64,000 nt of DNA from an uncultured Elusimicrobia bacterium (GTDB lineage: Bacteria; Elusimicrobiota; Elusimicrobia; UBA1565; UBA9628): contig CAIKVT010000081.1 of the NCBI GenBank assembly GCA_903830945.1, positions 1 to 64,000 on the forward strand. Reading direction: 5' to 3'. This document shows, one piece after another, positions 1 through 64,000 of the stretch; position 1 is the stretch's first letter; every line of letters starts with the position of its first letter. A program made the translations under genes and the position numbers. The notes under the pieces are model-generated. The model was not told where the DNA came from. It did no database searches and saw only the letters and a program-made list of their open reading frames with translations.

Positions 1-379
1 GAGGCATCGGCCCCCAAGCATTGCGCTGGATGATCCGGCGGGCGACCTCCGATATCAGCCGCCAGCGGTCCCGCTCCTTGCGGGCCCCCTTGAGCTCCTT
101 CTCCAGGCGCTGGACCCGCTCCTGCACCTTCAGGACCTCCGTCGGCGATGGATCCGCCTTCACCCGCTTGGGCCCCGGCGCCTTCGGCTCCAAAGCCCTC
201 AGGCCCGCTTGCCGTACCGCCCGCAGCCACCGGTAGCACAGCTCCCGCGATACCTTCGCCTCTTTGCACAGCCGATTCACCGGGATCTGCCTCGCCAGGC
301 ACAGCAGGACCAGCTCCAAACGCTCCTGTGGGCTCGATAGCTTCGTTCTCTGCAGTTCGTTCATGTTCTGCCCCGACAT
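1..379 (-). CDS. IS-type helix-turn-helix protein (OrfA-like), cut by window edge
   Basis: A minus-strand frame opens with ATG at 379, two codons after an in-frame TAG, and runs off the left edge without a stop (at least 126 residues). A second in-frame ATG at 364 is an alternative start. Residues around 30-60 read as a helix-turn-helix (NRLCKEAKVSRELCYRWLR), followed by a basic proline-rich linker and a charged heptad-like helix (about 85-110). This resembles the first, DNA-binding ORF of two-ORF insertion sequences. The transposase catalytic part would lie beyond the window. The family cannot be named from this piece. The decayed gene beside it (612-1004) fits a mobile-element scar. Confidence 0.6.
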   Translation of the reverse strand, partial: MSGQNMNELQRTKLSSPQERLELVLLCLARQIPVNRLCKEAKVSRELCYRWLRAVRQAGLRALEPKAPGPKRVKADPSPTEVLKVQERVQRLEKELKGARKERDRWRLISEVARRIIQRNAWGPMP

Positions 380-611
380 GCGCTTCTATGCCTGCGGCGG
401 CTAAGCCCGCGGCCGGCGGCTGCGGCAGCTCCGCCGTGGCTGTGCCCACCGATTCTACCTCTTGCGGGGGCGCGTCCCTCAACGAAACCTCCGCATCTTT
501 GGCCACCAACCGCAGCTCCTTGCCCCCGATGTTGCCGATCAGGTACGTAGGTGCCTTGTATTCGCCCAGAGGAGGCCCGCCAGCCTGCACCTTCGCGGTG
601 TTCTCTTCGAC
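380..611. other. Unassigned stretch between IS-like gene and pseudogene
   Basis: No gene can be assigned with confidence. A minus-strand frame starting with ATG at 836 stays open through this stretch to the window edge and reads fairly protein-like between about 600 and 400. However, it is antisense to the recognisable pseudogene in its first part and becomes low-complexity where it overlaps the helix-turn-helix gene. The stretch probably marks the junction where an inserted element replaced the 5' part of the neighbouring pseudogene. Confidence 0.3.
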
Positions 612-1004
612 GAGATGAGATGTTTCCTCGGGAAGCGTCCGGAGGTGGATCGCCTTTGCTTCCCAGAGATCGACGGACGCCAGTTGACCGGCTATGGCTG
701 TATCATTTTCTTGGAGCTTAAGGCCCGCCACGCGCCCTGCGTTCAGGAGTTCATGAGCAGCCTTCGACTTTTTGAACGTGGGACTTCGATGGCTTGTGTC
801 GTCTCGGCGGTGGCTCAACCCTACACGGGGAGCCATCTCTCGTTGTCGCCCAAGGAAAAGGAGCTGATGGGCATCAAGGAGACTTTGGTGCGCCTATGCT
901 TCGGCTTCGAGGATATCGCCGACCTCAAGAGCGACCTGGATCAGGCCTTTAAGAAACTTGGGGCTCTCGCGAAGACATCGAAGGCAGGAATGGCGCTTGC
1001 ATGA
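612..1004 (+). pseudogene. C-terminal remnant of a Cys/Met-metabolism PLP enzyme
   Basis: The plus-strand reading matches the C-terminal third of the cystathionine gamma-synthase / methionine gamma-lyase / O-acetylhomoserine sulfhydrylase family: the FLxxxPEVDRLCFP segment, GYGCIIFLEL (normally GFGxMxSFEL), SSLRLFERGTS, and the closing GIKETLVRLCFGFEDIADL. About nine residues between the first two blocks are missing. The whole N-terminal part with the PLP lysine is absent, and no plausible start or promoter precedes it. It is therefore a decayed gene. The breakpoint near 611 faces the IS-like gene, which suggests disruption by transposition. The identification rests on motif memory, not a search. 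Confidence 0.7.
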
Positions 1005-1019
1005 TTGGCGCAGATTAGG

Positions 1020-1060
1020 CGATCCCCCATCTCCGCATGGCCCGTGCCCATCGGGGATCG
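1020..1060. other. Inverted repeat downstream of nadE
   Basis: CGATCCCC at 1020-1027 pairs with GGGGATCG at 1053-1060 across a 25-base loop. It lies between the 3' end of nadE (minus) and the plus-strand pseudogene, so it could end transcripts from either side. It has no T-run, so a Rho-independent terminator is not established. Confidence 0.25.
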
Positions 1061-1076
1061 GGAGGCACCACAACCG

Positions 1077-2711
1077 TTAAAAACCGCCCCGCGCGATGGG
1101 CATCCTTCTTCCCACCCCGAAGGCCTTGGATGATATCTTGAGGCAGGGCGCGGCCTGGCGCCGCTTGTACTCGTTGCGGTCGATGCGCCGGATCACGTCG
1201 CGCACCAGATCCGCCGAAAATCCTCGCCGCGAGATCTCCGCCGCGCCCCGGCGGCCCTCGATGTAGTCGGTCAGCACAGCGTCGAGCGTTTCATACTCCG
1301 GCAGATCGTCCTGGTCTTTCTGGTCGGGCCGCAGTTCCGCCGACGGCGGCTTGTCGATCGAGCTCTGCGGGATCACCGGCCGCTCCTGGTTGATCCACCG
1401 CGCCAGGGCGTAGACCGTGGTCTTGGGCACATCCGCGATCACGGCCAGGCCTCCGCACATGTCGCCGTAGAGCGTGCAGTAGCCCACGGAAAGCTCGGAC
1501 TTGTTGCCCGTGGATAGGACGATCCCCCCCTCCTTGTTGGAAAGCGCCATCAAAAGGTTGCCTCGGACGCGCGCCTGGATGTTCTGTTCCGCCAACCCCA
1601 CCTCGCCGCCTCCGAAAGGCTTGCCCAAGGTCCGCAGATAAGCCTCGTAGGCTTCGGTGATGGGCAGCTTCAGGAACCGGATGCCCAGACTGCGGGCCAA
1701 GGCCTCGGCGTCATCCACGCTGCCCCGCGATGAGTACAGCGAAGGCATGGCCACGCCCGTCACCGCGCCCGGCCCCAGAGCCTTCACGGCCAGAGCGCAG
1801 ACCACGGCCGAGTCGATTCCCCCGGAAAGGCCGACGAAAGCCTTGTGCATCCCGCACTTGCGCAGGTAATCGTGGATGCCCAGCACCAGAGCCGCCTCCA
1901 CCTCGGCGATGTCCGAGAGCCCATAGGCAGCGGCGGCCTTGGGCAAAGCATCGGTCTCTACCACCACCAGGTCCTCGCTGAAGGACTTGCCGCGCGTCAC
2001 GACCCGGCCGCGGCCGTCCAGGACCAGGCTGTGCCCGTCGAAGATGAGCTCGTCGTTGCCCCCCACCTGGTTGCAGTATAGCAGCGGCTTGCCCGCGCGC
2101 CGGGCGTGCGCGCGCAGGAGCTTCTCGCGCAGGGCGCTTTTGCCACGCTCGAAGGGCGAGGCCGAGAGATTGATGAGCAGGTCCGCCTTGGCGCGGACCT
2201 GCTCTGCCACCGGGTCCGTCCGGTAGAGGCGCCGCGACTCGCCCGGGGCCCGGCTCCAGGCATCCTCGCAGATCGTGATGCCGATGCGCAGCCCGCCGAA
2301 GCGCACCGGGGCGTTGGCCGAGGCGGGCTCGAAATAGCGGCGTTCGTCGAAGACGTCGTAGGTCGGCAGCAGGGTCTTGCCGCGCACGGCCGCGACCTTG
2401 CCTCGGTGCAGCAGGGCGGCGGCGTTCAAGATGGGCTTGCCCACGGGGCGCGGGTTGCGCATTGCGGCGCCTATGACCAGCCCCATCTCGCCCGTGCCGC
2501 GGGCCAGGTCCTTGAGCGCGGCCTCGCCGGCGCGCAGGAAATCCCCGTCCTCCCAGAGGTCGAGCGCCGGGTAGCCTCCCAGGGCCTGCTCCGGGAACAC
2601 CACGAGTTGAGCCCCGGCGTCGCGCGCGCGGGCCGCGCTGTCGCGGATGAGGCGCAGGTTGCCGGGGATATCGCCGACCGTGGTGTCTATCTGGGCTAGG
2701 GCAACGCGCAT
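1077..2711 (-). CDS. nadE: Glutamine-dependent NAD+ synthetase
   Basis: It converts deamido-NAD+ to NAD+ with ATP, using ammonia released from glutamine; this is the last step of NAD synthesis in the cytoplasm. The 544 residues hold two domains. The N-terminal nitrilase-type glutaminase has the triad Glu41 (FPEQ), Lys112 (GKTLLPTYDVFDE) and Cys148 (ITICEDAW). The C-terminal synthetase has the PP-loop SGGIDS (296-301), followed by the STGNKSE and YGDM blocks. Length fits the fused bacterial form. It lies 13 bases after the small gene at 2725-3183 and is probably co-transcribed with it. All catalytic residues are present. Confidence 0.95.
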   Translation of the reverse strand: MRVALAQIDTTVGDIPGNLRLIRDSAARARDAGAQLVVFPEQALGGYPALDLWEDGDFLRAGEAALKDLARGTGEMGLVIGAAMRNPRPVGKPILNAAALLHRGKVAAVRGKTLLPTYDVFDERRYFEPASANAPVRFGGLRIGITICEDAWSRAPGESRRLYRTDPVAEQVRAKADLLINLSASPFERGKSALREKLLRAHARRAGKPLLYCNQVGGNDELIFDGHSLVLDGRGRVVTRGKSFSEDLVVVETDALPKAAAAYGLSDIAEVEAALVLGIHDYLRKCGMHKAFVGLSGGIDSAVVCALAVKALGPGAVTGVAMPSLYSSRGSVDDAEALARSLGIRFLKLPITEAYEAYLRTLGKPFGGGEVGLAEQNIQARVRGNLLMALSNKEGGIVLSTGNKSELSVGYCTLYGDMCGGLAVIADVPKTTVYALARWINQERPVIPQSSIDKPPSAELRPDQKDQDDLPEYETLDAVLTDYIEGRRGAAEISRRGFSADLVRDVIRRIDRNEYKRRQAAPCLKISSKAFGVGRRMPIARGGF

Positions 2712-2724
2712 AACGGCTATCGCC

Positions 2725-3183
2725 TCAGGGGCGGCGGTCTTCGGCGGCCCTGGCCAAGAGTCCGTCGAAGACTTCCCCGGTCCCCATAAAGTTTCTCTCC
2801 AGAGCTTCGCGGATGTCGGCCCGCAGGTCCGGATGCCCCAGGATGGAGACCGCGACGATCGCCTCCATGGCCCAGGTCATCATCTCGGAGGGGTCGAGGT
2901 GGGTTTCCTGGGCGAGGTGCGCCATGGATTTGACCAGTTCGACCGAGGTCGCCACCAAGTCCTTATCGATGATGAGCATTCCGGACATGATTCCCCGGCA
3001 GATTCCCATGACCGTGAGATGCGGGTCCTGGCGGCGGCTCGTCTTGGTCACTCCCGCCACGATGATCTTGCTGGCGATATCCGCCGCAGCCGCGGCCGCG
3101 GTCTCGGCGGGGCTCTCCTTGAGCTGGCTCTTGATGATCTCTCTGGTCAGTTTTTCAAAATTGTCGGTATCGGGTGCGGCCAT
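2725..3183 (-). CDS. Conserved-looking hypothetical protein upstream of nadE
   Basis: A 152-residue soluble, mostly helical protein of unknown function, with an Ala-rich segment near residues 28-40 and acidic helices. It has no signal peptide or membrane segment. The ATG at 3183 is preferred over TTG at 3201, because a TATAAT hexamer occupies 3195-3190 and would place transcription start at or beside the ATG. The message would then be leaderless and the upstream TTG codons untranscribed. It precedes nadE by 13 bases, so the pair likely forms an operon. I do not recognise a family. Confidence 0.75.
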   Translation of the reverse strand: MAAPDTDNFEKLTREIIKSQLKESPAETAAAAAADIASKIIVAGVTKTSRRQDPHLTVMGICRGIMSGMLIIDKDLVATSVELVKSMAHLAQETHLDPSEMMTWAMEAIVAVSILGHPDLRADIREALERNFMGTGEVFDGLLARAAEDRRP

Positions 3184-3189
3184 GAGCGG

Positions 3190-3195
3190 ATTATA
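3190..3195 (-). promoter_or_regulatory. -10 element (TATAAT) adjoining the start codon at 3183
   Basis: A perfect TATAAT lies six bases upstream of the ATG. No good -35 hexamer is found 17 bases further up (ATTATA at that position), so the promoter is only partly supported. If used, the mRNA would start at about the A of ATG. Confidence 0.4.
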
Positions 3196-3420
3196 CAACA
3201 AAAGATTTGATTTATAATCCGTCTAAAGCCGGCCCGTTATTTAGAGAAGAAGACATGAGCGGCCTCGCGCCCCAGCCTTGTCGCCGGGAACGTCATCATC
3301 CTGGTCGTGGCGGCTCGCCTAGAGCTGAGTCGCGACACCGACCTCTGGATGGGACTGCCGTCCCCGGTGCCGGCGGCCTGCGCGGCCCGCGGCGTTGTAT
3401 TTCGTAAGCCCGCTGGTGAG

Positions 3421-4311
3421 CTAAAAACCTTCGCGGCAGCTCGGGTCCATGGCGTCGAAGAGGACCAGCTTCGGGCCGGCGCTGCGCAGGGAAAAGCCCC
3501 AGCGCTCCTCGCCCCATAGCGGCGGGCTGGGCGTGTAAGCGAGGAGGAACGGGCTGCCCTGGCCGCCCGGGTCGTAGGCCACGAAGCGCAGCAGTGCGGT
3601 TTCCGCCATGAGTTTTTCGGGCATCTCTACGCACTGCGCTATGAGTTTTTCTCCGTCGGCCAGGCGCAGGCAGCGGCGGGACGTTGCGGAGGCCTGGGAA
3701 GTCTCGATGAAGACGAAGGCATCCGCTAGGCCCCGCACCAGCAGTCGCGCGCCGAAGTCTATCTTCATCTGGACCTGCTCGGCTCCGGGGTACTGCTGGA
3801 TCAGGGGGCTTGGGTGGTCGTCGGAAGAGAAATGGAAGGCGCCGCTTTTGATGTCCGCGATCTCTGAGGACTTGATCGCGTCGCTCAGCCTGGAATATGT
3901 CCCCTCGTTGACCTCATTGGGAAGGATGAGATATTTAGCCTGGGACCCGTGGAGCTTGAAGCCTGCTTTGACCCTGACGGCGATGATGGGCGACCCGACG
4001 GCGCTGCGCGGCCCTTTGAGCAGGGCCGCGCGTAGTTTGACGGGCCTATTCTTCCGGCAGGCGCCGCCGTAAGTGGCCGAAGCCCGGGCCACGGTGAAGA
4101 TTGCCGAGCCTTGGCTGCCTACGACCAGGAAGCGGTCTTCCAGGTCCAGGCGCGACGCCTTGTTGGATTTGAGCGGCTTGGGGGCCTTGTCGAAGATGAC
4201 CCACTGTCCGGCGGTCTCGTAGACCGGATAGATGCCCTTGGATCCGTAGGATTGCTGAGCCCGAGCGGGTGTAGCGCAGACCAGCGCCAAGGCTGCGAGT
4301 AATGCGCGCAT
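3421..4311 (-). CDS. Secreted protein of unknown function
   Basis: Starting at ATG 4311, the 296-residue product begins with a clear signal peptide (MRALLAALALVCATPARA, cleavage about residue 18). The mature part is beta-rich with several cysteines and no membrane segment, so it is probably periplasmic. A longer frame to 4458 exists, but it would run antisense-like through the neighbour and bury the signal peptide. No Shine-Dalgarno is evident. It lies directly downstream of the Trp-rich exported protein on the same strand (28-base gap), so the two may be expressed together. No family recognised. Confidence 0.75.
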   Translation of the reverse strand: MRALLAALALVCATPARAQQSYGSKGIYPVYETAGQWVIFDKAPKPLKSNKASRLDLEDRFLVVGSQGSAIFTVARASATYGGACRKNRPVKLRAALLKGPRSAVGSPIIAVRVKAGFKLHGSQAKYLILPNEVNEGTYSRLSDAIKSSEIADIKSGAFHFSSDDHPSPLIQQYPGAEQVQMKIDFGARLLVRGLADAFVFIETSQASATSRRCLRLADGEKLIAQCVEMPEKLMAETALLRFVAYDPGGQGSPFLLAYTPSPPLWGEERWGFSLRSAGPKLVLFDAMDPSCREGF

Positions 4312-4339
4312 GTTTTTTAGGATACAAAAAAATGATGGT

Positions 4340-5755
4340 CTAAGGGGGCAGTGAGAGGGCGCGCGGCGCATGAGGCTTGATTTTGGCCGGCATCTGGGCT
4401 TCTGTCCAGCGTTCCAGGACCGCTCCGCTGCGGGCGTCGAAGAGCCAGGCCCCGTCACCTGGCGTGATCATGGCCACGCGCTGGCCGTCCGCGCTGTATT
4501 CCATCTGCGTCCCGGTCCCGGGATGGATGAGTCCCTCGGCGCGGCGCTCTCCGAAGAGACGGTAGCCCCAGACCTCGCCTTCATGAAGCATGAACCAGAT
4601 GCCGTCGCTGCGCCACCACCAGTGCTCCTTGTGCCAGAGCCAAGTGGGCTCCTGGGGCGAAGTCCAGGCCCACCAGTTCTGACCGGACTTCTTGAGCCAA
4701 AGCCAGCCGCCGTCATGCTGGAGGCCCCAGGCTTGTCCCTCATGGTAAGCAGGTTCGGGCCCGTAGTGCCAATGCCGACCAGGCTTGTGGCAGTCCGCGG
4801 CTGCCTTGCCCGGAGGCCGCAGCGCTTCGAGCGCTTTGACGTCCGCGGCAGATAGGCTCATGGGTTTTCCGTCGGGACCTGCCTTGGGAATGTCATGGGC
4901 CAGGCGGCTGAAGTCCGGCGCATTGAGCTTGGTCTTCGGCGGTCGGATGGCGTTAATGCCCAGGACTTTGGACAACAAGACAGGGCGCAGCCGCGGCGGT
5001 TTGAGGGCTTTGTTCTTGGGTTCGGCATTGATCTTGTGCTCAGCCTTGGCCCGGGAACCGGTCTCGGTCCGCATGAAGCGGCCCTGCTGTATGCCCGGTG
5101 TGCGGCCAAGCGAGGCGGTCATATTCCGCCCTGTCTGATGGATGGGGACGTGCGGTGTTTTTTTCGTCTCCGTTGTGGAGGTTCGGTCAGCGCGCATGCG
5201 GCGCTGCAGGTCTGCTATCCGGCGCGGGGCTTTTTGGGGAGAGAATGCCCTGCCGGATCCGGCATCGGTCCGTAAAAACCTGCCAAAATTTTTCTGGGTC
5301 GAGGCTTGCTCCCCGCCGCCTTTAGAAGCGCGGTGGTATGTTGTCGGGAGAGTCGGTGGGACGGGTACGGCCGTCGTTTCTCGATTCGTCAATCCCCAAT
5401 AGGCGCGCCAGGGCGCCTGGCTCAAATCTCTTCCGGTCGAGTCCGCGCGCCAGGACACGTCTGCGACCGCATCGCGGACCGTCTCGCCGGCGGAATCGGG
5501 TCGTGTTCGATCTTCATTTGGCGCCTCGTCCGAGGATTGTTCCTGAGCCGTATCTGTTGGCTCGGTCCGGCTCGTGGGTGCCGTCGCGGAGGCCGTCAGG
5601 CCGGCTGATGCGGAGGCGAAGTCAGGCGTCTGCGGATCGATCAACGGGCTCAGCCTGGGGATGTCCTGGGTCGGCCAGAATAGTGCCCCCGCCACGGCGC
5701 CGAGGCAGGCGACGCAGGCCGATGACCAGATGAGACGAGGGGTTGGCCGCAGCAT
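4340..5755 (-). CDS. Membrane-anchored protein with Trp-rich C-terminal region
   Basis: Starting at ATG 5755, the 471-residue product has an N-terminal hydrophobic helix (about residues 9-27), then a long low-complexity Ser/Thr/Pro/Arg stretch to about residue 300. The C-terminal part, about residues 330-450, is packed with tryptophan, including repeated WxW patterns and the run WWW. Two near-copies of a short motif, RFLRTDAGSGRA and RFMRTETGSRAK, occur in the linker. The layout suggests a periplasmic stalk ending in an aromatic domain that could bind glycan or peptide. That is inference. It is transcribed divergently from the coiled-coil gene at 5906. Confidence 0.75.
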   Translation of the reverse strand: MLRPTPRLIWSSACVACLGAVAGALFWPTQDIPRLSPLIDPQTPDFASASAGLTASATAPTSRTEPTDTAQEQSSDEAPNEDRTRPDSAGETVRDAVADVSWRADSTGRDLSQAPWRAYWGLTNRETTAVPVPPTLPTTYHRASKGGGEQASTQKNFGRFLRTDAGSGRAFSPQKAPRRIADLQRRMRADRTSTTETKKTPHVPIHQTGRNMTASLGRTPGIQQGRFMRTETGSRAKAEHKINAEPKNKALKPPRLRPVLLSKVLGINAIRPPKTKLNAPDFSRLAHDIPKAGPDGKPMSLSAADVKALEALRPPGKAAADCHKPGRHWHYGPEPAYHEGQAWGLQHDGGWLWLKKSGQNWWAWTSPQEPTWLWHKEHWWWRSDGIWFMLHEGEVWGYRLFGERRAEGLIHPGTGTQMEYSADGQRVAMITPGDGAWLFDARSGAVLERWTEAQMPAKIKPHAPRALSLPP

Positions 5756-5867
5756 GGTTCCATGGATATCTTGGCGCGGCCGGCCAGGAGTCGGCAGGGT
5801 CCGAGGTCCCAGCAGGACGTAGGTCTCCAGACCCGCCGACCGGGTTGCGGGCCTGGAAAAGGAAGAC

Positions 5868-5896
5868 TTGACGATGTAACAGCCCGTCCGTATACT
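5868..5896 (+). promoter_or_regulatory. Sigma70-type promoter TTGACG-17-TATACT
   Basis: TTGACG (5868-5873), a 17-base spacer and TATACT (5891-5896) form a near-consensus promoter. The ATG of the coiled-coil gene is only nine bases beyond the -10, so transcription would begin within about three bases of it and leave no room for a Shine-Dalgarno sequence. Confidence 0.7.
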
Positions 5897-5905
5897 AAGT
5901 CCGGC

Positions 5906-8497
5906 ATGGAACCTTACCATCTCTGGCGGGAGGAGCACTGCCGCGAAGTTGAAAAGGTCCTCGAGGAGATGCGTGCCGGCAAGGATGATGCGGCGCACGG
6001 CCCCGTGGTGATGAACCTGGCCGACGGGATCATCTTCCCTTCCCAGGTGCAGAAAGCACTGCAGGCGGCCTTGGCCGATGCCGCGGCTCTTAGGGTTCGT
6101 GTCGAGGAGTTAGCCTCCGGGTTTGAAGCCAAGTCTCGAGAGTTGGAGGCGGAGCTGTGTCGCCGCGGCCGCCTCAAGGACCTGGTCATCCAGCTCCATC
6201 TTCAGGAGAGCACCCTTGAGCGCGAGGCCCAGGAGGCTCGTCACGGGGCGCAAGAGAGTATGGATAAATGTGACGGGCTTCAGATCCAGCTAGATGCCAA
6301 GGTCCGCGCTTTTGATCTTCTGCTGGCGCGTCATGACGCCGCGGAGAAGGACTACCTGGAGCGGCTGCAGCGCTTCACGGTCCAGGTCGGAGAGCTCGAG
6401 ATCGCGCTCGATGATGCGCGTCGGAGGACTGCCGGGGTGGACGCGCTTGAGGCGGGCCATCGGCGCCAGCTCCAGGAGGCCGCCGCGGCGACTGAGGAGC
6501 ACGTCGAAAAGCTCGAGCGGCTCCATCAATCGAGTGTCAAGCAGTGGGAGACGGACCGCTTGGAACTGCAGCGCCGGCTCGATGAGTCCTGTCTGGTTAA
6601 GGAGAGCCTGGAGACCCATCTGGAGGGCGCGGCCCGGCAGAACGACGAATTGCGCCAGCAGGCGGCTCAGGCGCACCGCGAAGCCCTCAATGTCGAGGAT
6701 GAGGTGGCGCAGCGGACCATCGAGAAAGTGCGCGCGTTGCAGGCGGAGCGGCTGTGTCTGCAGGAGGAGGCGGGGCAAGCCCAGCGTGAGTCCGCGGCGC
6801 GCCGGGCCGAGGCCGACAAGCTTCTGGCCGAGGCGCGCCGCCGTGAGGCGGCCGCCGAGAAAGCGATCCTCGACGCCCGTCAGGTGAGGTCCTCGGCCGT
6901 TGATGTCGCCAAGACCCTGCGCCTTGAGAAGGAACGGCTGCGCCAACTCACCGCGTCCCAGGCCGCGCTGACCGGGGAACGCGATCTCCTGGCTGCGGAG
7001 CTCGGGGCACAGAGGCAGGACGCCATCCAGGATCAGGATCGCATCGCGAGTCTGCGCACACAGCTCGACGAGGCGGAGCGTCGCCGCGATGAGAGCGAAC
7101 AGGCGCGGTCTCAGTTGGAAGAATCGGTCCAGTGTCTGAGCGCAGCCGCGGAGAGGCTCCAAAGTGAACTGGCCGAGAGATCGGCGGCGGTCGAGGCCCT
7201 GGATGAACTCAGGGCTGAGCTCGCTGCCAAGGACGCCGAAGCGCGTCAGGCCCGCGCGTTTCTCGAGGCCGCGGTCCGGGAATCAGCCGAGGCCAAAGCC
7301 GAGTCACAGCGCCGGCTCGATAATGCCGAGGCTCTTCAACGTGAAGCCAACGAAACCATGGACGCGGCCGTCGAGTTCAGGAGCCAGGCGCATCTGCGCC
7401 TGGAAGTCGAGCGCGAGAAGCTGCAAGTCGAGGTCACGGTTCGCGCCGCTGCCGAACAGGCCAGACTCAGTGCGCTCACCCAGGCTCTTCAGAGTTTGGA
7501 GGGTATGCGCGCGGAGCAGTCGGCCGAGCGCTCCCGCATCCTGCGGGAGGTCCATGAGGAACTCTCGCTTGCCGAGACTGCTATCGCGGTTGCGCCGTTG
7601 GTCTCCCCTCAAGCCCCGCCGCCGCTGGCATCCGCGTTGTTGTCGCGAGGACCGGCTCCGATTCTGGTGCGTGCGCCGGAGTCCCAGCCGCGGCGCCGGG
7701 ACCGGATTCGGAACTGGTCCGGTGTCGCGGCCGTGGTCCTGCTGTCGGGGTGCTGGCTTTGGAAGTCCCTGGCCACAGCCGGGCGGGACTATCCCATTCC
7801 TTTCGTCTGGCCCGGGGCCATGGCATGGCAGGGGGACGTGCTGTGGGTCGCTGACCCGCAAGCCCAGGCCCTGCATAGGTTCAGGCTGGAATCAGGACAC
7901 TTGCGGGATGACCGTAGTTTTTCCCTGCCCGGATTGCGCATCGTCGGCCTGGCCGCGGCTGGGGCGGCGCTTTACGTGGCTGACGCGGGCGCCAATGAGA
8001 TTCAGAAGCGCCGAGTCGACGATGCCCTCACCCTGGAGAAGTCCTGGCCCATGGCGGCTCAGAACATCTCGGCTTTGGCCTGCGACGGCACGAGTCTGTT
8101 CGCAGCTTTCTCCAAGCCGGGGCGCATCCGCCAGTATGCGCTTGATGAGAACCTCTCGGTCGTCAACACCTTCTTCGGCCCGCCGACTCCGGTGGGCATG
8201 GCCGTCGTCGGCGGCGTGCTTTGGGCGGCGGATGGGCAATCGCGTCTTCTCTTGCGCTATAGCGTGGACTCGGCGCTGAGTGTCAGGGACGTTCATGCCG
8301 TGCCGGGCCTCGGACCCGGCGCGCTGTCGGGCTTTACGCTGCGCGGTCGCTCGGCATGGCTCGTCCAGAATGACCGGGCTCTGGTCCTGGAACGACCCAG
8401 GTGGTTGCTGGAGGACCGCGTGCTGGCAGATGTCCCCGTCGATGCGCCGGATGCTTCTTCCCCGTCCGTTCCGGTCGTTCCTCTTTCGGGGTCCTGA
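5906..8497 (+). CDS. Long coiled-coil membrane protein with propeller-like C-terminal domain
   Basis: Starting at ATG 5906 (863 residues), about residues 50-560 are an almost unbroken heptad-rich coiled coil full of Glu, Arg, Ala, Gln and Leu. One membrane helix follows near residues 602-622 (NWSGVAAVVLLSGCWLWKSL). The last about 240 residues contain repeated blade-like units (AWQGDVLWVADPQAQALHRF, GAALYVADAGANEIQKR, GVLWAADGQSRLLLRYS) typical of NHL/YncE-like beta-propellers. The coiled coil should be cytoplasmic and the propeller periplasmic. A longer frame to 5762 is rejected because the promoter lies inside it. The architecture suggests a transmembrane scaffold or sensor. I recognise no named family. 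Confidence 0.8.
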   Translation: MEPYHLWREEHCREVEKVLEEMRAGKDDAAHGPVVMNLADGIIFPSQVQKALQAALADAAALRVRVEELASGFEAKSRELEAELCRRGRLKDLVIQLHLQESTLEREAQEARHGAQESMDKCDGLQIQLDAKVRAFDLLLARHDAAEKDYLERLQRFTVQVGELEIALDDARRRTAGVDALEAGHRRQLQEAAAATEEHVEKLERLHQSSVKQWETDRLELQRRLDESCLVKESLETHLEGAARQNDELRQQAAQAHREALNVEDEVAQRTIEKVRALQAERLCLQEEAGQAQRESAARRAEADKLLAEARRREAAAEKAILDARQVRSSAVDVAKTLRLEKERLRQLTASQAALTGERDLLAAELGAQRQDAIQDQDRIASLRTQLDEAERRRDESEQARSQLEESVQCLSAAAERLQSELAERSAAVEALDELRAELAAKDAEARQARAFLEAAVRESAEAKAESQRRLDNAEALQREANETMDAAVEFRSQAHLRLEVEREKLQVEVTVRAAAEQARLSALTQALQSLEGMRAEQSAERSRILREVHEELSLAETAIAVAPLVSPQAPPPLASALLSRGPAPILVRAPESQPRRRDRIRNWSGVAAVVLLSGCWLWKSLATAGRDYPIPFVWPGAMAWQGDVLWVADPQAQALHRFRLESGHLRDDRSFSLPGLRIVGLAAAGAALYVADAGANEIQKRRVDDALTLEKSWPMAAQNISALACDGTSLFAAFSKPGRIRQYALDENLSVVNTFFGPPTPVGMAVVGGVLWAADGQSRLLLRYSVDSALSVRDVHAVPGLGPGALSGFTLRGRSAWLVQNDRALVLERPRWLLEDRVLADVPVDAPDASSPSVPVVPLSGS

Positions 8498-8539
8498 TCG
8501 GCCGCTTATCGGTTACGGTTATTTCCCTATATAAAGTCC

Positions 8540-8568
8540 TTGGCTGATCCGCTGGAATTTGGTATTAT
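8540..8568 (+). promoter_or_regulatory. Promoter of the rpsB operon, TTGGCT-17-TATTAT
   Basis: TTGGCT (8540-8545), a 17-base spacer and TATTAT (8563-8568) would start transcription near 8575, giving a leader of about 67 bases before rpsB. The leader contains AAGGAG and GGAGGAT ahead of the start. A ribosomal-protein autoregulatory fold is possible but cannot be seen by eye. Confidence 0.6.
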
Positions 8569-8641
8569 CCTGACCTCAGAGGGGCAAGTCAGTCTCGGCT
8601 TGCGTCAATTCAGAAGGAGTCACGGAGGATAAGCACAGCGG

Positions 8642-9568
8642 ATGATCAACGTATCCATGAAAGCCATGTTGGAAGCCGGAGTTCACTTCGGCCATCAGAC
8701 CCGGCGTTGGAACCCTAAGATGGGCCGGTTCATCTTCGGCGAGCGCAATAGCATCCATATCATCGACTTGCAGAAGACGGTCAAGGAACTCAAGAGAGTC
8801 TACTCGTGGGTGCGCGACCAGGCGGCGGCGGGCAAGACCTTCCTCTTCGTCGGCACCAAAAAGCAGGCGCAAGAGATCGTGCGCGCCGAGGCCCAGCGTT
8901 GCGGCGCGGCCTATGTCTCCGACAAGTGGCTGGGCGGCACGCTCACCAACTTCATGACTATCCGCAAGTCCATCAAGCGGCTTGAGGAGCTCGAGAAATG
9001 GCAGTCCGACGGCATTCTGGCCGTCATGCCCAAGAAGGACGCTGCCCGTGCCGGCAAGGAGATGGCGCGCATGCAGAAGGTCTTGACCGGCATCCGCGCG
9101 CTTTCCCGTCTGCCCGACGTCATGTTCGTGGTGGACCCCGTGGAGGAGGACCTCGCGGTGGCCGAGGCGCGGCGCTTGAAGGTTCCCATCGTGGCGGTCT
9201 GCGACACGGACTGCGACCCGGACCTCATCGACCACCCTATCCCCGGCAACGACGACGCGGCCCGCTCCATCAAGCTTTTCTGCGGCCTTATCGCCGACGC
9301 CGTGGCTGAGGGCGCGGCTGCTTACGCCGTCGCCCAGACTGTTGCGACTATGGGTGAGGCTGAGGCCCAGATGCTTGCCGCCGAGGGCGCGGCTACGGGC
9401 GAGAGCGTGGTTGCGGGCGGGGCGGCAGTGGTGACGGCCGAGGAGCCCGCCGAAGGGCTGGCTGCCTGGGAGAACGAGATGCGTCCAGCCGCGGTTAAGG
9501 CGAAGCCCAAGCCTAAAGGCCGCACCAAGGGTCGGGTGATGACCGAGATCGTGGAGGAATTGGAATGA
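8642..9568 (+). CDS. rpsB: Small ribosomal subunit protein S2 (uS2)
   Basis: A structural protein of the 30S subunit. The N-terminus carries the family signature [23 protein letters not shown], followed by [15 protein letters not shown] and [11 protein letters not shown]. The conserved part ends near residue 230 ([20 protein letters not shown]). At 308 residues it is about 60 longer than typical S2, owing to an Ala/Glu-rich and finally basic C-terminal extension (residues about 245-308). GGAGG lies about 14 bases before the ATG. It overlaps tsf by four bases (ATGA). It is the first gene of the rpsB-tsf-pyrH-frr-uppS-cdsA series. Confidence 0.97.
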
Positions 9569-10416
9569 TCGCCATGGCCCCCGCAGAGATGAGCCGGCTG
9601 ATCCGGGAACTGCGTGAGAAGACAGGCGCTGGTATGACGGACTGCAAGAAGGCGCTGGAGGCGGTCGGGTGGCGTCTCGACGAGGCTTTGACCGCCTTGC
9701 GCAAGAAGGGTTTGGCTGATATGGCCAAGCGCGCCGCGCGCGCGACCAAGGAAGGCGCGGTCGCCTATGCCGTCGTGGGCAAGGCCGGTGCCATCGTGGA
9801 GCTTAATTGTGAGACGGATTTCACGGCCCGCACGGACGAATTCAAGGTCCTGGCTCAAACGCTTGCCGATAAGTCCGCCGCGGGTGAACTTAAAGGGCCC
9901 GATGATGCCAAGCTCCTGATCCAACCTGTCCAGCAGAAGACCGGCGAAAATATGGGATTGCGTAGGCTGGCGAGGTTTGAGCAGGCGGCTGACGGGCTTA
10001 TCGCCGGTTACATTCATCTGGGCGCCAAGAAGGGCGCCTTGATCGAGCTTTCCGCGGTGAGCTCGGCTGCGGCGGCGCACCCAGCCGTGGCGGAGTTGGC
10101 GAAGGAACTGCTTTTGCAGGTCGTTGGTTTTTCCCCCCGCTATCTGAGGCGCGAGGATGTCCCCGGCGCGGAGATTGCCAAGGAGAAGGATATCTACACC
10201 GAGGCACTGCGTAAGGAGGGCAAGCCCGAGGCCGCAATCCCTAAGATCGTGGAGGGCAAGGTCAATAAGCTTTTTTACCAAGCATCCTGCCTGCTGGAGC
10301 AGTTGAGCGTGCGCGATAACAAAACCCCGGTCGCCGGCATCATTAAGGAAGCCTCAGCCAAGGCCGGCGGCGAGGTTGCGGTCGTTCGTTTCGCTCGCTA
10401 CACGCTCGGCGAATAA
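9565..10416 (+). CDS. tsf: Elongation factor Ts
   Basis: The nucleotide-exchange factor that recycles EF-Tu-GDP. The 283 residues begin with the UBA-like N-terminal domain ([20 protein letters not shown]), then the signature [16 protein letters not shown]. The C-terminal part has the usual dimerisation-domain ending ([11 protein letters not shown]). Length is normal. The ATG overlaps the rpsB stop, and the stop TAA overlaps the pyrH ATG by one base, so translation of the three genes is coupled. Confidence 0.96.
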
Positions 10417-11126
10417 TGCCTAAGACCCGGCGAGTCCTGCTCAAGCTCTCGGGAGAGTCCCTGGGCGGTCGGGTGTCCCGCGGCATCGACTCGGAGTCCC
10501 TGCTGCGCATCGCGGCCCAGGTCAAACGCGCTTGGTCGCAGGGCATCCAGATCGGCGTGGTGGTGGGCGGCGGCAACATCTGGCGCGGGGCCCTGGACCG
10601 GGGCCACGCCATCGGCCGCGTCACGGCCGACTATATGGGGATGCTCGCCACCGTCATCAACGCCCTGGCCTTGCAGGACGCCTTGGAGGATCTGGGCGTG
10701 CCGACCCGGGTGCAGACCGCCATCGAGATTGCTAAGTTGGCGGAGGCTTACATCCGCCGACGCGCCATACGGCATCTGGAGAAGGGACGCGTGGTCATTT
10801 TCGCGGGCGGCACGGGCAACCCGTACTTCACCACGGACACGGCGGCGGCCCTGCGCGCGGTGGAGATCGAGGCGGACGTGCTCCTTAAGGCGACGCAGGT
10901 CGACGGGGTCTATAACGACGATCCCCGGACAAACCCCAAGGCGAGGAAGCTCGCACGCGTCACATTCATGGACGCCATCCGTCGTCGCCTGCGCGTCATG
11001 GACACGACGGCGCTGACGCTGTGCATGGAGAACCGCATGCCGGTCGCGGTCTTCGACCTGTCCGTCCCGGGCAACATCGCCAAGGCGGCGGCCGGCAAGA
11101 AAGTCGGAACCTGGATAACGGAGTGA
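10416..11126 (+). CDS. pyrH: UMP kinase
   Basis: Phosphorylates UMP to UDP in pyrimidine nucleotide synthesis. This 236-residue amino-acid-kinase-fold protein has LLKLSGESLGG at the phosphate-binding start, VVVGGGNIWRG, DYMGMLATVINALALQDALE, FAGGTGNPYFTTDTAAALRA and the TQVDGVYNDDP block. All are hallmarks of bacterial PyrH. It sits between tsf and frr as in most bacteria, with a four-base gap to frr. Confidence 0.96.
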   Translation: MPKTRRVLLKLSGESLGGRVSRGIDSESLLRIAAQVKRAWSQGIQIGVVVGGGNIWRGALDRGHAIGRVTADYMGMLATVINALALQDALEDLGVPTRVQTAIEIAKLAEAYIRRRAIRHLEKGRVVIFAGGTGNPYFTTDTAAALRAVEIEADVLLKATQVDGVYNDDPRTNPKARKLARVTFMDAIRRRLRVMDTTALTLCMENRMPVAVFDLSVPGNIAKAAAGKKVGTWITE

Positions 11127-11130
11127 GACT

Positions 11131-11703
11131 ATGCCGATCACGGAAGCGATCAATGAAGTCGTAGGCAAGATGGAAGAGGCGATGAAGGAGCGGCTCGCCC
11201 GGCTGGGCCGGGACTTCTCGGTTCTACGCACCGGCCGGGCCAACCCGATGCTCCTGGAGGGCATCAAGGTCGAGTACTACGGCCAGATGGTGCCCTTGAA
11301 GCAGGTGGCCGCGGTCTCGGTTCCTGAGGCGCGGACCATGGAGGTCCGGCCCTGGGATCCGTCAGTCCTTAAAGCTCTGGAAAAGGCGCTTTCCCAGGCA
11401 GACCTGGGCAGTGCTCCCCAGAACGACGGTAAGCTGATCCGGATCAACTTGCCCCAGATGAACGAAGAGCGGCGCAAGGAGATGGTCAAAGTGGTCAAGC
11501 GCATGGGCGAGGAATCTAAGGTCGGTCTGCGTACGGACCGACACGAGGCTTTGGAAAAACTCAAGAAGGCCGAGAAGGCCAAGGAAATGAGTGAGGACGA
11601 CCTTAAGATGATGGAAGTCAAGGTTCAAAAGAGCACCGACGCTTTTTCCAAGCAGGTCGACGATGTGATCGCCGCTAAAGAAAAGGAGATTACGACGGTT
11701 TGA
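11131..11703 (+). CDS. frr: Ribosome recycling factor
   Basis: Splits the post-termination ribosome with EF-G. The 190-residue length is typical. The recognisable motifs are LRTGRANPMLLEGIKVEYYG near residues 30-50, RPWDPS, RINLPQMNEERRKEMVKVVK and the paired-helix C-terminus. Located four bases after pyrH. Confidence 0.97.
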   Translation: MPITEAINEVVGKMEEAMKERLARLGRDFSVLRTGRANPMLLEGIKVEYYGQMVPLKQVAAVSVPEARTMEVRPWDPSVLKALEKALSQADLGSAPQNDGKLIRINLPQMNEERRKEMVKVVKRMGEESKVGLRTDRHEALEKLKKAEKAKEMSEDDLKMMEVKVQKSTDAFSKQVDDVIAAKEKEITTV

Positions 11704-11744
11704 TGCCGTTGTCTGAGCGGGCACTCCTCAGGAGCGTCCGTCGA

Positions 11745-11763
11745 CGGCGGCCGAAGGCCGCCG
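11745..11763 (+). other. Short GC-rich hairpin between frr and uppS
   Basis: CGGCGGCC (11745-11752) pairs with GGCCGCCG (11756-11763) around a GAA triloop. There is no T-run, and uppS follows 22 bases later, so this is more likely an mRNA stability or spacing structure than a terminator. Confidence 0.35.
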
Positions 11764-11785
11764 GATTCCGTTCCAAAGGAATTCC

Positions 11786-12496
<711 letters not shown>

Positions 12497-13279
12497 GTGC
12501 TGCTGCCGCGAGTCCTGACAGCAGCGGTCGGCATCCCGTTGCTGCTCTATCTTGTCCACGCGGGCGGCATTGCATGGGTAATCTTTACGACGGCCGTCTG
12601 CGTTCTGTGTGTCTATGAGTACGGGCTCATCCTGGCAGCGGGCGGCCGGCCGGTCCAGCGTTGGGTCCTGCTTTTATGTGGGGCTGTCCTGGCGCTCAGC
12701 GTGGCTTTGGGCGGGCCGAGCCAAGCGGTCCTGACCGCTGTGGTAGCCGCCGTCCTTCTGCGCGAGATGTTCAGCAAGACGCATTCCTTGGAGCGGCTCG
12801 CCTTCACGATCCTCGGCGCGCTGCTGCTGGGCTGGATGCCGGCGCATCTGGCCCTCATTCGTGACCTGCGGCCGGACGGGGAGAAGCTGACCTACATGCT
12901 TTTCGTGGCGATCTGGCTCACGGATACCGCGGCTTACGTCGGGGGTCACGCGTTCGGCCACCATAAGCTGGCCCAGGGCTTGAGCCCCAAGAAGACTTGG
13001 GAAGGGGCTGCGGCGGGCTTTCTGTCCGCGGTGGGCGGGGTGTATCTTCTGCAGCAGCTTCTGGCTCCGGCGGGGCTGGGTCCGCGAGGGGCCTTGGCCA
13101 TGGGCGTGCTCATCGGCGTCTGCGGTCAGCTTTCGGATCTGGCTGAGTCCTTGGTCAAGCGCGCCGTCGGAGCCAAGGACTCCGGCAACCTGCTGCCCGG
13201 CCATGGCGGGATCATGGACCGATTCGACTCCTTCATCCTGGCCGCCCCGGCCGTCTACTATTTCTTGACGCTCAAGTAG
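12497..13279 (+). CDS. cdsA: Phosphatidate cytidylyltransferase (CDP-diglyceride synthase)
   Basis: Makes CDP-diacylglycerol from phosphatidate and CTP in the inner membrane. The 260-residue protein is almost entirely hydrophobic (about seven to eight helices) and ends in the family signature: LSPKKTWEGAAAG, then QLSDLAESLVKRAVGAKDSGNLLPGHGGIMDRFDS. The GTG start immediately follows the uppS stop. In most bacteria cdsA is followed by dxr; here the next 8.8 kb hold other genes on the opposite strand. Confidence 0.95.
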   Translation: MLLPRVLTAAVGIPLLLYLVHAGGIAWVIFTTAVCVLCVYEYGLILAAGGRPVQRWVLLLCGAVLALSVALGGPSQAVLTAVVAAVLLREMFSKTHSLERLAFTILGALLLGWMPAHLALIRDLRPDGEKLTYMLFVAIWLTDTAAYVGGHAFGHHKLAQGLSPKKTWEGAAAGFLSAVGGVYLLQQLLAPAGLGPRGALAMGVLIGVCGQLSDLAESLVKRAVGAKDSGNLLPGHGGIMDRFDSFILAAPAVYYFLTLK

Positions 13280-13286
13280 GGCCGCT

Positions 13287-14330
13287 TCAAGTTTCGCCAG
13301 GACATCGACTGAATTGAAACTTGGTGACAAAATCCGGCCCAAAAATCTGCCTCCCAATCTGGCCTATAACAGGCGGGTAGAATAATAAGATCATGTGCTG
13401 CCAGTCCCCATCTTCAGTCGAATCAAGAGGAGCAAGAAACGTTGTTATGTAAGTATTGATTTCTGGATCGTTTTTGGTAAAAGTAAATAGATGATAGTTT
13501 TGAGGAGAAGCTGACTCTTTTCGATAATTCACTTCCCAGTTTTTATCAATTTGGCTGCCTTTGAGATCCATTGCATTCCAAACCCCCAGCAAGTGAGAAT
13601 CTCCCCACACGCCAAACGTATAATAATCATAGATACCTGCCTGAAAAGCCGAATTAGCCTGAGCCATGTTTGCCTGAAAATCTCCTGCGGGATCAAGCTC
13701 TTTAAATCTCCCTAAATACCCCATCCAAGTTGGGAATGGACTCCATCCTGCTTTTTTCCCGCCTTCATCGCCGCCCAGAAGTGGATTTAAAGAAATAATA
13801 GTCACCTTGTTTTTGTAAAGAGCTTTTAAAGAAGAAGGCCTTTTGACACTGTCTGCTTGAGCAAAAATGACTGCCTGCCTTGGTATGAAATTAGCCATGC
13901 TATGAGTAATGATGAAAATCTGCTCAGGGTTTGTACCTGTTGTTGAGTCTATGGCGTCACTATAAAGTTGTTGATTGAATGCTTCAGCTACTGTTTTATA
14001 CGTATCCAACACGTCATAAGTAAAGGTTTTAATGGTCACTCCTGCCGTGTCGTACCCTCTAATAGCTGATTGGCTTTGTTGATAATCATGAAGAGCTTGC
14101 TGTAAACCAAGTAAAGAGTCCCCTCCAAACCCAGGAATAAGATAAACCAAAGTCTTGGGACCTGTCCCGGTTTCCGTTCCTATGTTTGGTTCCGCGCTTG
14201 CCCTGGCTCGCGCTGCCGCTAAAATATCGCTGATGTTCGCGGTGAAATCTGTCCCGCCCCATGAGAGATCAGACCGGACAGCTGCAGCCAGGACGAGGAG
14301 CCCTGCCATTATGATTGCGTTCTTCTTCAT
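13287..14330 (-). CDS. Secreted alpha/beta-hydrolase-like protein, AT-rich
   Basis: The 347-residue product has a signal peptide (MKKNAIIMAGLLVLAAAVRS) and a hydrolase-like core: LVYLIPGFGGDS near residues 64-75 resembles the oxyanion strand-loop of lipases, and ITHSMANF near 145 resembles a degenerate nucleophile elbow (normally GHSxG). A substrate cannot be assigned. Base use differs strongly from its neighbours: 16 of 60 bases are G or C at 13441-13500, against 44 of 60 at 15001-15060 in the kinase gene next door. This suggests recent acquisition. It lies 21 bases after the isopentenyl phosphate kinase gene on the same strand and converges with cdsA. Confidence 0.75.
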   Translation of the reverse strand: MKKNAIIMAGLLVLAAAVRSDLSWGGTDFTANISDILAAARARASAEPNIGTETGTGPKTLVYLIPGFGGDSLLGLQQALHDYQQSQSAIRGYDTAGVTIKTFTYDVLDTYKTVAEAFNQQLYSDAIDSTTGTNPEQIFIITHSMANFIPRQAVIFAQADSVKRPSSLKALYKNKVTIISLNPLLGGDEGGKKAGWSPFPTWMGYLGRFKELDPAGDFQANMAQANSAFQAGIYDYYTFGVWGDSHLLGVWNAMDLKGSQIDKNWEVNYRKESASPQNYHLFTFTKNDPEINTYITTFLAPLDSTEDGDWQHMILLFYPPVIGQIGRQIFGPDFVTKFQFSRCPGET

Positions 14331-14351
14331 GATGTGCCCAGATCCAGGGGC

Positions 14352-15158
14352 TTACTCGATCAAGGTTCCCTCGCCGCCGGTCCCGAGGACCGCTTGGGTG
14401 AGGTTCTCTCCGTTCGTGGCGCAGCGCAAGATGCGCGCCGATCCCGCGCGACCCCGGCTCAGCAAAGCGAAGAGCCTCTCCACCTTCTTGCGCATGCCGC
14501 CGGTGACATCCGGAGCGTGGGAGCCGCGGATAGCGTCGAAGAGTCCTTTGATGTTGCCGCGGCTGATCGCGGGGATGGTCTTGTGGTCATGGCCCAGGAC
14601 CCCGTCGGTGTCCGAGACCATCACGATGCGGTCAAAATGGATGCGGCGGCTCAGGGCCTCTAGCAGGGCTTCGGTCGAGGCGATGGTAAAGCCCCGCTTG
14701 GAGTCCAGGACGACGTCTCCGTGCAGGACGGGGACCTGCCCTTGTTCCAGAAGGGCCTGGATGCTGCGGATGTCGAGGCGGCGTACGACCCCGTCTGCGG
14801 CTTCAGCTATCGCGAAGGGAGAGATGGTCACGGGGAAGAGTCCTCCTCGGTTGCATCGCTGCAAGAACAGCAGATTCATGCGGGCCATGGACTCGCGGAT
14901 CTTGTAGAGGCTTTCCCAGGCGTGCTTGGGATGGATGCCATCCACCGCAGAATATCTCTTGGCCAGGATATGGCCGTAGGAGCCGGCGCCGTGGCTCAAA
15001 ACCAGGCGGATGCGCCGGCCTTTGCGCGCGGAGGAGTCCATGGCCTTGCGGATGGCGCGGGCCGCAGTCGTGATGCGTGTGCCGTTGAGGCTGTCCGGCA
15101 CGGATTTGTCCGTGATGAAGGATCCGCCGAGCTTGACGAAGATATTAACGTGATCCAA
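14352..15158 (-). CDS. ipk: Isopentenyl phosphate kinase
   Basis: Phosphorylates isopentenyl phosphate to IPP, the final kinase step of the archaeal-type mevalonate pathway. The 268-residue amino-acid-kinase-fold protein has the specific IPK features: VKLGGSFITDK (8-18), SHGAGSYGH with the substrate-contacting histidine (55-63), VLHGDVVLD, MVSDTDGVL and DVTGGMRKKVE. These separate it from glutamate 5-kinase and UMP kinase. The start overlaps the AcnX small subunit by 14 bases. Its place at the end of an operon supplying mevalonate phosphate, dehydratase and decarboxylase makes the assignment strong. Confidence 0.93.
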   Translation of the reverse strand: MDHVNIFVKLGGSFITDKSVPDSLNGTRITTAARAIRKAMDSSARKGRRIRLVLSHGAGSYGHILAKRYSAVDGIHPKHAWESLYKIRESMARMNLLFLQRCNRGGLFPVTISPFAIAEAADGVVRRLDIRSIQALLEQGQVPVLHGDVVLDSKRGFTIASTEALLEALSRRIHFDRIVMVSDTDGVLGHDHKTIPAISRGNIKGLFDAIRGSHAPDVTGGMRKKVERLFALLSRGRAGSARILRCATNGENLTQAVLGTGGEGTLIE

Positions 15159-15540
15159 GGATGACCTCCTCGCCCTTGATCCGCACCATGGCGCCGTCTT
15201 GCAGGGCGGTGATATCCATGCTGTCCACGGTGGGGATCGAGCTGATGATGGCGCCTACGGCCACGATGGTGTCGCACTCGGAAAGGAGCATGGCCACGGG
15301 GGCCTTCCCTGACTTGCGCAGAGCGTAGAGGATGTAGGAGCCGACCGTGCTGCCCTTGGCGCGCGGAAAGACCAAAACGCGGCCCTTGACGCATTTCCCG
15401 TCGAGGGGATGGCCGGCTTCACGGTACATGCCCGTCTTGGGGTCGAGGTGGCCGAAGAGGCCCAGCGGCAGCTCGGACTTGAGCACCTTGCCGGCCGCGG
15501 TGCCGCTGAAGATGAGGCGGCCTTTTAGATTTTTTTCCAT
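15145..15540 (-). CDS. Phosphomevalonate dehydratase small subunit (AcnX type, DUF126)
   Basis: Swivelling-domain partner of the AcnX large subunit. Together they dehydrate mevalonate 5-phosphate to trans-anhydromevalonate 5-phosphate. The ATG at 15540 gives 131 residues. Family features are LIFSGTAAGKVL, HPLDGKCVKGRVLVFPRAKGSTVGSYILYAL with the substrate-loop serine, and TVDSMDITALQDGAMVRI near the end. A longer frame to 15717 is rejected because it runs antisense-like inside the large-subunit gene. The start lies inside the last codons of that gene (16-base overlap). The family also includes hydroxyproline dehydratases; operon context decides the function. Confidence 0.9.
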   Translation of the reverse strand: MEKNLKGRLIFSGTAAGKVLKSELPLGLFGHLDPKTGMYREAGHPLDGKCVKGRVLVFPRAKGSTVGSYILYALRKSGKAPVAMLLSECDTIVAVGAIISSIPTVDSMDITALQDGAMVRIKGEEVILGSR

Positions 15541-16739
15541 GATCCTCGCAGCGCAGCTTCGACATTTTCTTCCAAAGAGCCGAAATATACGCTGGCTCCA
15601 TGGTGGGAAGGCAGATAGAAGGCCGCCTTGGCGGAATCCGTGGCTAAGGTGTGTATGCCAAGTTCTTTGAGAGGCGCTACGACGATGCAGGTATCGGCGA
15701 CTAGGGCCGCTCCGCACTGCTCCAGAGCTTTGGCGACCCCGGTCGCTTCAGCCTGCTTGCGCACTTGCTCGGCTAAGAAAATCCAGAAAGGGACCTTGAT
15801 CTTCCTTCCGTTTAGGAGCTTCAATATCCGTGTCAGGTCCTCGAAAGAGGCATGCGGACAGCCCACGGCGACCACGTCCAAATCTCCCTTGCCGCAATCC
15901 AAGGCCTTGCGGCTTGCGGCCAGGCTCTTGATCACGCTTTTCTGCTTCGCGGCCGTGACAAGCTTGGCCCTATGTGCCACCGCCTCCGGGGTCACGCCTT
16001 CAAGGTGATAAAGCCCAACGGAGCCGGACGCGGCCATGCCAGCACCCAAGGCCTTGAGCCAAGTCAGACGCTCAGGCCCGGTCGGCGGCTGGGTGCCCGT
16101 GATGAACGGAATTCCCCCGCCCTTGTCCGACGCTACCAGCCGGCCGATGAGATAGCCCAGAGCTCCCGCGTCCGCGGCCGTAGGCACCGGACACTTCACC
16201 TCGATGATCCGGGTCGGCAGGCGCCCTTCGTCCGTGTGCAGAGTGTGTCGGGGCGTGAGCCCGGTCAAAGCCGCGGCAATGGCTGAGGGCCCCCCCTCGC
16301 GGTTGGTGCGTGCGCCCAGCACGGAGTTGGCGAAGCAGACGGCAGAAGACTCAGCCCAGGCCACATGCTCGCCGTATTGCGGGGTCACGCCTACGTGGTA
16401 AGGCGTGCAGGTCAGCGTCGGCTTGATGCCGAGCCCTTCTAAGGCCTTGATCACTCGCTCCTGCTTGCGCACGAAGGCCGGCGGAAATCCCAGGCTCTTC
16501 CAGATCCTGCGGTCCGCCCCGCCCGGATTCATGGTGGCAGGCACTACGGCCTTGGAGCCCATGCTCGCCCATTCCTCCAGGAAAGCCAGCCCATGCTCTC
16601 CGATGTTGTTGTAGCTGACCCCGGAGACTTGCACCGAACCGATTTTGACCATGTCGGGCGCGCCATGGATGCGGCTCAAGGCGGCTAGGATCTCCATGGC
16701 CTTGGCCGCGCCTGCGCCGGCTTTCGAGGATCGCTTCAT
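15525..16739 (-). CDS. Phosphomevalonate dehydratase large subunit (AcnX type, DUF521)
   Basis: Catalytic subunit of the aconitase-X family. 404 residues. Cys111 (TCTPYHVG), Cys294 (VGCPHASFEDL) and Cys351 (ADTCIVV) fit the three iron-sulfur ligands of the family. SVLGARTNREGGPSA (139-153) and GGIPFITGTQPPT are typical substrate and fold motifs. Proposed reaction: mevalonate 5-phosphate to trans-anhydromevalonate 5-phosphate. The ATG overlaps the UbiD-type gene stop by four bases. AcnX proteins also act on cis-3-hydroxyproline, but the flanking mevalonate kinase, UbiD, UbiX and IPK genes leave little doubt about the pathway. Confidence 0.92.
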   Translation of the reverse strand: MKRSSKAGAGAAKAMEILAALSRIHGAPDMVKIGSVQVSGVSYNNIGEHGLAFLEEWASMGSKAVVPATMNPGGADRRIWKSLGFPPAFVRKQERVIKALEGLGIKPTLTCTPYHVGVTPQYGEHVAWAESSAVCFANSVLGARTNREGGPSAIAAALTGLTPRHTLHTDEGRLPTRIIEVKCPVPTAADAGALGYLIGRLVASDKGGGIPFITGTQPPTGPERLTWLKALGAGMAASGSVGLYHLEGVTPEAVAHRAKLVTAAKQKSVIKSLAASRKALDCGKGDLDVVAVGCPHASFEDLTRILKLLNGRKIKVPFWIFLAEQVRKQAEATGVAKALEQCGAALVADTCIVVAPLKELGIHTLATDSAKAAFYLPSHHGASVYFGSLEENVEAALRGSWKKI

Positions 16740-17992
16740 TCCGCTATCTTTGAGAAGAGCGAAAGGTCGCCGGACTTGACCGTGGCATCCAAGCCCAGCT
16801 TGGCGCTGCGGCTTTTGCCTCCCTCAACATGGCGGGCCGAAGGGTCCAAGGAGCTTGCCGGCTGGTCCTTGAGGATGAGCGTGTCCGTGTCGGCCTGGAA
16901 GCGCGTGGCTATGGCCCACTCCACCTCGGCCGGGTCGGAGATGTCCACATCATCGTTTACAACCACGCAATGCTTGAGCGAGCGGTGGGCCCGGAAAGCC
17001 GCCTCTAGAGCTTTACGGCCGTCCGCGGCGTCTTTCTTGGCGATCCTCAGCACCGCATGCAGCCAGGAACAGCCGCCCGGCGTGATGCGCACGTCCAGGC
17101 AGTGACAGACCTTGTTGGCTTCACGGTAGATGTCGAGTTCCTTGGGGATGCCCATGAGCGTCTTATGGTCGAGCATGCCCGGTACGATGGTGTAATGGAT
17201 CGGGTTCTTCCGGCAGGCGACGCGGGATATCTCGAAGACCGGCTGCTGGCGTACGAAATCCATGGTGCCCGTGATGTCCACGAACGGTCCTTCCGGCCCG
17301 CGTCCTCCTGTGAAGTGGCCCTCCAGGACCATCTCGCAGTCCGAAGGCACTTCCAGGTCCACTGTCTTGCAGCGCTGCAGCTTCACCGGGCTGAGGTTCG
17401 CGGCCAGGTCCAGCTCGCTGACGTCCGGCGCCGGCGACAGGGCCGCAGCGAAGAGCACGTGTATGGGAGCGCTGACGCAGATCGCGGCCGCGGCCTTGCC
17501 GCCCAGATGCTTGAGCGCCGTATCCGTGCCGCGGTTCTCTACCACCCGCACCGTGCCGCGCTCCGGAGAACCCATCATGAGCCGATGATAGCAGGCATTG
17601 ACTCCCAACTCCGGGTCCTTAACGATCCAGACCCCGGCCGTGAGATACGGCCCGCCGTCGCCCTTGTAGTAGGTCAGGAAAGGCAGCTTTCCCCAGTCCT
17701 TTCGGGGCACCTCGACCTCGCCGTAGACCACGCCGGTGTTAGTCGCTTTTTCTCCTTTCGTTAAGAGGCGTCCCAACTCGGAGAGGAACTTTTCCGGCTG
17801 CACGCCGAGGCGTCGGGCCAAGGTGTCCCGGTCAGGGAGGATGTTGGCCAGGACCCGCGAGCCTTCGACGTCTTCTAGCAGGATGGGCGAGGGCTCCGCC
17901 TCGCGGATGAGCGCCGAGGCTTCTAGGTGGAGCTTCGTCTTTTTCTTGACCGGGGTCAGCTCCGCAGCCAAAGTGCGCAGGTCCAGGCTCAT
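16736..17992 (-). CDS. UbiD-type decarboxylase, likely anhydromevalonate phosphate decarboxylase
   Basis: Predicted prenylated-FMN enzyme that decarboxylates trans-anhydromevalonate 5-phosphate to isopentenyl phosphate. The ATG at 17992 (418 residues) overlaps the UbiX stop (ATGA), and upstream frame extension is only the shadow of ubiX. Visible UbiD features are ENRGTDTALKHLGG, EMVLEGHFTGGRGPEGPFVDITG, where Glu234 and Asp239 have the spacing of the catalytic acidic pair, and the C-terminal VVNDDVDISDPAEVEWAIATRFQ. Ubiquinone or aromatic-acid decarboxylation is the alternative for a UbiD alone. The operon, with AcnX dehydratase after it and IPK last, argues for the mevalonate role. Confidence 0.9.
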   Translation of the reverse strand: MSLDLRTLAAELTPVKKKTKLHLEASALIREAEPSPILLEDVEGSRVLANILPDRDTLARRLGVQPEKFLSELGRLLTKGEKATNTGVVYGEVEVPRKDWGKLPFLTYYKGDGGPYLTAGVWIVKDPELGVNACYHRLMMGSPERGTVRVVENRGTDTALKHLGGKAAAAICVSAPIHVLFAAALSPAPDVSELDLAANLSPVKLQRCKTVDLEVPSDCEMVLEGHFTGGRGPEGPFVDITGTMDFVRQQPVFEISRVACRKNPIHYTIVPGMLDHKTLMGIPKELDIYREANKVCHCLDVRITPGGCSWLHAVLRIAKKDAADGRKALEAAFRAHRSLKHCVVVNDDVDISDPAEVEWAIATRFQADTDTLILKDQPASSLDPSARHVEGGKSRSAKLGLDATVKSGDLSLFSKIAE

Positions 17993-18549
17993 TTCCCCCC
18001 CCAGCGGCGGACCAGCTTGTGCTCCACGCCGAGCAGGTCCAGGATCTTGCCGACGAAGAAATCGGTCATGTCGGCGACGCTCCGCGGCTTGTGATAGTAG
18101 GCGGCGCAGGGCGGCATGACGATCGCGCCGCCGCGGCGCAGGGCCACCATGTTCGAGAGCGCGGCCAGAGAGAGCGGCGTCTCCCGGGGGACCACGATGA
18201 GCTTGCCGCCGGTGCGCAGCACGCCGTCCGCGGCCCGGATGAGCAGGTTGTTGGCGTAGCCCGCGGCCAGCGCGGAGAGGGACTTTACGGAGCAAGGGGC
18301 CACGACCATGGCCTCGACCAAAAACGAGGTGCTGTTCAATGGAGAGGCTGCGTCGTCCTGCCCATGCACCGTCAGCCCTTTCGGGAAGCGGAAATCCTCC
18401 TTTACCTCGTGCCTGATGACCTGCCAGGCCGCGTCCGTCACGATGACATGCACCTCGCGGCCGGCGGCTAGGAGCTCCTCTGCGGTGCGGATGCCGATGA
18501 TGACGCCGGAGGCGCCGGAGATGCCCACGACGATCGGTCTAGCCTTCAT
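17989..18549 (-). CDS. ubiX: Flavin prenyltransferase UbiX
   Basis: Attaches a dimethylallyl group to FMN, making the prenyl-FMN cofactor of UbiD enzymes. 186 residues from ATG 18549. That start has GGAGG nine bases upstream; a GTG at 18555 would be too close to it. Motifs are VGISGASGVIIGIR, VVAPCSVKSLSALAAGYANNLL, ADGVL and VVPRETPLS, all diagnostic for UbiX. It overlaps mevalonate kinase by 11 bases and the decarboxylase gene by four. It needs a dimethylallyl phosphate donor, which the same pathway supplies. Confidence 0.95.
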   Translation of the reverse strand: MKARPIVVGISGASGVIIGIRTAEELLAAGREVHVIVTDAAWQVIRHEVKEDFRFPKGLTVHGQDDAASPLNSTSFLVEAMVVAPCSVKSLSALAAGYANNLLIRAADGVLRTGGKLIVVPRETPLSLAALSNMVALRRGGAIVMPPCAAYYHKPRSVADMTDFFVGKILDLLGVEHKLVRRWGGK

Positions 18550-19498
18550 GGTCACCGACCTCCGTCAGGAATGTTGCGGCCGCGCCCGCCGCCTTGAGCG
18601 CGCGTTGAGTGCGCTTGGCGCAGAGCGGGTCGTCGGTCAGGGCCGCCATGCACCCGCCCCGGCCCGCGCCGCTGAGCTTGGCGCCCAGGGCGCCGGCATT
18701 CCGGGCCGCGGCGACCAGGGAGTCCAGTTCCGGCGAGGAGACGTCGAGGCTTTCGAGCAGTTCCTGGTTGCGGTCCATGATCCGGCCGAGCTCGCTCCAG
18801 CGACCGGCCTGGAACGCTTTTGCGCCCGGCCCGGAGAGCCGGCCGATGTCCCGGAAGATGGTGTCGTAGCGGACCGGGTCCAGGCCGCGGGCCCGGGCCA
18901 CTTCGGCCACGATCTCCGAGGTGCGATGCCTTCGGCCCGTATGCCCGACGATCAGGAAGCACCGGGACTGGGGCGTGGCAAGGAACTGGGCCGGGGCGCC
19001 TTTGCGGAAGAGGATGGGCCGGCCCAGCGCGATGACCGTGTTGTCGATGCCGCTGGGCGTGCCGTGGTGGAGCTTCTCTATCTCGTAGACCAGTTCGGAG
19101 AGGACTTGGGGGGTGTGGGGGACGCGGAAATAGCGGAAGATCGCCTTGAAGGCGGCGGCCGCCACCGCGGCCCCGCTGCCCAGGCCGCAGCCGGACGGAA
19201 TCTGCGAGCGGACCGCGAGCTTCCAGCCCTGCGCGGGCACGGCCGTAAAACGTTTGGCCGCGGCCCGGATGATCCGGGCGAATGGCTCGGCCTCAGGCGG
19301 GGGCGGCGTCGCGCCATCCCAGCGCAGGTTGTAATCCTTCAATTCGACCGCTACGGACCGGCCGTGTTGGGCCTGGGAGACGGTGGCTCTAGCTTTAGGC
19401 TGCTTCAGGGGCACGGCCAAGGCGGCCTCGCCGTAGACCACGGCGTGCTCTCCCAGGAGGATGAGCTTCGAGGCGGCGTCCGCGGATTTGCAGCGCAA
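18539..19498 (-). CDS. mvk: Mevalonate kinase
   Basis: GHMP kinase that phosphorylates mevalonate to mevalonate 5-phosphate. 319 residues with the three GHMP motifs: LLGEHAVVYG (14-23), QIPSGCGLGSGAAVA (99-113), and KLSGAGRGGC near 283-292. EKLHHGTPSGIDNTV (141-155) holds the catalytic acid and is typical of mevalonate kinase, not homoserine or phosphomevalonate kinase. It starts three bases after the HMG-CoA reductase stop. No phosphomevalonate kinase or diphosphomevalonate decarboxylase lies in the cluster, in keeping with the modified pathway. Confidence 0.95.
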   Translation of the reverse strand: MRCKSADAASKLILLGEHAVVYGEAALAVPLKQPKARATVSQAQHGRSVAVELKDYNLRWDGATPPPPEAEPFARIIRAAAKRFTAVPAQGWKLAVRSQIPSGCGLGSGAAVAAAAFKAIFRYFRVPHTPQVLSELVYEIEKLHHGTPSGIDNTVIALGRPILFRKGAPAQFLATPQSRCFLIVGHTGRRHRTSEIVAEVARARGLDPVRYDTIFRDIGRLSGPGAKAFQAGRWSELGRIMDRNQELLESLDVSSPELDSLVAAARNAGALGAKLSGAGRGGCMAALTDDPLCAKRTQRALKAAGAAATFLTEVGDHEG

Positions 19499-19501
19499 AG
19501 T

Positions 19502-20860
19502 CTATTGGCCGTTCTCGGGAGCATCCTGCTTGTGGGCGATCATCTTCTTGAGGATCTCCCGCGCCCGGTCGAAGCGGATGCGGCCTTCCTGGATCATCTG
19601 GTTGGCGATCGTGATGGCCATATCCCCGATGGCGCCGGCGGAATAGGCGACGTTGCGGGCATGGAGGGTCATGTGCCCCTCCTGTATCCCCTCGGTCACC
19701 AGGGCCCGCAGGGCGGCCATGTTTTGCACCAGCCCCACCGTGGCCACGACCTCGGCCAACTCGCGGCGCGACGGCATGCCCATCAGCCGCAGCAGGAGAC
19801 CGACCCCTGGATGCAGCTTGGAGACTCCTCCCACCACGCCCACGGCCATGGGAAGTTCGATCTCCCCGATGAGCTTGTCGCCTTCGATGCGGTACTTGGA
19901 AAGCGACCGGTAGCGGCCGGTTTTTGCCGCATAGGCGTGCGCACCGGCTTCCACGGCCCGCCAATCGTTGCCGGTGGCGATGAGGACCGCGTCGATGCCG
20001 TTCATGATGCCCTTGTTGTGGGTCGCCGCCCGGTAGGGGTCGGCGTCCGCGAAATGATACGCCTTCACCATACGGTCGGCCACCGTATGGCCGTCGAAGG
20101 TCGTGCTTTTGAGGCAGGCGCAGTTGAGCTCAACGCGCGCCTTGACCAAGGACTTGTCGCAGAGGTTCGAGATGATCTGGCAGATCACCTCGGCCTTGGC
20201 GATCTCGCCCAGCACGGGCCCGAGGGTCTCGACCATGGTGTTGACCGCGTTGGCCCCCATGGCATCGACGACGTCCACGGCCAGATGCACGATGAGCATG
20301 GGGCCACTTTCGGTCTCGATGCGCCGCGTGTAGAGGTCTCGGGCGCCGCCGCCGAGATTGACCAAGGTGCGGTCTTGCTTGTTGGCCAGCAGGAGGAGCC
20401 GTTCCTTGGCTTCCGCGATATCCTTGACGGCTTGGTCACAGTCGTGCGGATGGACCAGCTGGATCTGGCCTTCCATGACGGCATGGGAGGCGTTGGCGGT
20501 CAGGTTCCCATTCTCGCGGATGAGCTTGGCCAGGTTGCTGCAGGCCGCCACGATGGATGTCTCCTCTACGGCCATGGGGATGACGTAGTCCTTGTCGTTG
20601 ATCCGGAAATTGACCGCTACGCCCAAGGGCAGACCGAAGACGCCGATGACGTTCTCGACCATGACGTCGGCCTGCTCGGCGGTCAGAGTCTCGTTCTTGA
20701 GTATCCACTTTTCCTTGGTGGTCAGGGGGTACCAGTCCGCGAGCTTGTCCAGGCGCTCCCAGACGTCGAGGTTATAAAAGCCGGGGAAGCGCGAGGTGCG
20801 CTGCATCTTCTTGTCGGCGGGCGGCTCTATTTTTGTTTTCGGCTTCTGTTGTTGATCCAT
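19502..20860 (-). CDS. mvaA: HMG-CoA reductase, class II
   Basis: Reduces HMG-CoA to mevalonate. 452 residues without membrane anchor. Class II features are RFPGFYNLDVWERL, ENVIGVFGLPLGVAVNF, VEETSIVAA with the catalytic Glu at 99-100, DAMGANAVNTMVE, HNKGIMNGIDAVLIATGND with Lys283 and Asp299, and LHARNVA with His400. All four catalytic residues are present. The ATG at 20860 overlaps the isomerase gene by 34 bases. A second ATG at 20806 would avoid the overlap and also fits family N-termini. Class II enzymes can be degradative or biosynthetic; the operon indicates biosynthesis. Confidence 0.95.
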   Translation of the reverse strand: MDQQQKPKTKIEPPADKKMQRTSRFPGFYNLDVWERLDKLADWYPLTTKEKWILKNETLTAEQADVMVENVIGVFGLPLGVAVNFRINDKDYVIPMAVEETSIVAACSNLAKLIRENGNLTANASHAVMEGQIQLVHPHDCDQAVKDIAEAKERLLLLANKQDRTLVNLGGGARDLYTRRIETESGPMLIVHLAVDVVDAMGANAVNTMVETLGPVLGEIAKAEVICQIISNLCDKSLVKARVELNCACLKSTTFDGHTVADRMVKAYHFADADPYRAATHNKGIMNGIDAVLIATGNDWRAVEAGAHAYAAKTGRYRSLSKYRIEGDKLIGEIELPMAVGVVGGVSKLHPGVGLLLRLMGMPSRRELAEVVATVGLVQNMAALRALVTEGIQEGHMTLHARNVAYSAGAIGDMAITIANQMIQEGRIRFDRAREILKKMIAHKQDAPENGQ

Positions 20861-21876
20861 TCTCTTAGTTGTCCTGTGATCACGGGCTGGTGCCTCTTGA
20901 GGGCCGGGATGTCCTGGACCCCGACCAAGAGCATGACGGCCTTGAGCTCCGCGATCACGTCTTGCAGGCAGGTCAGCGCCCCATCGTAGCCGCCGCGCAT
21001 GTAGGCGCGCAGCACCGGCAGCGCCAGGCCCGCCACGTCAGCGCCGAGGACGAGGCATTTGGCCGCGTCGAGGCCGTTGCGGATGCCGCCGGAGCCTACG
21101 AGCGTAAAGCCCAGCGGGGAGGTCTCCCAGAGAGAGGCGGCCGTGGGGATGCCCCAGTCGTCGAGCCATTCTCGGCGCGCCGGGTCGGCGCCCTTCCTCA
21201 GATTCTCCACCCGCGGCCAGGAGGTCCCGCCCGCGCCCGCCACGTCCAGGGTCCGCACTCCAGCGGTCTTGAGTCCTTGCGCCACCTCTCGGGAGATGCC
21301 GCAGCCGGTCTCCTTGACCATGACCTTGCCGGGCATGCGGCGGGTCAGGCTCTTGAGAGTCTTGAAACCGTCTTGGAAACGCTTGTCGCCTTCGGTCTGG
21401 TTTAATTCCTGGGCGGGGTTGAGGTGCACGGCCAGGCCATCGGCGTCGATGCTTGTGACCAGACGGGCGACGTCAGCCGGGTCTGCGGCGGCGGCCTGCT
21501 GGAGGGCGATGTTGCCCAGGATGGGGATGTCCGGCGCATAGCGGCGGACCGCATAGGAGCCGATCATGCCGGGGTCTTGCAGCATGGGGCGCTGGCTGCC
21601 CAGGCCAAAGGCGATGCCCAGTTTCTGGGCGACTTTGGCCAGGTCTCGGTTGAGCCCCTCGGCCGCCTTGACTCCGCCTGAGATGGCGGTGATCATGAGT
21701 GGGGCGCGCAGAGGCTTGCCCATGAAGCGGGTCTCGGTGCTTATCTCATCGAAAGACACTTCAGCGACGGCAGCATGCACCAGCTGGACGTGCTCCAGCC
21801 AGGTGCTTTGGCGCTGGAACTCCACATCCATCTCAGCGCATATCCGGAGGTGGTCCGTCTTGCGGCCCTGGCTCAT
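20827..21876 (-). CDS. fni: Isopentenyl-diphosphate delta-isomerase, type 2 (FMN)
   Basis: Interconverts IPP and DMAPP with reduced FMN. 349-residue TIM-barrel protein with RKTDHLRICAEMDVEF at the N-terminus, PLMITAISGG, GLGSQRPML, LAVHLNPAQE, VKETGCGISREVA, DVAGAGGTSWPRVE and GSGGIRNGLDAAKCLVLGAD. These are the FMN- and substrate-binding motifs of type 2 IDI, which is common in archaea and mevalonate-using bacteria. It is the first gene of the eight-gene mevalonate operon. A possible promoter lies just upstream. Confidence 0.96.
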   Translation of the reverse strand: MSQGRKTDHLRICAEMDVEFQRQSTWLEHVQLVHAAVAEVSFDEISTETRFMGKPLRAPLMITAISGGVKAAEGLNRDLAKVAQKLGIAFGLGSQRPMLQDPGMIGSYAVRRYAPDIPILGNIALQQAAAADPADVARLVTSIDADGLAVHLNPAQELNQTEGDKRFQDGFKTLKSLTRRMPGKVMVKETGCGISREVAQGLKTAGVRTLDVAGAGGTSWPRVENLRKGADPARREWLDDWGIPTAASLWETSPLGFTLVGSGGIRNGLDAAKCLVLGADVAGLALPVLRAYMRGGYDGALTCLQDVIAELKAVMLLVGVQDIPALKRHQPVITGQLREWINNRSRKQK

Positions 21877-21885
21877 GAGTACCCT

Positions 21886-21914
21886 ATTTTCCCATTTTTC
21901 CGACCTGGCGTCAA
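21886..21914 (-). promoter_or_regulatory. Candidate promoter of the mevalonate operon, TTGACG-17-GAAAAT
   Basis: On the minus strand TTGACG (21914-21909) is followed after 17 bases by GAAAAT (21891-21886), two changes from the -10 consensus. Transcription would begin near 21879, almost at the fni ATG (21876). The AGGG before the ATG would then be mostly outside the mRNA. The weak -10 makes this tentative. Confidence 0.45.
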
Positions 21915-22094
21915 AGCGCAGTCTGGGGCCGGATGGGTTTTGCTCGTTCGAATGGGCGCGGAGAGCTCAGGCAAGCTGAAGATCGAAGGAACCATGAGCG
22001 GCCGGTTCTGGTACGTGAAGTAGTCCGCCTGGTTGAGTCAGCGCTCGCGGCATCATCGAGTCGATAGTCCCCGCCCCGGGCCTCGCGCCTCTTT

Positions 22095-22103
22095 TGGTAC
22101 AAT
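22095..22103 (+). promoter_or_regulatory. Extended -10 promoter of dxr (TGG TACAAT)
   Basis: TG at 22095-22096, one base, then TACAAT (22098-22103) makes an extended -10. No good -35 is seen at the usual distance. Transcription would begin near 22110, leaving a leader of about nine bases before the ATG at 22119. This gives dxr its own promoter, separate from rpsB-cdsA. Confidence 0.45.
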
Positions 22104-22118
22104 GTCGCGGGTATTTTG

Positions 22119-23270
22119 ATGAAACGCATCGCCATCCTCGGTTCCACCGGTTCGGTCGGGCGCAACGCCCTGCGTGTTGTGGACGCCATGCCCGGGCGCT
22201 TCCGTGTCGTCGGCCTGGCCGCGCATTCCAACGGCGGGCTTCTCTCGCGGCAAGTCTTGCGCTACAAGCCGGCCATGCTCTCACTTTTCGAGACTGCCGC
22301 TTCTGAAGCCCTCAAAAGCCGGCCTTATGGCTGTCGGCGCCTGGGCTCAGGCGTCGAGGGGTTAGTCGAGATGGCCGGGCATCCGGACGTGGACCTGGTC
22401 CTGATTGGTCTGGTTGGAGGCGTTGGCTTCGCCCCCCTCCTGGCGGCGCTGCGCGCGGGAAAGACCGTGGCTCTGGCCAGCAAGGAGCCTATGGTCATGG
22501 CCGGAGCCCAGTTCATGCGCGAGGCCAAGCGCTGGGGCGCGCGCATCATCCCAGTGGATTCCGAGCCGTCGGCCATCTTTCAATGTATCCAGGGCAACCC
22601 TGCGACCGCCATCCGCCGCGTCCTGCTCACCGCTTCGGGCGGCGCTTTCTATCGGCGTCGGGGCTCGCTTGACCGGGTTCGGGTCGCCGAGGCCTTGCGC
22701 CATCCGACCTGGAAGATGGGCCGCAAGATCACGATAGACTCGGCGACGTTGATGAACAAGGGCTTTGAGGCCATCGAGATCATGCATCTCTTCGGGCTTG
22801 GGCATGAGGCCATCGAGATCGTGATTCACCCCCAGTCCATCGTGCATTCGGCCGTGGAGTTCTCTGACGGTGCGGTTCTGGCTCAGATGGCGCCCCCGGA
22901 CATGCGCCTGCCCATCCAGCACGCTCTCGCCTACCCCGAACGCGCCGCCGCGATCGTCAAGAGGCTCGATTTGGCCGCGGTCGGCGCGCTAAACTTTTCA
23001 CGGCCTGATTTCCGGCGCTTCCCCTGCCTGGCGTTGGCCCGCGAGGCCGCGGCGACCGGCGGCGGGATGCCGGCGGTCCTCAACGCCGCCGATGAGGTTG
23101 CAGTGGACGCCTTCACGGCTGGACGCATCCGTTTCACGCAGTTGGCGCGGGTCGTGGAAAAGGTTATGCGAGCTTTTCGCGGTGGCCGCGGGCTGCCCAG
23201 TTTTTCCGAGGTCGTGGAGATCGATCAGTGGGCCCGGCGTCAGGCCCAGGAGGCTTGCACCCGGCTATGA
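22119..23270 (+). CDS. dxr: 1-deoxy-D-xylulose 5-phosphate reductoisomerase, divergent
   Basis: Family enzyme of the MEP isoprenoid pathway (DXP to MEP with NADPH). 383 residues from ATG 22119. ILGSTGSVGRNAL binds NADPH. The metal and substrate residues Asp147, Ser148 and Glu149 (VDSEPSAIFQ), HPTWKMGRKITIDSATLMNKGFE (His195, Glu217) and IHPQSIVHS (His237) are present. Two normally conserved spots differ: DSEP where DSEH is usual, and ASKEPMV where ANKESLV is usual. The first replaces the histidine numbered 153 in E. coli, which is important for activity there. It overlaps rseP by four bases. Function with reduced or changed activity is possible. Confidence 0.92.
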   Translation: MKRIAILGSTGSVGRNALRVVDAMPGRFRVVGLAAHSNGGLLSRQVLRYKPAMLSLFETAASEALKSRPYGCRRLGSGVEGLVEMAGHPDVDLVLIGLVGGVGFAPLLAALRAGKTVALASKEPMVMAGAQFMREAKRWGARIIPVDSEPSAIFQCIQGNPATAIRRVLLTASGGAFYRRRGSLDRVRVAEALRHPTWKMGRKITIDSATLMNKGFEAIEIMHLFGLGHEAIEIVIHPQSIVHSAVEFSDGAVLAQMAPPDMRLPIQHALAYPERAAAIVKRLDLAAVGALNFSRPDFRRFPCLALAREAAATGGGMPAVLNAADEVAVDAFTAGRIRFTQLARVVEKVMRAFRGGRGLPSFSEVVEIDQWARRQAQEACTRL

Positions 23271-24364
23271 ACACCCATAATGTCATGAGTTGGCTTCAGT
23301 CCGCGGCAGCAGTGTTGCTCACCTTCGGTTTAGTCATCTTCCTGCACGAGCTTGGGCACTTCCTCATGTGCCGTCGGCTTGGTATCCGCGTTGAGAAATT
23401 CGCTTTCGGCATGGGTCCCGAGCTCTTCGGCGTGACTCAAGGAGAGACGCGCTATTCGCTCTGCGCCTTTCCCGTGGGCGGTTTCGTTAAGCCTGCCGGA
23501 GAGGAGATAGAGACCTGTACGGGCAAGCCTGATGAATATTACGGCCAGGCTTGGTATCGGCGTCTGGCCATCGTCTACGCCGGGCCGGTCATGAACTACA
23601 TCCTGGCTTTTTTCCTCTTTGCCGGCGTCATCTATCTTAAGGGCCTGCCCGAGTATGGCGATAAGCCCGTCATCGGCAATCTAATGACGGGCTACCCCGC
23701 GGACAGGGCTGGCATCAGGATCGGTGATGAGATACTGGCTTTCAACGACCAGCCCATCACCACCTGGAAGCAGCTCTCGGATGGGATTCATGCCCTGCCC
23801 AAGCAAGAGGTGGCGATCCGCTATCGACGCGACGGCAAGGAATTCCAAGCTCAATTGACCACCAAGGTGGACGGCGCCACGGGTTTCGGCGTCATCGGCA
23901 TCATGCCTGAGTCCGTTTACAAGCCGGTCGGCCCGCTGACTGCCGCCTGGGAGGGAGCAGCTCAGTGCTACAATTTCACAGCTGTCACGGCCAAGACCAT
24001 CGCCTCCAAGATCTACCATCGTCAGCGTCCGGATCTGGCGGGCCCTGTGGGCATCGCCCAGATGGTCAGCCGCGCCGCGCATTCCGGCTGGGAGGACTTG
24101 GTCTTCCTTATTGGATTCATCTCCGTGGCTATTGGGTTCTTCAACCTCCTGCCGGTGCCTCTCCTTGATGGGGGCCATGCCTTTCTTTATTTGTGGGAAG
24201 GGCTTTCTCGCCGCAGGCTCACCCAAGAACTCATGACCCGGGCCAACAGCGTGGGCTTCATCCTGCTCGCCTTGCTCATCGTCTTCGCCACTTACAGCGA
24301 CGTCCTGCGCTTGCGTGATGAGCGTGCCTCTCGTCGGGCGCAGTCCGTGGAGGCCGCCCCCTAA
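23267..24364 (+). CDS. rseP: Site-2 protease, RseP family (M50)
   Basis: Inner-membrane zinc metalloprotease that cleaves membrane substrates such as anti-sigma factors. 365 residues from ATG 23267, whose ATGA overlaps the dxr stop. HELGH (27-31) holds the zinc ligands and catalytic Glu. One PDZ-like domain lies in the middle (GYPADRAGIRIGDEILAFND, about 137-160). NLLPVPLLDGGH near the C-terminus supplies the third metal ligand. At 365 residues it has one PDZ domain, unlike the two in E. coli RseP. The dxr-rseP pairing is typical. Confidence 0.95.
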   Translation: MNTHNVMSWLQSAAAVLLTFGLVIFLHELGHFLMCRRLGIRVEKFAFGMGPELFGVTQGETRYSLCAFPVGGFVKPAGEEIETCTGKPDEYYGQAWYRRLAIVYAGPVMNYILAFFLFAGVIYLKGLPEYGDKPVIGNLMTGYPADRAGIRIGDEILAFNDQPITTWKQLSDGIHALPKQEVAIRYRRDGKEFQAQLTTKVDGATGFGVIGIMPESVYKPVGPLTAAWEGAAQCYNFTAVTAKTIASKIYHRQRPDLAGPVGIAQMVSRAAHSGWEDLVFLIGFISVAIGFFNLLPVPLLDGGHAFLYLWEGLSRRRLTQELMTRANSVGFILLALLIVFATYSDVLRLRDERASRRAQSVEAAP

Positions 24365-24394
24365 GGAGCAACTTTGAGGGGGGCGGAGGGATGG

Positions 24395-24424
24395 TTGACA
24401 GGCTCCGGAATGGCTTGATATAAT
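24395..24424 (+). promoter_or_regulatory. Consensus promoter TTGACA-18-TATAAT ahead of rimP-nusA-infB
   Basis: Both hexamers are perfect: TTGACA at 24395-24400 and TATAAT at 24419-24424, 18 bases apart. Transcription would begin near 24429-24431. An intrinsic terminator follows only about 15 bases later, so the output of this promoter must depend on readthrough. Confidence 0.8.
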
Positions 24425-24428
24425 ATCC

Positions 24429-24479
24429 ATGAAGCCTTACACGCGAAAGTGGCTGCAGTCAAGCCACTTTTTTTATTGA
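24429..24479 (+). CDS. Possible 16-residue leader peptide before the attenuator
   Basis: An ATG at 24429, at the predicted transcription start, opens a 16-codon frame (MKPYTRKWLQSSHFFY) that ends with TGA at 24477, just past the terminator T-run. The codons span both arms of the hairpin, so a ribosome translating it would stop the terminator from folding. There is no Shine-Dalgarno, so translation would have to be leaderless. This is a hypothesis drawn from the layout; no homolog is known to me. Confidence 0.3.
   Translation: MKPYTRKWLQSSHFFY
24446..24474 (+). terminator. Intrinsic terminator / attenuator upstream of rimP
   Basis: AAAGTGGCT (24446-24454) pairs perfectly with AGCCACTTT (24462-24470) around a seven-base loop and runs into further T residues to 24474. 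It is the clearest Rho-independent terminator in the window. It lies between the consensus promoter and the rimP start, so it can attenuate the rimP-nusA-infB operon. Confidence 0.85.
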
Positions 24480-24490
24480 CCGGAGGACAC

Positions 24491-24946
24491 TTGGACGCAG
24501 CGCGGATTGAAAACGTGGTGGAGCCTCTTTTGGCGCAGGAGGCCGCCGAACTCGTGGACATCGAATGGCTCCATGAGAACGGCCGTCAGGTCCTACGCTT
24601 CTACCTGGACAAGAAGGGAGGCATCACCCTTGACGACTGCGAGCATCTTTCCAGCCGCATCGGCGCCCTCCTTGACGAGGCCGACTTTATTTCGGGTGCG
24701 TATGTCCTGGAGGTCTCCTCTCCCGGCCTGGACCGGGTGCTCAAGAAGGAGAAGGACTTCGTGCGGTTCGCGGGCAAGACGGTGCAGGTCCGGCTCAAGG
24801 CTCCGCAGGAGGGCCGGCGTAATTTCAAGGGAGTCTTGCGGGGATTCGTGGACGGCAAGGTCGTAGTCGAGTGCGAAGGGGCGCTGTTGGAATTTCCCCT
24901 GGGGCGCATCGATGAGACCCGGTTGGATGACCGGGCGGAGGTGTAG
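24491..24946 (+). CDS. rimP: Ribosome maturation factor RimP
   Basis: Assists 30S subunit assembly. A TTG start at 24491 with GGAGG four bases upstream gives 151 residues (DAARIENVVEPLLAQEAAELVDIEW). A longer frame from GTG 24449 is rejected because it would translate through the terminator stem. Conserved parts are CEHLSSRIGALLDE, YVLEVSSPGLDRVLKKEKDFVRFAGKTVQV and the small SH3-like C-terminal domain. It is the first gene of rimP-nusA-infB-rbfA-truB-ribF-rimO. Confidence 0.93.
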   Translation: MDAARIENVVEPLLAQEAAELVDIEWLHENGRQVLRFYLDKKGGITLDDCEHLSSRIGALLDEADFISGAYVLEVSSPGLDRVLKKEKDFVRFAGKTVQVRLKAPQEGRRNFKGVLRGFVDGKVVVECEGALLEFPLGRIDETRLDDRAEV

Positions 24947-24952
24947 TACGCC

Positions 24953-26257
24953 ATGGCGAAATCGGAATTGGTTCTGGCTTTGGAGCAGTTGGAGCGCGAG
25001 AAGAACATCCGCAAAGACGACATCCTCAAGATGATCGAGGAGGCCGTGGTCAGCTCCTTGCGCAAGCACGTGGGCAAGACCGCGGTCATCGAGGCGACCA
25101 TCGATCCGGAAACCGCGGAGTTCAAGGCCAACGTGGTCAAGACGGTGGTGGAGACCGTGGTCGACGCGGAGCGCGAGATCGGCCTGTCCGAGGCTCGCCG
25201 CACCAAGAAGGATGCGGCGGTCGGCGAGGAGCTGCGCTTGCCGGCTCCGGTTACGGATTTTGCCCGTATCGCAGCTCAGACCGCCAAGCAGGTCCTGGCA
25301 CAGAAGATTCGCGAGAAGGAGCGCGACAACCTCTTCGATGAGTACAAGCCCAAGGAAGGCGAGATCGTGACCGGCAGCGTGCACCGCTTTCTGGAACGTA
25401 ATGTCATCGTGGACATCGGTAAGACCGAGGCCATCCTGCCGGTGCGCGAGCAGATCCGTCGGGAGCGCTATCCTATTGGAGGCAACGTGCGCGCCATTAT
25501 CCTGCGCGTGGATAAGGTTCAGCGCGGGCCCCAGGTCGTCATCTCGCGTGCAGCGCCGATATTTCTCCAGCGGCTCTTCGAGTTGGAAGTGCCCGAGATC
25601 GGCGATAAGATCGTGGAAATCGTCGCCGTCGCGCGGGATCCAGGGTTCCGGGCCAAGGTCGTGGTCAAGTCGAGTGACCCAAAGATCGATCCCGTCGGCT
25701 CGTGCGTCGGACTACGCGGCTCGCGTATCCGCAGCATCATGAACGAGCTCGCGGGAGAGCGTATCGACCTGATCCCCCACGACGATCAGATCGAGAAGTT
25801 CCTCGCCAATTCGCTAGCTCCCGCCAAGGTCCTCTCGGTGAGGGTCTTGGACCCGGAGACTAAGCGCGCCGAGGTCCTTGTCTCCGAGGAGCAGCTTGCC
25901 CTGGCCATCGGCAAGGACGGGCAGAACGTTCGCCTGGCCTGCCGGCTCACTGGATGGGAGCTCGAGGTGCGCACGGCGGGTGAGGGTGCGCCGTCCCTGA
26001 AGGACGGCGGTTCTCCTTCCCTGGAAGGGGAGAACGCAGGCTTGCGCGCGATCGAAGGGGTGGGGGCTAAGACCGCCGAGATTCTAGCCGCGGCCGGGTT
26101 CGCAGAACTGGCGCGCCTCTCCGTCGCCACGCCGGAGGAGCTCGTCGCTTTAGAAGGCATCGGCGAGAAGACCGCGGTCAAGATCATTGCCAGCGCCAAG
26201 AAGCGCCTGGATGAGAATCCTCCGGCACCTGCACCTGAGGCGCCGTCGGCCTCATAA
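24953..26257 (+). CDS. nusA: Transcription elongation/termination factor NusA
   Basis: Binds RNA polymerase and nascent RNA and controls pausing, termination and antitermination. 434 residues: N-terminal polymerase-binding domain; S1 domain (EGEIVTGSVHRFLERNVIVDIG); two KH domains (GSCVGLRGSRIRSIMNELAGERIDLI and LAIGKDGQNVRLACRLTGWELEV); and a C-terminal helix-hairpin-helix region (IEGVGAKTAEILAAAGF, LEGIGEKTAVKII). A short imperfect repeat (PSLKDGG / PSLEGEN) links KH2 to the C-terminal part. NusA autoregulates this operon in other bacteria, which fits the terminator upstream of rimP. Confidence 0.97.
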   Translation: MAKSELVLALEQLEREKNIRKDDILKMIEEAVVSSLRKHVGKTAVIEATIDPETAEFKANVVKTVVETVVDAEREIGLSEARRTKKDAAVGEELRLPAPVTDFARIAAQTAKQVLAQKIREKERDNLFDEYKPKEGEIVTGSVHRFLERNVIVDIGKTEAILPVREQIRRERYPIGGNVRAIILRVDKVQRGPQVVISRAAPIFLQRLFELEVPEIGDKIVEIVAVARDPGFRAKVVVKSSDPKIDPVGSCVGLRGSRIRSIMNELAGERIDLIPHDDQIEKFLANSLAPAKVLSVRVLDPETKRAEVLVSEEQLALAIGKDGQNVRLACRLTGWELEVRTAGEGAPSLKDGGSPSLEGENAGLRAIEGVGAKTAEILAAAGFAELARLSVATPEELVALEGIGEKTAVKIIASAKKRLDENPPAPAPEAPSAS

Positions 26258-26279
26258 ATGCTATTATTTGATACTGGTG

Positions 26280-28790
26280 ATGGAGAAAAAGAAGACTAAG
26301 AAAGTTGACAAGACCGAGGTGGGGGCCAAGAAGGCCGCCAAGGCCTCGGCGCCCAAGAAGGCGGCGAAGAAGTCTTCTGCCGACAAGCCGGCTAAGACCG
26401 TCAAAAAGGGCTTGGCCGGCGTGCGTGAGGAGGCGGCGGAGACTCGTTCCATCCAAGAAGAGGGCTCTATCTCCCCCCCTTCTCAGAACCTCGTCTCTGC
26501 GTTCGACCTCTTTAGAAAGAAGAAGCTCCTACATTCTACCGGCCCGACCGTGACACGTTTGGCGCCCGGCGCTTCCTTGCCAAAGCCTCCTCCTCCTCTT
26601 CCAGTGGTTCCTGTTGCGGCCGTCGCGGCGCCTGCAGCTGCCGTGGTACAGGCCGCTGTCAAACCTGCCGTCCTCGTTGTTAAGCCGGAGACGGTCGTTT
26701 CGGGAGTTCCCGCTGTTCGTCCCACGGCCGCGCCCGAGGCCCAATCCATTCCCGCGGTTCCTCCGACCGCCTCGCCGGCCAAGCCCGGCGCAGTCGTGCT
26801 GATCTCTCAGCCGGCTCCCGCTCGTCCGGCCATGCCTTCCATTCGGATCGGGGCGCCCGCGCCTCGTTCTCCTGGAGCTCGGGCTCCAGCTCCGGGAGCG
26901 CACCCCGGCGTCGGCAACCGTCCTCCCGCGAGGCCCGGTAGCGGCTCCAGACACGTGGTCAGGCTTGTCACCCCGGCGAGGTCCAGTCCGGCGGCGCCAG
27001 CCATGGCGAAATCGGCCCTCAAGAGGTTGCAGGTCTCTACAATGATGACCGTGCGAGAATTGGCTGAGAAGATGGAGGTCAAGTCTCCGGATGTCATCAA
27101 GAAGCTCATGAGCCTGGGAGTCTTTGCCACCATCAACCAGCGTTTGGAAACGGAGTCCGCCTCCATCATCGCCCAGGAGTTCGGCTTCGAGCTCGATTTC
27201 CAGAAACTATACAAGGAAGAGGAGATCACGGCCGCCGCAGAGGCGGAGAAGCCCGAGTCCCTCAAGCCCCGGCCGCCCGTGGTCACGGTCATGGGGCACG
27301 TCGACCACGGCAAGACAAAACTTTTAGATGCCATTCGCTCTACACGCGTGGCCGAGGGCGAGTCTGGCGGCATCACCCAGCACATCGGCGCCTACCGGGT
27401 GCACACGGCCAAGGGCGACATCGTCTTCCTCGACACTCCGGGCCATGAGGCCTTCACGGCCATGCGCGCCCGCGGGGCCAAGGTGACCGATATCGTTGTC
27501 CTGGTTGTCTCCGCCACCGATGGGGTCATGCCCCAGACTGTCGAGGCCATCGACCACGCCAAGGCCGCGGACGTGCCTATCGTAGTCGCCGTCAATAAGA
27601 TTGATCTGCCTGGGGCAAACCCGCAGAAGATCCGGCAGGACCTCGCCAACCGAGGCATCCAGGCCGAGGAGTGGGGCGGCAAGAATATATTTGTGGACGT
27701 CTCGGCTAAGCAGAAGCTGCACATCGACACTTTGCTCGACATGATCGCGCTGCAAGCCGAGATGCTCGACCTCAAGGCCAATCCGGACCGGCCCGCTTAC
27801 GGCGCGGTCCTGGAGGCGCGCCTCGACCCCAAGAAGGGTGTGGTTGCAACCGTTTTGGTCCAGGCCGGAACGCTCAAGCCCGGCGACGCTTTTGTGGCGG
27901 GCCTCGCTCACGGCAAGGTCAAGGCCCTGCACGACGACTCTGGCAAGCGCATCATCTCCGCCGGGCCGGCGACCCCGGTCGAGATACTGGGCGTCATGAA
28001 CACGCCCCAGGCCGGCGACGTTTTCACCGTGGTCAAGGATGAGCGTCAGGCCCGTGAGATCGCGGAGCGCCGATCCCTCATCGCTCGCGAGCAGGCCCTG
28101 GCCCATCAGAGGCACATGACCCTCGTGGGCCTCAAGAGTCAGCTTTCGGCTGCGGCCGGCAAGGCCGCCAAGGATCTCAATATCGTGCTCAAGGCCGATG
28201 TTCAGGGTTCTCTGCAGGCCATCAAAGACTCCCTGGAGAGCCTCTCCACCTCGGAGTGCCGCGTTCGCATCATCCACGGCGAGGTGGGCAACGTCAACGA
28301 GTCGGACGTCCTTTTGGCTTCGGCCTCGGACGCCGTTGTGATGCTATTCCACACCGTTTTGGACCCGCGCGCTGAGGAAGTGTCCACGCATGAGGGCGTG
28401 GAGGTGCGCAAATACGAGATCATCTACGATCTTATCGAAGACGTCAAGGCTGCGCTCGAAGGGCTCCTGGAGCCCGAGATCGTCGAAGTGATCACGGGCA
28501 AAGGCGAGATCCGCGAGCTTTTCAACGTCAAGGCCGGTCTGGTGGCCGGCTGCATGATCCGCGATGGCCGGGTGGTCCGCGGCAATTTGGTGCGCATCAA
28601 GCGCGATGGAGCAGCGGTCTACGAAGGCCGGGTGTCGACCTTGAGGCGCTTCAAGGACGAGGTTAAGGAAGTGGAGAAGGGCCTGGATTGCGGCATGGAC
28701 TTCGAGGGCTTTAAGGAATTCCAGAAGGGCGACGAGTTGGAGTTCTACGCGAAGGAGACCCGCACCCGGAGGTTGAGCCAGTCCAAGTAA
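26280..28790 (+). CDS. infB: Translation initiation factor IF-2
   Basis: GTPase that places initiator tRNA on the 30S subunit. ATG 26280 gives 836 residues. The first about 270 are Lys/Ala- then Pro/Ala-rich and variable, as usual. The G domain carries VMGHVDHGKT (G1), GGITQHIGAY (G2), FLDTPGHEAFTAMRARGAK (G3) and NKIDLPGAN (G4). C-terminal domains follow (DVQGSLQAIKDSLESL). A start at 26187 is rejected because it lies inside nusA and reads non-conserved. It lies 22 bases after nusA. Confidence 0.97.
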   Translation: MEKKKTKKVDKTEVGAKKAAKASAPKKAAKKSSADKPAKTVKKGLAGVREEAAETRSIQEEGSISPPSQNLVSAFDLFRKKKLLHSTGPTVTRLAPGASLPKPPPPLPVVPVAAVAAPAAAVVQAAVKPAVLVVKPETVVSGVPAVRPTAAPEAQSIPAVPPTASPAKPGAVVLISQPAPARPAMPSIRIGAPAPRSPGARAPAPGAHPGVGNRPPARPGSGSRHVVRLVTPARSSPAAPAMAKSALKRLQVSTMMTVRELAEKMEVKSPDVIKKLMSLGVFATINQRLETESASIIAQEFGFELDFQKLYKEEEITAAAEAEKPESLKPRPPVVTVMGHVDHGKTKLLDAIRSTRVAEGESGGITQHIGAYRVHTAKGDIVFLDTPGHEAFTAMRARGAKVTDIVVLVVSATDGVMPQTVEAIDHAKAADVPIVVAVNKIDLPGANPQKIRQDLANRGIQAEEWGGKNIFVDVSAKQKLHIDTLLDMIALQAEMLDLKANPDRPAYGAVLEARLDPKKGVVATVLVQAGTLKPGDAFVAGLAHGKVKALHDDSGKRIISAGPATPVEILGVMNTPQAGDVFTVVKDERQAREIAERRSLIAREQALAHQRHMTLVGLKSQLSAAAGKAAKDLNIVLKADVQGSLQAIKDSLESLSTSECRVRIIHGEVGNVNESDVLLASASDAVVMLFHTVLDPRAEEVSTHEGVEVRKYEIIYDLIEDVKAALEGLLEPEIVEVITGKGEIRELFNVKAGLVAGCMIRDGRVVRGNLVRIKRDGAAVYEGRVSTLRRFKDEVKEVEKGLDCGMDFEGFKEFQKGDELEFYAKETRTRRLSQSK

Positions 28791-28839
28791 GGCCCGGCCC
28801 CTGCTACAGATGCGGGGGCGGCGCGTGCCGGGAGGCCCC

Positions 28840-29190
28840 ATGTTCGACCGCAACGAGCGCCTGCGCGAGTTGTTTCGCAGCGAGATCATCAAGGCTCTTC
28901 GCGACATCAAAGATCCGGGCCTCTCAGGCCTGCTGACTGTTACGGACGTCGAGCTTAGCCAGGACCGCAAGACCTTGACGGTCTTCTACTCGGTGCTTGG
29001 GACGCCCGTCGAACGCCGCCGTACGGACAAAGCCCTGCAGCGCTGCGCCCCCTACATCCATCATCTGCTCATTAAGCGTCTTGCGCTTAAATTGATTCCC
29101 AAGATCGTGTTCAATTTCGATGATACGCCGCGCCGGGCCTCCCGCATCGACCAGCTCCTGTGGGACATTGAGAAGGAGCACGGTGCGTGA
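28840..29190 (+). CDS. rbfA: Ribosome-binding factor A
   Basis: Small KH-fold protein needed for 16S rRNA maturation. 116 residues from ATG 28840, preferred over an upstream ATG at 28810 because GGGAGG lies five bases before it. Family features are RNERLRELFRSEIIKALRDIKDP, LLTVTDVELSQDRKTLTVFYSVLG and the C-terminal IVFNFDDTPRRASRIDQLL. It overlaps truB by four bases (GTGA). Confidence 0.93.
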   Translation: MFDRNERLRELFRSEIIKALRDIKDPGLSGLLTVTDVELSQDRKTLTVFYSVLGTPVERRRTDKALQRCAPYIHHLLIKRLALKLIPKIVFNFDDTPRRASRIDQLLWDIEKEHGA

Positions 29191-29936
29191 GTGCCCCGGA
29201 CAACGGCGCCCGGCCGCATGTCTCCGGGATGATGCTCTTCGATAAGCCCGAGGGTTGGACATCCCACGATGCGGTGGCGGCCTTCCGTCGTATGCTGCCA
29301 GCCGGCACTAAAGTGGGGCACTGCGGCACTCTTGACCCCTTAGCCACTGGTCTGCTTATCCTCCTGGTGGGCCCCTGCACCCGGCTGCAGGCGCGGATGC
29401 AGGGGCTTGATAAGGTCTATGCCGGCAAGATCCGTCTGGGGATCTCGACCGACACCGGAGACGTTACGGGAAAGGTCCTGGAGACAAGGCCCGTGCCGCC
29501 CGTGGACCTCGCCCGCATCCAGTCCTGCCTGGATGGCCTGCGCGGCACTCTGGATATTCCGGCGCCGGCCTATTCCGCCGTCAAGCACAAGGGCAAGGCC
29601 CTCTATAAATATGCCCGAGCCGGCATCGCGGTGCCAGTCAAGCCTCGCACCTGCACGGTCTACGCCTGGTCCGCCATTTCCCTGGCGAGCCCGGATTTTG
29701 AGCATCGGCTGACCTGCTCGAGCGGGACTTATGTGCGCTCGCTGGCCGAGGTGGTCGGGCAGAAGCTCGGCTGCGGGGCAACGGTCCTCACGCTGCGCCG
29801 CGAGCGCATCGCAGGCTTTCGGATCGAGGACGCCCTTACTTTGGAGGCCGCCAAGAGGCTCGATCTTCCTTCCTTGCGGTGTTTATTGACCTCATCCTTG
29901 CCCCGCCTGGGCGAGGCACTGGCTGCAAAGTCTTGA
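29187..29936 (+). CDS. truB: tRNA pseudouridine-55 synthase
   Basis: Makes pseudouridine 55 in the T-loop of tRNAs. The GTG start overlaps the rbfA stop; 249 residues. Motifs are MLFDKPEGWTSHDAV, VGHCGTLDPLATGLLILLVG with the catalytic Asp, YAGKIRLGISTDTGDVTG, PAYSAVKHKGKALYKYAR and CSSGTYVRSLAEVVGQKLGCGA. Length is short for the family, since the C-terminal PUA-like domain is reduced. Confidence 0.95.
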   Translation: MSAPDNGARPHVSGMMLFDKPEGWTSHDAVAAFRRMLPAGTKVGHCGTLDPLATGLLILLVGPCTRLQARMQGLDKVYAGKIRLGISTDTGDVTGKVLETRPVPPVDLARIQSCLDGLRGTLDIPAPAYSAVKHKGKALYKYARAGIAVPVKPRTCTVYAWSAISLASPDFEHRLTCSSGTYVRSLAEVVGQKLGCGATVLTLRRERIAGFRIEDALTLEAAKRLDLPSLRCLLTSSLPRLGEALAAKS

Positions 29937-30319
29937 AACCTTTGGTGCTGTGCGGCAGGGTCGTCCCGGGCGCGGGACTCGGTCGTCGGCTGGGTTTCCC
30001 GACGGCCAATGTCGTCATCCCCCCGCAGAAGCTTCCCACCTATGGCGTCTACCGAGTAGAGGCCGTCTGGGAATCCGCAGGACACCCGGCGGTCTGCAAC
30101 GTGGGCGTCAGGCCTACTTTGGGACCGTCCGGGGAGGTCTGGCTGGAGGTCCACGTTTTAGACTTTGATGGAGATCTCTACGGCAAGGAACTGGAGGTCC
30201 GGTTTCTTGAGAAGATTCGGGATGAGAAGCGCTTCGACTCCTTGAGCGAGCTTGTAGACCAGATCCGCAAGGACACCGAGGTGGTCAGGAACGCCTGCTT
30301 CGGACCTAAACAGGAGTAG
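29933..30319 (+). CDS. ribF: Stand-alone riboflavin kinase domain (RibF C-terminal half)
   Basis: Phosphorylates riboflavin to FMN. The TTG at 29933 overlaps the truB stop (TTGA) and gives 128 residues starting just before the kinase signature GRVVPGAGLGRRLGFPTANV, with YGVYRVEAVW and CNVGVRPTLG after it. The N-terminal FMN adenylyltransferase domain that bacterial RibF normally carries is absent, and nothing upstream encodes it because truB occupies that DNA. FAD synthesis must come from another gene. FMN is the precursor for fni and prenyl-FMN elsewhere in the window. Confidence 0.88.
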   Translation: MKPLVLCGRVVPGAGLGRRLGFPTANVVIPPQKLPTYGVYRVEAVWESAGHPAVCNVGVRPTLGPSGEVWLEVHVLDFDGDLYGKELEVRFLEKIRDEKRFDSLSELVDQIRKDTEVVRNACFGPKQE

Positions 30320-31695
30320 TGGACCCCGTGCGCAAGGAGAACGCCGGTGCACGGTCCCTGCCCTCTTCCTTAGGCGCAGGGGCCATGCGTAGCCGACTCC
30401 GCCGGAAAGGCAAGGTCCTCGTCGTGACCTTGGGCTGCTCGAAGAACCTTTATGACTCCGAGGTCCTGATGGGCGGGCTGAAGGCGGGCGGGATAGAAGT
30501 TGAGCACGAGAGCGGCTCTCGGGATGCGTCCATCGTGGTCATCAACACCTGCGGCTTCATCGCCAGCGCCAAGGCCGAGTCCATCGACACGATCCTGCGC
30601 TACGGCGAGGCCAAGAAGAAGGGGCTGATCTCCAAGCTTTTCGTGACGGGCTGTCTCTCCGAGCGTTATAAGCGGGACTTGGAGCGCGACATCCCCGAAG
30701 TCGACGGATACTTCGGCACGCGCGAGCTTCCTCGTCTGCTTGAGTCCTTGCAGGCGGACCCCCGGCACGCGCTCGTAGGCGAGCGTCTGTTGACAACCCC
30801 GCGCCATTTCGCCTACCTCAAGATTTCGGAAGGCTGCGACCGACCTTGCTCGTTCTGCGCCATCCCGCTCATGCGCGGCCGGCATGTCTCGCGCCCAATC
30901 CGGGATTTGGTCGCCGAGGCCAGGCACCTGGCTCGTGCCGGTGTCCGGGAATTGCTCCTCATCGCCCAGGACTCGACCTACTATGGGCTCGACCTTTACG
31001 GCAAACGCCGCCTGGCGGACCTGCTTAAGGCGCTTTCGGATGTCGACGGCATAGGCTGGATCCGTCTGCACTACGCCTACCCGGCGGGATTCCCGATGGA
31101 CGTGCTCGACGTGATGCGGCAGCGGCCCAACATCTGCAAGTATCTCGATCTGCCGCTGCAACATATCAGCGACCGGCTGCTCGCCTCCATGCGGCGCGGG
31201 ACTACGAAAGCCAAGACCGACGAGCTCATCGTCTCTATCCGCGACCGGGTGCCGGGCATCGCCTTGCGTACTTCGTTGATCGCGGGCTACCCTGGCGAGA
31301 GAAGGAAAGACCATGAGGAGCTCCTGGAGTGGGTCCGCGCTACGCGTTTCGATCGTCTGGGAGTCTTCGAGTATTCTCACGAAGAGGATACCCGGGCTTT
31401 CTCGCTGTGCGACGATGTCCCCCCTCGGGAGAAGAAGCGCCGCGCCGAGGCCGTGCTGGCGCTCCAGCAGGGTATCTCCCGGGAGATCAATGAGGCCAAG
31501 GTCGGGCGCACCTTGATGATCATCGTAGACGGCAGGCAAGGCCGGCGCTTCACGGGGCGCACCGAACATGATTCGCCCGAGGTCGACAACGAGGTGCACG
31601 GTGACGCCGGAAAGCGTGCGCTGCGGGTCGGCGACTTCGTTCTGGTCCGGGTTGCGGCCGCCACGGAGTATGATCTGAGTGTGGAGCCGGTCTGA
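30319..31695 (+). CDS. rimO: Ribosomal protein S12 methylthiotransferase RimO
   Basis: Radical SAM enzyme that methylthiolates Asp of ribosomal protein S12. 458 residues from GTG 30319. UPF0004 domain has VTLGCSKNLYDSE, NTCGFI and VTGCLSERY cysteines. The radical SAM cluster motif is CDRPCSFCAIP. The TRAM domain is C-terminal. SKNxxDSE and the LMRG segment fit RimO, not MiaB. The first about 22 residues look non-conserved, and ATG 30385 is an alternative start. It is the last gene of the rimP operon. Confidence 0.94.
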   Translation: MDPVRKENAGARSLPSSLGAGAMRSRLRRKGKVLVVTLGCSKNLYDSEVLMGGLKAGGIEVEHESGSRDASIVVINTCGFIASAKAESIDTILRYGEAKKKGLISKLFVTGCLSERYKRDLERDIPEVDGYFGTRELPRLLESLQADPRHALVGERLLTTPRHFAYLKISEGCDRPCSFCAIPLMRGRHVSRPIRDLVAEARHLARAGVRELLLIAQDSTYYGLDLYGKRRLADLLKALSDVDGIGWIRLHYAYPAGFPMDVLDVMRQRPNICKYLDLPLQHISDRLLASMRRGTTKAKTDELIVSIRDRVPGIALRTSLIAGYPGERRKDHEELLEWVRATRFDRLGVFEYSHEEDTRAFSLCDDVPPREKKRRAEAVLALQQGISREINEAKVGRTLMIIVDGRQGRRFTGRTEHDSPEVDNEVHGDAGKRALRVGDFVLVRVAAATEYDLSVEPV

Positions 31696-31756
31696 CTGGC
31701 CTTCAGGCCGTGCTCGTTATTTCGCGCGGCATAACCGCGAGGAGAACTGCTGCCGG

Positions 31757-32596
31757 TTAGGGCAGGACGTCTGCGCGGGGCGGCAGAAAGGAGCCGCCGG
31801 TGCGCTTCGGGCTGCGGCGGAACTCAGAGACATCCGAGCGGTAGAAGAGCAAAACCTTCCTGACGTAGTTGCGGGTCTGGCGCATGAAGCTGTTGCGGGT
31901 CAGCGCCCGCGGCCCCGCGTTGTAGGAGGCGATGATGCGCTCCACCACCCAGAGGGGAGCGTCCTGGTACTTCACGCCCTTGAGCCGGTACTGTTTCCAG
32001 GCGGCGCGGTAGAGGCGTTCCAGGTAGGCCGTGCCCACGCGGATATTGGCTTGGGGGTCGTGGAGGTCGGAGCGGGGCACGCCGAGCTCCTCGGCGGTGA
32101 TGGGAAGGACCTGCATCAGGCCGATGGCTCCGCGCGGGGAGAGGGCCTCGTTGGAGAATTCGGATTCGGCCGCAATGATGGCCTTGACCAGGCGAGGGTC
32201 CATCCTATGCCGGAGGGAGTTGGTCAGGATGATCTCATCGTAGCGGCCCGTGATCTCGGGGTGCGCGGCGAGGACGCGGAACGTGTATTTATAGGCGGGC
32301 GTGGCTTTGGGTACGGGTACGATTAATGGGGTCGGTTTGGGAACCGGAGGGATCCTGAGATTATTGGGCGGCGCGTTGATGTATCCGGGCGCGTGAGGCG
32401 TCAGCCGCCAGCCTAGGCCGAAGGCTGCCACGGTGCCGGGAATGGGTCGCAGCGTCGCCTGGGCCAAAAGCTGGCCGTCAGAGACGCTTTTCCGGATGGC
32501 GCCTGGGTCGGGGCTGATGGCGTGAGCGCAGAGGATAGAGAAGAGTACGACGCCCACGACCCAAGCGAGCAACGGCTGATGCTTGATGCTGCTCAC
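31757..32596 (-). CDS. Lytic transglycosylase (SLT domain), exported
   Basis: Cleaves peptidoglycan glycan strands in the periplasm. 279 residues from GTG 32596. A signal or anchor helix lies near residues 9-25 (LLAWVVGVVLFSILCAHA), followed by a Pro-rich linker. The SLT catalytic domain is at about 130-260: MDPRLVKAIIAAESEFSNEALSPRGAIGLMQVLP with the catalytic Glu, DPQANIRVGTAYLERL and IIASYNAGP. An extended -10 lies ten bases upstream, so the mRNA has almost no leader. Confidence 0.92.
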   Translation of the reverse strand: MSSIKHQPLLAWVVGVVLFSILCAHAISPDPGAIRKSVSDGQLLAQATLRPIPGTVAAFGLGWRLTPHAPGYINAPPNNLRIPPVPKPTPLIVPVPKATPAYKYTFRVLAAHPEITGRYDEIILTNSLRHRMDPRLVKAIIAAESEFSNEALSPRGAIGLMQVLPITAEELGVPRSDLHDPQANIRVGTAYLERLYRAAWKQYRLKGVKYQDAPLWVVERIIASYNAGPRALTRNSFMRQTRNYVRKVLLFYRSDVSEFRRSPKRTGGSFLPPRADVLP

Positions 32597-32606
32597 TAGT
32601 GAGATG

Positions 32607-32635
32607 ATTATATCAAAACTATCCTCTCCCGTCGA
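32607..32635 (-). promoter_or_regulatory. Promoter of the lytic transglycosylase gene
   Basis: Minus strand: TCGACG (32635-32630), 17-base spacer, TATAAT (32612-32607) preceded by TGA, an extended -10. The GTG start is ten bases beyond the -10, so the leader would be about four bases. Confidence 0.6.
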
Positions 32636-32667
32636 GAGAAAAAAGGAACAGCCAGCGGCTCATGGAG

Positions 32668-33852
32668 TCAAGCGGATGGCTTGGTCTTGCCACGCTGCAG
32701 ATGCAGGAGGATCTGGTTGAGGAACCATTCCAGGCTGTAGCGTCCGCCTATCCGGTCCCAGAGAGCCAGTAACGGCCACATGGCCAGCAAGAAGCCGGCC
32801 GCCAGGGCGAGGGCTGCGGGCGTGCTTAGGGCATTTTGTTGGTAGCGGGCCGGCTCACCGGCCAGCCAGCCCGCGATCCAGAGCGGCCAGTAGATGAGCA
32901 CGAGGTGTGTCACATAGATGCTCAGGGCGTAGCGGCTGAGTCTTTGTAAAGCCGTCATCAGGGCGCCTGTGGCTGCGGAAGCGTCGAGCCAGCGGCGCAG
33001 GGGCGCAAAGATGAGGAATATCACGCCGAGTTGGAGCAGGAATAAGGATGTCGTGAGGGGGTAGAATGAGAAGACGGCCGCATACCATCCCAGCCAGGAG
33101 GCGGGCTGGAGTGCTCTACCGGCCAGCGCGGCGGCAAGCCCCGCCAGGGCGCAGGCAGTACCGCAGAGAAGGAATGGCAGCGCCAAGCGCCGTTCTTTAT
33201 CGCAGACCAGTTTCAGCCCCACGGCATAGCCGATTAGCGGGAAGGCGCCCCAGGGCAGGAACGGGAAAGTGCCGATCAGAAAGAAGCCGCGCAGCGCGGC
33301 CAAAAATCCCGGCGGCGGCGTGTAGTCTGCAACCGGGTCAAAGAGCAGTCGTGGGAAGACGTCCGAGAAGGCGGGGACCTGTTCGTATCTGCCGCCCCAC
33401 TGCGCCGCATGATCCGTCAGGCCGCGCAGGCCCGGCGCGAGCGCCGCTATGGAGATACTTACGAGGATGAATGTTCCGACCTTCCAGTGTCTGGTGAATG
33501 GCAGCAGGATGAGGGACGTGCCAATTAGGGGAAGGATGTCCCACTCGAAAAGCATCTTCGGCCCGCGGATCGCGCATGAAAGGAGGAGTCCGATCATGAA
33601 AATGGCGCCCCCCCGCGTCAGGCCTTTTCTGATGGAACTTCCGGGATTGGAGCGGGACATGGAGACGGCTTGGCTGGTCCCGACTAGGAAAAGGAATATT
33701 GCCGCGGCGAAATCTCCCACAATGTGGTTGGCGAAGAAATAGAGCCAGGGATAATTGCCGCCGCCGGGGGTGGCGGTGAAGATCGGGACATGGCAGAGCA
33801 CCATGAAGGCAATGGCCAGTGCTCGCATTGCGTCCAACGAGTGTATGCGCAT
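32668..33852 (-). CDS. Multipass membrane acyltransferase-like protein (DUF1624/HGSNAT type)
   Basis: Predicted inner-membrane protein with about ten helices, 394 residues from ATG 33852. The opening RIHSLDAMRALAIAFMVLCH, with its conserved Asp and His, followed by FLFLVGTSQAVSM and a mid-protein FPFLPWGAFPLIGYAVG, matches the heparan-alpha-glucosaminide N-acetyltransferase-like / DUF1624 group. Such proteins are thought to move acetyl groups across membranes to sugars. The substrate here is unknown. It faces the GH31-like gene across a short divergent region. A GTG one codon upstream is possible. Confidence 0.8.
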   Translation of the reverse strand: MRIHSLDAMRALAIAFMVLCHVPIFTATPGGGNYPWLYFFANHIVGDFAAAIFLFLVGTSQAVSMSRSNPGSSIRKGLTRGGAIFMIGLLLSCAIRGPKMLFEWDILPLIGTSLILLPFTRHWKVGTFILVSISIAALAPGLRGLTDHAAQWGGRYEQVPAFSDVFPRLLFDPVADYTPPPGFLAALRGFFLIGTFPFLPWGAFPLIGYAVGLKLVCDKERRLALPFLLCGTACALAGLAAALAGRALQPASWLGWYAAVFSFYPLTTSLFLLQLGVIFLIFAPLRRWLDASAATGALMTALQRLSRYALSIYVTHLVLIYWPLWIAGWLAGEPARYQQNALSTPAALALAAGFLLAMWPLLALWDRIGGRYSLEWFLNQILLHLQRGKTKPSA

Positions 33853-33858
33853 CACGCA

Positions 33859-33867
33859 AGTATAACA
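33859..33867 (-). promoter_or_regulatory. Extended -10 (TGT TATACT) adjoining the acyltransferase ATG
   Basis: TATACT (33864-33859) with TG one base upstream lies six bases from the ATG at 33852. The -35 position holds only TTAGCG. Transcription start would coincide with the ATG. Confidence 0.5.
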
Positions 33868-33938
33868 CAGAATAGCACGTGCGCTAAAACATCTCCGGCT
33901 TCTTGCCGGGACAGCCTCGATTTTGCGATGCTATGCCC

Positions 33939-35342
33939 ATGAGGCGAGCGCTCGCCGTAGTCTTCCTGGGTTGCGTCCTGGCCGGACCCGCGGCCGCACA
34001 GTCAGTCGACCCCGCGCCGGGGGTGTTCACCATGGGCCAGGCCCGCTTTACCGTGCTGGCGCCCGAGTGCATCCGCATCGAGTACAGCACGAAGAGCCTT
34101 TTCATCGACGATCCGTCGCTCTTCGCCATGGAGCGGGCGACGCGCTACCTTGGCTACAGCGTGGAGCAGTCTACCGGCCGGTTGGTCCTGAGCACTGGCC
34201 GCATCCGGCTGGTCTATACCCCGGATGGCTGGCCCTTGAGCGTGGCCAACATTAAGGCTGAGATCCGCCGTGGACCGCAGGTCGTGACCTGGACGCCGGA
34301 GCGTAATGACGAAAGCAGCCTGGACCCCGCGCGCAGCCGCGATTGGCTCAATGGCCGCTCTCTCCTGGCTCCTGATCTGTTCGCGCGCGAGGGATGGCGT
34401 CTAGTGGACGATTCCAACGGCAGGATCCTCAGGGACGGGCAGGCGGCGGCCCGCCCGGCCGGCCACGGCACGGATTGGTTCCTTTTTGGCTACGGCCTCG
34501 ATGGCAAGGCGGGCCTTAAAGCCCTGACCGCGGTGAGCGGGGCCGTGCCCCTGCTGCGCCAGGACGTCCTAGACTACGATATCGCAGGAGTCCTTGCCCC
34601 CTATCGCTTGCGTTCGGTCCTCTTTCCTTACACCTATTCGTCTGCCTGGCAGGCTCACGCCGACTCCTTGCCTTTGCTGCGGCCTCTGTATTTGGAATAT
34701 CCCAACCAGGAGGAGGCTTATCGTAACCCGCGGGAATATCTCTATGGCGAATCGCTGTTGGTGGCGCCTGTCGTATCCAAGGTCAGCGGCCGCCGAAAGA
34801 CGGGGAGGCAGACCGTGTGGTTTCCCGAGGGTGACTGGTACGATTGGTTCACGGGGAAGCGAGTCCAGGGTCCGGCCAAGCGCATCGTGGATAAGAGCCG
34901 TGATGGTTTCTCCCTCTACGCCAAGTGCGGTTTTCCTCTGGTCATGCGGCCTTTCGCGGATCGGGCTGATGCCGGATCGCTGAGGACCTTGGTGCTGCGT
35001 GCTTATCCTGGCCCCGACGGAGTGACGGGGAGAGCCACGCTTTATGAAGACGACGGGACCAGCCGTGATTATCTTTCGGGCGGACGGGCTTTGACCGAGG
35101 TATCCTACCTCAGGCAGGGCGACCGGGTGCGCATCAAGGTTGAGGCGACTGAAGGGAGTTTCAGGGGGCAGCTTCAGGAGCGCAGCTATTCCATCGAGCT
35201 GCCGGGCGGGGCCGCGGTGCGTGCTCAGCTCAATAAGGATTGGCTTCCGATCGACTACTCGGAGAAGGAGCAGATCAGCCGGATTTTCCTGTCGGCGCGC
35301 GACATCCGCCGGGGCTTCACCCTGTACGTCTGGCTGCCGTGA
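33939..35342 (+). CDS. GH31-family protein lacking the catalytic barrel core
   Basis: A secreted protein of 467 residues from ATG 33939, with signal peptide MRRALAVVFLGCVLAGPAAA. Residues 25-200 match the N-terminal beta-sandwich of GH31 alpha-glucosidases, ending in FGYGLDGKAGLKALTAVSGAVPLL. From about residue 220 the sequence jumps to the end of the barrel and the C-terminal sheets: RLRSVLFPYTYSSAW, LPLLRPLYLEYPNQEEAY, YLYGESLLVAPVV, then DWYDWFTG and TLYEDDG. The roughly 300 residues in between, which hold the nucleophile and acid/base Asp, are missing in frame. It is therefore a pseudoenzyme, or the result of a recent deletion. Confidence 0.8.
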   Translation: MRRALAVVFLGCVLAGPAAAQSVDPAPGVFTMGQARFTVLAPECIRIEYSTKSLFIDDPSLFAMERATRYLGYSVEQSTGRLVLSTGRIRLVYTPDGWPLSVANIKAEIRRGPQVVTWTPERNDESSLDPARSRDWLNGRSLLAPDLFAREGWRLVDDSNGRILRDGQAAARPAGHGTDWFLFGYGLDGKAGLKALTAVSGAVPLLRQDVLDYDIAGVLAPYRLRSVLFPYTYSSAWQAHADSLPLLRPLYLEYPNQEEAYRNPREYLYGESLLVAPVVSKVSGRRKTGRQTVWFPEGDWYDWFTGKRVQGPAKRIVDKSRDGFSLYAKCGFPLVMRPFADRADAGSLRTLVLRAYPGPDGVTGRATLYEDDGTSRDYLSGGRALTEVSYLRQGDRVRIKVEATEGSFRGQLQERSYSIELPGGAAVRAQLNKDWLPIDYSEKEQISRIFLSARDIRRGFTLYVWLP

Positions 35343-35375
35343 TCAGGAGGGGCTGGTCAAGCCGACGCATCGGGG

Positions 35376-36704
35376 CTATTCCTGCTCGATATGGCGATAT
35401 GCCTCCTCGAGGATGTAACGTTTAAGAGCCTTGCGCGCTTCGGGCGTCCCGATTCGGGAAAGAGCCAAGCTGGCATTGTAGCGCACATCGAGGTTCTGGT
35501 CTTTTAGCGTGCTGATCAATCTTGGAGTGGCGAGCCGGGCTGCAGGACCGATATTGCCAAGCGCCAGGCTGGCGCTTGACCGCACACGTTGGCTCTCGTC
35601 ATCCAACGCTTGTATCAGCTCCGGCACAGCAGGCGCTGCCGCCGCACCGATATGCCCAAGCTCGTCGGCCGCTTTCGCGCGCATGTCGCTGTCTTCGTGT
35701 TTCAGCATCGCCAGCAAGGCGGGCAGGGCGTCGTAAGGAATCTTGCCGCCGGCGTCTTTCATAAGCAAGGCCTGGGCCTCGATAGGCTTGGCTGCGCGTT
35801 GGGACGGGACATCGATATACATTAGACTTTCTTTTGGACCGGATGGCCTTGGCGCAAGGGCGGTTTGGGCGCTTGCGCGTCCCGGTAGAGTGACCGCGAC
35901 GAACTCGGGGGCGAATGAGACTTCGTGAGTGGGAGCCGGCCCGAGTTCGGGCAGAGTTTCCTTTGCGCCGGGATTGCCCTTGGAAAACTCAACTGTAGGT
36001 TGAGGACGGTCTATTTCTGCGAGGCCGGGTGAAGAGCCCGCAGGGTGCTGGCGCTTCGGAATGCCCGGCGGCTCGGGTAAGGTATCCCAATCATTGCCCA
36101 AGACTGTCTGGAGCTCGGCATAGCGTAGTTGCTTGGTCGGTGGGCGCGGCTTGGCGGTTGCGGAAGGTCTTTGCGCGGCGGGAGACCCGGAATCAACAGG
36201 CTGGGTTGTCGGCGGCGGCTTGATTTTGTGCTTGGCCCAGGTGACTCGGCTTGGCCCGGCCTGGTCCCCACACTTGTTCACGTCTCGACTGCTGGCATCA
36301 TATATCCATTGTATCTCTCTGGATTCCTCTCCCTCCGGCCCCTCCGGCCCCATCCAATGCAGGGCGATCAGGCGTACGGCTGGGCAGGTCTCGTGCTTGA
36401 ACATGTATTTGAGTAACGATAATCCGTCGGGGCCCAGAGACCCCCCGATAGCATGGGCCGCCGTCATGCGTACCTGCCAGTCGCCATCCTCCATGGCGAC
36501 GGCAAGCCCCGGCATTCCACTAAGCCCCATGTATTCCAAGGCATGCACGGCATGGATGCGGTCATTCCAGTCCCCGGTATCCAGTTGCCGGATGTAGTCA
36601 TGCACGTCGGCCCCGAGGTCGTCTGATGTGGAAACGCGCTCCGGCTGGGCTGCTGCGGCGGGTGCGAACATGAGGAGCCCTATCCACAGCGCAATCGCGG
36701 GCAT
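35376..36704 (-). CDS. Exported HEAT-repeat protein
   Basis: 442 residues. The signal peptide is MPAIALWIGLLMFAPAAAA. HEAT/PBS-lyase-like repeats occur at about 40-125 (NDRIHAVHALEYMG, WQVRMTAAHAIGG) and at about 330-430 (SDMRAKAADELGHIG, QRVRSSASLALGNIG, LDVRYNASLALSRIG). They are separated by a long Pro-rich disordered linker. Likely a periplasmic interaction scaffold; the partner is unknown. It starts three bases after the aminotransferase stop, so it is co-transcribed with it. Confidence 0.85.
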   Translation of the reverse strand: MPAIALWIGLLMFAPAAAAQPERVSTSDDLGADVHDYIRQLDTGDWNDRIHAVHALEYMGLSGMPGLAVAMEDGDWQVRMTAAHAIGGSLGPDGLSLLKYMFKHETCPAVRLIALHWMGPEGPEGEESREIQWIYDASSRDVNKCGDQAGPSRVTWAKHKIKPPPTTQPVDSGSPAAQRPSATAKPRPPTKQLRYAELQTVLGNDWDTLPEPPGIPKRQHPAGSSPGLAEIDRPQPTVEFSKGNPGAKETLPELGPAPTHEVSFAPEFVAVTLPGRASAQTALAPRPSGPKESLMYIDVPSQRAAKPIEAQALLMKDAGGKIPYDALPALLAMLKHEDSDMRAKAADELGHIGAAAAPAVPELIQALDDESQRVRSSASLALGNIGPAARLATPRLISTLKDQNLDVRYNASLALSRIGTPEARKALKRYILEEAYRHIEQE

Positions 36705-36707
36705 GAT

Positions 36708-38090
36708 TTATGGTTTGCGCATCGTTGGCGGGCGCCGCGGCTCGAAATGCTTGGCGTTGACTTCCTTGAACACCTTTTCGATGGTGTTGACCGCCTGGTC
36801 CATCTCCTTCGGCGTGAGGGTCAGTGGCGGCTCGATGCGCAGGGTCTTGGCCGAGAAGAGCGTCCCGGCCACCAGTACCCCATTGTCGAAAAGGCTCTTG
36901 GATACCTCGTAGCCGATAGCGTCGGTCGGGAACTCGATGCCGATCATGAAGCCCTTGCCGCGCACATCGGTGCAGAGCTTGGGGAAGCGTCGGCGCAGGG
37001 TTTTGAGCCTGTTGATCATCTCAGTGCCCATCTTGTCCGCCCGTTCCGGCAGCTTCTCCTCCAGAAGGACATGGATGCCCGCGATGGCCGCCACGCAGGC
37101 CAGCGGGTTTCCTCCGAAGGTGGTGGAGTGCAGCCAGGGCTCGGGAAAAAGCTGCTCCCAGATGGTCTTGTTGGACACGAAGGCCCCGATGGGCATGACG
37201 CCTCCGCCCATGCCCTTGCCCAGGCACATGATGTCCGGAACTACGTCCCAGTGGTCCACGCAGAACATCTTGCCCGTGCGGCCGAAGCCTGTCTGGATCT
37301 CGTCGGCGATCAGGAGCGCTCCGAAGCGGTCGCAAAGCTCGCGCACCCTGGGGAAGTAGTCATCCGGGGGCACGTTGATGCCTCCCTCGCCTTGGATGGG
37401 CTCCAGGATCACGCCCGCGATGTCGTTGCCCACCTCGTCGGCTGACTTCAGGGCCGACTCCACATAGTCTGCGTCGCCGTAGGGCACATGGTAGCAGTCG
37501 GGCAGGATGGGCAGGAAGGGCTGGCGGAACTTGGCCTTGGCCGTGGCCGAGAGCGCGCCCAAGGTCTTGCCGTGAAAGCCGGAATTGGCCGCGATAAAGG
37601 ACTTGCGGCCCGTGTGCAGCATGGCCAGCTTCATCGCTCCCTCGACGGCCTCGGCGCCGGAGTTGCCGAAGAAGGAGAACTGCAGGTCTCCGGGGGTGAT
37701 GTCGTTGATGAGTTTGGCGAGTATGGCCCGGAAGGGCTCCAGGAGTTCTTGTGAGTGCAGTGCCTGGCGTTTGAGTTGGTGCGAGACCGCCTCCACCACC
37801 TTGGGGTGCCGGTGTCCTACGTTGTAGATGCCGTAGCCGCCCAGAAGGTCCAAGTACTTGCGGCCCTTGATGTCCTCGAAGCTGTTGGCGTTGTCCGCCC
37901 ACTCGATGGAGATGTATTCCGTGGAGACGGACTTGCGGTATTCAAGGATGCCCGGGTTGACGTGGTTGGCGTAGTAGTCGGCGGTGACCTGCGTCAGCCA
38001 GTCTTTGTCTTCGTCGTTGAGGGAGCTCTTGGCCACCAGTTCCAGGGTGCGCTGCGTCTCTTTAAGGATGTCCTGCGAGGAACTCTTCAT
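36708..38090 (-). CDS. Class III aminotransferase, putrescine aminotransferase-like
   Basis: PLP enzyme of 460 residues. Class III marks are YLDLLGGYGIYNVGHRHPKVVEA, FFGNSGAEAVEGAMKLA, SGFHGKTLGALSATA, VILEPIQGEGGINVPP, LIADEIQTGFGRTGKMF, and CLGKGMGGGVMPIG with the PLP lysine. The N-terminal extension and length agree with putrescine:2-oxoglutarate aminotransferase, but ornithine, lysine or 4-aminobutyrate cannot be excluded. GGGAGA sits six bases before the ATG. It follows a saccharopine-dehydrogenase-like gene by 28 bases, which suggests a role in diamine or lysine metabolism. Confidence 0.88.
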   Translation of the reverse strand: MKSSSQDILKETQRTLELVAKSSLNDEDKDWLTQVTADYYANHVNPGILEYRKSVSTEYISIEWADNANSFEDIKGRKYLDLLGGYGIYNVGHRHPKVVEAVSHQLKRQALHSQELLEPFRAILAKLINDITPGDLQFSFFGNSGAEAVEGAMKLAMLHTGRKSFIAANSGFHGKTLGALSATAKAKFRQPFLPILPDCYHVPYGDADYVESALKSADEVGNDIAGVILEPIQGEGGINVPPDDYFPRVRELCDRFGALLIADEIQTGFGRTGKMFCVDHWDVVPDIMCLGKGMGGGVMPIGAFVSNKTIWEQLFPEPWLHSTTFGGNPLACVAAIAGIHVLLEEKLPERADKMGTEMINRLKTLRRRFPKLCTDVRGKGFMIGIEFPTDAIGYEVSKSLFDNGVLVAGTLFSAKTLRIEPPLTLTPKEMDQAVNTIEKVFKEVNAKHFEPRRPPTMRKP

Positions 38091-38118
38091 TTTTGATCTC
38101 CCTGCTGTGAAGATGGGT

Positions 38119-39297
38119 CTACATGATCAACGGGTGCGTGATGGTTTCTTTAAAAAGGAACACTTTGCGTCGCATAAGTCCCTTGAAGAAAACGTCTGAA
38201 TCGAGCAGCCCCTCGGGCGCGGATACCCCGGCCGGGGCCGTCGTGTGCCCCAGTACAAGCATCTCGGCCGCTACGGCGCCTGCAAATCCCACCCCCATCG
38301 CGCCGGCGGTGAGCAAGCGCGTGGCCCGCATCTCGCAGTCCCAGGTCTTGACCAAGGGCCGGCCATGGCGCGTGCCGGAGATGTGGACCCGCATCACTTC
38401 AAAGTCGGCGGGCGTGCCCGAATGCGCAGTTGCGCTCTGTTGGGCCAACGCGGTGACGAACTGTCGCGGCGAGATCCGGATACCATCCACGGTGATGGGC
38501 GTATCCTTGGACAGCCCCATCCCCATCAGGAATGCCAACTGGCGCTGGACAACTTCGGGATAGACGATCTTGAAATAAAGGTTTTGCACGCCCGTGCCCT
38601 TGAGATGTTCGGGCAAGGTTGCTGTCTCTGAATGGATCACGGTCACGGCCCGGCAGCGACCTAGAGGCTGAGGGAAAACGAGCTCCTCAGGGTCGGAGTG
38701 CGCCGGCACCGCGCGCATACGTCCGCCCAACAGGATGGGGGCCGGTTGGGCGTACTCGGCGAGCATGGTCCTGATGGAGAAGGGTGGAAGGAAGGTCTCC
38801 TCGCTCAATGATGGGTCGTGGCTGGCGTCGTAGATAGCCACGGTGTCGATGGTCTCAAAGGAGGGGGCCATGCGCGCTACCATCATGTTTGTGATGCCCG
38901 GAGTGGCGCCGCAGCCCAGCACCGCGCGCAAGCCTGCACGCCGGAATTGGCGGTCGCGCGCGAGCTGGCGCACGGTCGTGTGGAAGAGTCCACCCAGATC
39001 CACGTAATGGGTTTTAATGGCCAAGGCTAGGTCCATGGCTTTGAGGTTATGCTCGAACCATGCACAGTTGAGCAGGGCTTGGCTGCCGCGTAGGGCGCGG
39101 CAGGCTTGGCTCGTCTTTGTGATGTCTACCTGGATGGGGATGATTTTGCGGCGTTGGGGGATCTTGGCCAGGATCCCCCGGGCTCTGTCGAGGGTCAGGT
39201 CAGCGGCCAGCACGCGGTTTATCTTTGGATTGGCCGCCAGATCATGGAGCGCGGCCTCAGCCATGAGGCCGAAGGCCCCCAGTACCGCTATTTGCAT
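38119..39297 (-). CDS. Saccharopine dehydrogenase-family oxidoreductase
   Basis: 392 residues. The N-terminus is a Rossmann fold (IAVLGAFGLMAEAALHDL, then ADLTLDRARGI), followed by LLNCAWFEHNLKAMDLAL, HYVDLGG and GCGATPGITNMMV, all typical of saccharopine dehydrogenase / lysine 6-dehydrogenase / carboxynorspermidine synthase relatives. The specific reaction is not readable from sequence. Together with the downstream aminotransferase it may act on a lysine- or polyamine-derived semialdehyde. A consensus promoter lies about 64 bases upstream of the start. No Shine-Dalgarno is visible. Confidence 0.85.
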   Translation of the reverse strand: MQIAVLGAFGLMAEAALHDLAANPKINRVLAADLTLDRARGILAKIPQRRKIIPIQVDITKTSQACRALRGSQALLNCAWFEHNLKAMDLALAIKTHYVDLGGLFHTTVRQLARDRQFRRAGLRAVLGCGATPGITNMMVARMAPSFETIDTVAIYDASHDPSLSEETFLPPFSIRTMLAEYAQPAPILLGGRMRAVPAHSDPEELVFPQPLGRCRAVTVIHSETATLPEHLKGTGVQNLYFKIVYPEVVQRQLAFLMGMGLSKDTPITVDGIRISPRQFVTALAQQSATAHSGTPADFEVMRVHISGTRHGRPLVKTWDCEMRATRLLTAGAMGVGFAGAVAAEMLVLGHTTAPAGVSAPEGLLDSDVFFKGLMRRKVFLFKETITHPLIM

Positions 39298-39367
39298 TAG
39301 AAAAAACTCATATAAAATCGAATAAAATTATGAACTAATCAACAATCTAGATTCTATTTCTGGCAGG

Positions 39368-39397
39368 ATTATAACAGTTGCCCAGCTGGGGTGTCAA
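39368..39397 (-). promoter_or_regulatory. Consensus promoter TTGACA-18-TATAAT
   Basis: Minus strand: TTGACA (39397-39392), 18-base spacer, TATAAT (39373-39368) with TG one base before it. Predicted start near 39361, giving a 64-base AT-rich leader for the saccharopine-dehydrogenase-like gene. The -35 overlaps the stop codon of the upstream gene (39394). Confidence 0.75.
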
Positions 39398-39855
39398 AGA
39401 CGAGGATTCGGCAATTCTATAGCGGTCCATATGGCCCTCCCTTGTCGCAGGACCCATCCGTAGTAGATCAGGAAAATTCCCGGGACAATGGAGAACCAGG
39501 GCGCGATGCGGCCGGCGAGGAGCAGCAGTCCTGTGACCAGGAGGACTACGGCGTAGAGGAACAGGCCGACCGTGAGATCCATGATGCCCTGGCTCGGGTT
39601 GGCTCCTGTCTGCCGGTAGCCGAGCCATAGATAACCCGCGCCACAGCCCGTAGTGCAGAAGAAATGCGCCAAGTACATCTGCTGCCAGGCCGCAGCTGAG
39701 ATGCGGACCCGCAGATGTCCCAGCGCGTAGAGCGCGGCCGCGGTCATTAGGCTGCAACAAAGCAGGCCGAAGATGATGAAGATGACGCCCAGGCCCCGGC
39801 GCTGTGGGTTCGGGACCGCAGTCAGGCGGGGACCGGCTGCCCTTGGCGCGCTCAC
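39394..39855 (-). CDS. Small membrane protein of unknown function
   Basis: 153 residues from GTG 39855 with four predicted membrane helices (GLGVIFIIFGLLCCSLMTAAAL, MYLAHFFCTTGCGAGYLWLG, GLFLYAVVLLVTGLLLLAG, WFSIVPGIFLIYYGWVL). No family recognised. Last gene of a minus-strand run that begins at 44065. Confidence 0.7.
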   Translation of the reverse strand: MSAPRAAGPRLTAVPNPQRRGLGVIFIIFGLLCCSLMTAAALYALGHLRVRISAAAWQQMYLAHFFCTTGCGAGYLWLGYRQTGANPSQGIMDLTVGLFLYAVVLLVTGLLLLAGRIAPWFSIVPGIFLIYYGWVLRQGRAIWTAIELPNPRL

Positions 39856-39876
39856 GGCGTCTCTTTCTTCAGGGTC

Positions 39877-40539
39877 CTAGACATGGGACGCTTTCCGGTC
39901 AAGACCTTCGGCCAGGAAGACGCCCGCTCCGATGCCGGCTCCGATGAGCAATCCTGTGAGCAGGTCCAGGGGCGAGGGAACGAAACTCCTCGGGTCCCAG
40001 TGTCCCTGGGAGTAGGAGGGGACGATGGATAGAAAGGTCTTCAGTGCCAGATAGCCGGAGAAAGATCCCAGTACGGCGGCACCGGCTCCGAGCCAGCGGC
40101 GTCTCGGGCAGAGGAGGGCTCCCAGAGCCAGGGTGGTCCCCCAATTCGCTATGGTATAGACGGCGATGACCGCGAGGGTCCAGGCTAGGCCGACGAGGTT
40201 CATGCCGCCCATCGACTGCATGAGTCTGGTCGTGAAGGCCGGGAAATGAGCCAGCAGGCCCATGAAGGCCCCCATGGGCCGGGGATCATGGGTCAGAACG
40301 ATCATGGGCAGAGCGACGCCGAGGAAATTCCCCAGAAAGCCCAGGAGCCCGGCGCCAGCGCTCCCAGCCAGCGCCAAACCGATGCAGCCGTAGAGTAGCC
40401 CGAGATAGGCCGAGATCCCGAAGAATTGTCCAGGCCCGTAAGGTCCCTTGAGCCAGAATTCCCCCCCCGCCCGTAGGCACCAAGTGACGAAGAGGTGCCC
40501 CAGGGCCGCGCCGACGAAGCCGCCGGCCAGGCCGCGCAC
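39877..40539 (-). CDS. Membrane protein of unknown function
   Basis: 220 residues from GTG 40539 with about six hydrophobic helices rich in Gly and Ala. The reading frame continues protein-like upstream of the GTG (RPAVPNLFQGL) to the hydantoinase stop but lacks a standard start codon there, so the true N-terminus may be longer. No family recognised. It lies directly downstream of the hydantoinase gene. Confidence 0.7.
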   Translation of the reverse strand: MRGLAGGFVGAALGHLFVTWCLRAGGEFWLKGPYGPGQFFGISAYLGLLYGCIGLALAGSAGAGLLGFLGNFLGVALPMIVLTHDPRPMGAFMGLLAHFPAFTTRLMQSMGGMNLVGLAWTLAVIAVYTIANWGTTLALGALLCPRRRWLGAGAAVLGSFSGYLALKTFLSIVPSYSQGHWDPRSFVPSPLDLLTGLLIGAGIGAGVFLAEGLDRKASHV

Positions 40540-40574
40540 TAGGCCTTGGAAAAGGTTTGGTACGGCGGGTCGTT

Positions 40575-41987
40575 CTATAGACAGAATTGTCTCTGGCTGC
40601 GCGCCAGGTAGAGGCCGTCGCCGGGCCGGCCGAGGACGCGGCCTTCGGAGACCATGCGTTTGCCGCGTAGGAACACTTCCCGGATGGCGCCGTGTACGGT
40701 GATGCCCGTGAAGGGTGTGTAGTCCACGGCGTGGTGCAGTTCCGTCGCGGCGATGGTCGTGCGGTGTTTTGGGTCAATGAGTACGATGTCCGCGTCGGCA
40801 CCGGGTCCAAGGTGGCCTTTGCGGGGATAGAGGCCGAAGACCTTGGCCGGGCCTGTGGCCGTGAGCTCCACGCAGCGGGCGGCCGAGATGCGGCCCTTCT
40901 GCACCGCTTCCCACATCAGTGGTAGCCGCGTCTCCACGCCCGGGGCGCCGTTCGGGATGCGGGAGAAGTCCTTAGCTCCGCGGTCTTTGCCAGGCTGGCC
41001 TGGCCGTGAGCGCATCGGAAATGAGCAATGGTCGGTGGCTACGGCCTGGAACTCGCCTGCGGCCAAGCCCTGCCAGAGCGCTTCGCAGTGCTCCCGGGAG
41101 CGCAGCGGCGGCGAGATGACGAACTGGGCGGCAGCCGGCCCCGGCCTCTCGTACTCGCGCGCGTCGAGGTAGAGGTACTGCGGGCAGGTCTCGGCCAGGA
41201 TGGGCAGGCCACGGGCTCGACCGCGGCGCACCTCGTCGAGCCCGGGCGCGGAGGAGAGGTGCACGATGTAGACTGGGGCACCGGCCGTCTCGGCCAGCGC
41301 CACGGCGCGCCGCACGGCTTCCGCCTCCAGGGCCGGGGGCCGTGTCAAGGGGTGGAAGCGCGCCGTCGTCTGGCCCGCGGCGCGGGCTTGGCGCACGAGC
41401 TCCGCGATGGCGGATCCGTTTTCGCAGTGCAAGCTTACCAGTGCTCCGATCTCGTTGGAGCGCTGGAGCGCTCTCAGAATCGCTCCATCGTCGCTCATGA
41501 GTGTCCCGGGGTAGGCCATGTAGAGCTTGAAGCTGGTCACGCCCTCGTGCACCAGCCGTCCCATCTCGCGAGAGGCGCTGGCCGAGAGGTCGGTCACCGC
41601 CATGTGGAAGGCGTAGTCGGCCAGGGCACGACCCGCAGCCTTGGAGCGCCATTGTTCCAGAGTTGTCAGGAGGCTGCGGCCTCGGGCCTGAGTGGCGAAG
41701 TCGATGATGGTGGTGGTTCCTCCGCAGAGAGCGGCCCGGGTCCCGGATTCGAAGTCATCGGCCGTGGCTCCGCCTGGATAGGGCATGTCGAAATGAGTAT
41801 GGGCATCTACGCCGCCCGGCACTGCGACCAGGCCGCGGGCTTCCAGTATCTCGCGGGCCGGCCCGGAGACCTCACCTACGGTTGTGATGCGACCTCCGGC
41901 CACGGCGATATCCGCCACGAAGCTTTCGGAAGCGGTCTGGATGGTCGCGTTGCGGATGATGAGGTCGAAGGGCTTGCCGGCGGCCAT
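40575..41987 (-). CDS. Dihydropyrimidinase / D-hydantoinase
   Basis: Cyclic-amide hydrolase of the amidohydrolase superfamily. 470 residues. Metal ligands are visible as DAHTHFDMPY, the lysine of SFKLYMAYPG (carbamylated in the family), LHCENG, YIVHLSS and ATDHCSF. The C-terminal KGHLGPGADADIVLIDP is typical. Substrate could be dihydropyrimidines or other five- or six-membered imides; allantoinase is less likely. The start overlaps the preceding gene stop by one base. No dihydropyrimidine dehydrogenase or beta-ureidopropionase gene is nearby. Confidence 0.9.
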   Translation of the reverse strand: MAAGKPFDLIIRNATIQTASESFVADIAVAGGRITTVGEVSGPAREILEARGLVAVPGGVDAHTHFDMPYPGGATADDFESGTRAALCGGTTTIIDFATQARGRSLLTTLEQWRSKAAGRALADYAFHMAVTDLSASASREMGRLVHEGVTSFKLYMAYPGTLMSDDGAILRALQRSNEIGALVSLHCENGSAIAELVRQARAAGQTTARFHPLTRPPALEAEAVRRAVALAETAGAPVYIVHLSSAPGLDEVRRGRARGLPILAETCPQYLYLDAREYERPGPAAAQFVISPPLRSREHCEALWQGLAAGEFQAVATDHCSFPMRSRPGQPGKDRGAKDFSRIPNGAPGVETRLPLMWEAVQKGRISAARCVELTATGPAKVFGLYPRKGHLGPGADADIVLIDPKHRTTIAATELHHAVDYTPFTGITVHGAIREVFLRGKRMVSEGRVLGRPGDGLYLARSQRQFCL

Positions 41988-42487
41988 TATTGGCCCTGGA
42001 TGCGTCCGTTGAGCTGTTGGAGTCGTTCTGCGACCGGCGGCACGTCAAGGAATTTTTTCTCCCAGCTTAGCAGCCTGTTGTCTTCTATCGGCAGGCGCAG
42101 CTGGTATTTATTCTCATTGGCGTTGTGTTCGAACTGCGTGCCGTAGACCTGGGGCTGGCCGGTGGCCATGAGGAACCGGTCCAAAGATGAGGCGGCCAGC
42201 CAACGAGCGGGGCGGTGGCCGTTGATTGCGGCGAGGACCGCGAGGCGGTGGGCAGTGATGAAGTCTTTGGACTCGGTTCCGTGCAGCAGGATCACCGCGG
42301 CCCGGTAGAGGTCCAAGGGAGTATTGATCTCGCCTTTGGACATCATGTCGAGCGCCATGGCCTTGCGCATGGCGTCGCGCTGCTTGAGTTCGGTTACAGC
42401 CTGGGGCGAGTCGTAGACCTTCTGTCGGTCTCCCTGGTCGGTCTGGTAGATGTCATCCAGCTGCAGGTTGTCGGTCTCAGGCGGCAT
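41987..42487 (-). CDS. Hypothetical protein, DUF6624-like
   Basis: 166 residues, soluble, helical. RAAVILLHGTESKDFITAHRLAVLAAINGHRPARWLAASSLDRFLMATGQPQVYGTQF resembles small proteins in which a helical repeat pair is followed by an YGTQ motif (DUF6624-like). Function unknown. It is translationally coupled to the hydantoinase gene (one-base overlap). Confidence 0.65.
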   Translation of the reverse strand: MPPETDNLQLDDIYQTDQGDRQKVYDSPQAVTELKQRDAMRKAMALDMMSKGEINTPLDLYRAAVILLHGTESKDFITAHRLAVLAAINGHRPARWLAASSLDRFLMATGQPQVYGTQFEHNANENKYQLRLPIEDNRLLSWEKKFLDVPPVAERLQQLNGRIQGQ

Positions 42488-42504
42488 GGCGATTTTATTT
42501 TAGC

Positions 42505-43044
42505 TTATTTCAGGACTTGTATCCGGCCGATGGAGGGCTGGGGCACTAGGGCTTTGGACAGGGCGCCGACGCCTTCTGCGACGTAGAGGGTCGCCACAAT
42601 GACGACACTGGAAAGGAGGATGCCCATGGCGACGTTCCCCCGCTGGAGCTCCTGGCCGGCTTGTATCCGGCGGGTGAACCGGCCGAAGAGGCGCAAGGTG
42701 ACCGAGATGGTTAAGACGGCCAGTAACAGGGAGAGGCTGAGGTGTCCGAGCCCGAGCAGGATCATCTGCCAGAGGGCCAGGGATGCGGTATCGGGCGCGA
42801 TCATGTAATGGCGGAACATCCCCACCACGGATTCCATGCCCTTCTGCAGGAAGACGGACGCGCAGATGAGGATCGTGCCGACCAGCAGGCCCGTGGCGAC
42901 ATTGCCTTTTTTGATCTCCGCTTCCATGTCGAAGTCGGGGTTGGCCCTGATGAAGACGCGGTAGGTCACATAGACGACCACACCCGACATCACGACCGCC
43001 AGCAGGAACTCGAAGAGGCTGACCAGCACTCGGATCATGAACAT
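42505..43044 (-). CDS. DUF350-type membrane protein, two repeats
   Basis: 179 residues with about four to five membrane helices. Two copies of a DUF350-like unit are visible: EIKKGNVATGLLVGTILICASVFL and ELQRGNVAMGILLSSVVIVATLYV, each a charged turn followed by a GNxAxG helix. DUF350 proteins are bacterial inner-membrane proteins of uncertain function. Here one lies beside a transglutaminase-like protein, 16 bases downstream of it. Confidence 0.8.
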   Translation of the reverse strand: MFMIRVLVSLFEFLLAVVMSGVVVYVTYRVFIRANPDFDMEAEIKKGNVATGLLVGTILICASVFLQKGMESVVGMFRHYMIAPDTASLALWQMILLGLGHLSLSLLLAVLTISVTLRLFGRFTRRIQAGQELQRGNVAMGILLSSVVIVATLYVAEGVGALSKALVPQPSIGRIQVLK

Positions 43045-43060
43045 AGTTTCTCCTTGGTCG

Positions 43061-44065
43061 TCATCCAGGATTTTTCAAGAACGGATCTATGCGGAACCCT
43101 TCTGAGGCCTGCAGCATGGACATGGTCTCTGTGCCCACTTGGCCCGGAGGCAGCCAGGCGGGCCCGGCGGGCTCTATTAGGACGTAGCGCAGGCCCTGCC
43201 ACTCCACGAAAGCCTCGTCCTTGGCGGGCAGGCGCAGGATGGCCATGAGGTAGTGATCGGGCACCGCGATGCCGATGATGCGGACGTTTGGCCAGTTGGA
43301 GAGGATGGCGGCCAGGACCCCGGTCTTGGTGTCGCAGTCGCCCCAGCCTCGGACCATGGACATGACCGGCGGCAGGATGCCTCCGGTGTGCTTGCCGTCC
43401 TCGAGTTCTGGCGGGATCTTGTAAGACAAGGCGGTCTGGACCATGGCCGTGGCAGCGCCTACCAAGGTTTCGGAGTCGTAGCCGTTGTTCACGGAGACGG
43501 AATTCAAGGCCAAGGCTACGGGTTCGAGGGCCGTGATGCTCCGCATGACCATGGCGGGAACGTCCGCCTCGACGACGTTGCCGGTCAGGAATTTTAAACC
43601 TTTGGAGACGAGAAAGTCGCGGCGTTTGCGTTCATACTCGGTCTTGAGGTTGGCCATGGCGTTGTCGAGCTGTGATTGTGACTTATGGGTTGACACCGCG
43701 AGCTTATAGGCCTTTTGGCGGGCGTTGTTGTGCCATCGGTCTATGGCGTCGAGGTCAGCCTGGCTGTACCAGAACCCGTCGCAGTATGCGGCGTAGGATT
43801 GCTTTGTGACCTGGTAGCGGACCTGGATCTGGTCGCGGTTGAAATTTTTGAAGTGGTACTCGGCGAAGAGGGAATCCACGGTCTGGCCGAGGCGCTGGGA
43901 GGCGCGAGCCTGGCTTTGGGGGTCGTCCTCGCCGGTTGGCTGGGAATGGAGGCCGGTGAAGCGGGGGAAGAGGCTTTGCTCGCAGCGCCAGGAGAGGAGG
44001 GCAGTGGCGAAGTAGCAGAGCAGGAGCATCGGGGCTAGGAACCGGAGGGTCGGGCCGGTGCGCAT
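43061..44065 (-). CDS. Membrane-anchored transglutaminase-like protein
   Basis: 334 residues with an N-terminal anchor helix (about 9-25). The C-terminal half holds WGDCDTKTGVLAAIL, with a candidate catalytic Cys, and VPDHYLMAIL, with a candidate His, in the order and spacing of transglutaminase-like cysteine enzymes. A final ELVLI-like strand with an acidic residue is less clear. The target is unknown. First gene of the minus-strand run to 39394 that includes DUF350 and the hydantoinase. Confidence 0.7.
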   Translation of the reverse strand: MRTGPTLRFLAPMLLLCYFATALLSWRCEQSLFPRFTGLHSQPTGEDDPQSQARASQRLGQTVDSLFAEYHFKNFNRDQIQVRYQVTKQSYAAYCDGFWYSQADLDAIDRWHNNARQKAYKLAVSTHKSQSQLDNAMANLKTEYERKRRDFLVSKGLKFLTGNVVEADVPAMVMRSITALEPVALALNSVSVNNGYDSETLVGAATAMVQTALSYKIPPELEDGKHTGGILPPVMSMVRGWGDCDTKTGVLAAILSNWPNVRIIGIAVPDHYLMAILRLPAKDEAFVEWQGLRYVLIEPAGPAWLPPGQVGTETMSMLQASEGFRIDPFLKNPG

Positions 44066-44125
44066 GGGAAGGAGGATACTAAATTGGGGTCATTGGAGCA
44101 GTCTTCTTCGGCTTCCGGTAAGGCC

Positions 44126-44154
44126 TTGCATCCTCAGCTTCGCCCTGTTATATT
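44126..44154 (+). promoter_or_regulatory. Promoter TTGCAT-17-TATATT
   Basis: TTGCAT (44126-44131), 17-base spacer, TATATT (44149-44154). Predicted start near 44161, so an ATG at 44155 would not be transcribed. The membrane protein must start at 44176. Confidence 0.55.
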
Positions 44155-44175
44155 ATGCAGGTTCATCCATCTCCT

Positions 44176-44832
44176 ATGGATAGTGAATACTCCCCCAATC
44201 GGCCGCTGCCTTCCGTGCCTGCGCCGCCTCGGCATCGGCGGTTGGTCGTCAAGTCCATGGCGGTCGTGGTGTGCCTAGCCATGCTGGCACGATTGTGGCA
44301 TGGCACAGGTCGTTCGGATTGGGCTGCGGCCGGGGTCTTTGCCGCGGCGGTCGCTATTTTTTGCATCGCGCAGAGCGGTTGGCGCGCTTGGGCCAAGGGT
44401 TTGGCTTCGAGCTTGGCCGGTGTAGGTATGGCTACCGCTTTCTACCGTTTCGGCGTAGGCGCCTTTGTCTGGCCGGCGCAGACGCCGGGCCTCGAGGTCT
44501 GCATACTCGTCGGGCTCGGCCTGGCGGCTGCTGCGGCGGGCTTCTCCCTCGGTGTGTGGACTTCGGACCGTTGGACCGCAGGGGGGTTGATAGCCGGGGC
44601 CGGGGCCATGATGCTCTTGGCTTCGTGCTCGCTTTTGTTGCCGCCGGAGGCGGCCTGGCTGAATGGAGTGCGTGAGGTCTGGATGCTGCAGGGACGGCAA
44701 TTTATCGCTTCCGGCGGGCTCTGGCGCTGGGGAGCCGTTTTTGGGCTGGTTTTGGCCGGGTTTTTCCTGCGGAGCAGGCAGTCGTGTGTTCTGCGTCCCG
44801 ACAAGGCGCCCCTCCTCAACTGGAACCGCTAG
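44176..44832 (+). CDS. Membrane protein of unknown function
   Basis: 218 residues from ATG 44176, with a Pro-rich N-terminal tail and about six membrane helices of alternating Ala/Gly/Leu composition. No family recognised. It converges with the complex I operon; the intervening 67 bases hold two hairpins. Confidence 0.65.
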   Translation: MDSEYSPNRPLPSVPAPPRHRRLVVKSMAVVVCLAMLARLWHGTGRSDWAAAGVFAAAVAIFCIAQSGWRAWAKGLASSLAGVGMATAFYRFGVGAFVWPAQTPGLEVCILVGLGLAAAAAGFSLGVWTSDRWTAGGLIAGAGAMMLLASCSLLLPPEAAWLNGVREVWMLQGRQFIASGGLWRWGAVFGLVLAGFFLRSRQSCVLRPDKAPLLNWNR

Positions 44833-44852
44833 GGCGCGTCACGTCCTGGCAC

Positions 44853-44896
44853 TGACAGTTCTTAGAAAATGTGCTGACTGTCATGCGCGAGCGCAT
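44853..44896. terminator. Paired hairpins between convergent genes
   Basis: TGACAGT (44853-44859) pairs with ACTGTCA (44877-44883), and right after it ATGCGC (44883-44888) pairs with GCGCAT (44891-44896). The position between a plus-strand gene and the 3' end of nuoN suggests bidirectional termination, but neither side has a T-run. Confidence 0.4.
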
Positions 44897-44899
44897 TGG

Positions 44900-46438
44900 T
44901 CAGGGTAAGTGCGGGACCGAGAGCTGCACGTTGGCTATCAGGGGATCAGGATAGATTCCAAAGTATAGGACCCCGGCTAAGGCTACGGCCAGGCATCCGT
45001 AGAGGTAGGGCCCTGCGTGCAGTGCGGCGGGTAAGGGCCCGCCATCTTTGGAGGGCAGGCGTTCTCCTTTCCCGGAATTGGCCGGCAGGAAGAACATGTG
45101 ATAGGCGATTTTCATGTAGTAGTAAACGGAGACCACGCTGTTGAGCACGCCGACTACGGCTAGGCCGTAGAACACCGCTGGACTGATCCCGCCGGAGGCG
45201 CTACGGCCGGCCGAGAGCGCGGCCGCGAACAGGTAGAACTTCCCAATGAAGCCGGCCAGCGGCGGCAGGCCGGCCAGCGAGAGCAGGAACGCGGTCATGA
45301 ACAGGGCTAAGGACAAGGAGCGCTGGGCAAGGCCATCGAAGGCCGCCAGTTCATAAGATCCCAAGCCGTCTCGTGATCCATTGTCGCCTACGGCTTGCAC
45401 CACCGCGAAGGCGCCGAGGTTCATGGCCACGTAGACCAAGCTGTAGAGCAAAACGCCTTGGATTCCGAGGGCGGTTCCCGCCACGATGCCGATGAGGATG
45501 TAGCCGGCCTGGGCTATGGAGGAGTAGGCCAGCAGGCGCTTGACGTTGTCCTGGAAGAGTGCAACGGTGTTGCCTACGGTCATGGTGAGCATGGCTAGAA
45601 GTGCTAGCAGCGTGGTAAAGCCCAGGCTAGCGGCCGGGACCAGGACCATGTAGACGCGCGCCAGCACGCCGATGGTCGCAATCTTCGGGGCTACGGACAG
45701 GAATGCCGCTACGGGCAACGGCGCTCCTTCGTAGGCGTCCGGGACCCAGAAGTGCATGGGCGCCATGGCGGCTTTGAAGCCGAAGCCGAGCAGGATGAAC
45801 AGCATGGCCAAGGTGAACACCGGACTCTTGGTCTGCAAGGCAGGCAGCCACAGGCCGGCGCTTTGGGGGTCTACGAGTCGCGTGGTCCCCGTGGCGCCGT
45901 AGTAGAGCGATATTCCGTAGACCATGATCGCCGATGAGAAGGCGCCGAAGAGGAAGTACTTGATCGCGCCTTCGTTGGACTTGCGATTGCGGCGTTCGAA
46001 GCCGGTCAGCACGAACGAGGAGATCGAGATGAGCTCCAGGGCCACGAAGACCAGAAGCATATCGGTGGCCGAGACCAGCAGCATCATGCCGACGGTGGAG
46101 AAGATCAGCAGCGCGCAGAACGTCCCAGCCTGGGCCGGGGGCAGTTGCCCGTACTCGAGACAGAGCATGACTGTCATGATGACAGACAAAAGCACGGCGA
46201 GTTTGAAGAATTGGCTCATGGGATCGACCACCCAGAGGCCTCCGCTGACGGGTAGCGGCAAGCCTCCGGAGACGGAGAGCCCGCGGGCGATGAGGGCCAG
46301 GGCCACAGCGGCTGCGACCCAGGCGAAGTGGTAGAGGAGTTTGGAGGATTTTGCCGGGGCCAGGATATCGGCCAGCATCAGTCCCAGGCCGAGCAGGGAG
46401 AGCGCGATCTCCGGCGCCAGCAGGCCTAGGTTCTGCAT
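44900..46438 (-). CDS. nuoN: Complex I subunit NuoN
   Basis: Antiporter-like proton-pumping membrane subunit. 512 residues, about 14 helices. Conserved features are the LLVFVALELISISSFVL helix with its functional Glu, NEGAIKYFLFGAFSSAIMVYG, GFGFKAAMAPMHFWVPDAYEGAPLPVAAFLSVAPK with Lys residues, and NVKRLLAYSSIAQAGYI. Last gene of nuoA-B-C-D-H-I-J-K-L-M-N, four bases after nuoM. Confidence 0.96.
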   Translation of the reverse strand: MQNLGLLAPEIALSLLGLGLMLADILAPAKSSKLLYHFAWVAAAVALALIARGLSVSGGLPLPVSGGLWVVDPMSQFFKLAVLLSVIMTVMLCLEYGQLPPAQAGTFCALLIFSTVGMMLLVSATDMLLVFVALELISISSFVLTGFERRNRKSNEGAIKYFLFGAFSSAIMVYGISLYYGATGTTRLVDPQSAGLWLPALQTKSPVFTLAMLFILLGFGFKAAMAPMHFWVPDAYEGAPLPVAAFLSVAPKIATIGVLARVYMVLVPAASLGFTTLLALLAMLTMTVGNTVALFQDNVKRLLAYSSIAQAGYILIGIVAGTALGIQGVLLYSLVYVAMNLGAFAVVQAVGDNGSRDGLGSYELAAFDGLAQRSLSLALFMTAFLLSLAGLPPLAGFIGKFYLFAAALSAGRSASGGISPAVFYGLAVVGVLNSVVSVYYYMKIAYHMFFLPANSGKGERLPSKDGGPLPAALHAGPYLYGCLAVALAGVLYFGIYPDPLIANVQLSVPHLP

Positions 46439-46442
46439 GGGA

Positions 46443-47903
46443 TCACTTGAAGAGCCCCGCCATGTGACCGACCGTGGCGTTGATGAGGTCCAGGGCGGGC
46501 TTGGGGTAGATGCCTAGATATATGGTGAGCGCCACTAGGGGCAGCAAGGCGCACAGCTCCCTGGCGTCTACATCGGCCAAATCCTTCCACTTCTCGTTGA
46601 GCGGCCCCAGGAAGACCTTCTCAAGCATGCGCAGGAAGAAGGCTGTGGTCACCAGCAGGCCGATGACAGAGACGCCGGTGTAGAGCTTCCAGCGCGGGAA
46701 GGCACCTATGAAGCACAGAAGTTCCCCCCAGAAGCCGGCCAGGCCCGGCAACCCCAGGGAGGCGAAGCAGGCTAAGGACATCAGCCCGGCGTAGACCGGG
46801 ACCTTCGCGGCCAGGCCGCCGAAGGCTCCAATGTCGCGGGTGTGCGTCCGGTCGTAAATCACGCCGACCAGGAGGAACAACGCTCCGGTGATGAGTCCGT
46901 GGTTGACCATCTCCAGGACCGCGCCGGAAAAACCCGTGACGGTCAGGCCGGCGATGCCCAGCAGGCAGTAGCCCATGTGGTTGATGGATGAGTAGGCCAC
47001 CATCTTCTTCATGTCGGTCTGGGCCATGGCGCAGAGCGCTCCATAGATGATGTTGATGACCGCGATGATTACCAGGTAGGGCAGGAACCACTGGAAACCA
47101 AGGGGCAGCATGCCATAGGAGACGCGCATGATGCCGTAGACGCCCATCTTAAGCAGCACCGCGGCCAGGACCACGCTCACCGCCGTCGGGGCCTCTACGT
47201 GGGCCAGGGGCAGCCAGGTATGGAACGGGAAGGCCGGTACCTTGACCGCAAATCCCAGGTAGAAGGCCAGGAAGATCAGGATCTGGAAGCTGCGCTCCCA
47301 GGTGGGATGGGACTGCAGCAGGATCAGCAGGTCGAATGTGTGCGGGCTGGACTTGAAGTACACGGCCAGGATGCCCAGCAGCATGAAGACCGAGCCGGTC
47401 AAAGTGTAGAGGAAGAACTTGATGGCCGCATACTCCTTCTTCGGCCCCCCCCAAATCCCAATGAGGAAGTACATCGGCACCAAGGTGATCTCCCAGAAGA
47501 CGTAGAAGAGCACTAGGTCCAGGGAGGCGAACACGCCGAGCATGCCAACTTCGAGGATCAGGAACCAGAAAAAATATTCCTTGATGCGGTTCTTGATGTT
47601 CAGTGAGGCGATCAGTGAGACGAATGTCATCAGTGTGGTCAGCAGGATCAGGGGATAGGACAGACCGTCGACCCCCAGGAAGTACTGCACGTTGATCGAA
47701 GGGATCCAGGGCATGCGCTCGACGAACTGCATGTCCGCGGTCTGCCGGTTGAAGAAGAAGAACAGCGCCCCGCTCAAGATCAAGGAGAGGCCGGAGCACA
47801 GCAGCGCGACTATCTGCACGGAGCGTTCCTTCTCCTTGGGCAGGGCTAGAATCACGAGGGCCCCGACCAGTGGTAGGAAGGTGATGATGCTCAGGATGTT
47901 CAT
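46443..47903 (-). CDS. nuoM: Complex I subunit NuoM
   Basis: Antiporter-like subunit, 486 residues, about 14 helices. FYVFWEITLVPMYFLIGIWGG, AVKVPAFPFHTWLPLAHVEAPTAVSVVLAAVLLKMGVYGIMR and DMKKMVAYSSINHMGYCLLG are the family signatures with the conserved Glu and Lys residues of the proton path. A 71-base structured gap separates it from nuoL, the only real gap in the operon. Confidence 0.97.
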   Translation of the reverse strand: MNILSIITFLPLVGALVILALPKEKERSVQIVALLCSGLSLILSGALFFFFNRQTADMQFVERMPWIPSINVQYFLGVDGLSYPLILLTTLMTFVSLIASLNIKNRIKEYFFWFLILEVGMLGVFASLDLVLFYVFWEITLVPMYFLIGIWGGPKKEYAAIKFFLYTLTGSVFMLLGILAVYFKSSPHTFDLLILLQSHPTWERSFQILIFLAFYLGFAVKVPAFPFHTWLPLAHVEAPTAVSVVLAAVLLKMGVYGIMRVSYGMLPLGFQWFLPYLVIIAVINIIYGALCAMAQTDMKKMVAYSSINHMGYCLLGIAGLTVTGFSGAVLEMVNHGLITGALFLLVGVIYDRTHTRDIGAFGGLAAKVPVYAGLMSLACFASLGLPGLAGFWGELLCFIGAFPRWKLYTGVSVIGLLVTTAFFLRMLEKVFLGPLNEKWKDLADVDARELCALLPLVALTIYLGIYPKPALDLINATVGHMAGLFK

Positions 47904-47974
47904 TCCATTCTCCCTAGTGCATGCAAGTGCACTGGCACTGAACGACGTTCAGGGGACATGTTGTCGTTCATGTG
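47904..47974 (-). other. Structured gap between nuoL and nuoM
   Basis: Within 71 bases there are several inverted repeats: GTGCA...TGCAC, GAACGACGTTC and AACGAC...GTCGTT. In an otherwise overlapping operon this suggests an mRNA processing or stabilising element. No promoter or T-run is evident. Confidence 0.35.
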
Positions 47975-49954
47975 TTAACGCCATGCGATCAGGAAAGCGA
48001 GCGTGCTCAAGACGGCGGCCGTCCAGAGCAGGTACTCCTGGATCATGCCCCGCCGGATGAGCCAGCGTAGGGCACCGCCCACTGACACGCTCAGTCCTCC
48101 GGTCTCGTCCACCATCCGGTCGATGAAGAGCGCGTCGAAGAGCTGTCCCAACTGCGCGGCCAGTTGCGCGAGCAGGTCCCAGCCGTCTACGAAGATGCGG
48201 TCGATGACCTCAGAATCGATCCAGAAGGCCATCTTGGCCGTGCGGTCTCCCAGGTCCACCAGGGCCAGGAAGCTGTCGTCGAGGTAGTAGCGGCGCTCCA
48301 GGAGGTTGAAGACGGGCGCCAAGCGCCGCTTAAGGTCTTCCGCGAGGCGGAAATCATGCCTGCCGTAGAGCCTGTAGGAAAATAGGATGGCGCAGGCCAC
48401 GGCGGCGAAGACGATTCCACCCAGTCCAGGCGGCGCCACGTTCATGCGGGGCATCAGGCCGGCGGGTGGATCGAAGTGCACGAGACGTTCGAAGAGATGG
48501 TTGTGCGAAAGGTACGCGCCGCTGAAGATGGAGAGCGCGGCCAGTATGCCCAGGGGCACTGTCATGGTCCACGGCGACTCGTGGGCGTGGCGGTAGCGTT
48601 CAAGGTCGCGCTCTGTGCCGGTGAAGGTTAAAAAAACCAGCCGGAACATGTAGAAGGCGGTCAAGACGGCGCTCAGGGCGAGTATGAAGAAGAGGTGCGG
48701 GTCGTACTCGTAGACCTGCTCCAGGATCATGTCCTTGGAGTACCATCCGGAGAGGAAGGGTATGCCGGTGATGGCGCAGGTCCCTACGAAGGTTGCCAAG
48801 GCCGTAAACGGCATCTTTTTGGAGAGGTTCCCCATCTGGCGCATGTCGTTGGTGTGTACGGCGTGGATGACTGAGCCGGCGCAAAGGAAGAGGAGCGCTT
48901 TGAAGGCGGCGTGCGTGGTCAGATGGAAGAGGCCGGCGGTGTAGCCCCAGCAGCCCAGGGCACACATCATAAAGCCCAGTTGCGAGACCGTGGAGAAGGC
49001 CAGGACCCTCTTGATGTCGTAGCAGACCACGGCCATGGTCGCGGCCAGCAACGCCGTCAGGGCCCCGGCCCAAGCCACGGCGAACATCGCAATGGGACTA
49101 GCCGCATAGATGAAGTAACATTTCGCGACCAGATAGATGCCGGCTGCGACCATGGTGGCGGCATGGATGAGGGCCGAGACCGGGGTAGGGCCTTCCATGG
49201 CGTCGGGCAGCCAGATGAAGAGCGGGAACTGAGCGGACTTACCCGCCGCGCCGCAGAGCAGGCCCAGGCCGATGGCCGTGGCGGCTCCGGCCGGCATGTA
49301 GCCTTGTGCGACGAACTGCGCGATCTGCGGAATCTGGAAGCTGCCCACCAAGGAGAATATGAGCAGGAGCGCCACGTAGAGCCCGAGGTCGCCCAGCTTC
49401 GTGGTGATGAAAGCCTTTTTGGCCGCGTAGGCCGGTTCCGCGCGTTCGAACCAGAAGCCGATGAGGATATAGGAAGAGAAGCCTACGAGTTCCCAGCAGC
49501 AGAAGGTGACCAGGAGGTTGCTGGAGACTACGAGTCCGAGCATGGCCGCCGTGAAGAAAGAGAGGTAGGCGTAGTAGCGTTTGAAATGGGGATCGCCGTG
49601 CATATAGCCCAGTGAGTAGACTTGCACCAGGAAGCTTACCAGGCACACCACCACGAGCATGACCACGGCCGCGCCGTCGATGAGCACGCCGATGGGCATG
49701 TCGTAGAGGAACGGCTTGCCCCCGATGGTCGCGCCGAAAGAGAACCAGCTCCAATCCATCTGATAGGGAATATGGATGGAGCCGATGACAGCGCCGTAGA
49801 AGATGGCTACGGACTGGATCAGGCACCAGCCGATAGCGGCGATGCCGACCAAAGGCATGGGCGAGTGCGGGTCTTCGGGGGCCGCCAAGAGAATGATGAA
49901 CGAGGCGACCAGGGGGATCAGTGGTATGAGGTAGACGTGTTCGAGCATTCTCAT
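47975..49954 (-). CDS. nuoL: Complex I subunit NuoL
   Basis: Largest antiporter-like subunit, 659 residues, about 16 helices with the lateral helix at the C-terminus. Signatures are SNLLVTFCCWELVGFSSYILIGFW, GKSAQFPLFIWLPDAMEGPTPVSALIHAATMVAAGIYLV, DIKRVLAFSTVSQLGFMM and HAAFKALLFLCAGSVIHA. The ATGA start overlaps nuoK by four bases. Confidence 0.97.
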   Translation of the reverse strand: MRMLEHVYLIPLIPLVASFIILLAAPEDPHSPMPLVGIAAIGWCLIQSVAIFYGAVIGSIHIPYQMDWSWFSFGATIGGKPFLYDMPIGVLIDGAAVVMLVVVCLVSFLVQVYSLGYMHGDPHFKRYYAYLSFFTAAMLGLVVSSNLLVTFCCWELVGFSSYILIGFWFERAEPAYAAKKAFITTKLGDLGLYVALLLIFSLVGSFQIPQIAQFVAQGYMPAGAATAIGLGLLCGAAGKSAQFPLFIWLPDAMEGPTPVSALIHAATMVAAGIYLVAKCYFIYAASPIAMFAVAWAGALTALLAATMAVVCYDIKRVLAFSTVSQLGFMMCALGCWGYTAGLFHLTTHAAFKALLFLCAGSVIHAVHTNDMRQMGNLSKKMPFTALATFVGTCAITGIPFLSGWYSKDMILEQVYEYDPHLFFILALSAVLTAFYMFRLVFLTFTGTERDLERYRHAHESPWTMTVPLGILAALSIFSGAYLSHNHLFERLVHFDPPAGLMPRMNVAPPGLGGIVFAAVACAILFSYRLYGRHDFRLAEDLKRRLAPVFNLLERRYYLDDSFLALVDLGDRTAKMAFWIDSEVIDRIFVDGWDLLAQLAAQLGQLFDALFIDRMVDETGGLSVSVGGALRWLIRRGMIQEYLLWTAAVLSTLAFLIAWR

Positions 49955-50262
49955 CCCTTGAGTAGGTGGAAGTCCTCGACGTAGGCGGTCGCGGAATTGC
50001 GGTAGATAGTCAGGACCAGGGCCAGGCCGACCACCACTTCGGCCGCGGCCACGGTGATGACGAAGAGAGCGGCCGTCATCCCTGTAACCCCGCCTGGATG
50101 CAGGTAGTGGTTGAAGGCCGCCAGGTTTATGTTGGCGGCGTTAAACATCAATTCGATGGACATGAGGATGCCGATGACGTTGCGGCGGGTCAGCGCGCCG
50201 AAGAGGCCTATCAGGAACAGCGCCGCGCCCAGGACGAGGTAGTGGCCGAGGCTCAGGTTCAT
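49951..50262 (-). CDS. nuoK: Complex I subunit NuoK
   Basis: Three-helix membrane subunit, 103 residues from ATG 50262, which overlaps the nuoJ stop (ATGA). TRRNVIGILMSIELMFNAANINLAAF carries the conserved membrane Glu, and AAAEVVVGLALVLTIYR the second. A longer upstream frame is the shadow of nuoJ. Confidence 0.95.
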   Translation of the reverse strand: MNLSLGHYLVLGAALFLIGLFGALTRRNVIGILMSIELMFNAANINLAAFNHYLHPGGVTGMTAALFVITVAAAEVVVGLALVLTIYRNSATAYVEDFHLLKG

Positions 50263-50750
50263 GAGATGTCCTTGCGCGAGAAGAAGACGGCGCCAAGAAG
50301 TGCCGCGAGCAGCACCAAAGAGATCAGCTCGAAGGGCAGGGCGTAATCGCCCAGCATCAATAGGCCGATGGAGCGCGTGGTGGCTGTCGCGGGTGCTGAT
50401 GAGGATGTGTGGCGGAAGATGCCGACGAGGCGCCAGAGGCCTGCGCCCGTGATGGCGCAGACCAGCAGCGCCGCGGCCCACTGTTGGTTGATCTGGCGCA
50501 GATGCAGGTTCGAGGCGCGTCCCAGGAGCATGACCGCAAAAATGATGAGGATGGCGATGCCGCCGACGTAGATGAGCAGCTGTCCGGCGAAGAGGAAGTC
50601 CGCGCCCAGGCAGGCGAAGAGGCCTGCTACTCCCGCGAGGCTCAGGCCCAGGGCCAGTGCCGAGTGCACCGTGTTGCGCAGGGTCACGACCATCACGGCG
50701 CCGGTCAGGGCGACCGCGGCCATACAGTAGAAGGCAATCGCCTCGATCAT
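50259..50750 (-). CDS. nuoJ: Complex I subunit NuoJ
   Basis: Five-helix membrane subunit, 163 residues. VVTLRNTVHSALALGLSLAGVAGLFACLGADFLFAGQLLIYVGGIAILIIFAVML is the family core with the pi-bulge helix region. It overlaps nuoI and nuoK by four bases each. Confidence 0.95.
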   Translation of the reverse strand: MIEAIAFYCMAAVALTGAVMVVTLRNTVHSALALGLSLAGVAGLFACLGADFLFAGQLLIYVGGIAILIIFAVMLLGRASNLHLRQINQQWAAALLVCAITGAGLWRLVGIFRHTSSSAPATATTRSIGLLMLGDYALPFELISLVLLAALLGAVFFSRKDIS

Positions 50751-51259
50751 CGGTGTCCTTGCACCTCTCTGACAGGGATATAGCTCTCCAGGTCATGGAA
50801 GGCCTTTTTCTTCGGGTCCCAGACGCGGCCGGCCAGCGGGAATCCCTGTTTCCAGCAGCGCACCATCTCATCGCGGTTGGAGAAAGCGTACTCGTAGTCG
50901 AGGGAGTGCCAGACGGACTTGGGCTTGGTGGGGCAGGCTTCCTGGCAGAGCCCGCAGAAATTACACTTGCCTAGGTCCAAGGTGTACCATTCGGCCTTGG
51001 GCACGCGCTTCTTGGTCTCCGGGTGCACCTGGCTTTCCAGGGCGATGCACGCGGAGGGACAGGCCTTGGCGCAGAGGCTGCAGGCGATGCAGGTTGAGGC
51101 GTCGAAGATCAGCATCCCGCGGAAGGCGTCGTAGGGGACGAGTTTTTCGGTCGGGTATTGCACCGTGACCGATGGCTTAAAGAGGTAGCGCAGGGTGATC
51201 CAGAGCCCCTCGACGAAGGCCCAGGCTGTGAGGAACACCGTCTTGAAGTAGCCGATCAC
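50747..51259 (-). CDS. nuoI: Complex I subunit NuoI, two [4Fe-4S] ferredoxin domains
   Basis: Electron-transfer subunit on the peripheral arm, 170 residues. GTG 51259 overlaps the nuoH stop (GTGA). Two cluster motifs, CIACSLCAKACP (57-68) and CNFCGLCQEACP (99-110), bind clusters N6a and N6b. A much longer frame upstream is only the shadow of nuoH. Confidence 0.95.
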   Translation of the reverse strand: MIGYFKTVFLTAWAFVEGLWITLRYLFKPSVTVQYPTEKLVPYDAFRGMLIFDASTCIACSLCAKACPSACIALESQVHPETKKRVPKAEWYTLDLGKCNFCGLCQEACPTKPKSVWHSLDYEYAFSNRDEMVRCWKQGFPLAGRVWDPKKKAFHDLESYIPVREVQGHR

Positions 51260-52530
51260 CGCAGCCCCCAGCCACGCAGATGCAGATACACCAAGACTCC
51301 GGCCAGGCCTATGTTGGCGAAGGACCAGGGCAGGAGGAACTTCCAATTGAAGTCCATGAGCTGGTCCACGCGCAGGCGCGGGAAGGTCCAGCGGAACCAC
51401 AGGAATACGAACATCATGAGCATCGCCTTGCTGAGCATCCAAATCCAGCTGGGGATGCCGACCAACCAGGGCAGCGGGGAGGCCCCGCCGCCTAGGAAGA
51501 AGACGGCCAGAAGGAACGAGGAGAGCAGGACGTAGCCGTATTCCATGAGGAAGAACATCGACCATTTCATCCCGGAGAATTCCGTGTGGAATCCCGCCAC
51601 CAGCTCGGACTCGGCCTCCGGGATGTCGAATGGGGTGCGATTGGTCTCGGCCACCGAGGCGATGAGGAAGAAGAGGAAGGCGATCTGGCCCACCACCGGA
51701 TAGAAGACGAACCAGCGCGGGATGCAGCCCATCCAATAGCCGGCCTGCGCCCGGTCGATGACGGCGAGGTCTAAAGATCCCGCGAACATGAGCACCGGCA
51801 CGATGGAGAAGCCGCGGGGCAACTCGTAGCTGACGATCTGTGCGGCGGCGCGCAGGCCTCCCAGCAGCGAGTACTTGTTGCCAGAGGCCCAGCCCGCCAT
51901 GACCACGCCGATGACCGAGATGCTGGCGAAGGCGAAGATGTAGAGCACGCCCATGTCGAGCTTGGCCGCGGCCAGTTCGTTGCCGAAGAGGACCGGGGCG
52001 AAGGCTATGATGCAGGGCGCGATGGCTACGATGGGCGCCAGGAGGTGCATGGCCTGGTCCGCGGCCGCGGGGGTGACGTCCTCCTTGAGCAGGAGCTTGA
52101 TCGTGTCGAAGATGGTCTGCGCCCAGCCGTGGAAGCCGCCGGCGTACATGGGGCCCATGCGGGACTGGATGTGCGCCGAGATCTTGCGCTCCCACCAGAC
52201 GGCCCAAAGCCCGTTGGCCACGATGACGCCGATGACGCAGCAGAGCTTGATGAGGACCCAGACCCAAGCGACCGCGGGCGCAGGCAGGCCGCAGCGCCCG
52301 AGCCAGACCAGGATTTTCTCCCCCCAGACCGCCAGTTCTCCTATGCCGAAGCCGATGGCCGCGATGCCCAGGATGATGCCGACAAGCCACAGCGCCCCGG
52401 CCCGGTAGCGCGGCAAAGACCATGGGCGGCGCCAGATCTCCGTGGGCCAGTACCTGGTCCCGATTAGAAGCTTGCCGGAGTGATGGTTGAGGACCGGTCC
52501 TGGGAAAACCTGTTTTTCAGGGGCCGTCAT
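51256..52530 (-). CDS. nuoH: Complex I subunit NuoH
   Basis: Membrane subunit that forms the quinone chamber with NuoB and NuoD. 424 residues, about eight to nine helices, with an N-terminal soluble extension of about 45 residues. ERKISAHIQSRMGPMYAGGFHGWAQTIFDTIKLLLKED and FFLIASVAETNRTPFDIPEAESELVAGFHTEFSGMKW are diagnostic. ATG 52530 overlaps the nuoD stop. Confidence 0.96.
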   Translation of the reverse strand: MTAPEKQVFPGPVLNHHSGKLLIGTRYWPTEIWRRPWSLPRYRAGALWLVGIILGIAAIGFGIGELAVWGEKILVWLGRCGLPAPAVAWVWVLIKLCCVIGVIVANGLWAVWWERKISAHIQSRMGPMYAGGFHGWAQTIFDTIKLLLKEDVTPAAADQAMHLLAPIVAIAPCIIAFAPVLFGNELAAAKLDMGVLYIFAFASISVIGVVMAGWASGNKYSLLGGLRAAAQIVSYELPRGFSIVPVLMFAGSLDLAVIDRAQAGYWMGCIPRWFVFYPVVGQIAFLFFLIASVAETNRTPFDIPEAESELVAGFHTEFSGMKWSMFFLMEYGYVLLSSFLLAVFFLGGGASPLPWLVGIPSWIWMLSKAMLMMFVFLWFRWTFPRLRVDQLMDFNWKFLLPWSFANIGLAGVLVYLHLRGWGLR

Positions 52531-53660
52531 CGGTCCACCTCTCCCAGCACGATGTCGAATGAGCCCAGCACCGCGATGACGTCGGCCACTTTCTTGCCGA
52601 TCAGGATCTCCTGCAGGATGGCCAGATTGATGAAGCAAGGCGCGCGCACGTGGATGCGGTACGGGGCCACGCCCCCGTCAGAGACGAGATATATTCCCAG
52701 GTCTCCGCGGGAGGCCTCGACGTGGGCGTAGGCCTCTCCTGCCGGGGGTCTTGGGACTTTGGCCAGACCCTTGGCCATAAGCTCTCCCGAGGGGAGCTTG
52801 GTCAGGGCGGCCTCCAGGATGCGCACGGACTGGCGCATCTCCTGGACGCGGCAGAAGTAGCGGTCCCAGCAGGAGCCGTGTGTGCCTACCGGCACGTCGA
52901 AATCGTAGGCTTCATAGCCGCAATATGGTTCGGACTTGCGCACATCGTAGCTCACTCCCGAGCCCCTTAGGTTCGGGCCGGAGAGCCCCCATCCTACGGC
53001 CGCTTCCTTAGGGATGAGGCCGACCTCCTGGGTCCGCGCGAGGAAGATGGGGTTAAATGAGAGCAGCGTGTCGTACTCGTCGAGCCGGGGCTTGAAGTAC
53101 TCCAGGAACTCGCGGCACTTGGCGACCCAGTCTGAGTCGATGTCCGCGGCTACCCCACCCAGGCGGATGTAGTTGTATGTCAGCCGCGCGCCGCAGCACT
53201 TTTCGTAGAGGTCGAGGATCATTTCCCTCTCGCGGAAGGCGTAGAGGAACGGCGTGAACGCCCCGATGTCGATGCCGTAGGTGCCTAGGAAGATCAGGTG
53301 GCTGGCGATGCGGTTGAGTTCGCACATGATTACGCGCAGGGCCTGGGCCCGGGGCGGGATTGCGACGGCCATGAGTTTCTCAGCGCTCAGGCAGAAGGCC
53401 AGGTTGTTTGGCATGGCCGAGCAGTAGTCCCAGCGGTCGGTCAGGATCACGCACTGGTGATAGTTGCGGGCCTCCATGAGCTTCTCGGTCCCGCGGTGGA
53501 GATAGCCGATGTCCGGGAAGGCCTTGGTGATGACCTCACCGGCCAAAGTCAGGCCCAGGCGCAGGACTCCGTGAGTGGAGGGGTGCTGGGGCCCCAGGTT
53601 GACGAACATGGTGTCCATCTCCAGGCCTGGGCCGGTGACGATTAGCGCTTCACTCTTCAT
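52527..53660 (-). CDS. nuoD: Complex I subunit NuoD (49 kDa type)
   Basis: Quinone-site subunit related to [NiFe] hydrogenase large subunits, 377 residues. NLGPQHPSTHGVLRL carries the conserved HPSTHG loop with the quinone-contacting His. GYLHRGTEKLMEARNYHQCVILTDRWDY and the C-terminal VLGSFDIVLGEVDR follow. It is not fused to NuoC, whose gene overlaps it by 11 bases. Confidence 0.97.
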   Translation of the reverse strand: MKSEALIVTGPGLEMDTMFVNLGPQHPSTHGVLRLGLTLAGEVITKAFPDIGYLHRGTEKLMEARNYHQCVILTDRWDYCSAMPNNLAFCLSAEKLMAVAIPPRAQALRVIMCELNRIASHLIFLGTYGIDIGAFTPFLYAFREREMILDLYEKCCGARLTYNYIRLGGVAADIDSDWVAKCREFLEYFKPRLDEYDTLLSFNPIFLARTQEVGLIPKEAAVGWGLSGPNLRGSGVSYDVRKSEPYCGYEAYDFDVPVGTHGSCWDRYFCRVQEMRQSVRILEAALTKLPSGELMAKGLAKVPRPPAGEAYAHVEASRGDLGIYLVSDGGVAPYRIHVRAPCFINLAILQEILIGKKVADVIAVLGSFDIVLGEVDR

Positions 53661-54231
53661 CGTACCTGTCCTTTGCGTGGACGTAGTCCTTGCGCAGGGG
53701 ATGGCCCTGGAGGAAATCCGGGGTTAGGATTTTGATCAGGTTGGGATGGCCGGTGAAGCGAATGCCGAAAAGATCGAAGGCTTCGCGCTCCTGCCAATCA
53801 GCAGCCGCAAAAAGGCTCGTGAGGCTGGGTACCTCGGCGCGGTCGCGGGGTAGCTCCAGGCGTAGGAATATCTTCCGATTCTCCCCGAGGTTGCCGAATG
53901 ACCAGAGCAGGTCCAGCATGGGGCGGTAGCTGACACCGGGGCCTGGGACCGGAGAGACGGGCGGAGCGGCCGGCTTGCGCGAGAGAGGGTTCGAGTTGCC
54001 GCCGCAGACGAAGCCGCCCAGGTTCACCGGGCCCAGCCAGTCTACGGCCGTGACCATTTCGAGGTACATAAATCCCAGGTCGCCCTTGAGCAGGCGCGCG
54101 GCCAGCAGGAGGTCCGCCGGGGCCGCTAGCCGGATGGTGGGGTAGTCCTTTACAGGAGAAGAAGCAATCTCGGCTTTTGGTACGGCCGCCAGGAGGCGGG
54201 CGACTGCGTCGGCGCCGGCCAGGGGGTTCAA
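53650..54231 (-). CDS. nuoC: Complex I subunit NuoC (30 kDa type)
   Basis: Peripheral-arm structural subunit, 193 residues. Conserved end is [46 protein letters not shown] Pro-rich insert (about residues 75-105) sits in the N-terminal domain and is unusual. The GTG/ATG region overlaps nuoB by four bases. Confidence 0.94.
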
Positions 54232-54731
54232 GCGTCTTCTCCCGCCGGGTCGCGGCTGCCCTTTTCGGCCTGGACGGTAGCGCCGCCGCCTCGCTCCAAC
54301 TTCATGCGCATGATTTTCTTCTGCAGCTCCATGACCCCGTATATGAGGGCTTCAGGCCGCGGTGGGCAGCCGGGGATATAGACATCCACGGGGATGATGC
54401 GGTCTATGCCCTTGACCACCGAGTAGGAATCGTAGAATGGGCCGCCGCAGTTGGCGCAGCTGCCCATGGCCATAACGAAGCGCGGTTCCGGCATCTGATG
54501 GTAGATATCAACGATAGGCGCGGCCATCTTCTTTGTGACCGTTCCCGCAATCAAGAGCAGGTCTGCCTGGCGGGGGCTAGGACGAGGGATGACCCCGAAG
54601 CGGTCGAAATCGAAGCGGCCGGCATAGGCTACCATCATCTCGATGGCACAGCAGGCCAGGCCGAAAGTCAGCGGCCAGAGCGAGTATTTGCGGCCCAGGT
54701 CGATGATGTAGTCGGTGCTGGTGAGCACCAC
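54228..54731 (-). CDS. nuoB: Complex I subunit NuoB (PSST), cluster N2
   Basis: Holds the last iron-sulfur cluster before quinone. [35 protein letters not shown] and [16 protein letters not shown] give the four cluster cysteines. The start is unclear. GTG at 54731 gives 167 residues, but the frame reads protein-like back to the nuoA stop ([16 protein letters not shown]), where only ATA codons at 54782 and 54779 are available. If translation starts there the protein is 183-184 residues with a rare AUA start. Confidence 0.93.
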
Positions 54732-54778
54732 CTGGCCGCCCGGGATGGCCTTGGCTATTAGCGGGAACTTGTCGAGTA

Positions 54779-55135
54779 TTATTCCCAAACCAGGGCCCCC
54801 TTGCGCCAGGCGAAGAGCAGGCCCAGAAAGAGGATGGCGAGGAAGACCGCCATCTCCGCCAGCGCCAGTATCCCGACTTCCTTGACCGTCACCGCCCAGG
54901 GATAGATGTAAAGGACCTCGACGTCGAAGACCACGAAGAGCAGAGCGAAGACGTAGAAGCGGATGTTGAGTTGGACCTCGCTGGAGCCCGTAGGCTTGAT
55001 GCCGCATTCATAGGTGGTGAGCTTGCGGGCGTAGGGCAGGCTGGGCCGTAGGAGCTTGGCCGCGATGAGGGCGCCGGCACCGAAGACCACGCCGGCGCCG
55101 ACGAAAAGAAAGATGACGACGTAGGGGGTCAGCAC
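54779..55135 (-). CDS. nuoA: Complex I subunit NuoA
   Basis: Three-helix membrane subunit, 118 residues from GTG 55135. [41 protein letters not shown] is the diagnostic central region. First gene of the operon. A 9-codon frame (ATG 55162 to TGA) ends over its start codon. No nuoE, nuoF or nuoG is present on either side of the cluster. Confidence 0.96.
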
Positions 55136-55188
55136 GAGTACGCTTTTTGGGTCTGCATGAGGACCTTGAAGTCGTCGATGGTATGCCT

Positions 55189-55221
55189 GCGGTCCAGGCA
55201 GGCGCAGCCTGTCTGGACCGC
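55189..55221. other. 15-bp perfect-like hairpin between histone and nuoA
   Basis: GCGGTCCAGGCAGGC (55189-55203) pairs over its full length with GCCTGTCTGGACCGC (55207-55221), with one G-T pair and a three-base loop. There is no T-run on either strand. It lies in the nuoA leader and downstream of the histone gene, so it could be an RNA processing or stabilising structure, a terminator, or a protein-binding palindrome. Confidence 0.6.
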
Positions 55222-55299
55222 TAGAAGTCGGGGCTGTCCATTCTTATTGGATATACCAGGTTCGCATCGCCCCGGATTTTTTGACGAGCCCCGGACGTT

Positions 55300-55482
55300 C
55301 TACTGCAGGTCTTCGGCGCCGAGGGTCTTCTTCTTGCCGTCGGCCTTCACGCGTTCGATGGAGGCGCCGATCATAGTGTTGATCCTGGTGGAAAGGGCTT
55401 CCACGTAGTCGCCACCGGTCCTGAACCCGGCTTCTTTGACCATCTTCTTGACCTTGCTGACCACGAGCAGAACCTCGGACAT
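55300..55482 (-). CDS. Bacterial singlet histone (histone-fold DNA-binding protein)
   Basis: 60 residues forming one histone fold: helix 1 (VVSKVKKMVKEAGF), helix 2 (GGDYVEALSTRINTMIGASIERVKADG), loop KKKT and short helix 3 (LGAEDLQ). The SEVLLVVSKVKKMVKE start and the KKTLGAEDL end closely resemble the short bacterial histones known from Bdellovibrio (about 61 residues) and the RKT-xAED ending of archaeal histones. Expected role: abundant nucleoid protein acting as a dimer. Strong expression signals (TTGACA promoter, AGGAGG five bases before the ATG) agree. It is not HU/IHF. Confidence 0.85.
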   Translation of the reverse strand: MSEVLLVVSKVKKMVKEAGFRTGGDYVEALSTRINTMIGASIERVKADGKKKTLGAEDLQ

Positions 55483-55524
55483 GAATCCTCCTGGAAAATT
55501 TCTATTTTTATATAAAAGGCGTAA

Positions 55525-55554
55525 TATCTAATAAAATACGGAAGAGAGTGTCAA
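55525..55554 (-). promoter_or_regulatory. Promoter of the histone gene
   Basis: Minus strand: consensus TTGACA (55554-55549) followed after 17 bases by TTAGAT (55531-55526), or after 18 by TAGATA. Transcription would begin near 55518. The leader is AT-rich and ends in AGGAGG close to the ATG. Confidence 0.65.
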
Positions 55555-55713
55555 ATTTTTACGGGCAGGCACCGAAGAATTCCGTTGCCATGGCCGGTGC
55601 ATCCGGCCGGCGGGCGTCGCGATCTCCCGCTTTCAGTGATTGTGTAGGTCTGAAGGGCAATCATCACTTGCAGCGTAGATGACATATTTAATTGCGTCAA
55701 AGCGCGCATGTCT

Positions 55714-56460
55714 TTATTTTTCGGCTGGCAGTAAATCCTTGAGTCCATCGGCCTGGGTGGGGGCGAGTTCCACGGCCCGGCGCGCGTCCTTGCCTGCCTG
55801 CCCGCGCCGGCCGATAGCGGCGCTGATGCGCGCGCGGGAGGAGAAATAGGACGCGTTCTTTGGCTCGATCAGGATGGCTCTATCCATGTCCGCGAAAGCC
55901 TCGGCCCCGCGGCGCAGGGCCAGCAGGGCTGCGGCCCGGTTGGCATAGGCTGAGGCCAGATCAGGGGAGAGTTTCAGCGCGCGGTCGAAATATCCCAAGG
56001 CGGTCTCGTCTTGTCGGTTGCGTGCCGCAAGCAAGCCCAGCTCATTGTAGGCCAGGGAATTCTTGCGGTCGAGGCGCACGGAGGTGTAGAGTGCGTCGGT
56101 CGCGGCTGTGTCCGCGGCCGCATCGGCCAAACGTCGCGCCCGCCGGTAGTAGGCGTCGCTCATGGAAGGCGCCAGCGCCGCCTTGATGCCGGGCTTGAGC
56201 TTCACCGCGGTCTCATAATCCAAGATGGCCCCCTCGGTATCGCCTGATTTGTAGCGGGCGGTGCAGCGGTTGGCCAGCGCCCCGGCGTCATGAGGGTCGC
56301 GTTTGATGGCCGCGTCGAAGGCTGTGACAGCCTCTTTGTAATGCCCCTGGGCCAAGAGAACGATGCCGCGGGTGCCCGCATCATCGGTCGGGCTCTTGGC
56401 ACTGCAGGGAGCGGCCAAGAGCCCGGCGATGAACAGGGCTGTGAAGTTCCTGGGAATCAA
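55714..56460 (-). CDS. Exported TPR-repeat protein
   Basis: 248 residues with a signal peptide (MIPRNFTALFIAGLLAAPCSA) and at least four to five TPR units, such as GIVLLAQGHYKEAVTAFDAAIKRDPHDAGALANRC, AYNELGLLAARNRQDETALGYFDRALKLSPDLASAYANRAAAL and the next repeat. TPR proteins are interaction scaffolds; the partner is unknown. The start is TTG at 56460, six bases after the 3' end of the tRNA gene, so both are probably one transcript. Confidence 0.8.
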   Translation of the reverse strand: MIPRNFTALFIAGLLAAPCSAKSPTDDAGTRGIVLLAQGHYKEAVTAFDAAIKRDPHDAGALANRCTARYKSGDTEGAILDYETAVKLKPGIKAALAPSMSDAYYRRARRLADAAADTAATDALYTSVRLDRKNSLAYNELGLLAARNRQDETALGYFDRALKLSPDLASAYANRAAALLALRRGAEAFADMDRAILIEPKNASYFSSRARISAAIGRRGQAGKDARRAVELAPTQADGLKDLLPAEK

Positions 56461-56465
56461 AATCG

Positions 56466-56538
56466 TGGCGCGGGGAGGTCTCGAACCTCCGACCTATCGC
56501 TTATGAAACGACCGCTCTAACCCCTGAGCTACCGCGCC
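56466..56538 (-). tRNA. tRNA-Met (CAU), elongator type
   Basis: The minus strand folds into a 73-base tRNA. Acceptor GGCGCGG pairs with CCGCGCC; the D-stem is GCTC/GAGC; the anticodon stem-loop is GTCGT-TTCATAA-GCGAT with anticodon CAT; the T-arm is GGAGG-TTCGAGA-CCTCC; the discriminator is A. The first pair is G-C, unlike initiator tRNA. A lysidine-modified Ile2 tRNA with the same anticodon cannot be excluded. CCA is not encoded. Confidence 0.93.
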
Positions 56539-56571
56539 TAAGTGTGCGCTTTCGAATCGCACGCGGTCGAC

Positions 56572-56580
56572 ATTATATCA
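56572..56580 (-). promoter_or_regulatory. Extended -10 promoter of the tRNA gene
   Basis: TGA followed by TATAAT (56577-56572) on the minus strand, about 33 bases before the mature 5' end of the tRNA. No clear -35. Confidence 0.55.
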
Positions 56581-56595
56581 AAAACCGTTTCTTGT

Positions 56596-56624
56596 TTGCT
56601 GTTCCGAATAATTGATACTATATT
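56596..56624 (+). promoter_or_regulatory. Promoter of the response regulator gene, TTGCTG-17-TATATT
   Basis: TTGCTG (56596-56601), 17-base spacer, TATATT (56619-56624). Predicted start near 56631. GGAAAGGAG lies in the leader before ATG 56653. It is divergent from the tRNA promoter. Confidence 0.55.
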
Positions 56625-56652
56625 GCACAGAGTGGAAAGGAGAACCCGTGCC

Positions 56653-57324
56653 ATGGCAGCCAAGAAGAAGATCACCGTCTTGATCGCGGACGACCAGACC
56701 CTTTTCCGCGAGGGCATCAAGGACTTGCTTGATGGCGAGAAGACGTTGCAGGTGGTTGGCGAGGCCGGCGATGGAGTCGAGGCCCTGCGCCTGGTCAAGA
56801 AGCTCAAGCCCAACGTGATCCTGCTCGATATCAAGCTGCCCCATATGGACGGCATCGAGGCTACGCGCCAGATCCACCGCGACTGCCCAGCGACGAACGT
56901 GCTCATCCTTTCTTCCTATGAAGACGAGTCCCACGTGATGGAGGCCATCCAAGCCGGAGCTAACGGCTACCTCTCCAAGATGCTGCCGGCCGTGGAGTTG
57001 GTCAACGCGCTTAAGGCCTTCGCTAACGAAGGCGTGATGATTCCCCAGCCTGTGATGACCAAGCTCATCGAGGGACTGCGCCAAATGGGCGGCACTTCGG
57101 CCGAGGCATCCCTGGTGGCCTTGACCAAGGCTGAGATCCGAGTCCTGGCGCTCCTGGGCCGCGGAAATTCCAATAAGGAAATCGCGGCGGTGCTCGAGTG
57201 CAGCGTCAAGACGATCAAAAACCACCTTAATAGTGTCTTTCAGAAGTTCGGTGTGAGCAACCGTACCGAGGCCGTGGTCAAGGGCATCGACCTGGGTCTC
57301 ATCTCGCCCGAGAAAAACGACTGA
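56653..57324 (+). CDS. NarL/FixJ-family response regulator
   Basis: DNA-binding two-component regulator, 223 residues from ATG 56653. REC domain: acidic pair Asp13-Asp14 (IADDQTLF), phospho-acceptor Asp59 (VILLDIKLPHMDG), Ser87 and Lys109 (NGYLSKM). C-terminal LuxR-type HTH: LTKAEIRVLALLGRGNSNKEIAAVLECSVKTIKNHLNSVFQKFGVSNRTEAV. All phosphorylation residues are intact. No histidine kinase gene is adjacent, so its partner lies elsewhere. A longer frame from 56542 is rejected because the promoter lies within it. Confidence 0.93.
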   Translation: MAAKKKITVLIADDQTLFREGIKDLLDGEKTLQVVGEAGDGVEALRLVKKLKPNVILLDIKLPHMDGIEATRQIHRDCPATNVLILSSYEDESHVMEAIQAGANGYLSKMLPAVELVNALKAFANEGVMIPQPVMTKLIEGLRQMGGTSAEASLVALTKAEIRVLALLGRGNSNKEIAAVLECSVKTIKNHLNSVFQKFGVSNRTEAVVKGIDLGLISPEKND

Positions 57325-57379
57325 CCGCCCCGCGCTGCAGCGCTTATTAGAAGATAGTAATTTCTTAATATCGCGGTCA

Positions 57380-57408
57380 TTGACGGCCCCCGCCTCTCGA
57401 ACTACACT
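57380..57408 (+). promoter_or_regulatory. Promoter of the S53 protease gene, TTGACG-17-TACACT
   Basis: TTGACG (57380-57385), 17-base spacer, TACACT (57403-57408). Start near 57415, giving a leader of about 30 bases before ATG 57445. Confidence 0.6.
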
Positions 57409-57444
57409 TTTCAGTAGAGTTCGACTGTCCCTGAACCTATTCCA

Positions 57445-60400
57445 ATGTCATCCCTAAAATTGGGTCGACGTTCTCCGAGATCGATGTGTTTGCGTCGGGC
57501 CCGGATCAGGGTCGTGCTGGCCGCCCTGATTTTTAGCGCGGACGGAGCATGGGCCGTCGAGCGTTCCGTGGCCTTGGCGGGGCATGTTCCGCAATGGATC
57601 CGGACCGCGAGCAAACGCGACAGACTCCCCGCCGATGAGAATGTTGAATTGAGTTTGGTGGTGCGTTTTGATCAAGCCTTGTTGGATAAAACGCTGATTC
57701 AGCTTTATGGACCGACGACCGCGGCGCGCAAGCACTTTCTCAGTCCCGCTGAATTCTCGCAGAAGTTCGATCTGGCGGAGAAGAAGCAGAAGCTCAAGGA
57801 TTTCGCTCAGGCGGCGGGGCTCACGGTCAATGCGGCCGAGGATCGACCAGAAAGCTCGGTCGTCAAGGTTTCAGGCCCCTCCCGGCTTGTTGAAAAGGCC
57901 TTCAGCGTCCAGCTTCACCGTTACCGAGGCGCCGACGGGCAGTTGTTCCGGGCGCACGAGACGGAGCCGATGGTCCCCGCCTCTTTAGTCCCCCATCTTC
58001 ACGCCGTGTTGGGACTTTCCAATGTCGGAGGCGCTAGGAAGCCTCACCTGCGCCGCTTCCACCCGGTTCCCGATTCCCTTGGGGCAGCGGGGCGCTCATC
58101 GTCCGGCGCCGCGAAACCCTCGACGCTGACTGGAACCGGCCCCCTCGGCGGATTGGCTCCATCTGACATCAAGGCAATCTATGGCTTGGGCGGGACGCTG
58201 ACCGGTTCCGGCCAGACCGTCGCTCTTTTCGAGCTGGACGGCTATGCCCCTGCGGATATTGCCGCTTATGAATCTCATTTTGGTATTTCGCCTGTTACGG
58301 TCACCCCGGTCCTGGTCGATGGCGTCTCGAATGTGTGCGGTTCAGGTTGCGATGAAGTGAGTCTGGATATTGAGATGGTGGCGGCTTTGGCGCCAGGCGT
58401 GTCACAAATCCTTGTCTATGAAGGCCCGAATACCGATCAGGGTGTCTATGACACTTATAATCGGATCGCGACAGACGGCCTTGCCCAGGCCGTCAGCACA
58501 TCCTGGGGGTTGGATGAACAAGATACCGGCTCGTCGAATATCACGTTGCAATCCCAAGTCTTCTCGAGGCTGGCGACCCAGGGTCAAACGATTTATGCCG
58601 CGGCGGGAGACTGCGGTGCCTATGATCAGCAGGATGTGAGCGGCAATTGCATCACCAATAATGGGTATCAGGTCGATGATCCCGCATCCCAGCCGTACGT
58701 CACAGGAGTAGGCGGCACCAGCCTGTCGGGGACGATTTCGCCCTTGTCGGTGGCGGAAACGACGTGGAATCATCTGGCGACTTCCAATGGCGCCACGGGA
58801 GGCGGAGTCAGCGCTTATTGGAGTCTCCCGAATTATCAAGCCGGGATCGGGGCGTCTTCTGCTCATCGGAATGTGCCCGATGTCGCGCTGAATGCAGACT
58901 CCGTCTCCTCGCCCTACAGTATTTATTCTCAAGGTGGCTGGTATAACTTCGGCGGCACCAGCGTCGCTGCTCCTCTGTGGGCGGCTTTGACTGCACTGCT
59001 CAACCAAAAGCTCGCGGCCAGCGGATTCGCGCCCTTGGGATTTGCCAATCCTACTCTCTATCAACTGGCCAGCGGCGCTTCTTATGCCAGCTATTTCAAT
59101 GACATCAGGAGCGGCAACAATGGATATTATAATGCCGGGACCGGCTACGATAATGCTACGGGCTTGGGGTCGTTCAAGGGGGATGCGCTGATCAACGCGA
59201 TCTTCGCGCTCTGCTCGCCGTCGTCAGCGCCGAGCAATTTCACGGCCGTCACGCTCGGAACCAGCTCCATCACGTGGACCTGGAGCAGCGTTGTGGGGGC
59301 TTCATCCTATCGTGTTTATTATGCCAGCAATACCGCCCAGCTTGCCGCCACTGTCGTGGGCTCCTCGGTCGCCTTGAATTTCGCTCCCAACACCATCTCC
59401 AGCGTCATGGTCAAGGCCTATAATGCCGCTGGTGAAGGTCCTGGCGGAACTTCCCCAAGCACCGCGACCTTGGCTCTGGCCTTGAGCTCCACCGATACCA
59501 CCATCGCGTACATCTCGAGCATCACCGTGTCCTGGACCCCGTGCGCGGCCAACGCCTGCGCCGGATATGTCCTGCAGGCATCCACGAACGCCGACTTTTC
59601 GCCTCCGATCTTCTCCAGCACCACCTATAACTATGCCCTCGGCCGGCTCCAGGTCTCGGGGCTCAGCAAGTTAACCGACTACCACCTCCGTCTGGGCACG
59701 CTCAATTTGTCCAACGGTGTGAACTTCTACTATCTGCCTCGGATCACGACGACTCTCACGGACCTTGTCCCTCCCGGCCCAGGCTCTCCGGAGTTCACCA
59801 GCATCACGGCGCAGACCATCGGATTCAACTGGACTCGCAACGGCAACCCCTATCCCGTGCCCTACCGGGCTGAGTTCTCGAGCGTGCCCACTTTTTCCCC
59901 TCTGGCCGGGTCTCAATCCGGCAGTGAACTCTACGGCGCGGTTTTCTCCAGCCTCCTCTCTGACACCAGTTATTACTTCCGGGTCCAGGCCGTGGGCGGG
60001 GCTTATATGTCCGCCGGGCCTGTTGCGACTTTGGCGGCTGTGCCGACCGCCGCGGCCGCGCCGTTTTCCGCCTTGTACATGACTTCCATGACCGTGGCTT
60101 GGTCGGCCAATGGAAACGCACCGGACACTCTTTATCAAGCCGATCTCGCCTTGGACTCGGGCTTTCTGTCCATCGTGGCCTCGTCGGTCACGCGTAACAT
60201 CTCCGCGACCTTTTCATCCCCCTCACTGACTCCCAATACGCTCTATAGTGCGCGTGTCTTCGCCCTTAATCGTACGGGCGGCGCCACGGCGCCCTGCGTC
60301 TTGGGCTCGACCTACACCCTCGTACAGTCTCCGGGCCCCCCATTCTCCTTCTCCGGCCTGGGCCAGGGCGGCTTTACCTTCTCTTTCAGCGGCAACAACG

Positions 60401-61917
60401 CTTCCCCTACCCGCTATGTGGTGCGCGCCTGCGCCGATCCCGCTTGCTCCGTTGTGGCGGCCTCTTCCAATACGCTGGCAAACTCCGTCTCGTTTTTTGG
60501 CCTGCTCTCCAATGCGACGTACTATGCCGCGGTCGCCGCTCTCAATCAAGCCAACACGCCCACACCCTTCACTGCAGCCCAGGCCACCGCGACCTTGGTC
60601 GCCGCGCCGCTCGCTTTGGCCGCTCCTGTGACCGCGCGGAGCAGCACGACCTTGGGCTTCGTCTGGGGGGCCGGGGCGCTCTCGTCCGGCACCACCTACC
60701 AGGCGCAGGTCTCGAGCTCATCCTCTTTCGCGTGGGGGATACAGAGTTCCTTAACTATGAATTCGGGGGTTTTGCTTTCCGGCCTTCAGCCCAACACGAC
60801 CTATCATGCGCGAGTCAAGGCTAAGAGTGTGAGCGCGGATCCGGACGGCGACTACCTTTCCGTCGGTGCTCTGGCCGCCACGCTACCGGCTCCGCCGGCT
60901 GCGGCCGCCTTTAAGTCGGTATACCTCACCAGCGCGACCGCGGTCTGGCAACTGCTGCCGTCGGCGCCTTTCAGCGCGACCTGCGAAGGCTATCGCCTGG
61001 AGCTCTCCACCGTTGCTGATGGCTCCGGAGTCGTCTATTCCAGCACGGTCGCCCCCGGCGTCTCCACGGCTACGGTGACCGGCCTCACTTGCGCGACGAC
61101 CTATTACGCGCGCGTGGCCGCGTTGAGTTGGGAGGGATTGCCGGACTATTTTTCTTTCGGTTCGGCGGCCACGGCCGTGCCGCCGATATCTTCAGGGACC
61201 GTGACCGGCGCTGCGGACTTGATCCTTTGGCTGCCCCCCGCCTTCCCTCAGCTGACCCAGGTCGAGGTGGATGTCCCGGCCGCGGCCTTCCCTGTCGGCA
61301 CTAGTATAAGCGTCATGGTTGAGATGAGCCTGGACCTCACCGTCGCACGCTCCAACGAGGTGGCGGGCTTGACGCCGTTTGGTTCCAACGTGGGCATCGA
61401 GCTTTCGGCTAGCGGCCTGCAGCCCGCCTCCGTCGTGCGCCTGAGCATGGGTTATGACCCCGCGCAGGTCCCGGTCGGCCGGGACCAGAAGTCCCTGCGA
61501 TTGTTCCGTTACGACCCAGCGGCGGGGCAATGGACCTTGGTCCCCTCCCAAGTGGATACCTCGGCCCATACGCTCATTGCTTTCGTCCCGCACTTCTCGG
61601 TTTTCGCGCCGTTCTTCGTGACCGCAAGCGCGGATATCTCTGCCGTGCAGGTCTTCCCACAGCCTTGGGAGGCCAGCGGTGACGGCACGAGCCCCTATTA
61701 TGCCTCCGCCTTACAATTCTCCAACATGCCGTCCAACGCGCGCGTAAGGATCTTCACTGTGACCGGCGAACTTGTGGTAGATGCCACGGCTGCCGGAAGC
61801 GTCTTCGCCTGGGACGGCAATAATCGATTCGGACGCCAGGCGGCATCCGGCACATACCTCGTGGCCATCGGCTCTGGCGGCCAGACCAGGGTCCGGCGGG
61901 TGGTGCTTATCCGATGA
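57445..61917 (+). CDS. Secreted sedolisin-type (S53) protease with FN3 array and FlgD-like tail
   Basis: 1490 residues. Signal peptide about 15-38. Pro-kumamolisin domain about 40-195 (VSGPSRLVEKAFSVQLHRY). S53 catalytic domain about 230-590 with Glu304 and Asp308 (CDEVSLDIEMV), oxyanion Asp389 (AAAGDCGA), Ser506 (FGGTSVAAP) and the calcium loop GYDNATGLG. The catalytic set is complete, implying an active acid-type serine-carboxyl protease. Seven or so FN3-like repeats follow (about 595-1265), then a beta domain and a C-terminal FlgD-Ig-like domain (VRIFTVTGELV...GTYLVAIGSGG). Such tails resemble sorting domains of outer-membrane-exported proteins. The stop overlaps the PorV-like gene (ATGA). 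Confidence 0.9.
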   Translation: MSSLKLGRRSPRSMCLRRARIRVVLAALIFSADGAWAVERSVALAGHVPQWIRTASKRDRLPADENVELSLVVRFDQALLDKTLIQLYGPTTAARKHFLSPAEFSQKFDLAEKKQKLKDFAQAAGLTVNAAEDRPESSVVKVSGPSRLVEKAFSVQLHRYRGADGQLFRAHETEPMVPASLVPHLHAVLGLSNVGGARKPHLRRFHPVPDSLGAAGRSSSGAAKPSTLTGTGPLGGLAPSDIKAIYGLGGTLTGSGQTVALFELDGYAPADIAAYESHFGISPVTVTPVLVDGVSNVCGSGCDEVSLDIEMVAALAPGVSQILVYEGPNTDQGVYDTYNRIATDGLAQAVSTSWGLDEQDTGSSNITLQSQVFSRLATQGQTIYAAAGDCGAYDQQDVSGNCITNNGYQVDDPASQPYVTGVGGTSLSGTISPLSVAETTWNHLATSNGATGGGVSAYWSLPNYQAGIGASSAHRNVPDVALNADSVSSPYSIYSQGGWYNFGGTSVAAPLWAALTALLNQKLAASGFAPLGFANPTLYQLASGASYASYFNDIRSGNNGYYNAGTGYDNATGLGSFKGDALINAIFALCSPSSAPSNFTAVTLGTSSITWTWSSVVGASSYRVYYASNTAQLAATVVGSSVALNFAPNTISSVMVKAYNAAGEGPGGTSPSTATLALALSSTDTTIAYISSITVSWTPCAANACAGYVLQASTNADFSPPIFSSTTYNYALGRLQVSGLSKLTDYHLRLGTLNLSNGVNFYYLPRITTTLTDLVPPGPGSPEFTSITAQTIGFNWTRNGNPYPVPYRAEFSSVPTFSPLAGSQSGSELYGAVFSSLLSDTSYYFRVQAVGGAYMSAGPVATLAAVPTAAAAPFSALYMTSMTVAWSANGNAPDTLYQADLALDSGFLSIVASSVTRNISATFSSPSLTPNTLYSARVFALNRTGGATAPCVLGSTYTLVQSPGPPFSFSGLGQGGFTFSFSGNNASPTRYVVRACADPACSVVAASSNTLANSVSFFGLLSNATYYAAVAALNQANTPTPFTAAQATATLVAAPLALAAPVTARSSTTLGFVWGAGALSSGTTYQAQVSSSSSFAWGIQSSLTMNSGVLLSGLQPNTTYHARVKAKSVSADPDGDYLSVGALAATLPAPPAAAAFKSVYLTSATAVWQLLPSAPFSATCEGYRLELSTVADGSGVVYSSTVAPGVSTATVTGLTCATTYYARVAALSWEGLPDYFSFGSAATAVPPISSGTVTGAADLILWLPPAFPQLTQVEVDVPAAAFPVGTSISVMVEMSLDLTVARSNEVAGLTPFGSNVGIELSASGLQPASVVRLSMGYDPAQVPVGRDQKSLRLFRYDPAAGQWTLVPSQVDTSAHTLIAFVPHFSVFAPFFVTASADISAVQVFPQPWEASGDGTSPYYASALQFSNMPSNARVRIFTVTGELVVDATAAGSVFAWDGNNRFGRQAASGTYLVAIGSGGQTRVRRVVLIR

Positions 61918-62945
61918 GAGTCTCACTGCTCGTCGTCCTGCTGGCCGTGGCTACTGAGGCCGGCGCTCTACAGAAGAACGTGGGCACCTCGGCCGCGCAG
62001 TTCCTGCGCCTGGGCGCGGGCGCGCGCTCTCTGGGCATGGGTGAAGCCTACAGCGCGGTCGCGGAGGGCCCGGATGCTGTTTACTGGAACCCAGCCGGCT
62101 TGGCGCGCATGTCTCGGCCCGAGGTCTCCTATACTCGTTCGGAGATGCCGGCGGGGCTCCATGAGGATTTTGCCGCCGTGGCCGCGCCCGTCTCCTGGTT
62201 GCGCGGCACCGTGGCTTTTGCCATGACAAGGCTGTCCCAGGAGAATCTTGATTTGGTCAATGTGTCGAACCAGTCCCTCGGGAGCTTCGCTCCTCATTCG
62301 GAGGTCTACGCTTTCGCCTACGGGCATCAGTTCTCGGGCAACAACTCGGCGGAGACGGCGCGTGATTGTTTCGGCGACAACTGGAACGTCCCCTACGTCG
62401 ATCGCCCTTTGGATTACGAGCGGGAGCCGTGGACCGGCGATATCTCCGCCGGCTTGTCGCTGAAGGTCATAAACGAGAACCTTGGTACCCGTCAAGCCGC
62501 TACCGTGGCCGTTGACGGGGGCGCCATATTCCGTCCGGTCGATTGGCACGACCTGATTCTGGCTGGCGCCATCCGCCATGCCGGCAAAAATATCCGCTTT
62601 ATCTCCGATTCCGAGCCCCTGCCCGCGGAGGTCGCGGGTTCCATCGCCTACGAGGTGCGCCTGCAGGAGCAGTGGCGCCTCCTTCCCGCCCTGGAGGTGG
62701 ATGTGCCCTATGCCGGAAACATCTACGGCAAGGTCGGCTTCGAGGCTGAGCGCCGTATCGCTTCGGGGGTCGTGGCCGCGCTGCGTCTGGGCTTCTCCAG
62801 CCTCACGGTCCCGGACCTGGGCCCTATCTCGGGATTGGCGGCGGGGGTGGGCTTGCGCGTGCAGCGATTCTCTTTCGATGCGGCGTTCCAACCCATGGGG
62901 GTTCTGGGCCAGAGCTTTCGCTTGGGCGTGGGTTGGAGGTTCTGA
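61914..62945 (+). CDS. PorV/PorQ-family outer-membrane beta-barrel protein
   Basis: 343 residues with signal peptide (about 1-18). It contains the hallmark GTSAAQFLRLGAGARSLGMGEAYSAVAEGPDAVYWNPAGLARM of the PorV/FadL-like UPF0164 group, then amphipathic strands, ending in an aromatic terminal strand (FRLGVGWRF). PorV relatives act in export or surface attachment of proteins with C-terminal sorting domains. Its translational coupling to a protease carrying such a tail suggests the two work together. Confidence 0.88.
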   Translation: MRVSLLVVLLAVATEAGALQKNVGTSAAQFLRLGAGARSLGMGEAYSAVAEGPDAVYWNPAGLARMSRPEVSYTRSEMPAGLHEDFAAVAAPVSWLRGTVAFAMTRLSQENLDLVNVSNQSLGSFAPHSEVYAFAYGHQFSGNNSAETARDCFGDNWNVPYVDRPLDYEREPWTGDISAGLSLKVINENLGTRQAATVAVDGGAIFRPVDWHDLILAGAIRHAGKNIRFISDSEPLPAEVAGSIAYEVRLQEQWRLLPALEVDVPYAGNIYGKVGFEAERRIASGVVAALRLGFSSLTVPDLGPISGLAAGVGLRVQRFSFDAAFQPMGVLGQSFRLGVGWRF

Positions 62946-63081
62946 GGCGGGTTATTGTTGCGCTGGGTGAGCCAGGGGCTTGATGCAGGCTTGTGTATCC
63001 AGCCCAGTGCAGGCTCTTGGTCGTGGTCATGGCTTGCGTGATATCACAAAAGCAGGCCGGGGCCCCCGGCGACAGAAGGGT

Positions 63082-64000
63082 CTAGCCCTGCAGCTTGTTG
63101 GCGGCCGCCTCCTTGATGACCATGGACGCGATCTCGTTGCGCTGGACCTGATTGGTGCCTTCGTATATTTGCGTGATCTTGGCATCGCGCATGAACTTCT
63201 CGACGGGGAAGTCCCGCATGTAGCCGATGCCGCCGCAGATCTGCACGCAGTCCGTGCTCACCTTCATGGCCGTGTCCGAGCAGAGCACTTTGCACATGGC
63301 CGATTCTTTGGTGTAGCGCCGGACTTTAAGTCGGCTCACCTCGTCGAACACCACGGTCCCGTTGGCCATGGCGGCGTCGATCGCCGGCTTGAAGGCCGCG
63401 TCCATGGCCTTAGTCGTGGAATAGAGCAGTGCCCGGCTAGCTTCGATGGCCGTGGCACAGTCCGCGACCATGTGGCTGATAGCCTGGTGGCTCACGATGG
63501 GTTGACCGAACTGCTTGCGCACCCGGGCGTAAGCCAGCGTCTCGTCCAACGCCCCTTGAGCGATGCCTAGGCCCTGCGCGGCCACGCCGGGGCGGGACAT
63601 GTCGAAGGTCATTTGGGCCACGAAGAGGCCATAGCCTTCCTTGTAGAGCAGGTTGCCTTTCGGTATCCGGCAGTTCTGGAACACCAGCTCGTAGGTCGGG
63701 TTTGCGCGGATCCCCATCTTTTTTTCCTTCTTGCCGAATGTAAACCCCGGCGTGCCCTTCTCTATTACGAAGGCACCGATGCCGCGAGCGCCCCGGGCCG
63801 GGTTGGTGGTGGCGAAGACCACATAGGTCTCCGAGACCTCCCCCCCCGAGATGAAGCACTTGCTCCCATTGATGACGTAGTGGTCGCCGTCGAGCTTGGC
63901 CGTGGTCTTCATGGCCGTGGCGTCGGAGCCGGCTTCGGCCTCGGTGATGGCGAATGCGGCGAGCTTCTGGCCCGAAGCCAGGCTTGGGATCCAGCGTTGG
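63082..64000 (-). CDS. Acyl-CoA dehydrogenase, N-terminus beyond window
   Basis: FAD-dependent dehydrogenase of acyl-CoA thioesters. The minus-strand frame enters from the right edge (RWIPSLASGQKLAAFAITEAEAGSDATAM) and continues for about 305 residues to a stop at 63082. FAITEAEAGSD, INGSKCFISGG, MSRPGVAAQGLGIAQGALDETLAYARVRKQFG, CGGIGYMRDFPVEKFMRDAKITQIYEGTNQVQRNEIA are characteristic, and the catalytic Glu of the short-chain type is in YEGTNQVQ. About the first 110-120 residues are missing from the window. Confidence 0.94.
   Translation of the reverse strand, partial: QRWIPSLASGQKLAAFAITEAEAGSDATAMKTTAKLDGDHYVINGSKCFISGGEVSETYVVFATTNPARGARGIGAFVIEKGTPGFTFGKKEKKMGIRANPTYELVFQNCRIPKGNLLYKEGYGLFVAQMTFDMSRPGVAAQGLGIAQGALDETLAYARVRKQFGQPIVSHQAISHMVADCATAIEASRALLYSTTKAMDAAFKPAIDAAMANGTVVFDEVSRLKVRRYTKESAMCKVLCSDTAMKVSTDCVQICGGIGYMRDFPVEKFMRDAKITQIYEGTNQVQRNEIASMVIKEAAANKLQG

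Follow-up and report, generated by a model that had tools for sequence, protein, structure and literature searches.

An archaeal-type mevalonate operon inside the cdsA-dxr cluster of an Elusimicrobiota genome with MEP genes, and its possible leucine-fed entry

Isoprenoid precursors are essential, and why bacteria use the MEP pathway where archaea use the mevalonate pathway has long been a classic problem in the study of early evolution. The window (the whole 64,000-nucleotide stretch that was analyzed) comes from an Elusimicrobiota MAG that is 99.3% complete, and it raises the question of what an archaeal-type mevalonate operon does in a bacterium and from where its HMG-CoA is drawn. The initial annotation had described eight minus-strand genes forming an operon, and this description holds: all eight are present at 14352-21876 with the support of family models, lying tail to head with overlaps of 4-34 nucleotides and a single 3-nucleotide gap. 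These genes and their neighbors are:

11786-12496, plus strand: uppS, part of the native cluster, on the side of the operon away from dxr; its order with frr and cdsA is conserved in relatives
12497-13279, plus strand: cdsA, native cluster; adjoins dxr in operon-free relatives
14352-15158, minus strand: ipk, isopentenyl phosphate kinase (NF040647, 164 bits, above cut-off; PDB 3k4o; HGAGSYGH motif)
15145-15540, minus strand: acnX-S, predicted small (swivel) subunit of phosphomevalonate dehydratase (PF01989; PDB 7cnr_B; KGSTVGS motif)
15525-16739, minus strand: acnX-L, predicted large subunit of phosphomevalonate dehydratase, with type IIb residues (PF04412, 430 bits)
16736-17992, minus strand: ubiD, probable trans-anhydromevalonate 5-phosphate decarboxylase, its substrate taken from operon context (TIGR00148, 286 bits, above cut-off; PF01977)
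17989-18549, minus strand: ubiX, flavin prenyltransferase that provides UbiD with prFMN (TIGR00421, 189 bits, above cut-off)
18539-19498, minus strand: mvk, mevalonate kinase (TIGR00549, 230 bits, above cut-off; top PDB matches are the mevalonate kinases 6mde and 4hac)
19502-20860, minus strand: hmgr, class II HMG-CoA reductase (TIGR00532, 390 bits; nearest PDB relatives 6dio and 1qax)
20827-21876, minus strand: fni, type 2 IPP isomerase, IPP to DMAPP (TIGR02151, 344 bits, above cut-off)
22116-23270, plus strand: dxr, MEP-pathway reductoisomerase, divergent neighbor of fni (PRK12464, 465 bits; TIGR00243, 418 bits)
23228-24364, plus strand: rseP, native cluster, downstream of dxr

This is not a chance arrangement, since the same eight genes recur in nine other Elusimicrobiota genomes, in identical order wherever the entire set lies on one contig; the operon is divided over two contigs in G038 and G041, and in G022 a 1.4-kb insert separates ubiX from ubiD. 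In the window genome all eight frames are open and the active-site residues are intact. HMGR retains its E, K, D and H active-site motifs and UbiD its HRL and EGPFxD motifs; in the phosphate loop of MVK GLGSG replaces GLGSS, and ubiX starts at ATG 18549 or, alternatively, at GTG 18555. Pairwise dN/dS against the sister genome (G040) is 0.10-0.28 and the operon is, as judged from the sequences, under purifying selection. These values and the open, intact frames argue against the operon being a decaying relic, non-functional in the window genome following the loss of HMG-CoA synthase (HMGS). The absence of HMGS together with the presence of MEP genes would fit such decay, as would the observation that some operon genes, such as acnX-L, have more changes on the branch of the window genome (G000) than on that of G040. 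However, the G000/G040 ratio is comparable in the flanking genes (57:35 and 83:42 versus 173:83 and 154:88 in the operon), such that the operon genes do not clearly appear to evolve faster than their surroundings in this HMGS-less genome, and we regard decay as very improbable.

In terms of biochemistry, we infer that HMGR would convert HMG-CoA to mevalonate, which MVK would convert to mevalonate 5-phosphate and AcnX, in turn, to trans-anhydromevalonate 5-phosphate; UbiD, with the prFMN made by UbiX, would then yield isopentenyl phosphate, from which IPK would produce IPP and Fni DMAPP. As had been claimed from the window, there is no diphosphomevalonate decarboxylase: TIGR01240 detects none in 11 genomes that cover all operon carriers, including the window genome itself. 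For AcnX, the active-site residues support a predicted mevalonate-5-phosphate dehydratase type, in keeping with its original designation as archaeal-type. All three cysteines that hold the [4Fe-4S] cluster in the archaeal enzyme are present in its large subunit (C111, C294 and C351), and each MVA5P-binding and cluster position checked agrees with the reference TkAcnX of T. kodakarensis (PMC8184944), G40, V41, S42, N45, N71, E130, S131, S132, K371 and Y375 included. The retention of these residues indicates that it is not a hydroxyproline dehydratase. That identity is further ruled out by a score of only 266 bits to NF051439 against a cut-off of 700, by V and S in place of T72 and D203, and by the absence of cysteine site C (PMC8184944, PMC10040528); the top PDB match is T. 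kodakarensis 7cnr (291 bits), with hydroxyproline dehydratase at 194. UbiD and UbiX clearly belong to their families (TIGR00148 and PF01977; TIGR00421), and the operon context makes UbiD the probable anhydromevalonate-phosphate decarboxylase.

The archaeal route had been proposed as the source of IPP in this organism. The operon does encode the way from HMG-CoA to IPP and DMAPP, but not as the sole route, for the eight-gene account had overlooked dxr beside fni, and two further MEP genes lie elsewhere in the genome, ispG on contig C27 and ispH on contig C69. With dxr just 240 bp from fni and both of these genes present, the operon adds to the MEP pathway, and the bacterium is not dependent on the archaeal route alone. 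Operon-free relatives have dxr next to cdsA, and it is this native cdsA-dxr-rseP cluster that the operon interrupts in the window genome, with uppS-cdsA on the side opposite to dxr. We posit that the eight genes constitute an archaeal-type mevalonate operon that spread horizontally and, in the window lineage, inserted between cdsA and dxr, where it would now run beside the existing MEP pathway. The MEP pathway may also carry the entire flux, with the operon silent.

Across the phylum the operon occurs in 10 of 341 genomes, and a scan of contigs for such loci with narrow patterns matched solely Elusimicrobiota and one Chloroflexi record. In three of the carriers (G043, G022 and G023) dxr, ispG and ispH were not found, and in G043, G023 and G234 dxr has been cut out from between cdsA and rseP. 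A single bacterial family displays several states, namely MEP only, MEP with the operon and with or without HMGS, and the operon where no MEP genes were found, which allows the swap of an essential pathway to be traced at the level of single genes, including the loss of dxr from its place between cdsA and rseP.

These carriers also bear on the idea that the operon serves the salvage or disposal of mevalonate, with HMGR acting degradatively alongside HMG-CoA lyase, or else the operon drawing on the mevalonate of neighbors, and all de novo isoprenoids coming from the MEP pathway. The class II HMGR, whose top match is a 'degradative' model and whose nearest PDB relatives include 1qax of P. mevalonii, would accord with this, as would the presence of HMG-CoA lyase and the intact MEP genes. 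Yet, the operon holds all steps from mevalonate to DMAPP, and no other route was detected in the MEP-less G043, G022 and G023, which carry the same operon with an orthologous HMGR; hence, we consider salvage or disposal improbable.

The origin of HMG-CoA is the next question. The initial annotation had HMGS coming from elsewhere in the genome, which is not simply the case, as PF08540, TIGR00748, PF01154 and the sister genome's own HMGS, covering archaeal and bacterial types, find none in this 99.3% complete genome. In the sister, methylcrotonyl-CoA carboxylase (MCC) genes are followed by archaeal HMGS, thiolase and DUF35; in the window genome, different genes come after the orthologous MCC genes, which are 80-93% identical. 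A less likely explanation is that entry is conventional, with HMGS either encoded in sequence that the assembly misses or present as an unrecognized thiolase-superfamily enzyme, in which case the operon would serve an ordinary archaeal mevalonate pathway that starts from acetyl-CoA. The archaeal HMGS-thiolase pair is indeed present in G022, G023, G230 and G234 as well as in the sister, G038 has the thiolase and DUF35 of the module at a contig edge, and the window genome has KAS III-like proteins. However, both KAS III paralogs (on C13 and C60) score as FabH or KAS III, which speaks against them as HMGS, and although the gene could sit in the unrecovered 0.7% of the genome, its syntenic site after BCCP is empty on a contig that continues past it.

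The leucine-degradation cluster that remains could supply HMG-CoA in place of the missing module. The gene set for leucine-fed entry, namely MCC alpha and beta and a hydratase-like protein with no HMGS, is complete in the window genome: the MCC-type beta subunit matches MCC in the PDB with 759 bits versus 463 for geranyl-CoA carboxylase and 278 for the PCC 1vrg, and the crotonase of the cluster is, from its gene context, a putative methylglutaconyl-CoA hydratase. The cluster also contains an HMG-CoA lyase (NF004283, 314 bits, above cut-off), and on account of this leucine-derived HMG-CoA may flow solely to acetoacetate. An MCC-type carboxyltransferase is present in every operon carrier except the fragmentary G038, and was not found in G039 and G042; in G043 it lies on the operon's own contig, as does a fragment of one in G226. 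Genome G043 yielded no HMGS in addition to its lack of MEP genes. Since MCC, thiolase or BCCP genes end contigs in G038, G041 and G226, these three were left out of the HMGS scoring.

Taken together, we lean slightly toward an explanation in which the horizontally spread operon operates beside the MEP pathway, the module for entry from acetyl-CoA (archaeal HMGS, thiolase and DUF35) was lost in the window lineage while persisting in the sister, and HMG-CoA most likely derives from leucine or isovalerate through acyl-CoA dehydrogenase, MCC and methylglutaconyl-CoA hydratase. More tentatively, and with somewhat less than even confidence, we propose that some Elusimicrobiota make isoprenoids by the archaeal-type mevalonate route from leucine or isovalerate rather than acetyl-CoA, HMGS having been lost, with this as the sole route in G043 and the window genome as an intermediate retaining both this route and MEP.

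An archaeal pathway in a bacterium is already on record from Chloroflexota (2024); the novel points here are its occurrence in Elusimicrobiota, the replacement of MEP in steps and an entry that is probably HMGS-free and leucine-fed. A search of the literature on Elusimicrobia and mevalonate returned nothing relevant and, if true, the leucine entry would make this, as far as we could find, the first HMGS-free bacterial mevalonate pathway. The operon resembles the archaeal (modified) mevalonate pathway of Aeropyrum pernix and Methanosarcina mazei, as represented by Hayakawa 2018 and Yoshida 2020 (cited in PMC10040528), in having MVK, a type IIb AcnX heterodimer with three cluster cysteines, UbiD with UbiX, IPK and Fni, and in lacking diphosphomevalonate decarboxylase. 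It differs in its bacterial host, the gathering of eight genes in one operon and the class II HMGR, and the window genome differs further in lacking HMGS and possessing MEP. Candidatus Promineifilum breve, according to Kanno 2024 as cited in PMC13001223, likewise combines an archaeal-type route with a bacterial host, in a different phylum; the single Chloroflexota locus compared (L040) is 36-49% identical in ubiD, acnX-L, acnX-S and ipk. The HMGS-less, leucine-fed sterol synthesis of Leishmaniinae and Blastocrithidia (PMC10874023, PMC5993337) parallels the proposed entry in that leucine-derived HMG-CoA can feed HMGR without HMGS, but these are eukaryotic parasites without HMG-CoA lyase, which the bacterium possesses. 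Finally, both pathways also occur within one genome in bacteria such as Streptomyces (PMC13001223), whereas here the mevalonate branch is archaeal-type and resides inside the MEP-linked cdsA-dxr cluster.

Starting with fni at 21876 and ending with ipk at 14352, the minus-strand operon has its eight genes packed as described in the initial annotation: neighbours overlap by 4-34 nt, the sole exception being one 3-nt gap. Their products belong to the type 2 IPP isomerase, class II HMG-CoA reductase (HMGR), mevalonate kinase (MVK), UbiX, UbiD, AcnX large, AcnX swivel and isopentenyl phosphate kinase (IPK) families, with the two AcnX subunits being assigned by Pfam and the other six exceeding NCBIfam cut-offs. 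The operon splits a plus-strand housekeeping series, with rpsB-tsf-pyrH-frr-uppS-cdsA on one flank and dxr-rseP-rimP-nusA on the other; the adjacent dxr had previously gone unmentioned.

Features of the window beside and beyond the operon
13287-14330, minus strand: 347-aa ORF following ipk; inspection by eye shows a lipase-like THSM motif, and neither Pfam nor NCBIfam gives a match
22116-23270, plus strand: dxr, a clear DXP reductoisomerase
36708-41987, minus strand: class III aminotransferase, saccharopine-dehydrogenase-like protein and amidohydrolase close together, perhaps an amino-acid degradation cluster
57445-61917, plus strand: 1490-aa protein combining fibronectin type III domains with a pro-kumamolisin activation domain

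The mevalonate 5-phosphate-binding residues of the Thermococcus kodakarensis AcnX have been reported along with its [Fe-S] ligands, Cys110, Cys283 and Cys342 (PMC8184944); in A. pernix these three cysteines hold the catalytic [4Fe-4S] cluster (PMC10040528). On alignment, all 10 mapped binding positions and all three cysteines are identical in the large subunit from the window, and the small subunit retains KGSTVGS. The cysteines, ESS and K/Y positions are conserved in all 10 Elusimicrobiota copies and in the Chloroflexi copy. The alternative, a hydroxyproline dehydratase, is contradicted by the substitution of the type I hydroxyproline-binding residues (T72, D203) and by the large subunit's score of 194 bits against that enzyme, as opposed to 291 bits against the archaeal structure; the proposed mevalonate-phosphate type thus stands. 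In HMGR the active-site motifs of class II enzymes are retained; IPK, a match to the archaeal enzyme, has HGAGSYGH intact, and UbiD keeps HRL and EGPFxD, with the operon context pointing to anhydromevalonate phosphate as its probable substrate. MVK (18539-19498) is above its family cut-off and has GLGSG in place of the usual GLGSS phosphate-binding motif, a replacement seen in 9 of the 10 Elusimicrobiota carriers (G230 has GLGSS). Diphosphomevalonate decarboxylase was found in none of the 11 genomes searched, as had been anticipated.

Mevalonate-type AcnX occurs in 10 of 341 genomes of the phylum. Five of the ten belong to the window's genus; a second genus of the family accounts for two, and the remaining three are spread over two further families of the order. 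The operon-bearing relatives are Elusimicrobia MAGs, several of them groundwater-derived. The gene families and AcnX residues favor IPP synthesis by the archaeal-type route; dxr, ispG and ispH of the MEP pathway are also present in the window genome, as in carriers G038, G040 (its sister) and G041 and the operon-free G039 and G042. Genome searches recovered none of the three in carriers G043, G022 and G023; where dxr alone was searched, it was present in G226 and not found in G230 and G234. In eleven operon-free relatives cdsA directly adjoins dxr; in G040 the entire operon sits between them, and contig ends of G041 (both sides) and G038 (fni-dxr side) are consistent with this site. In G043, G023 and G234, cdsA is followed directly by rseP, dxr being gone. 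Together, these arrangements fit operon gain followed by MEP loss. Further, G234, from another family, shares 72-89% identity with the window in operon genes as against 49-75% in most shared housekeeping genes, and its depth differs between the operon and flank trees, from which we infer that the operon probably spread horizontally within the phylum. In G043 and G234 (dxr found in neither), the original uppS is missing between frr and cdsA, and the operon contig carries a paralogue that shares only 45-47% identity with the window's uppS (L024:15181-15879 and L051:12203-12880, respectively); the diverged G234 copy adjoins ipk.

The initial annotation expected HMG-CoA synthase (HMGS) to come from elsewhere. 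This was not upheld: in the window genome (3.24 Mb, 99.3% complete) PF08540 and TIGR00748 detected no HMGS, PF01154 recovered FabH only, and the archaeal HMGS of G040 (515 bits as HMGS) retrieved only FabH-like matches, 23% identical. G040 has the order methylcrotonyl-CoA carboxylase (MCC) beta, biotin carboxylase, BCCP, HMGS, thiolase, DUF35. Contig C14 of the window genome carries orthologues of the first three (93%, 86% and 80%), followed by other genes instead of HMGS-thiolase-DUF35, and continues for about 5 kb. Since the two genomes group in both trees (moderate support, 0.57 and 0.88) and G038 retains thiolase (89%) and DUF35 (82%) at a contig start, the simplest reading is loss of the module in the window's lineage. 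In G043 a DUF6125-type protein follows BCCP (L090:3231-3770); a protein of similar appearance stands after DUF35 in the G234 HMGS module (L091:3028-3537), which hints at excision of HMGS-thiolase-DUF35 in G043 too. G230 has two diverged HMGS-thiolase-DUF35 modules (L094:12311-14911 and L096:7-2580, contigs C107 and C120). Coarse tests give no clear sign of operon decay after HMGS loss: pairwise dN/dS against G040 is 0.10-0.28 for the eight operon genes and 0.06-0.15 for flanking genes, and unique changes in the window genome versus G040, with two outgroups, number 173:83 and 154:88 for operon genes as against 57:35 and 83:42 for the flanks.

Besides the alpha and beta subunits of MCC and BCCP, the C14 cluster encodes an acyl-CoA dehydrogenase, HMG-CoA lyase, a crotonase occupying the place of methylglutaconyl-CoA hydratase, and a fused phosphotransbutyrylase-butyrate kinase. 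The fusion (L088:16538-18751; 737 aa) joins a phosphotransacetylase-like domain to butyrate kinase inside this leucine-degradation cluster. The carboxyltransferase, whose best match is 9tps, deposited as propionyl-CoA carboxylase, scores 759 bits with Pseudomonas MCC, 463 with geranyl-CoA carboxylase and 278 with propionyl-CoA carboxylase 1vrg; judged by sequence, it is of the methylcrotonyl type. This type is present in all operon carriers but the fragmentary G038, and was not found in the operon-free G039 or G042. G043, in which neither HMGS nor dxr, ispG or ispH was found, has the MCC cluster and the operon on one contig. By analogy with trypanosomatids, leucine-derived HMG-CoA may feed the mevalonate route in the window's bacterium; given the lyase, HMG-CoA could instead be cleaved.

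An archaeal-type mevalonate pathway is known from the bacterium Ca. Promineifilum breve (Kanno 2024, as cited in PMC13001223); in the open-access papers searched we found no report of one in Elusimicrobiota, nor of a bacterial HMGS-less, leucine-fed mevalonate pathway. The leucine-fed entry of HMG-CoA is chemically established, since trypanosomatids lacking HMGS channel leucine-derived HMG-CoA into sterols (PMC10874023, PMC5993337).
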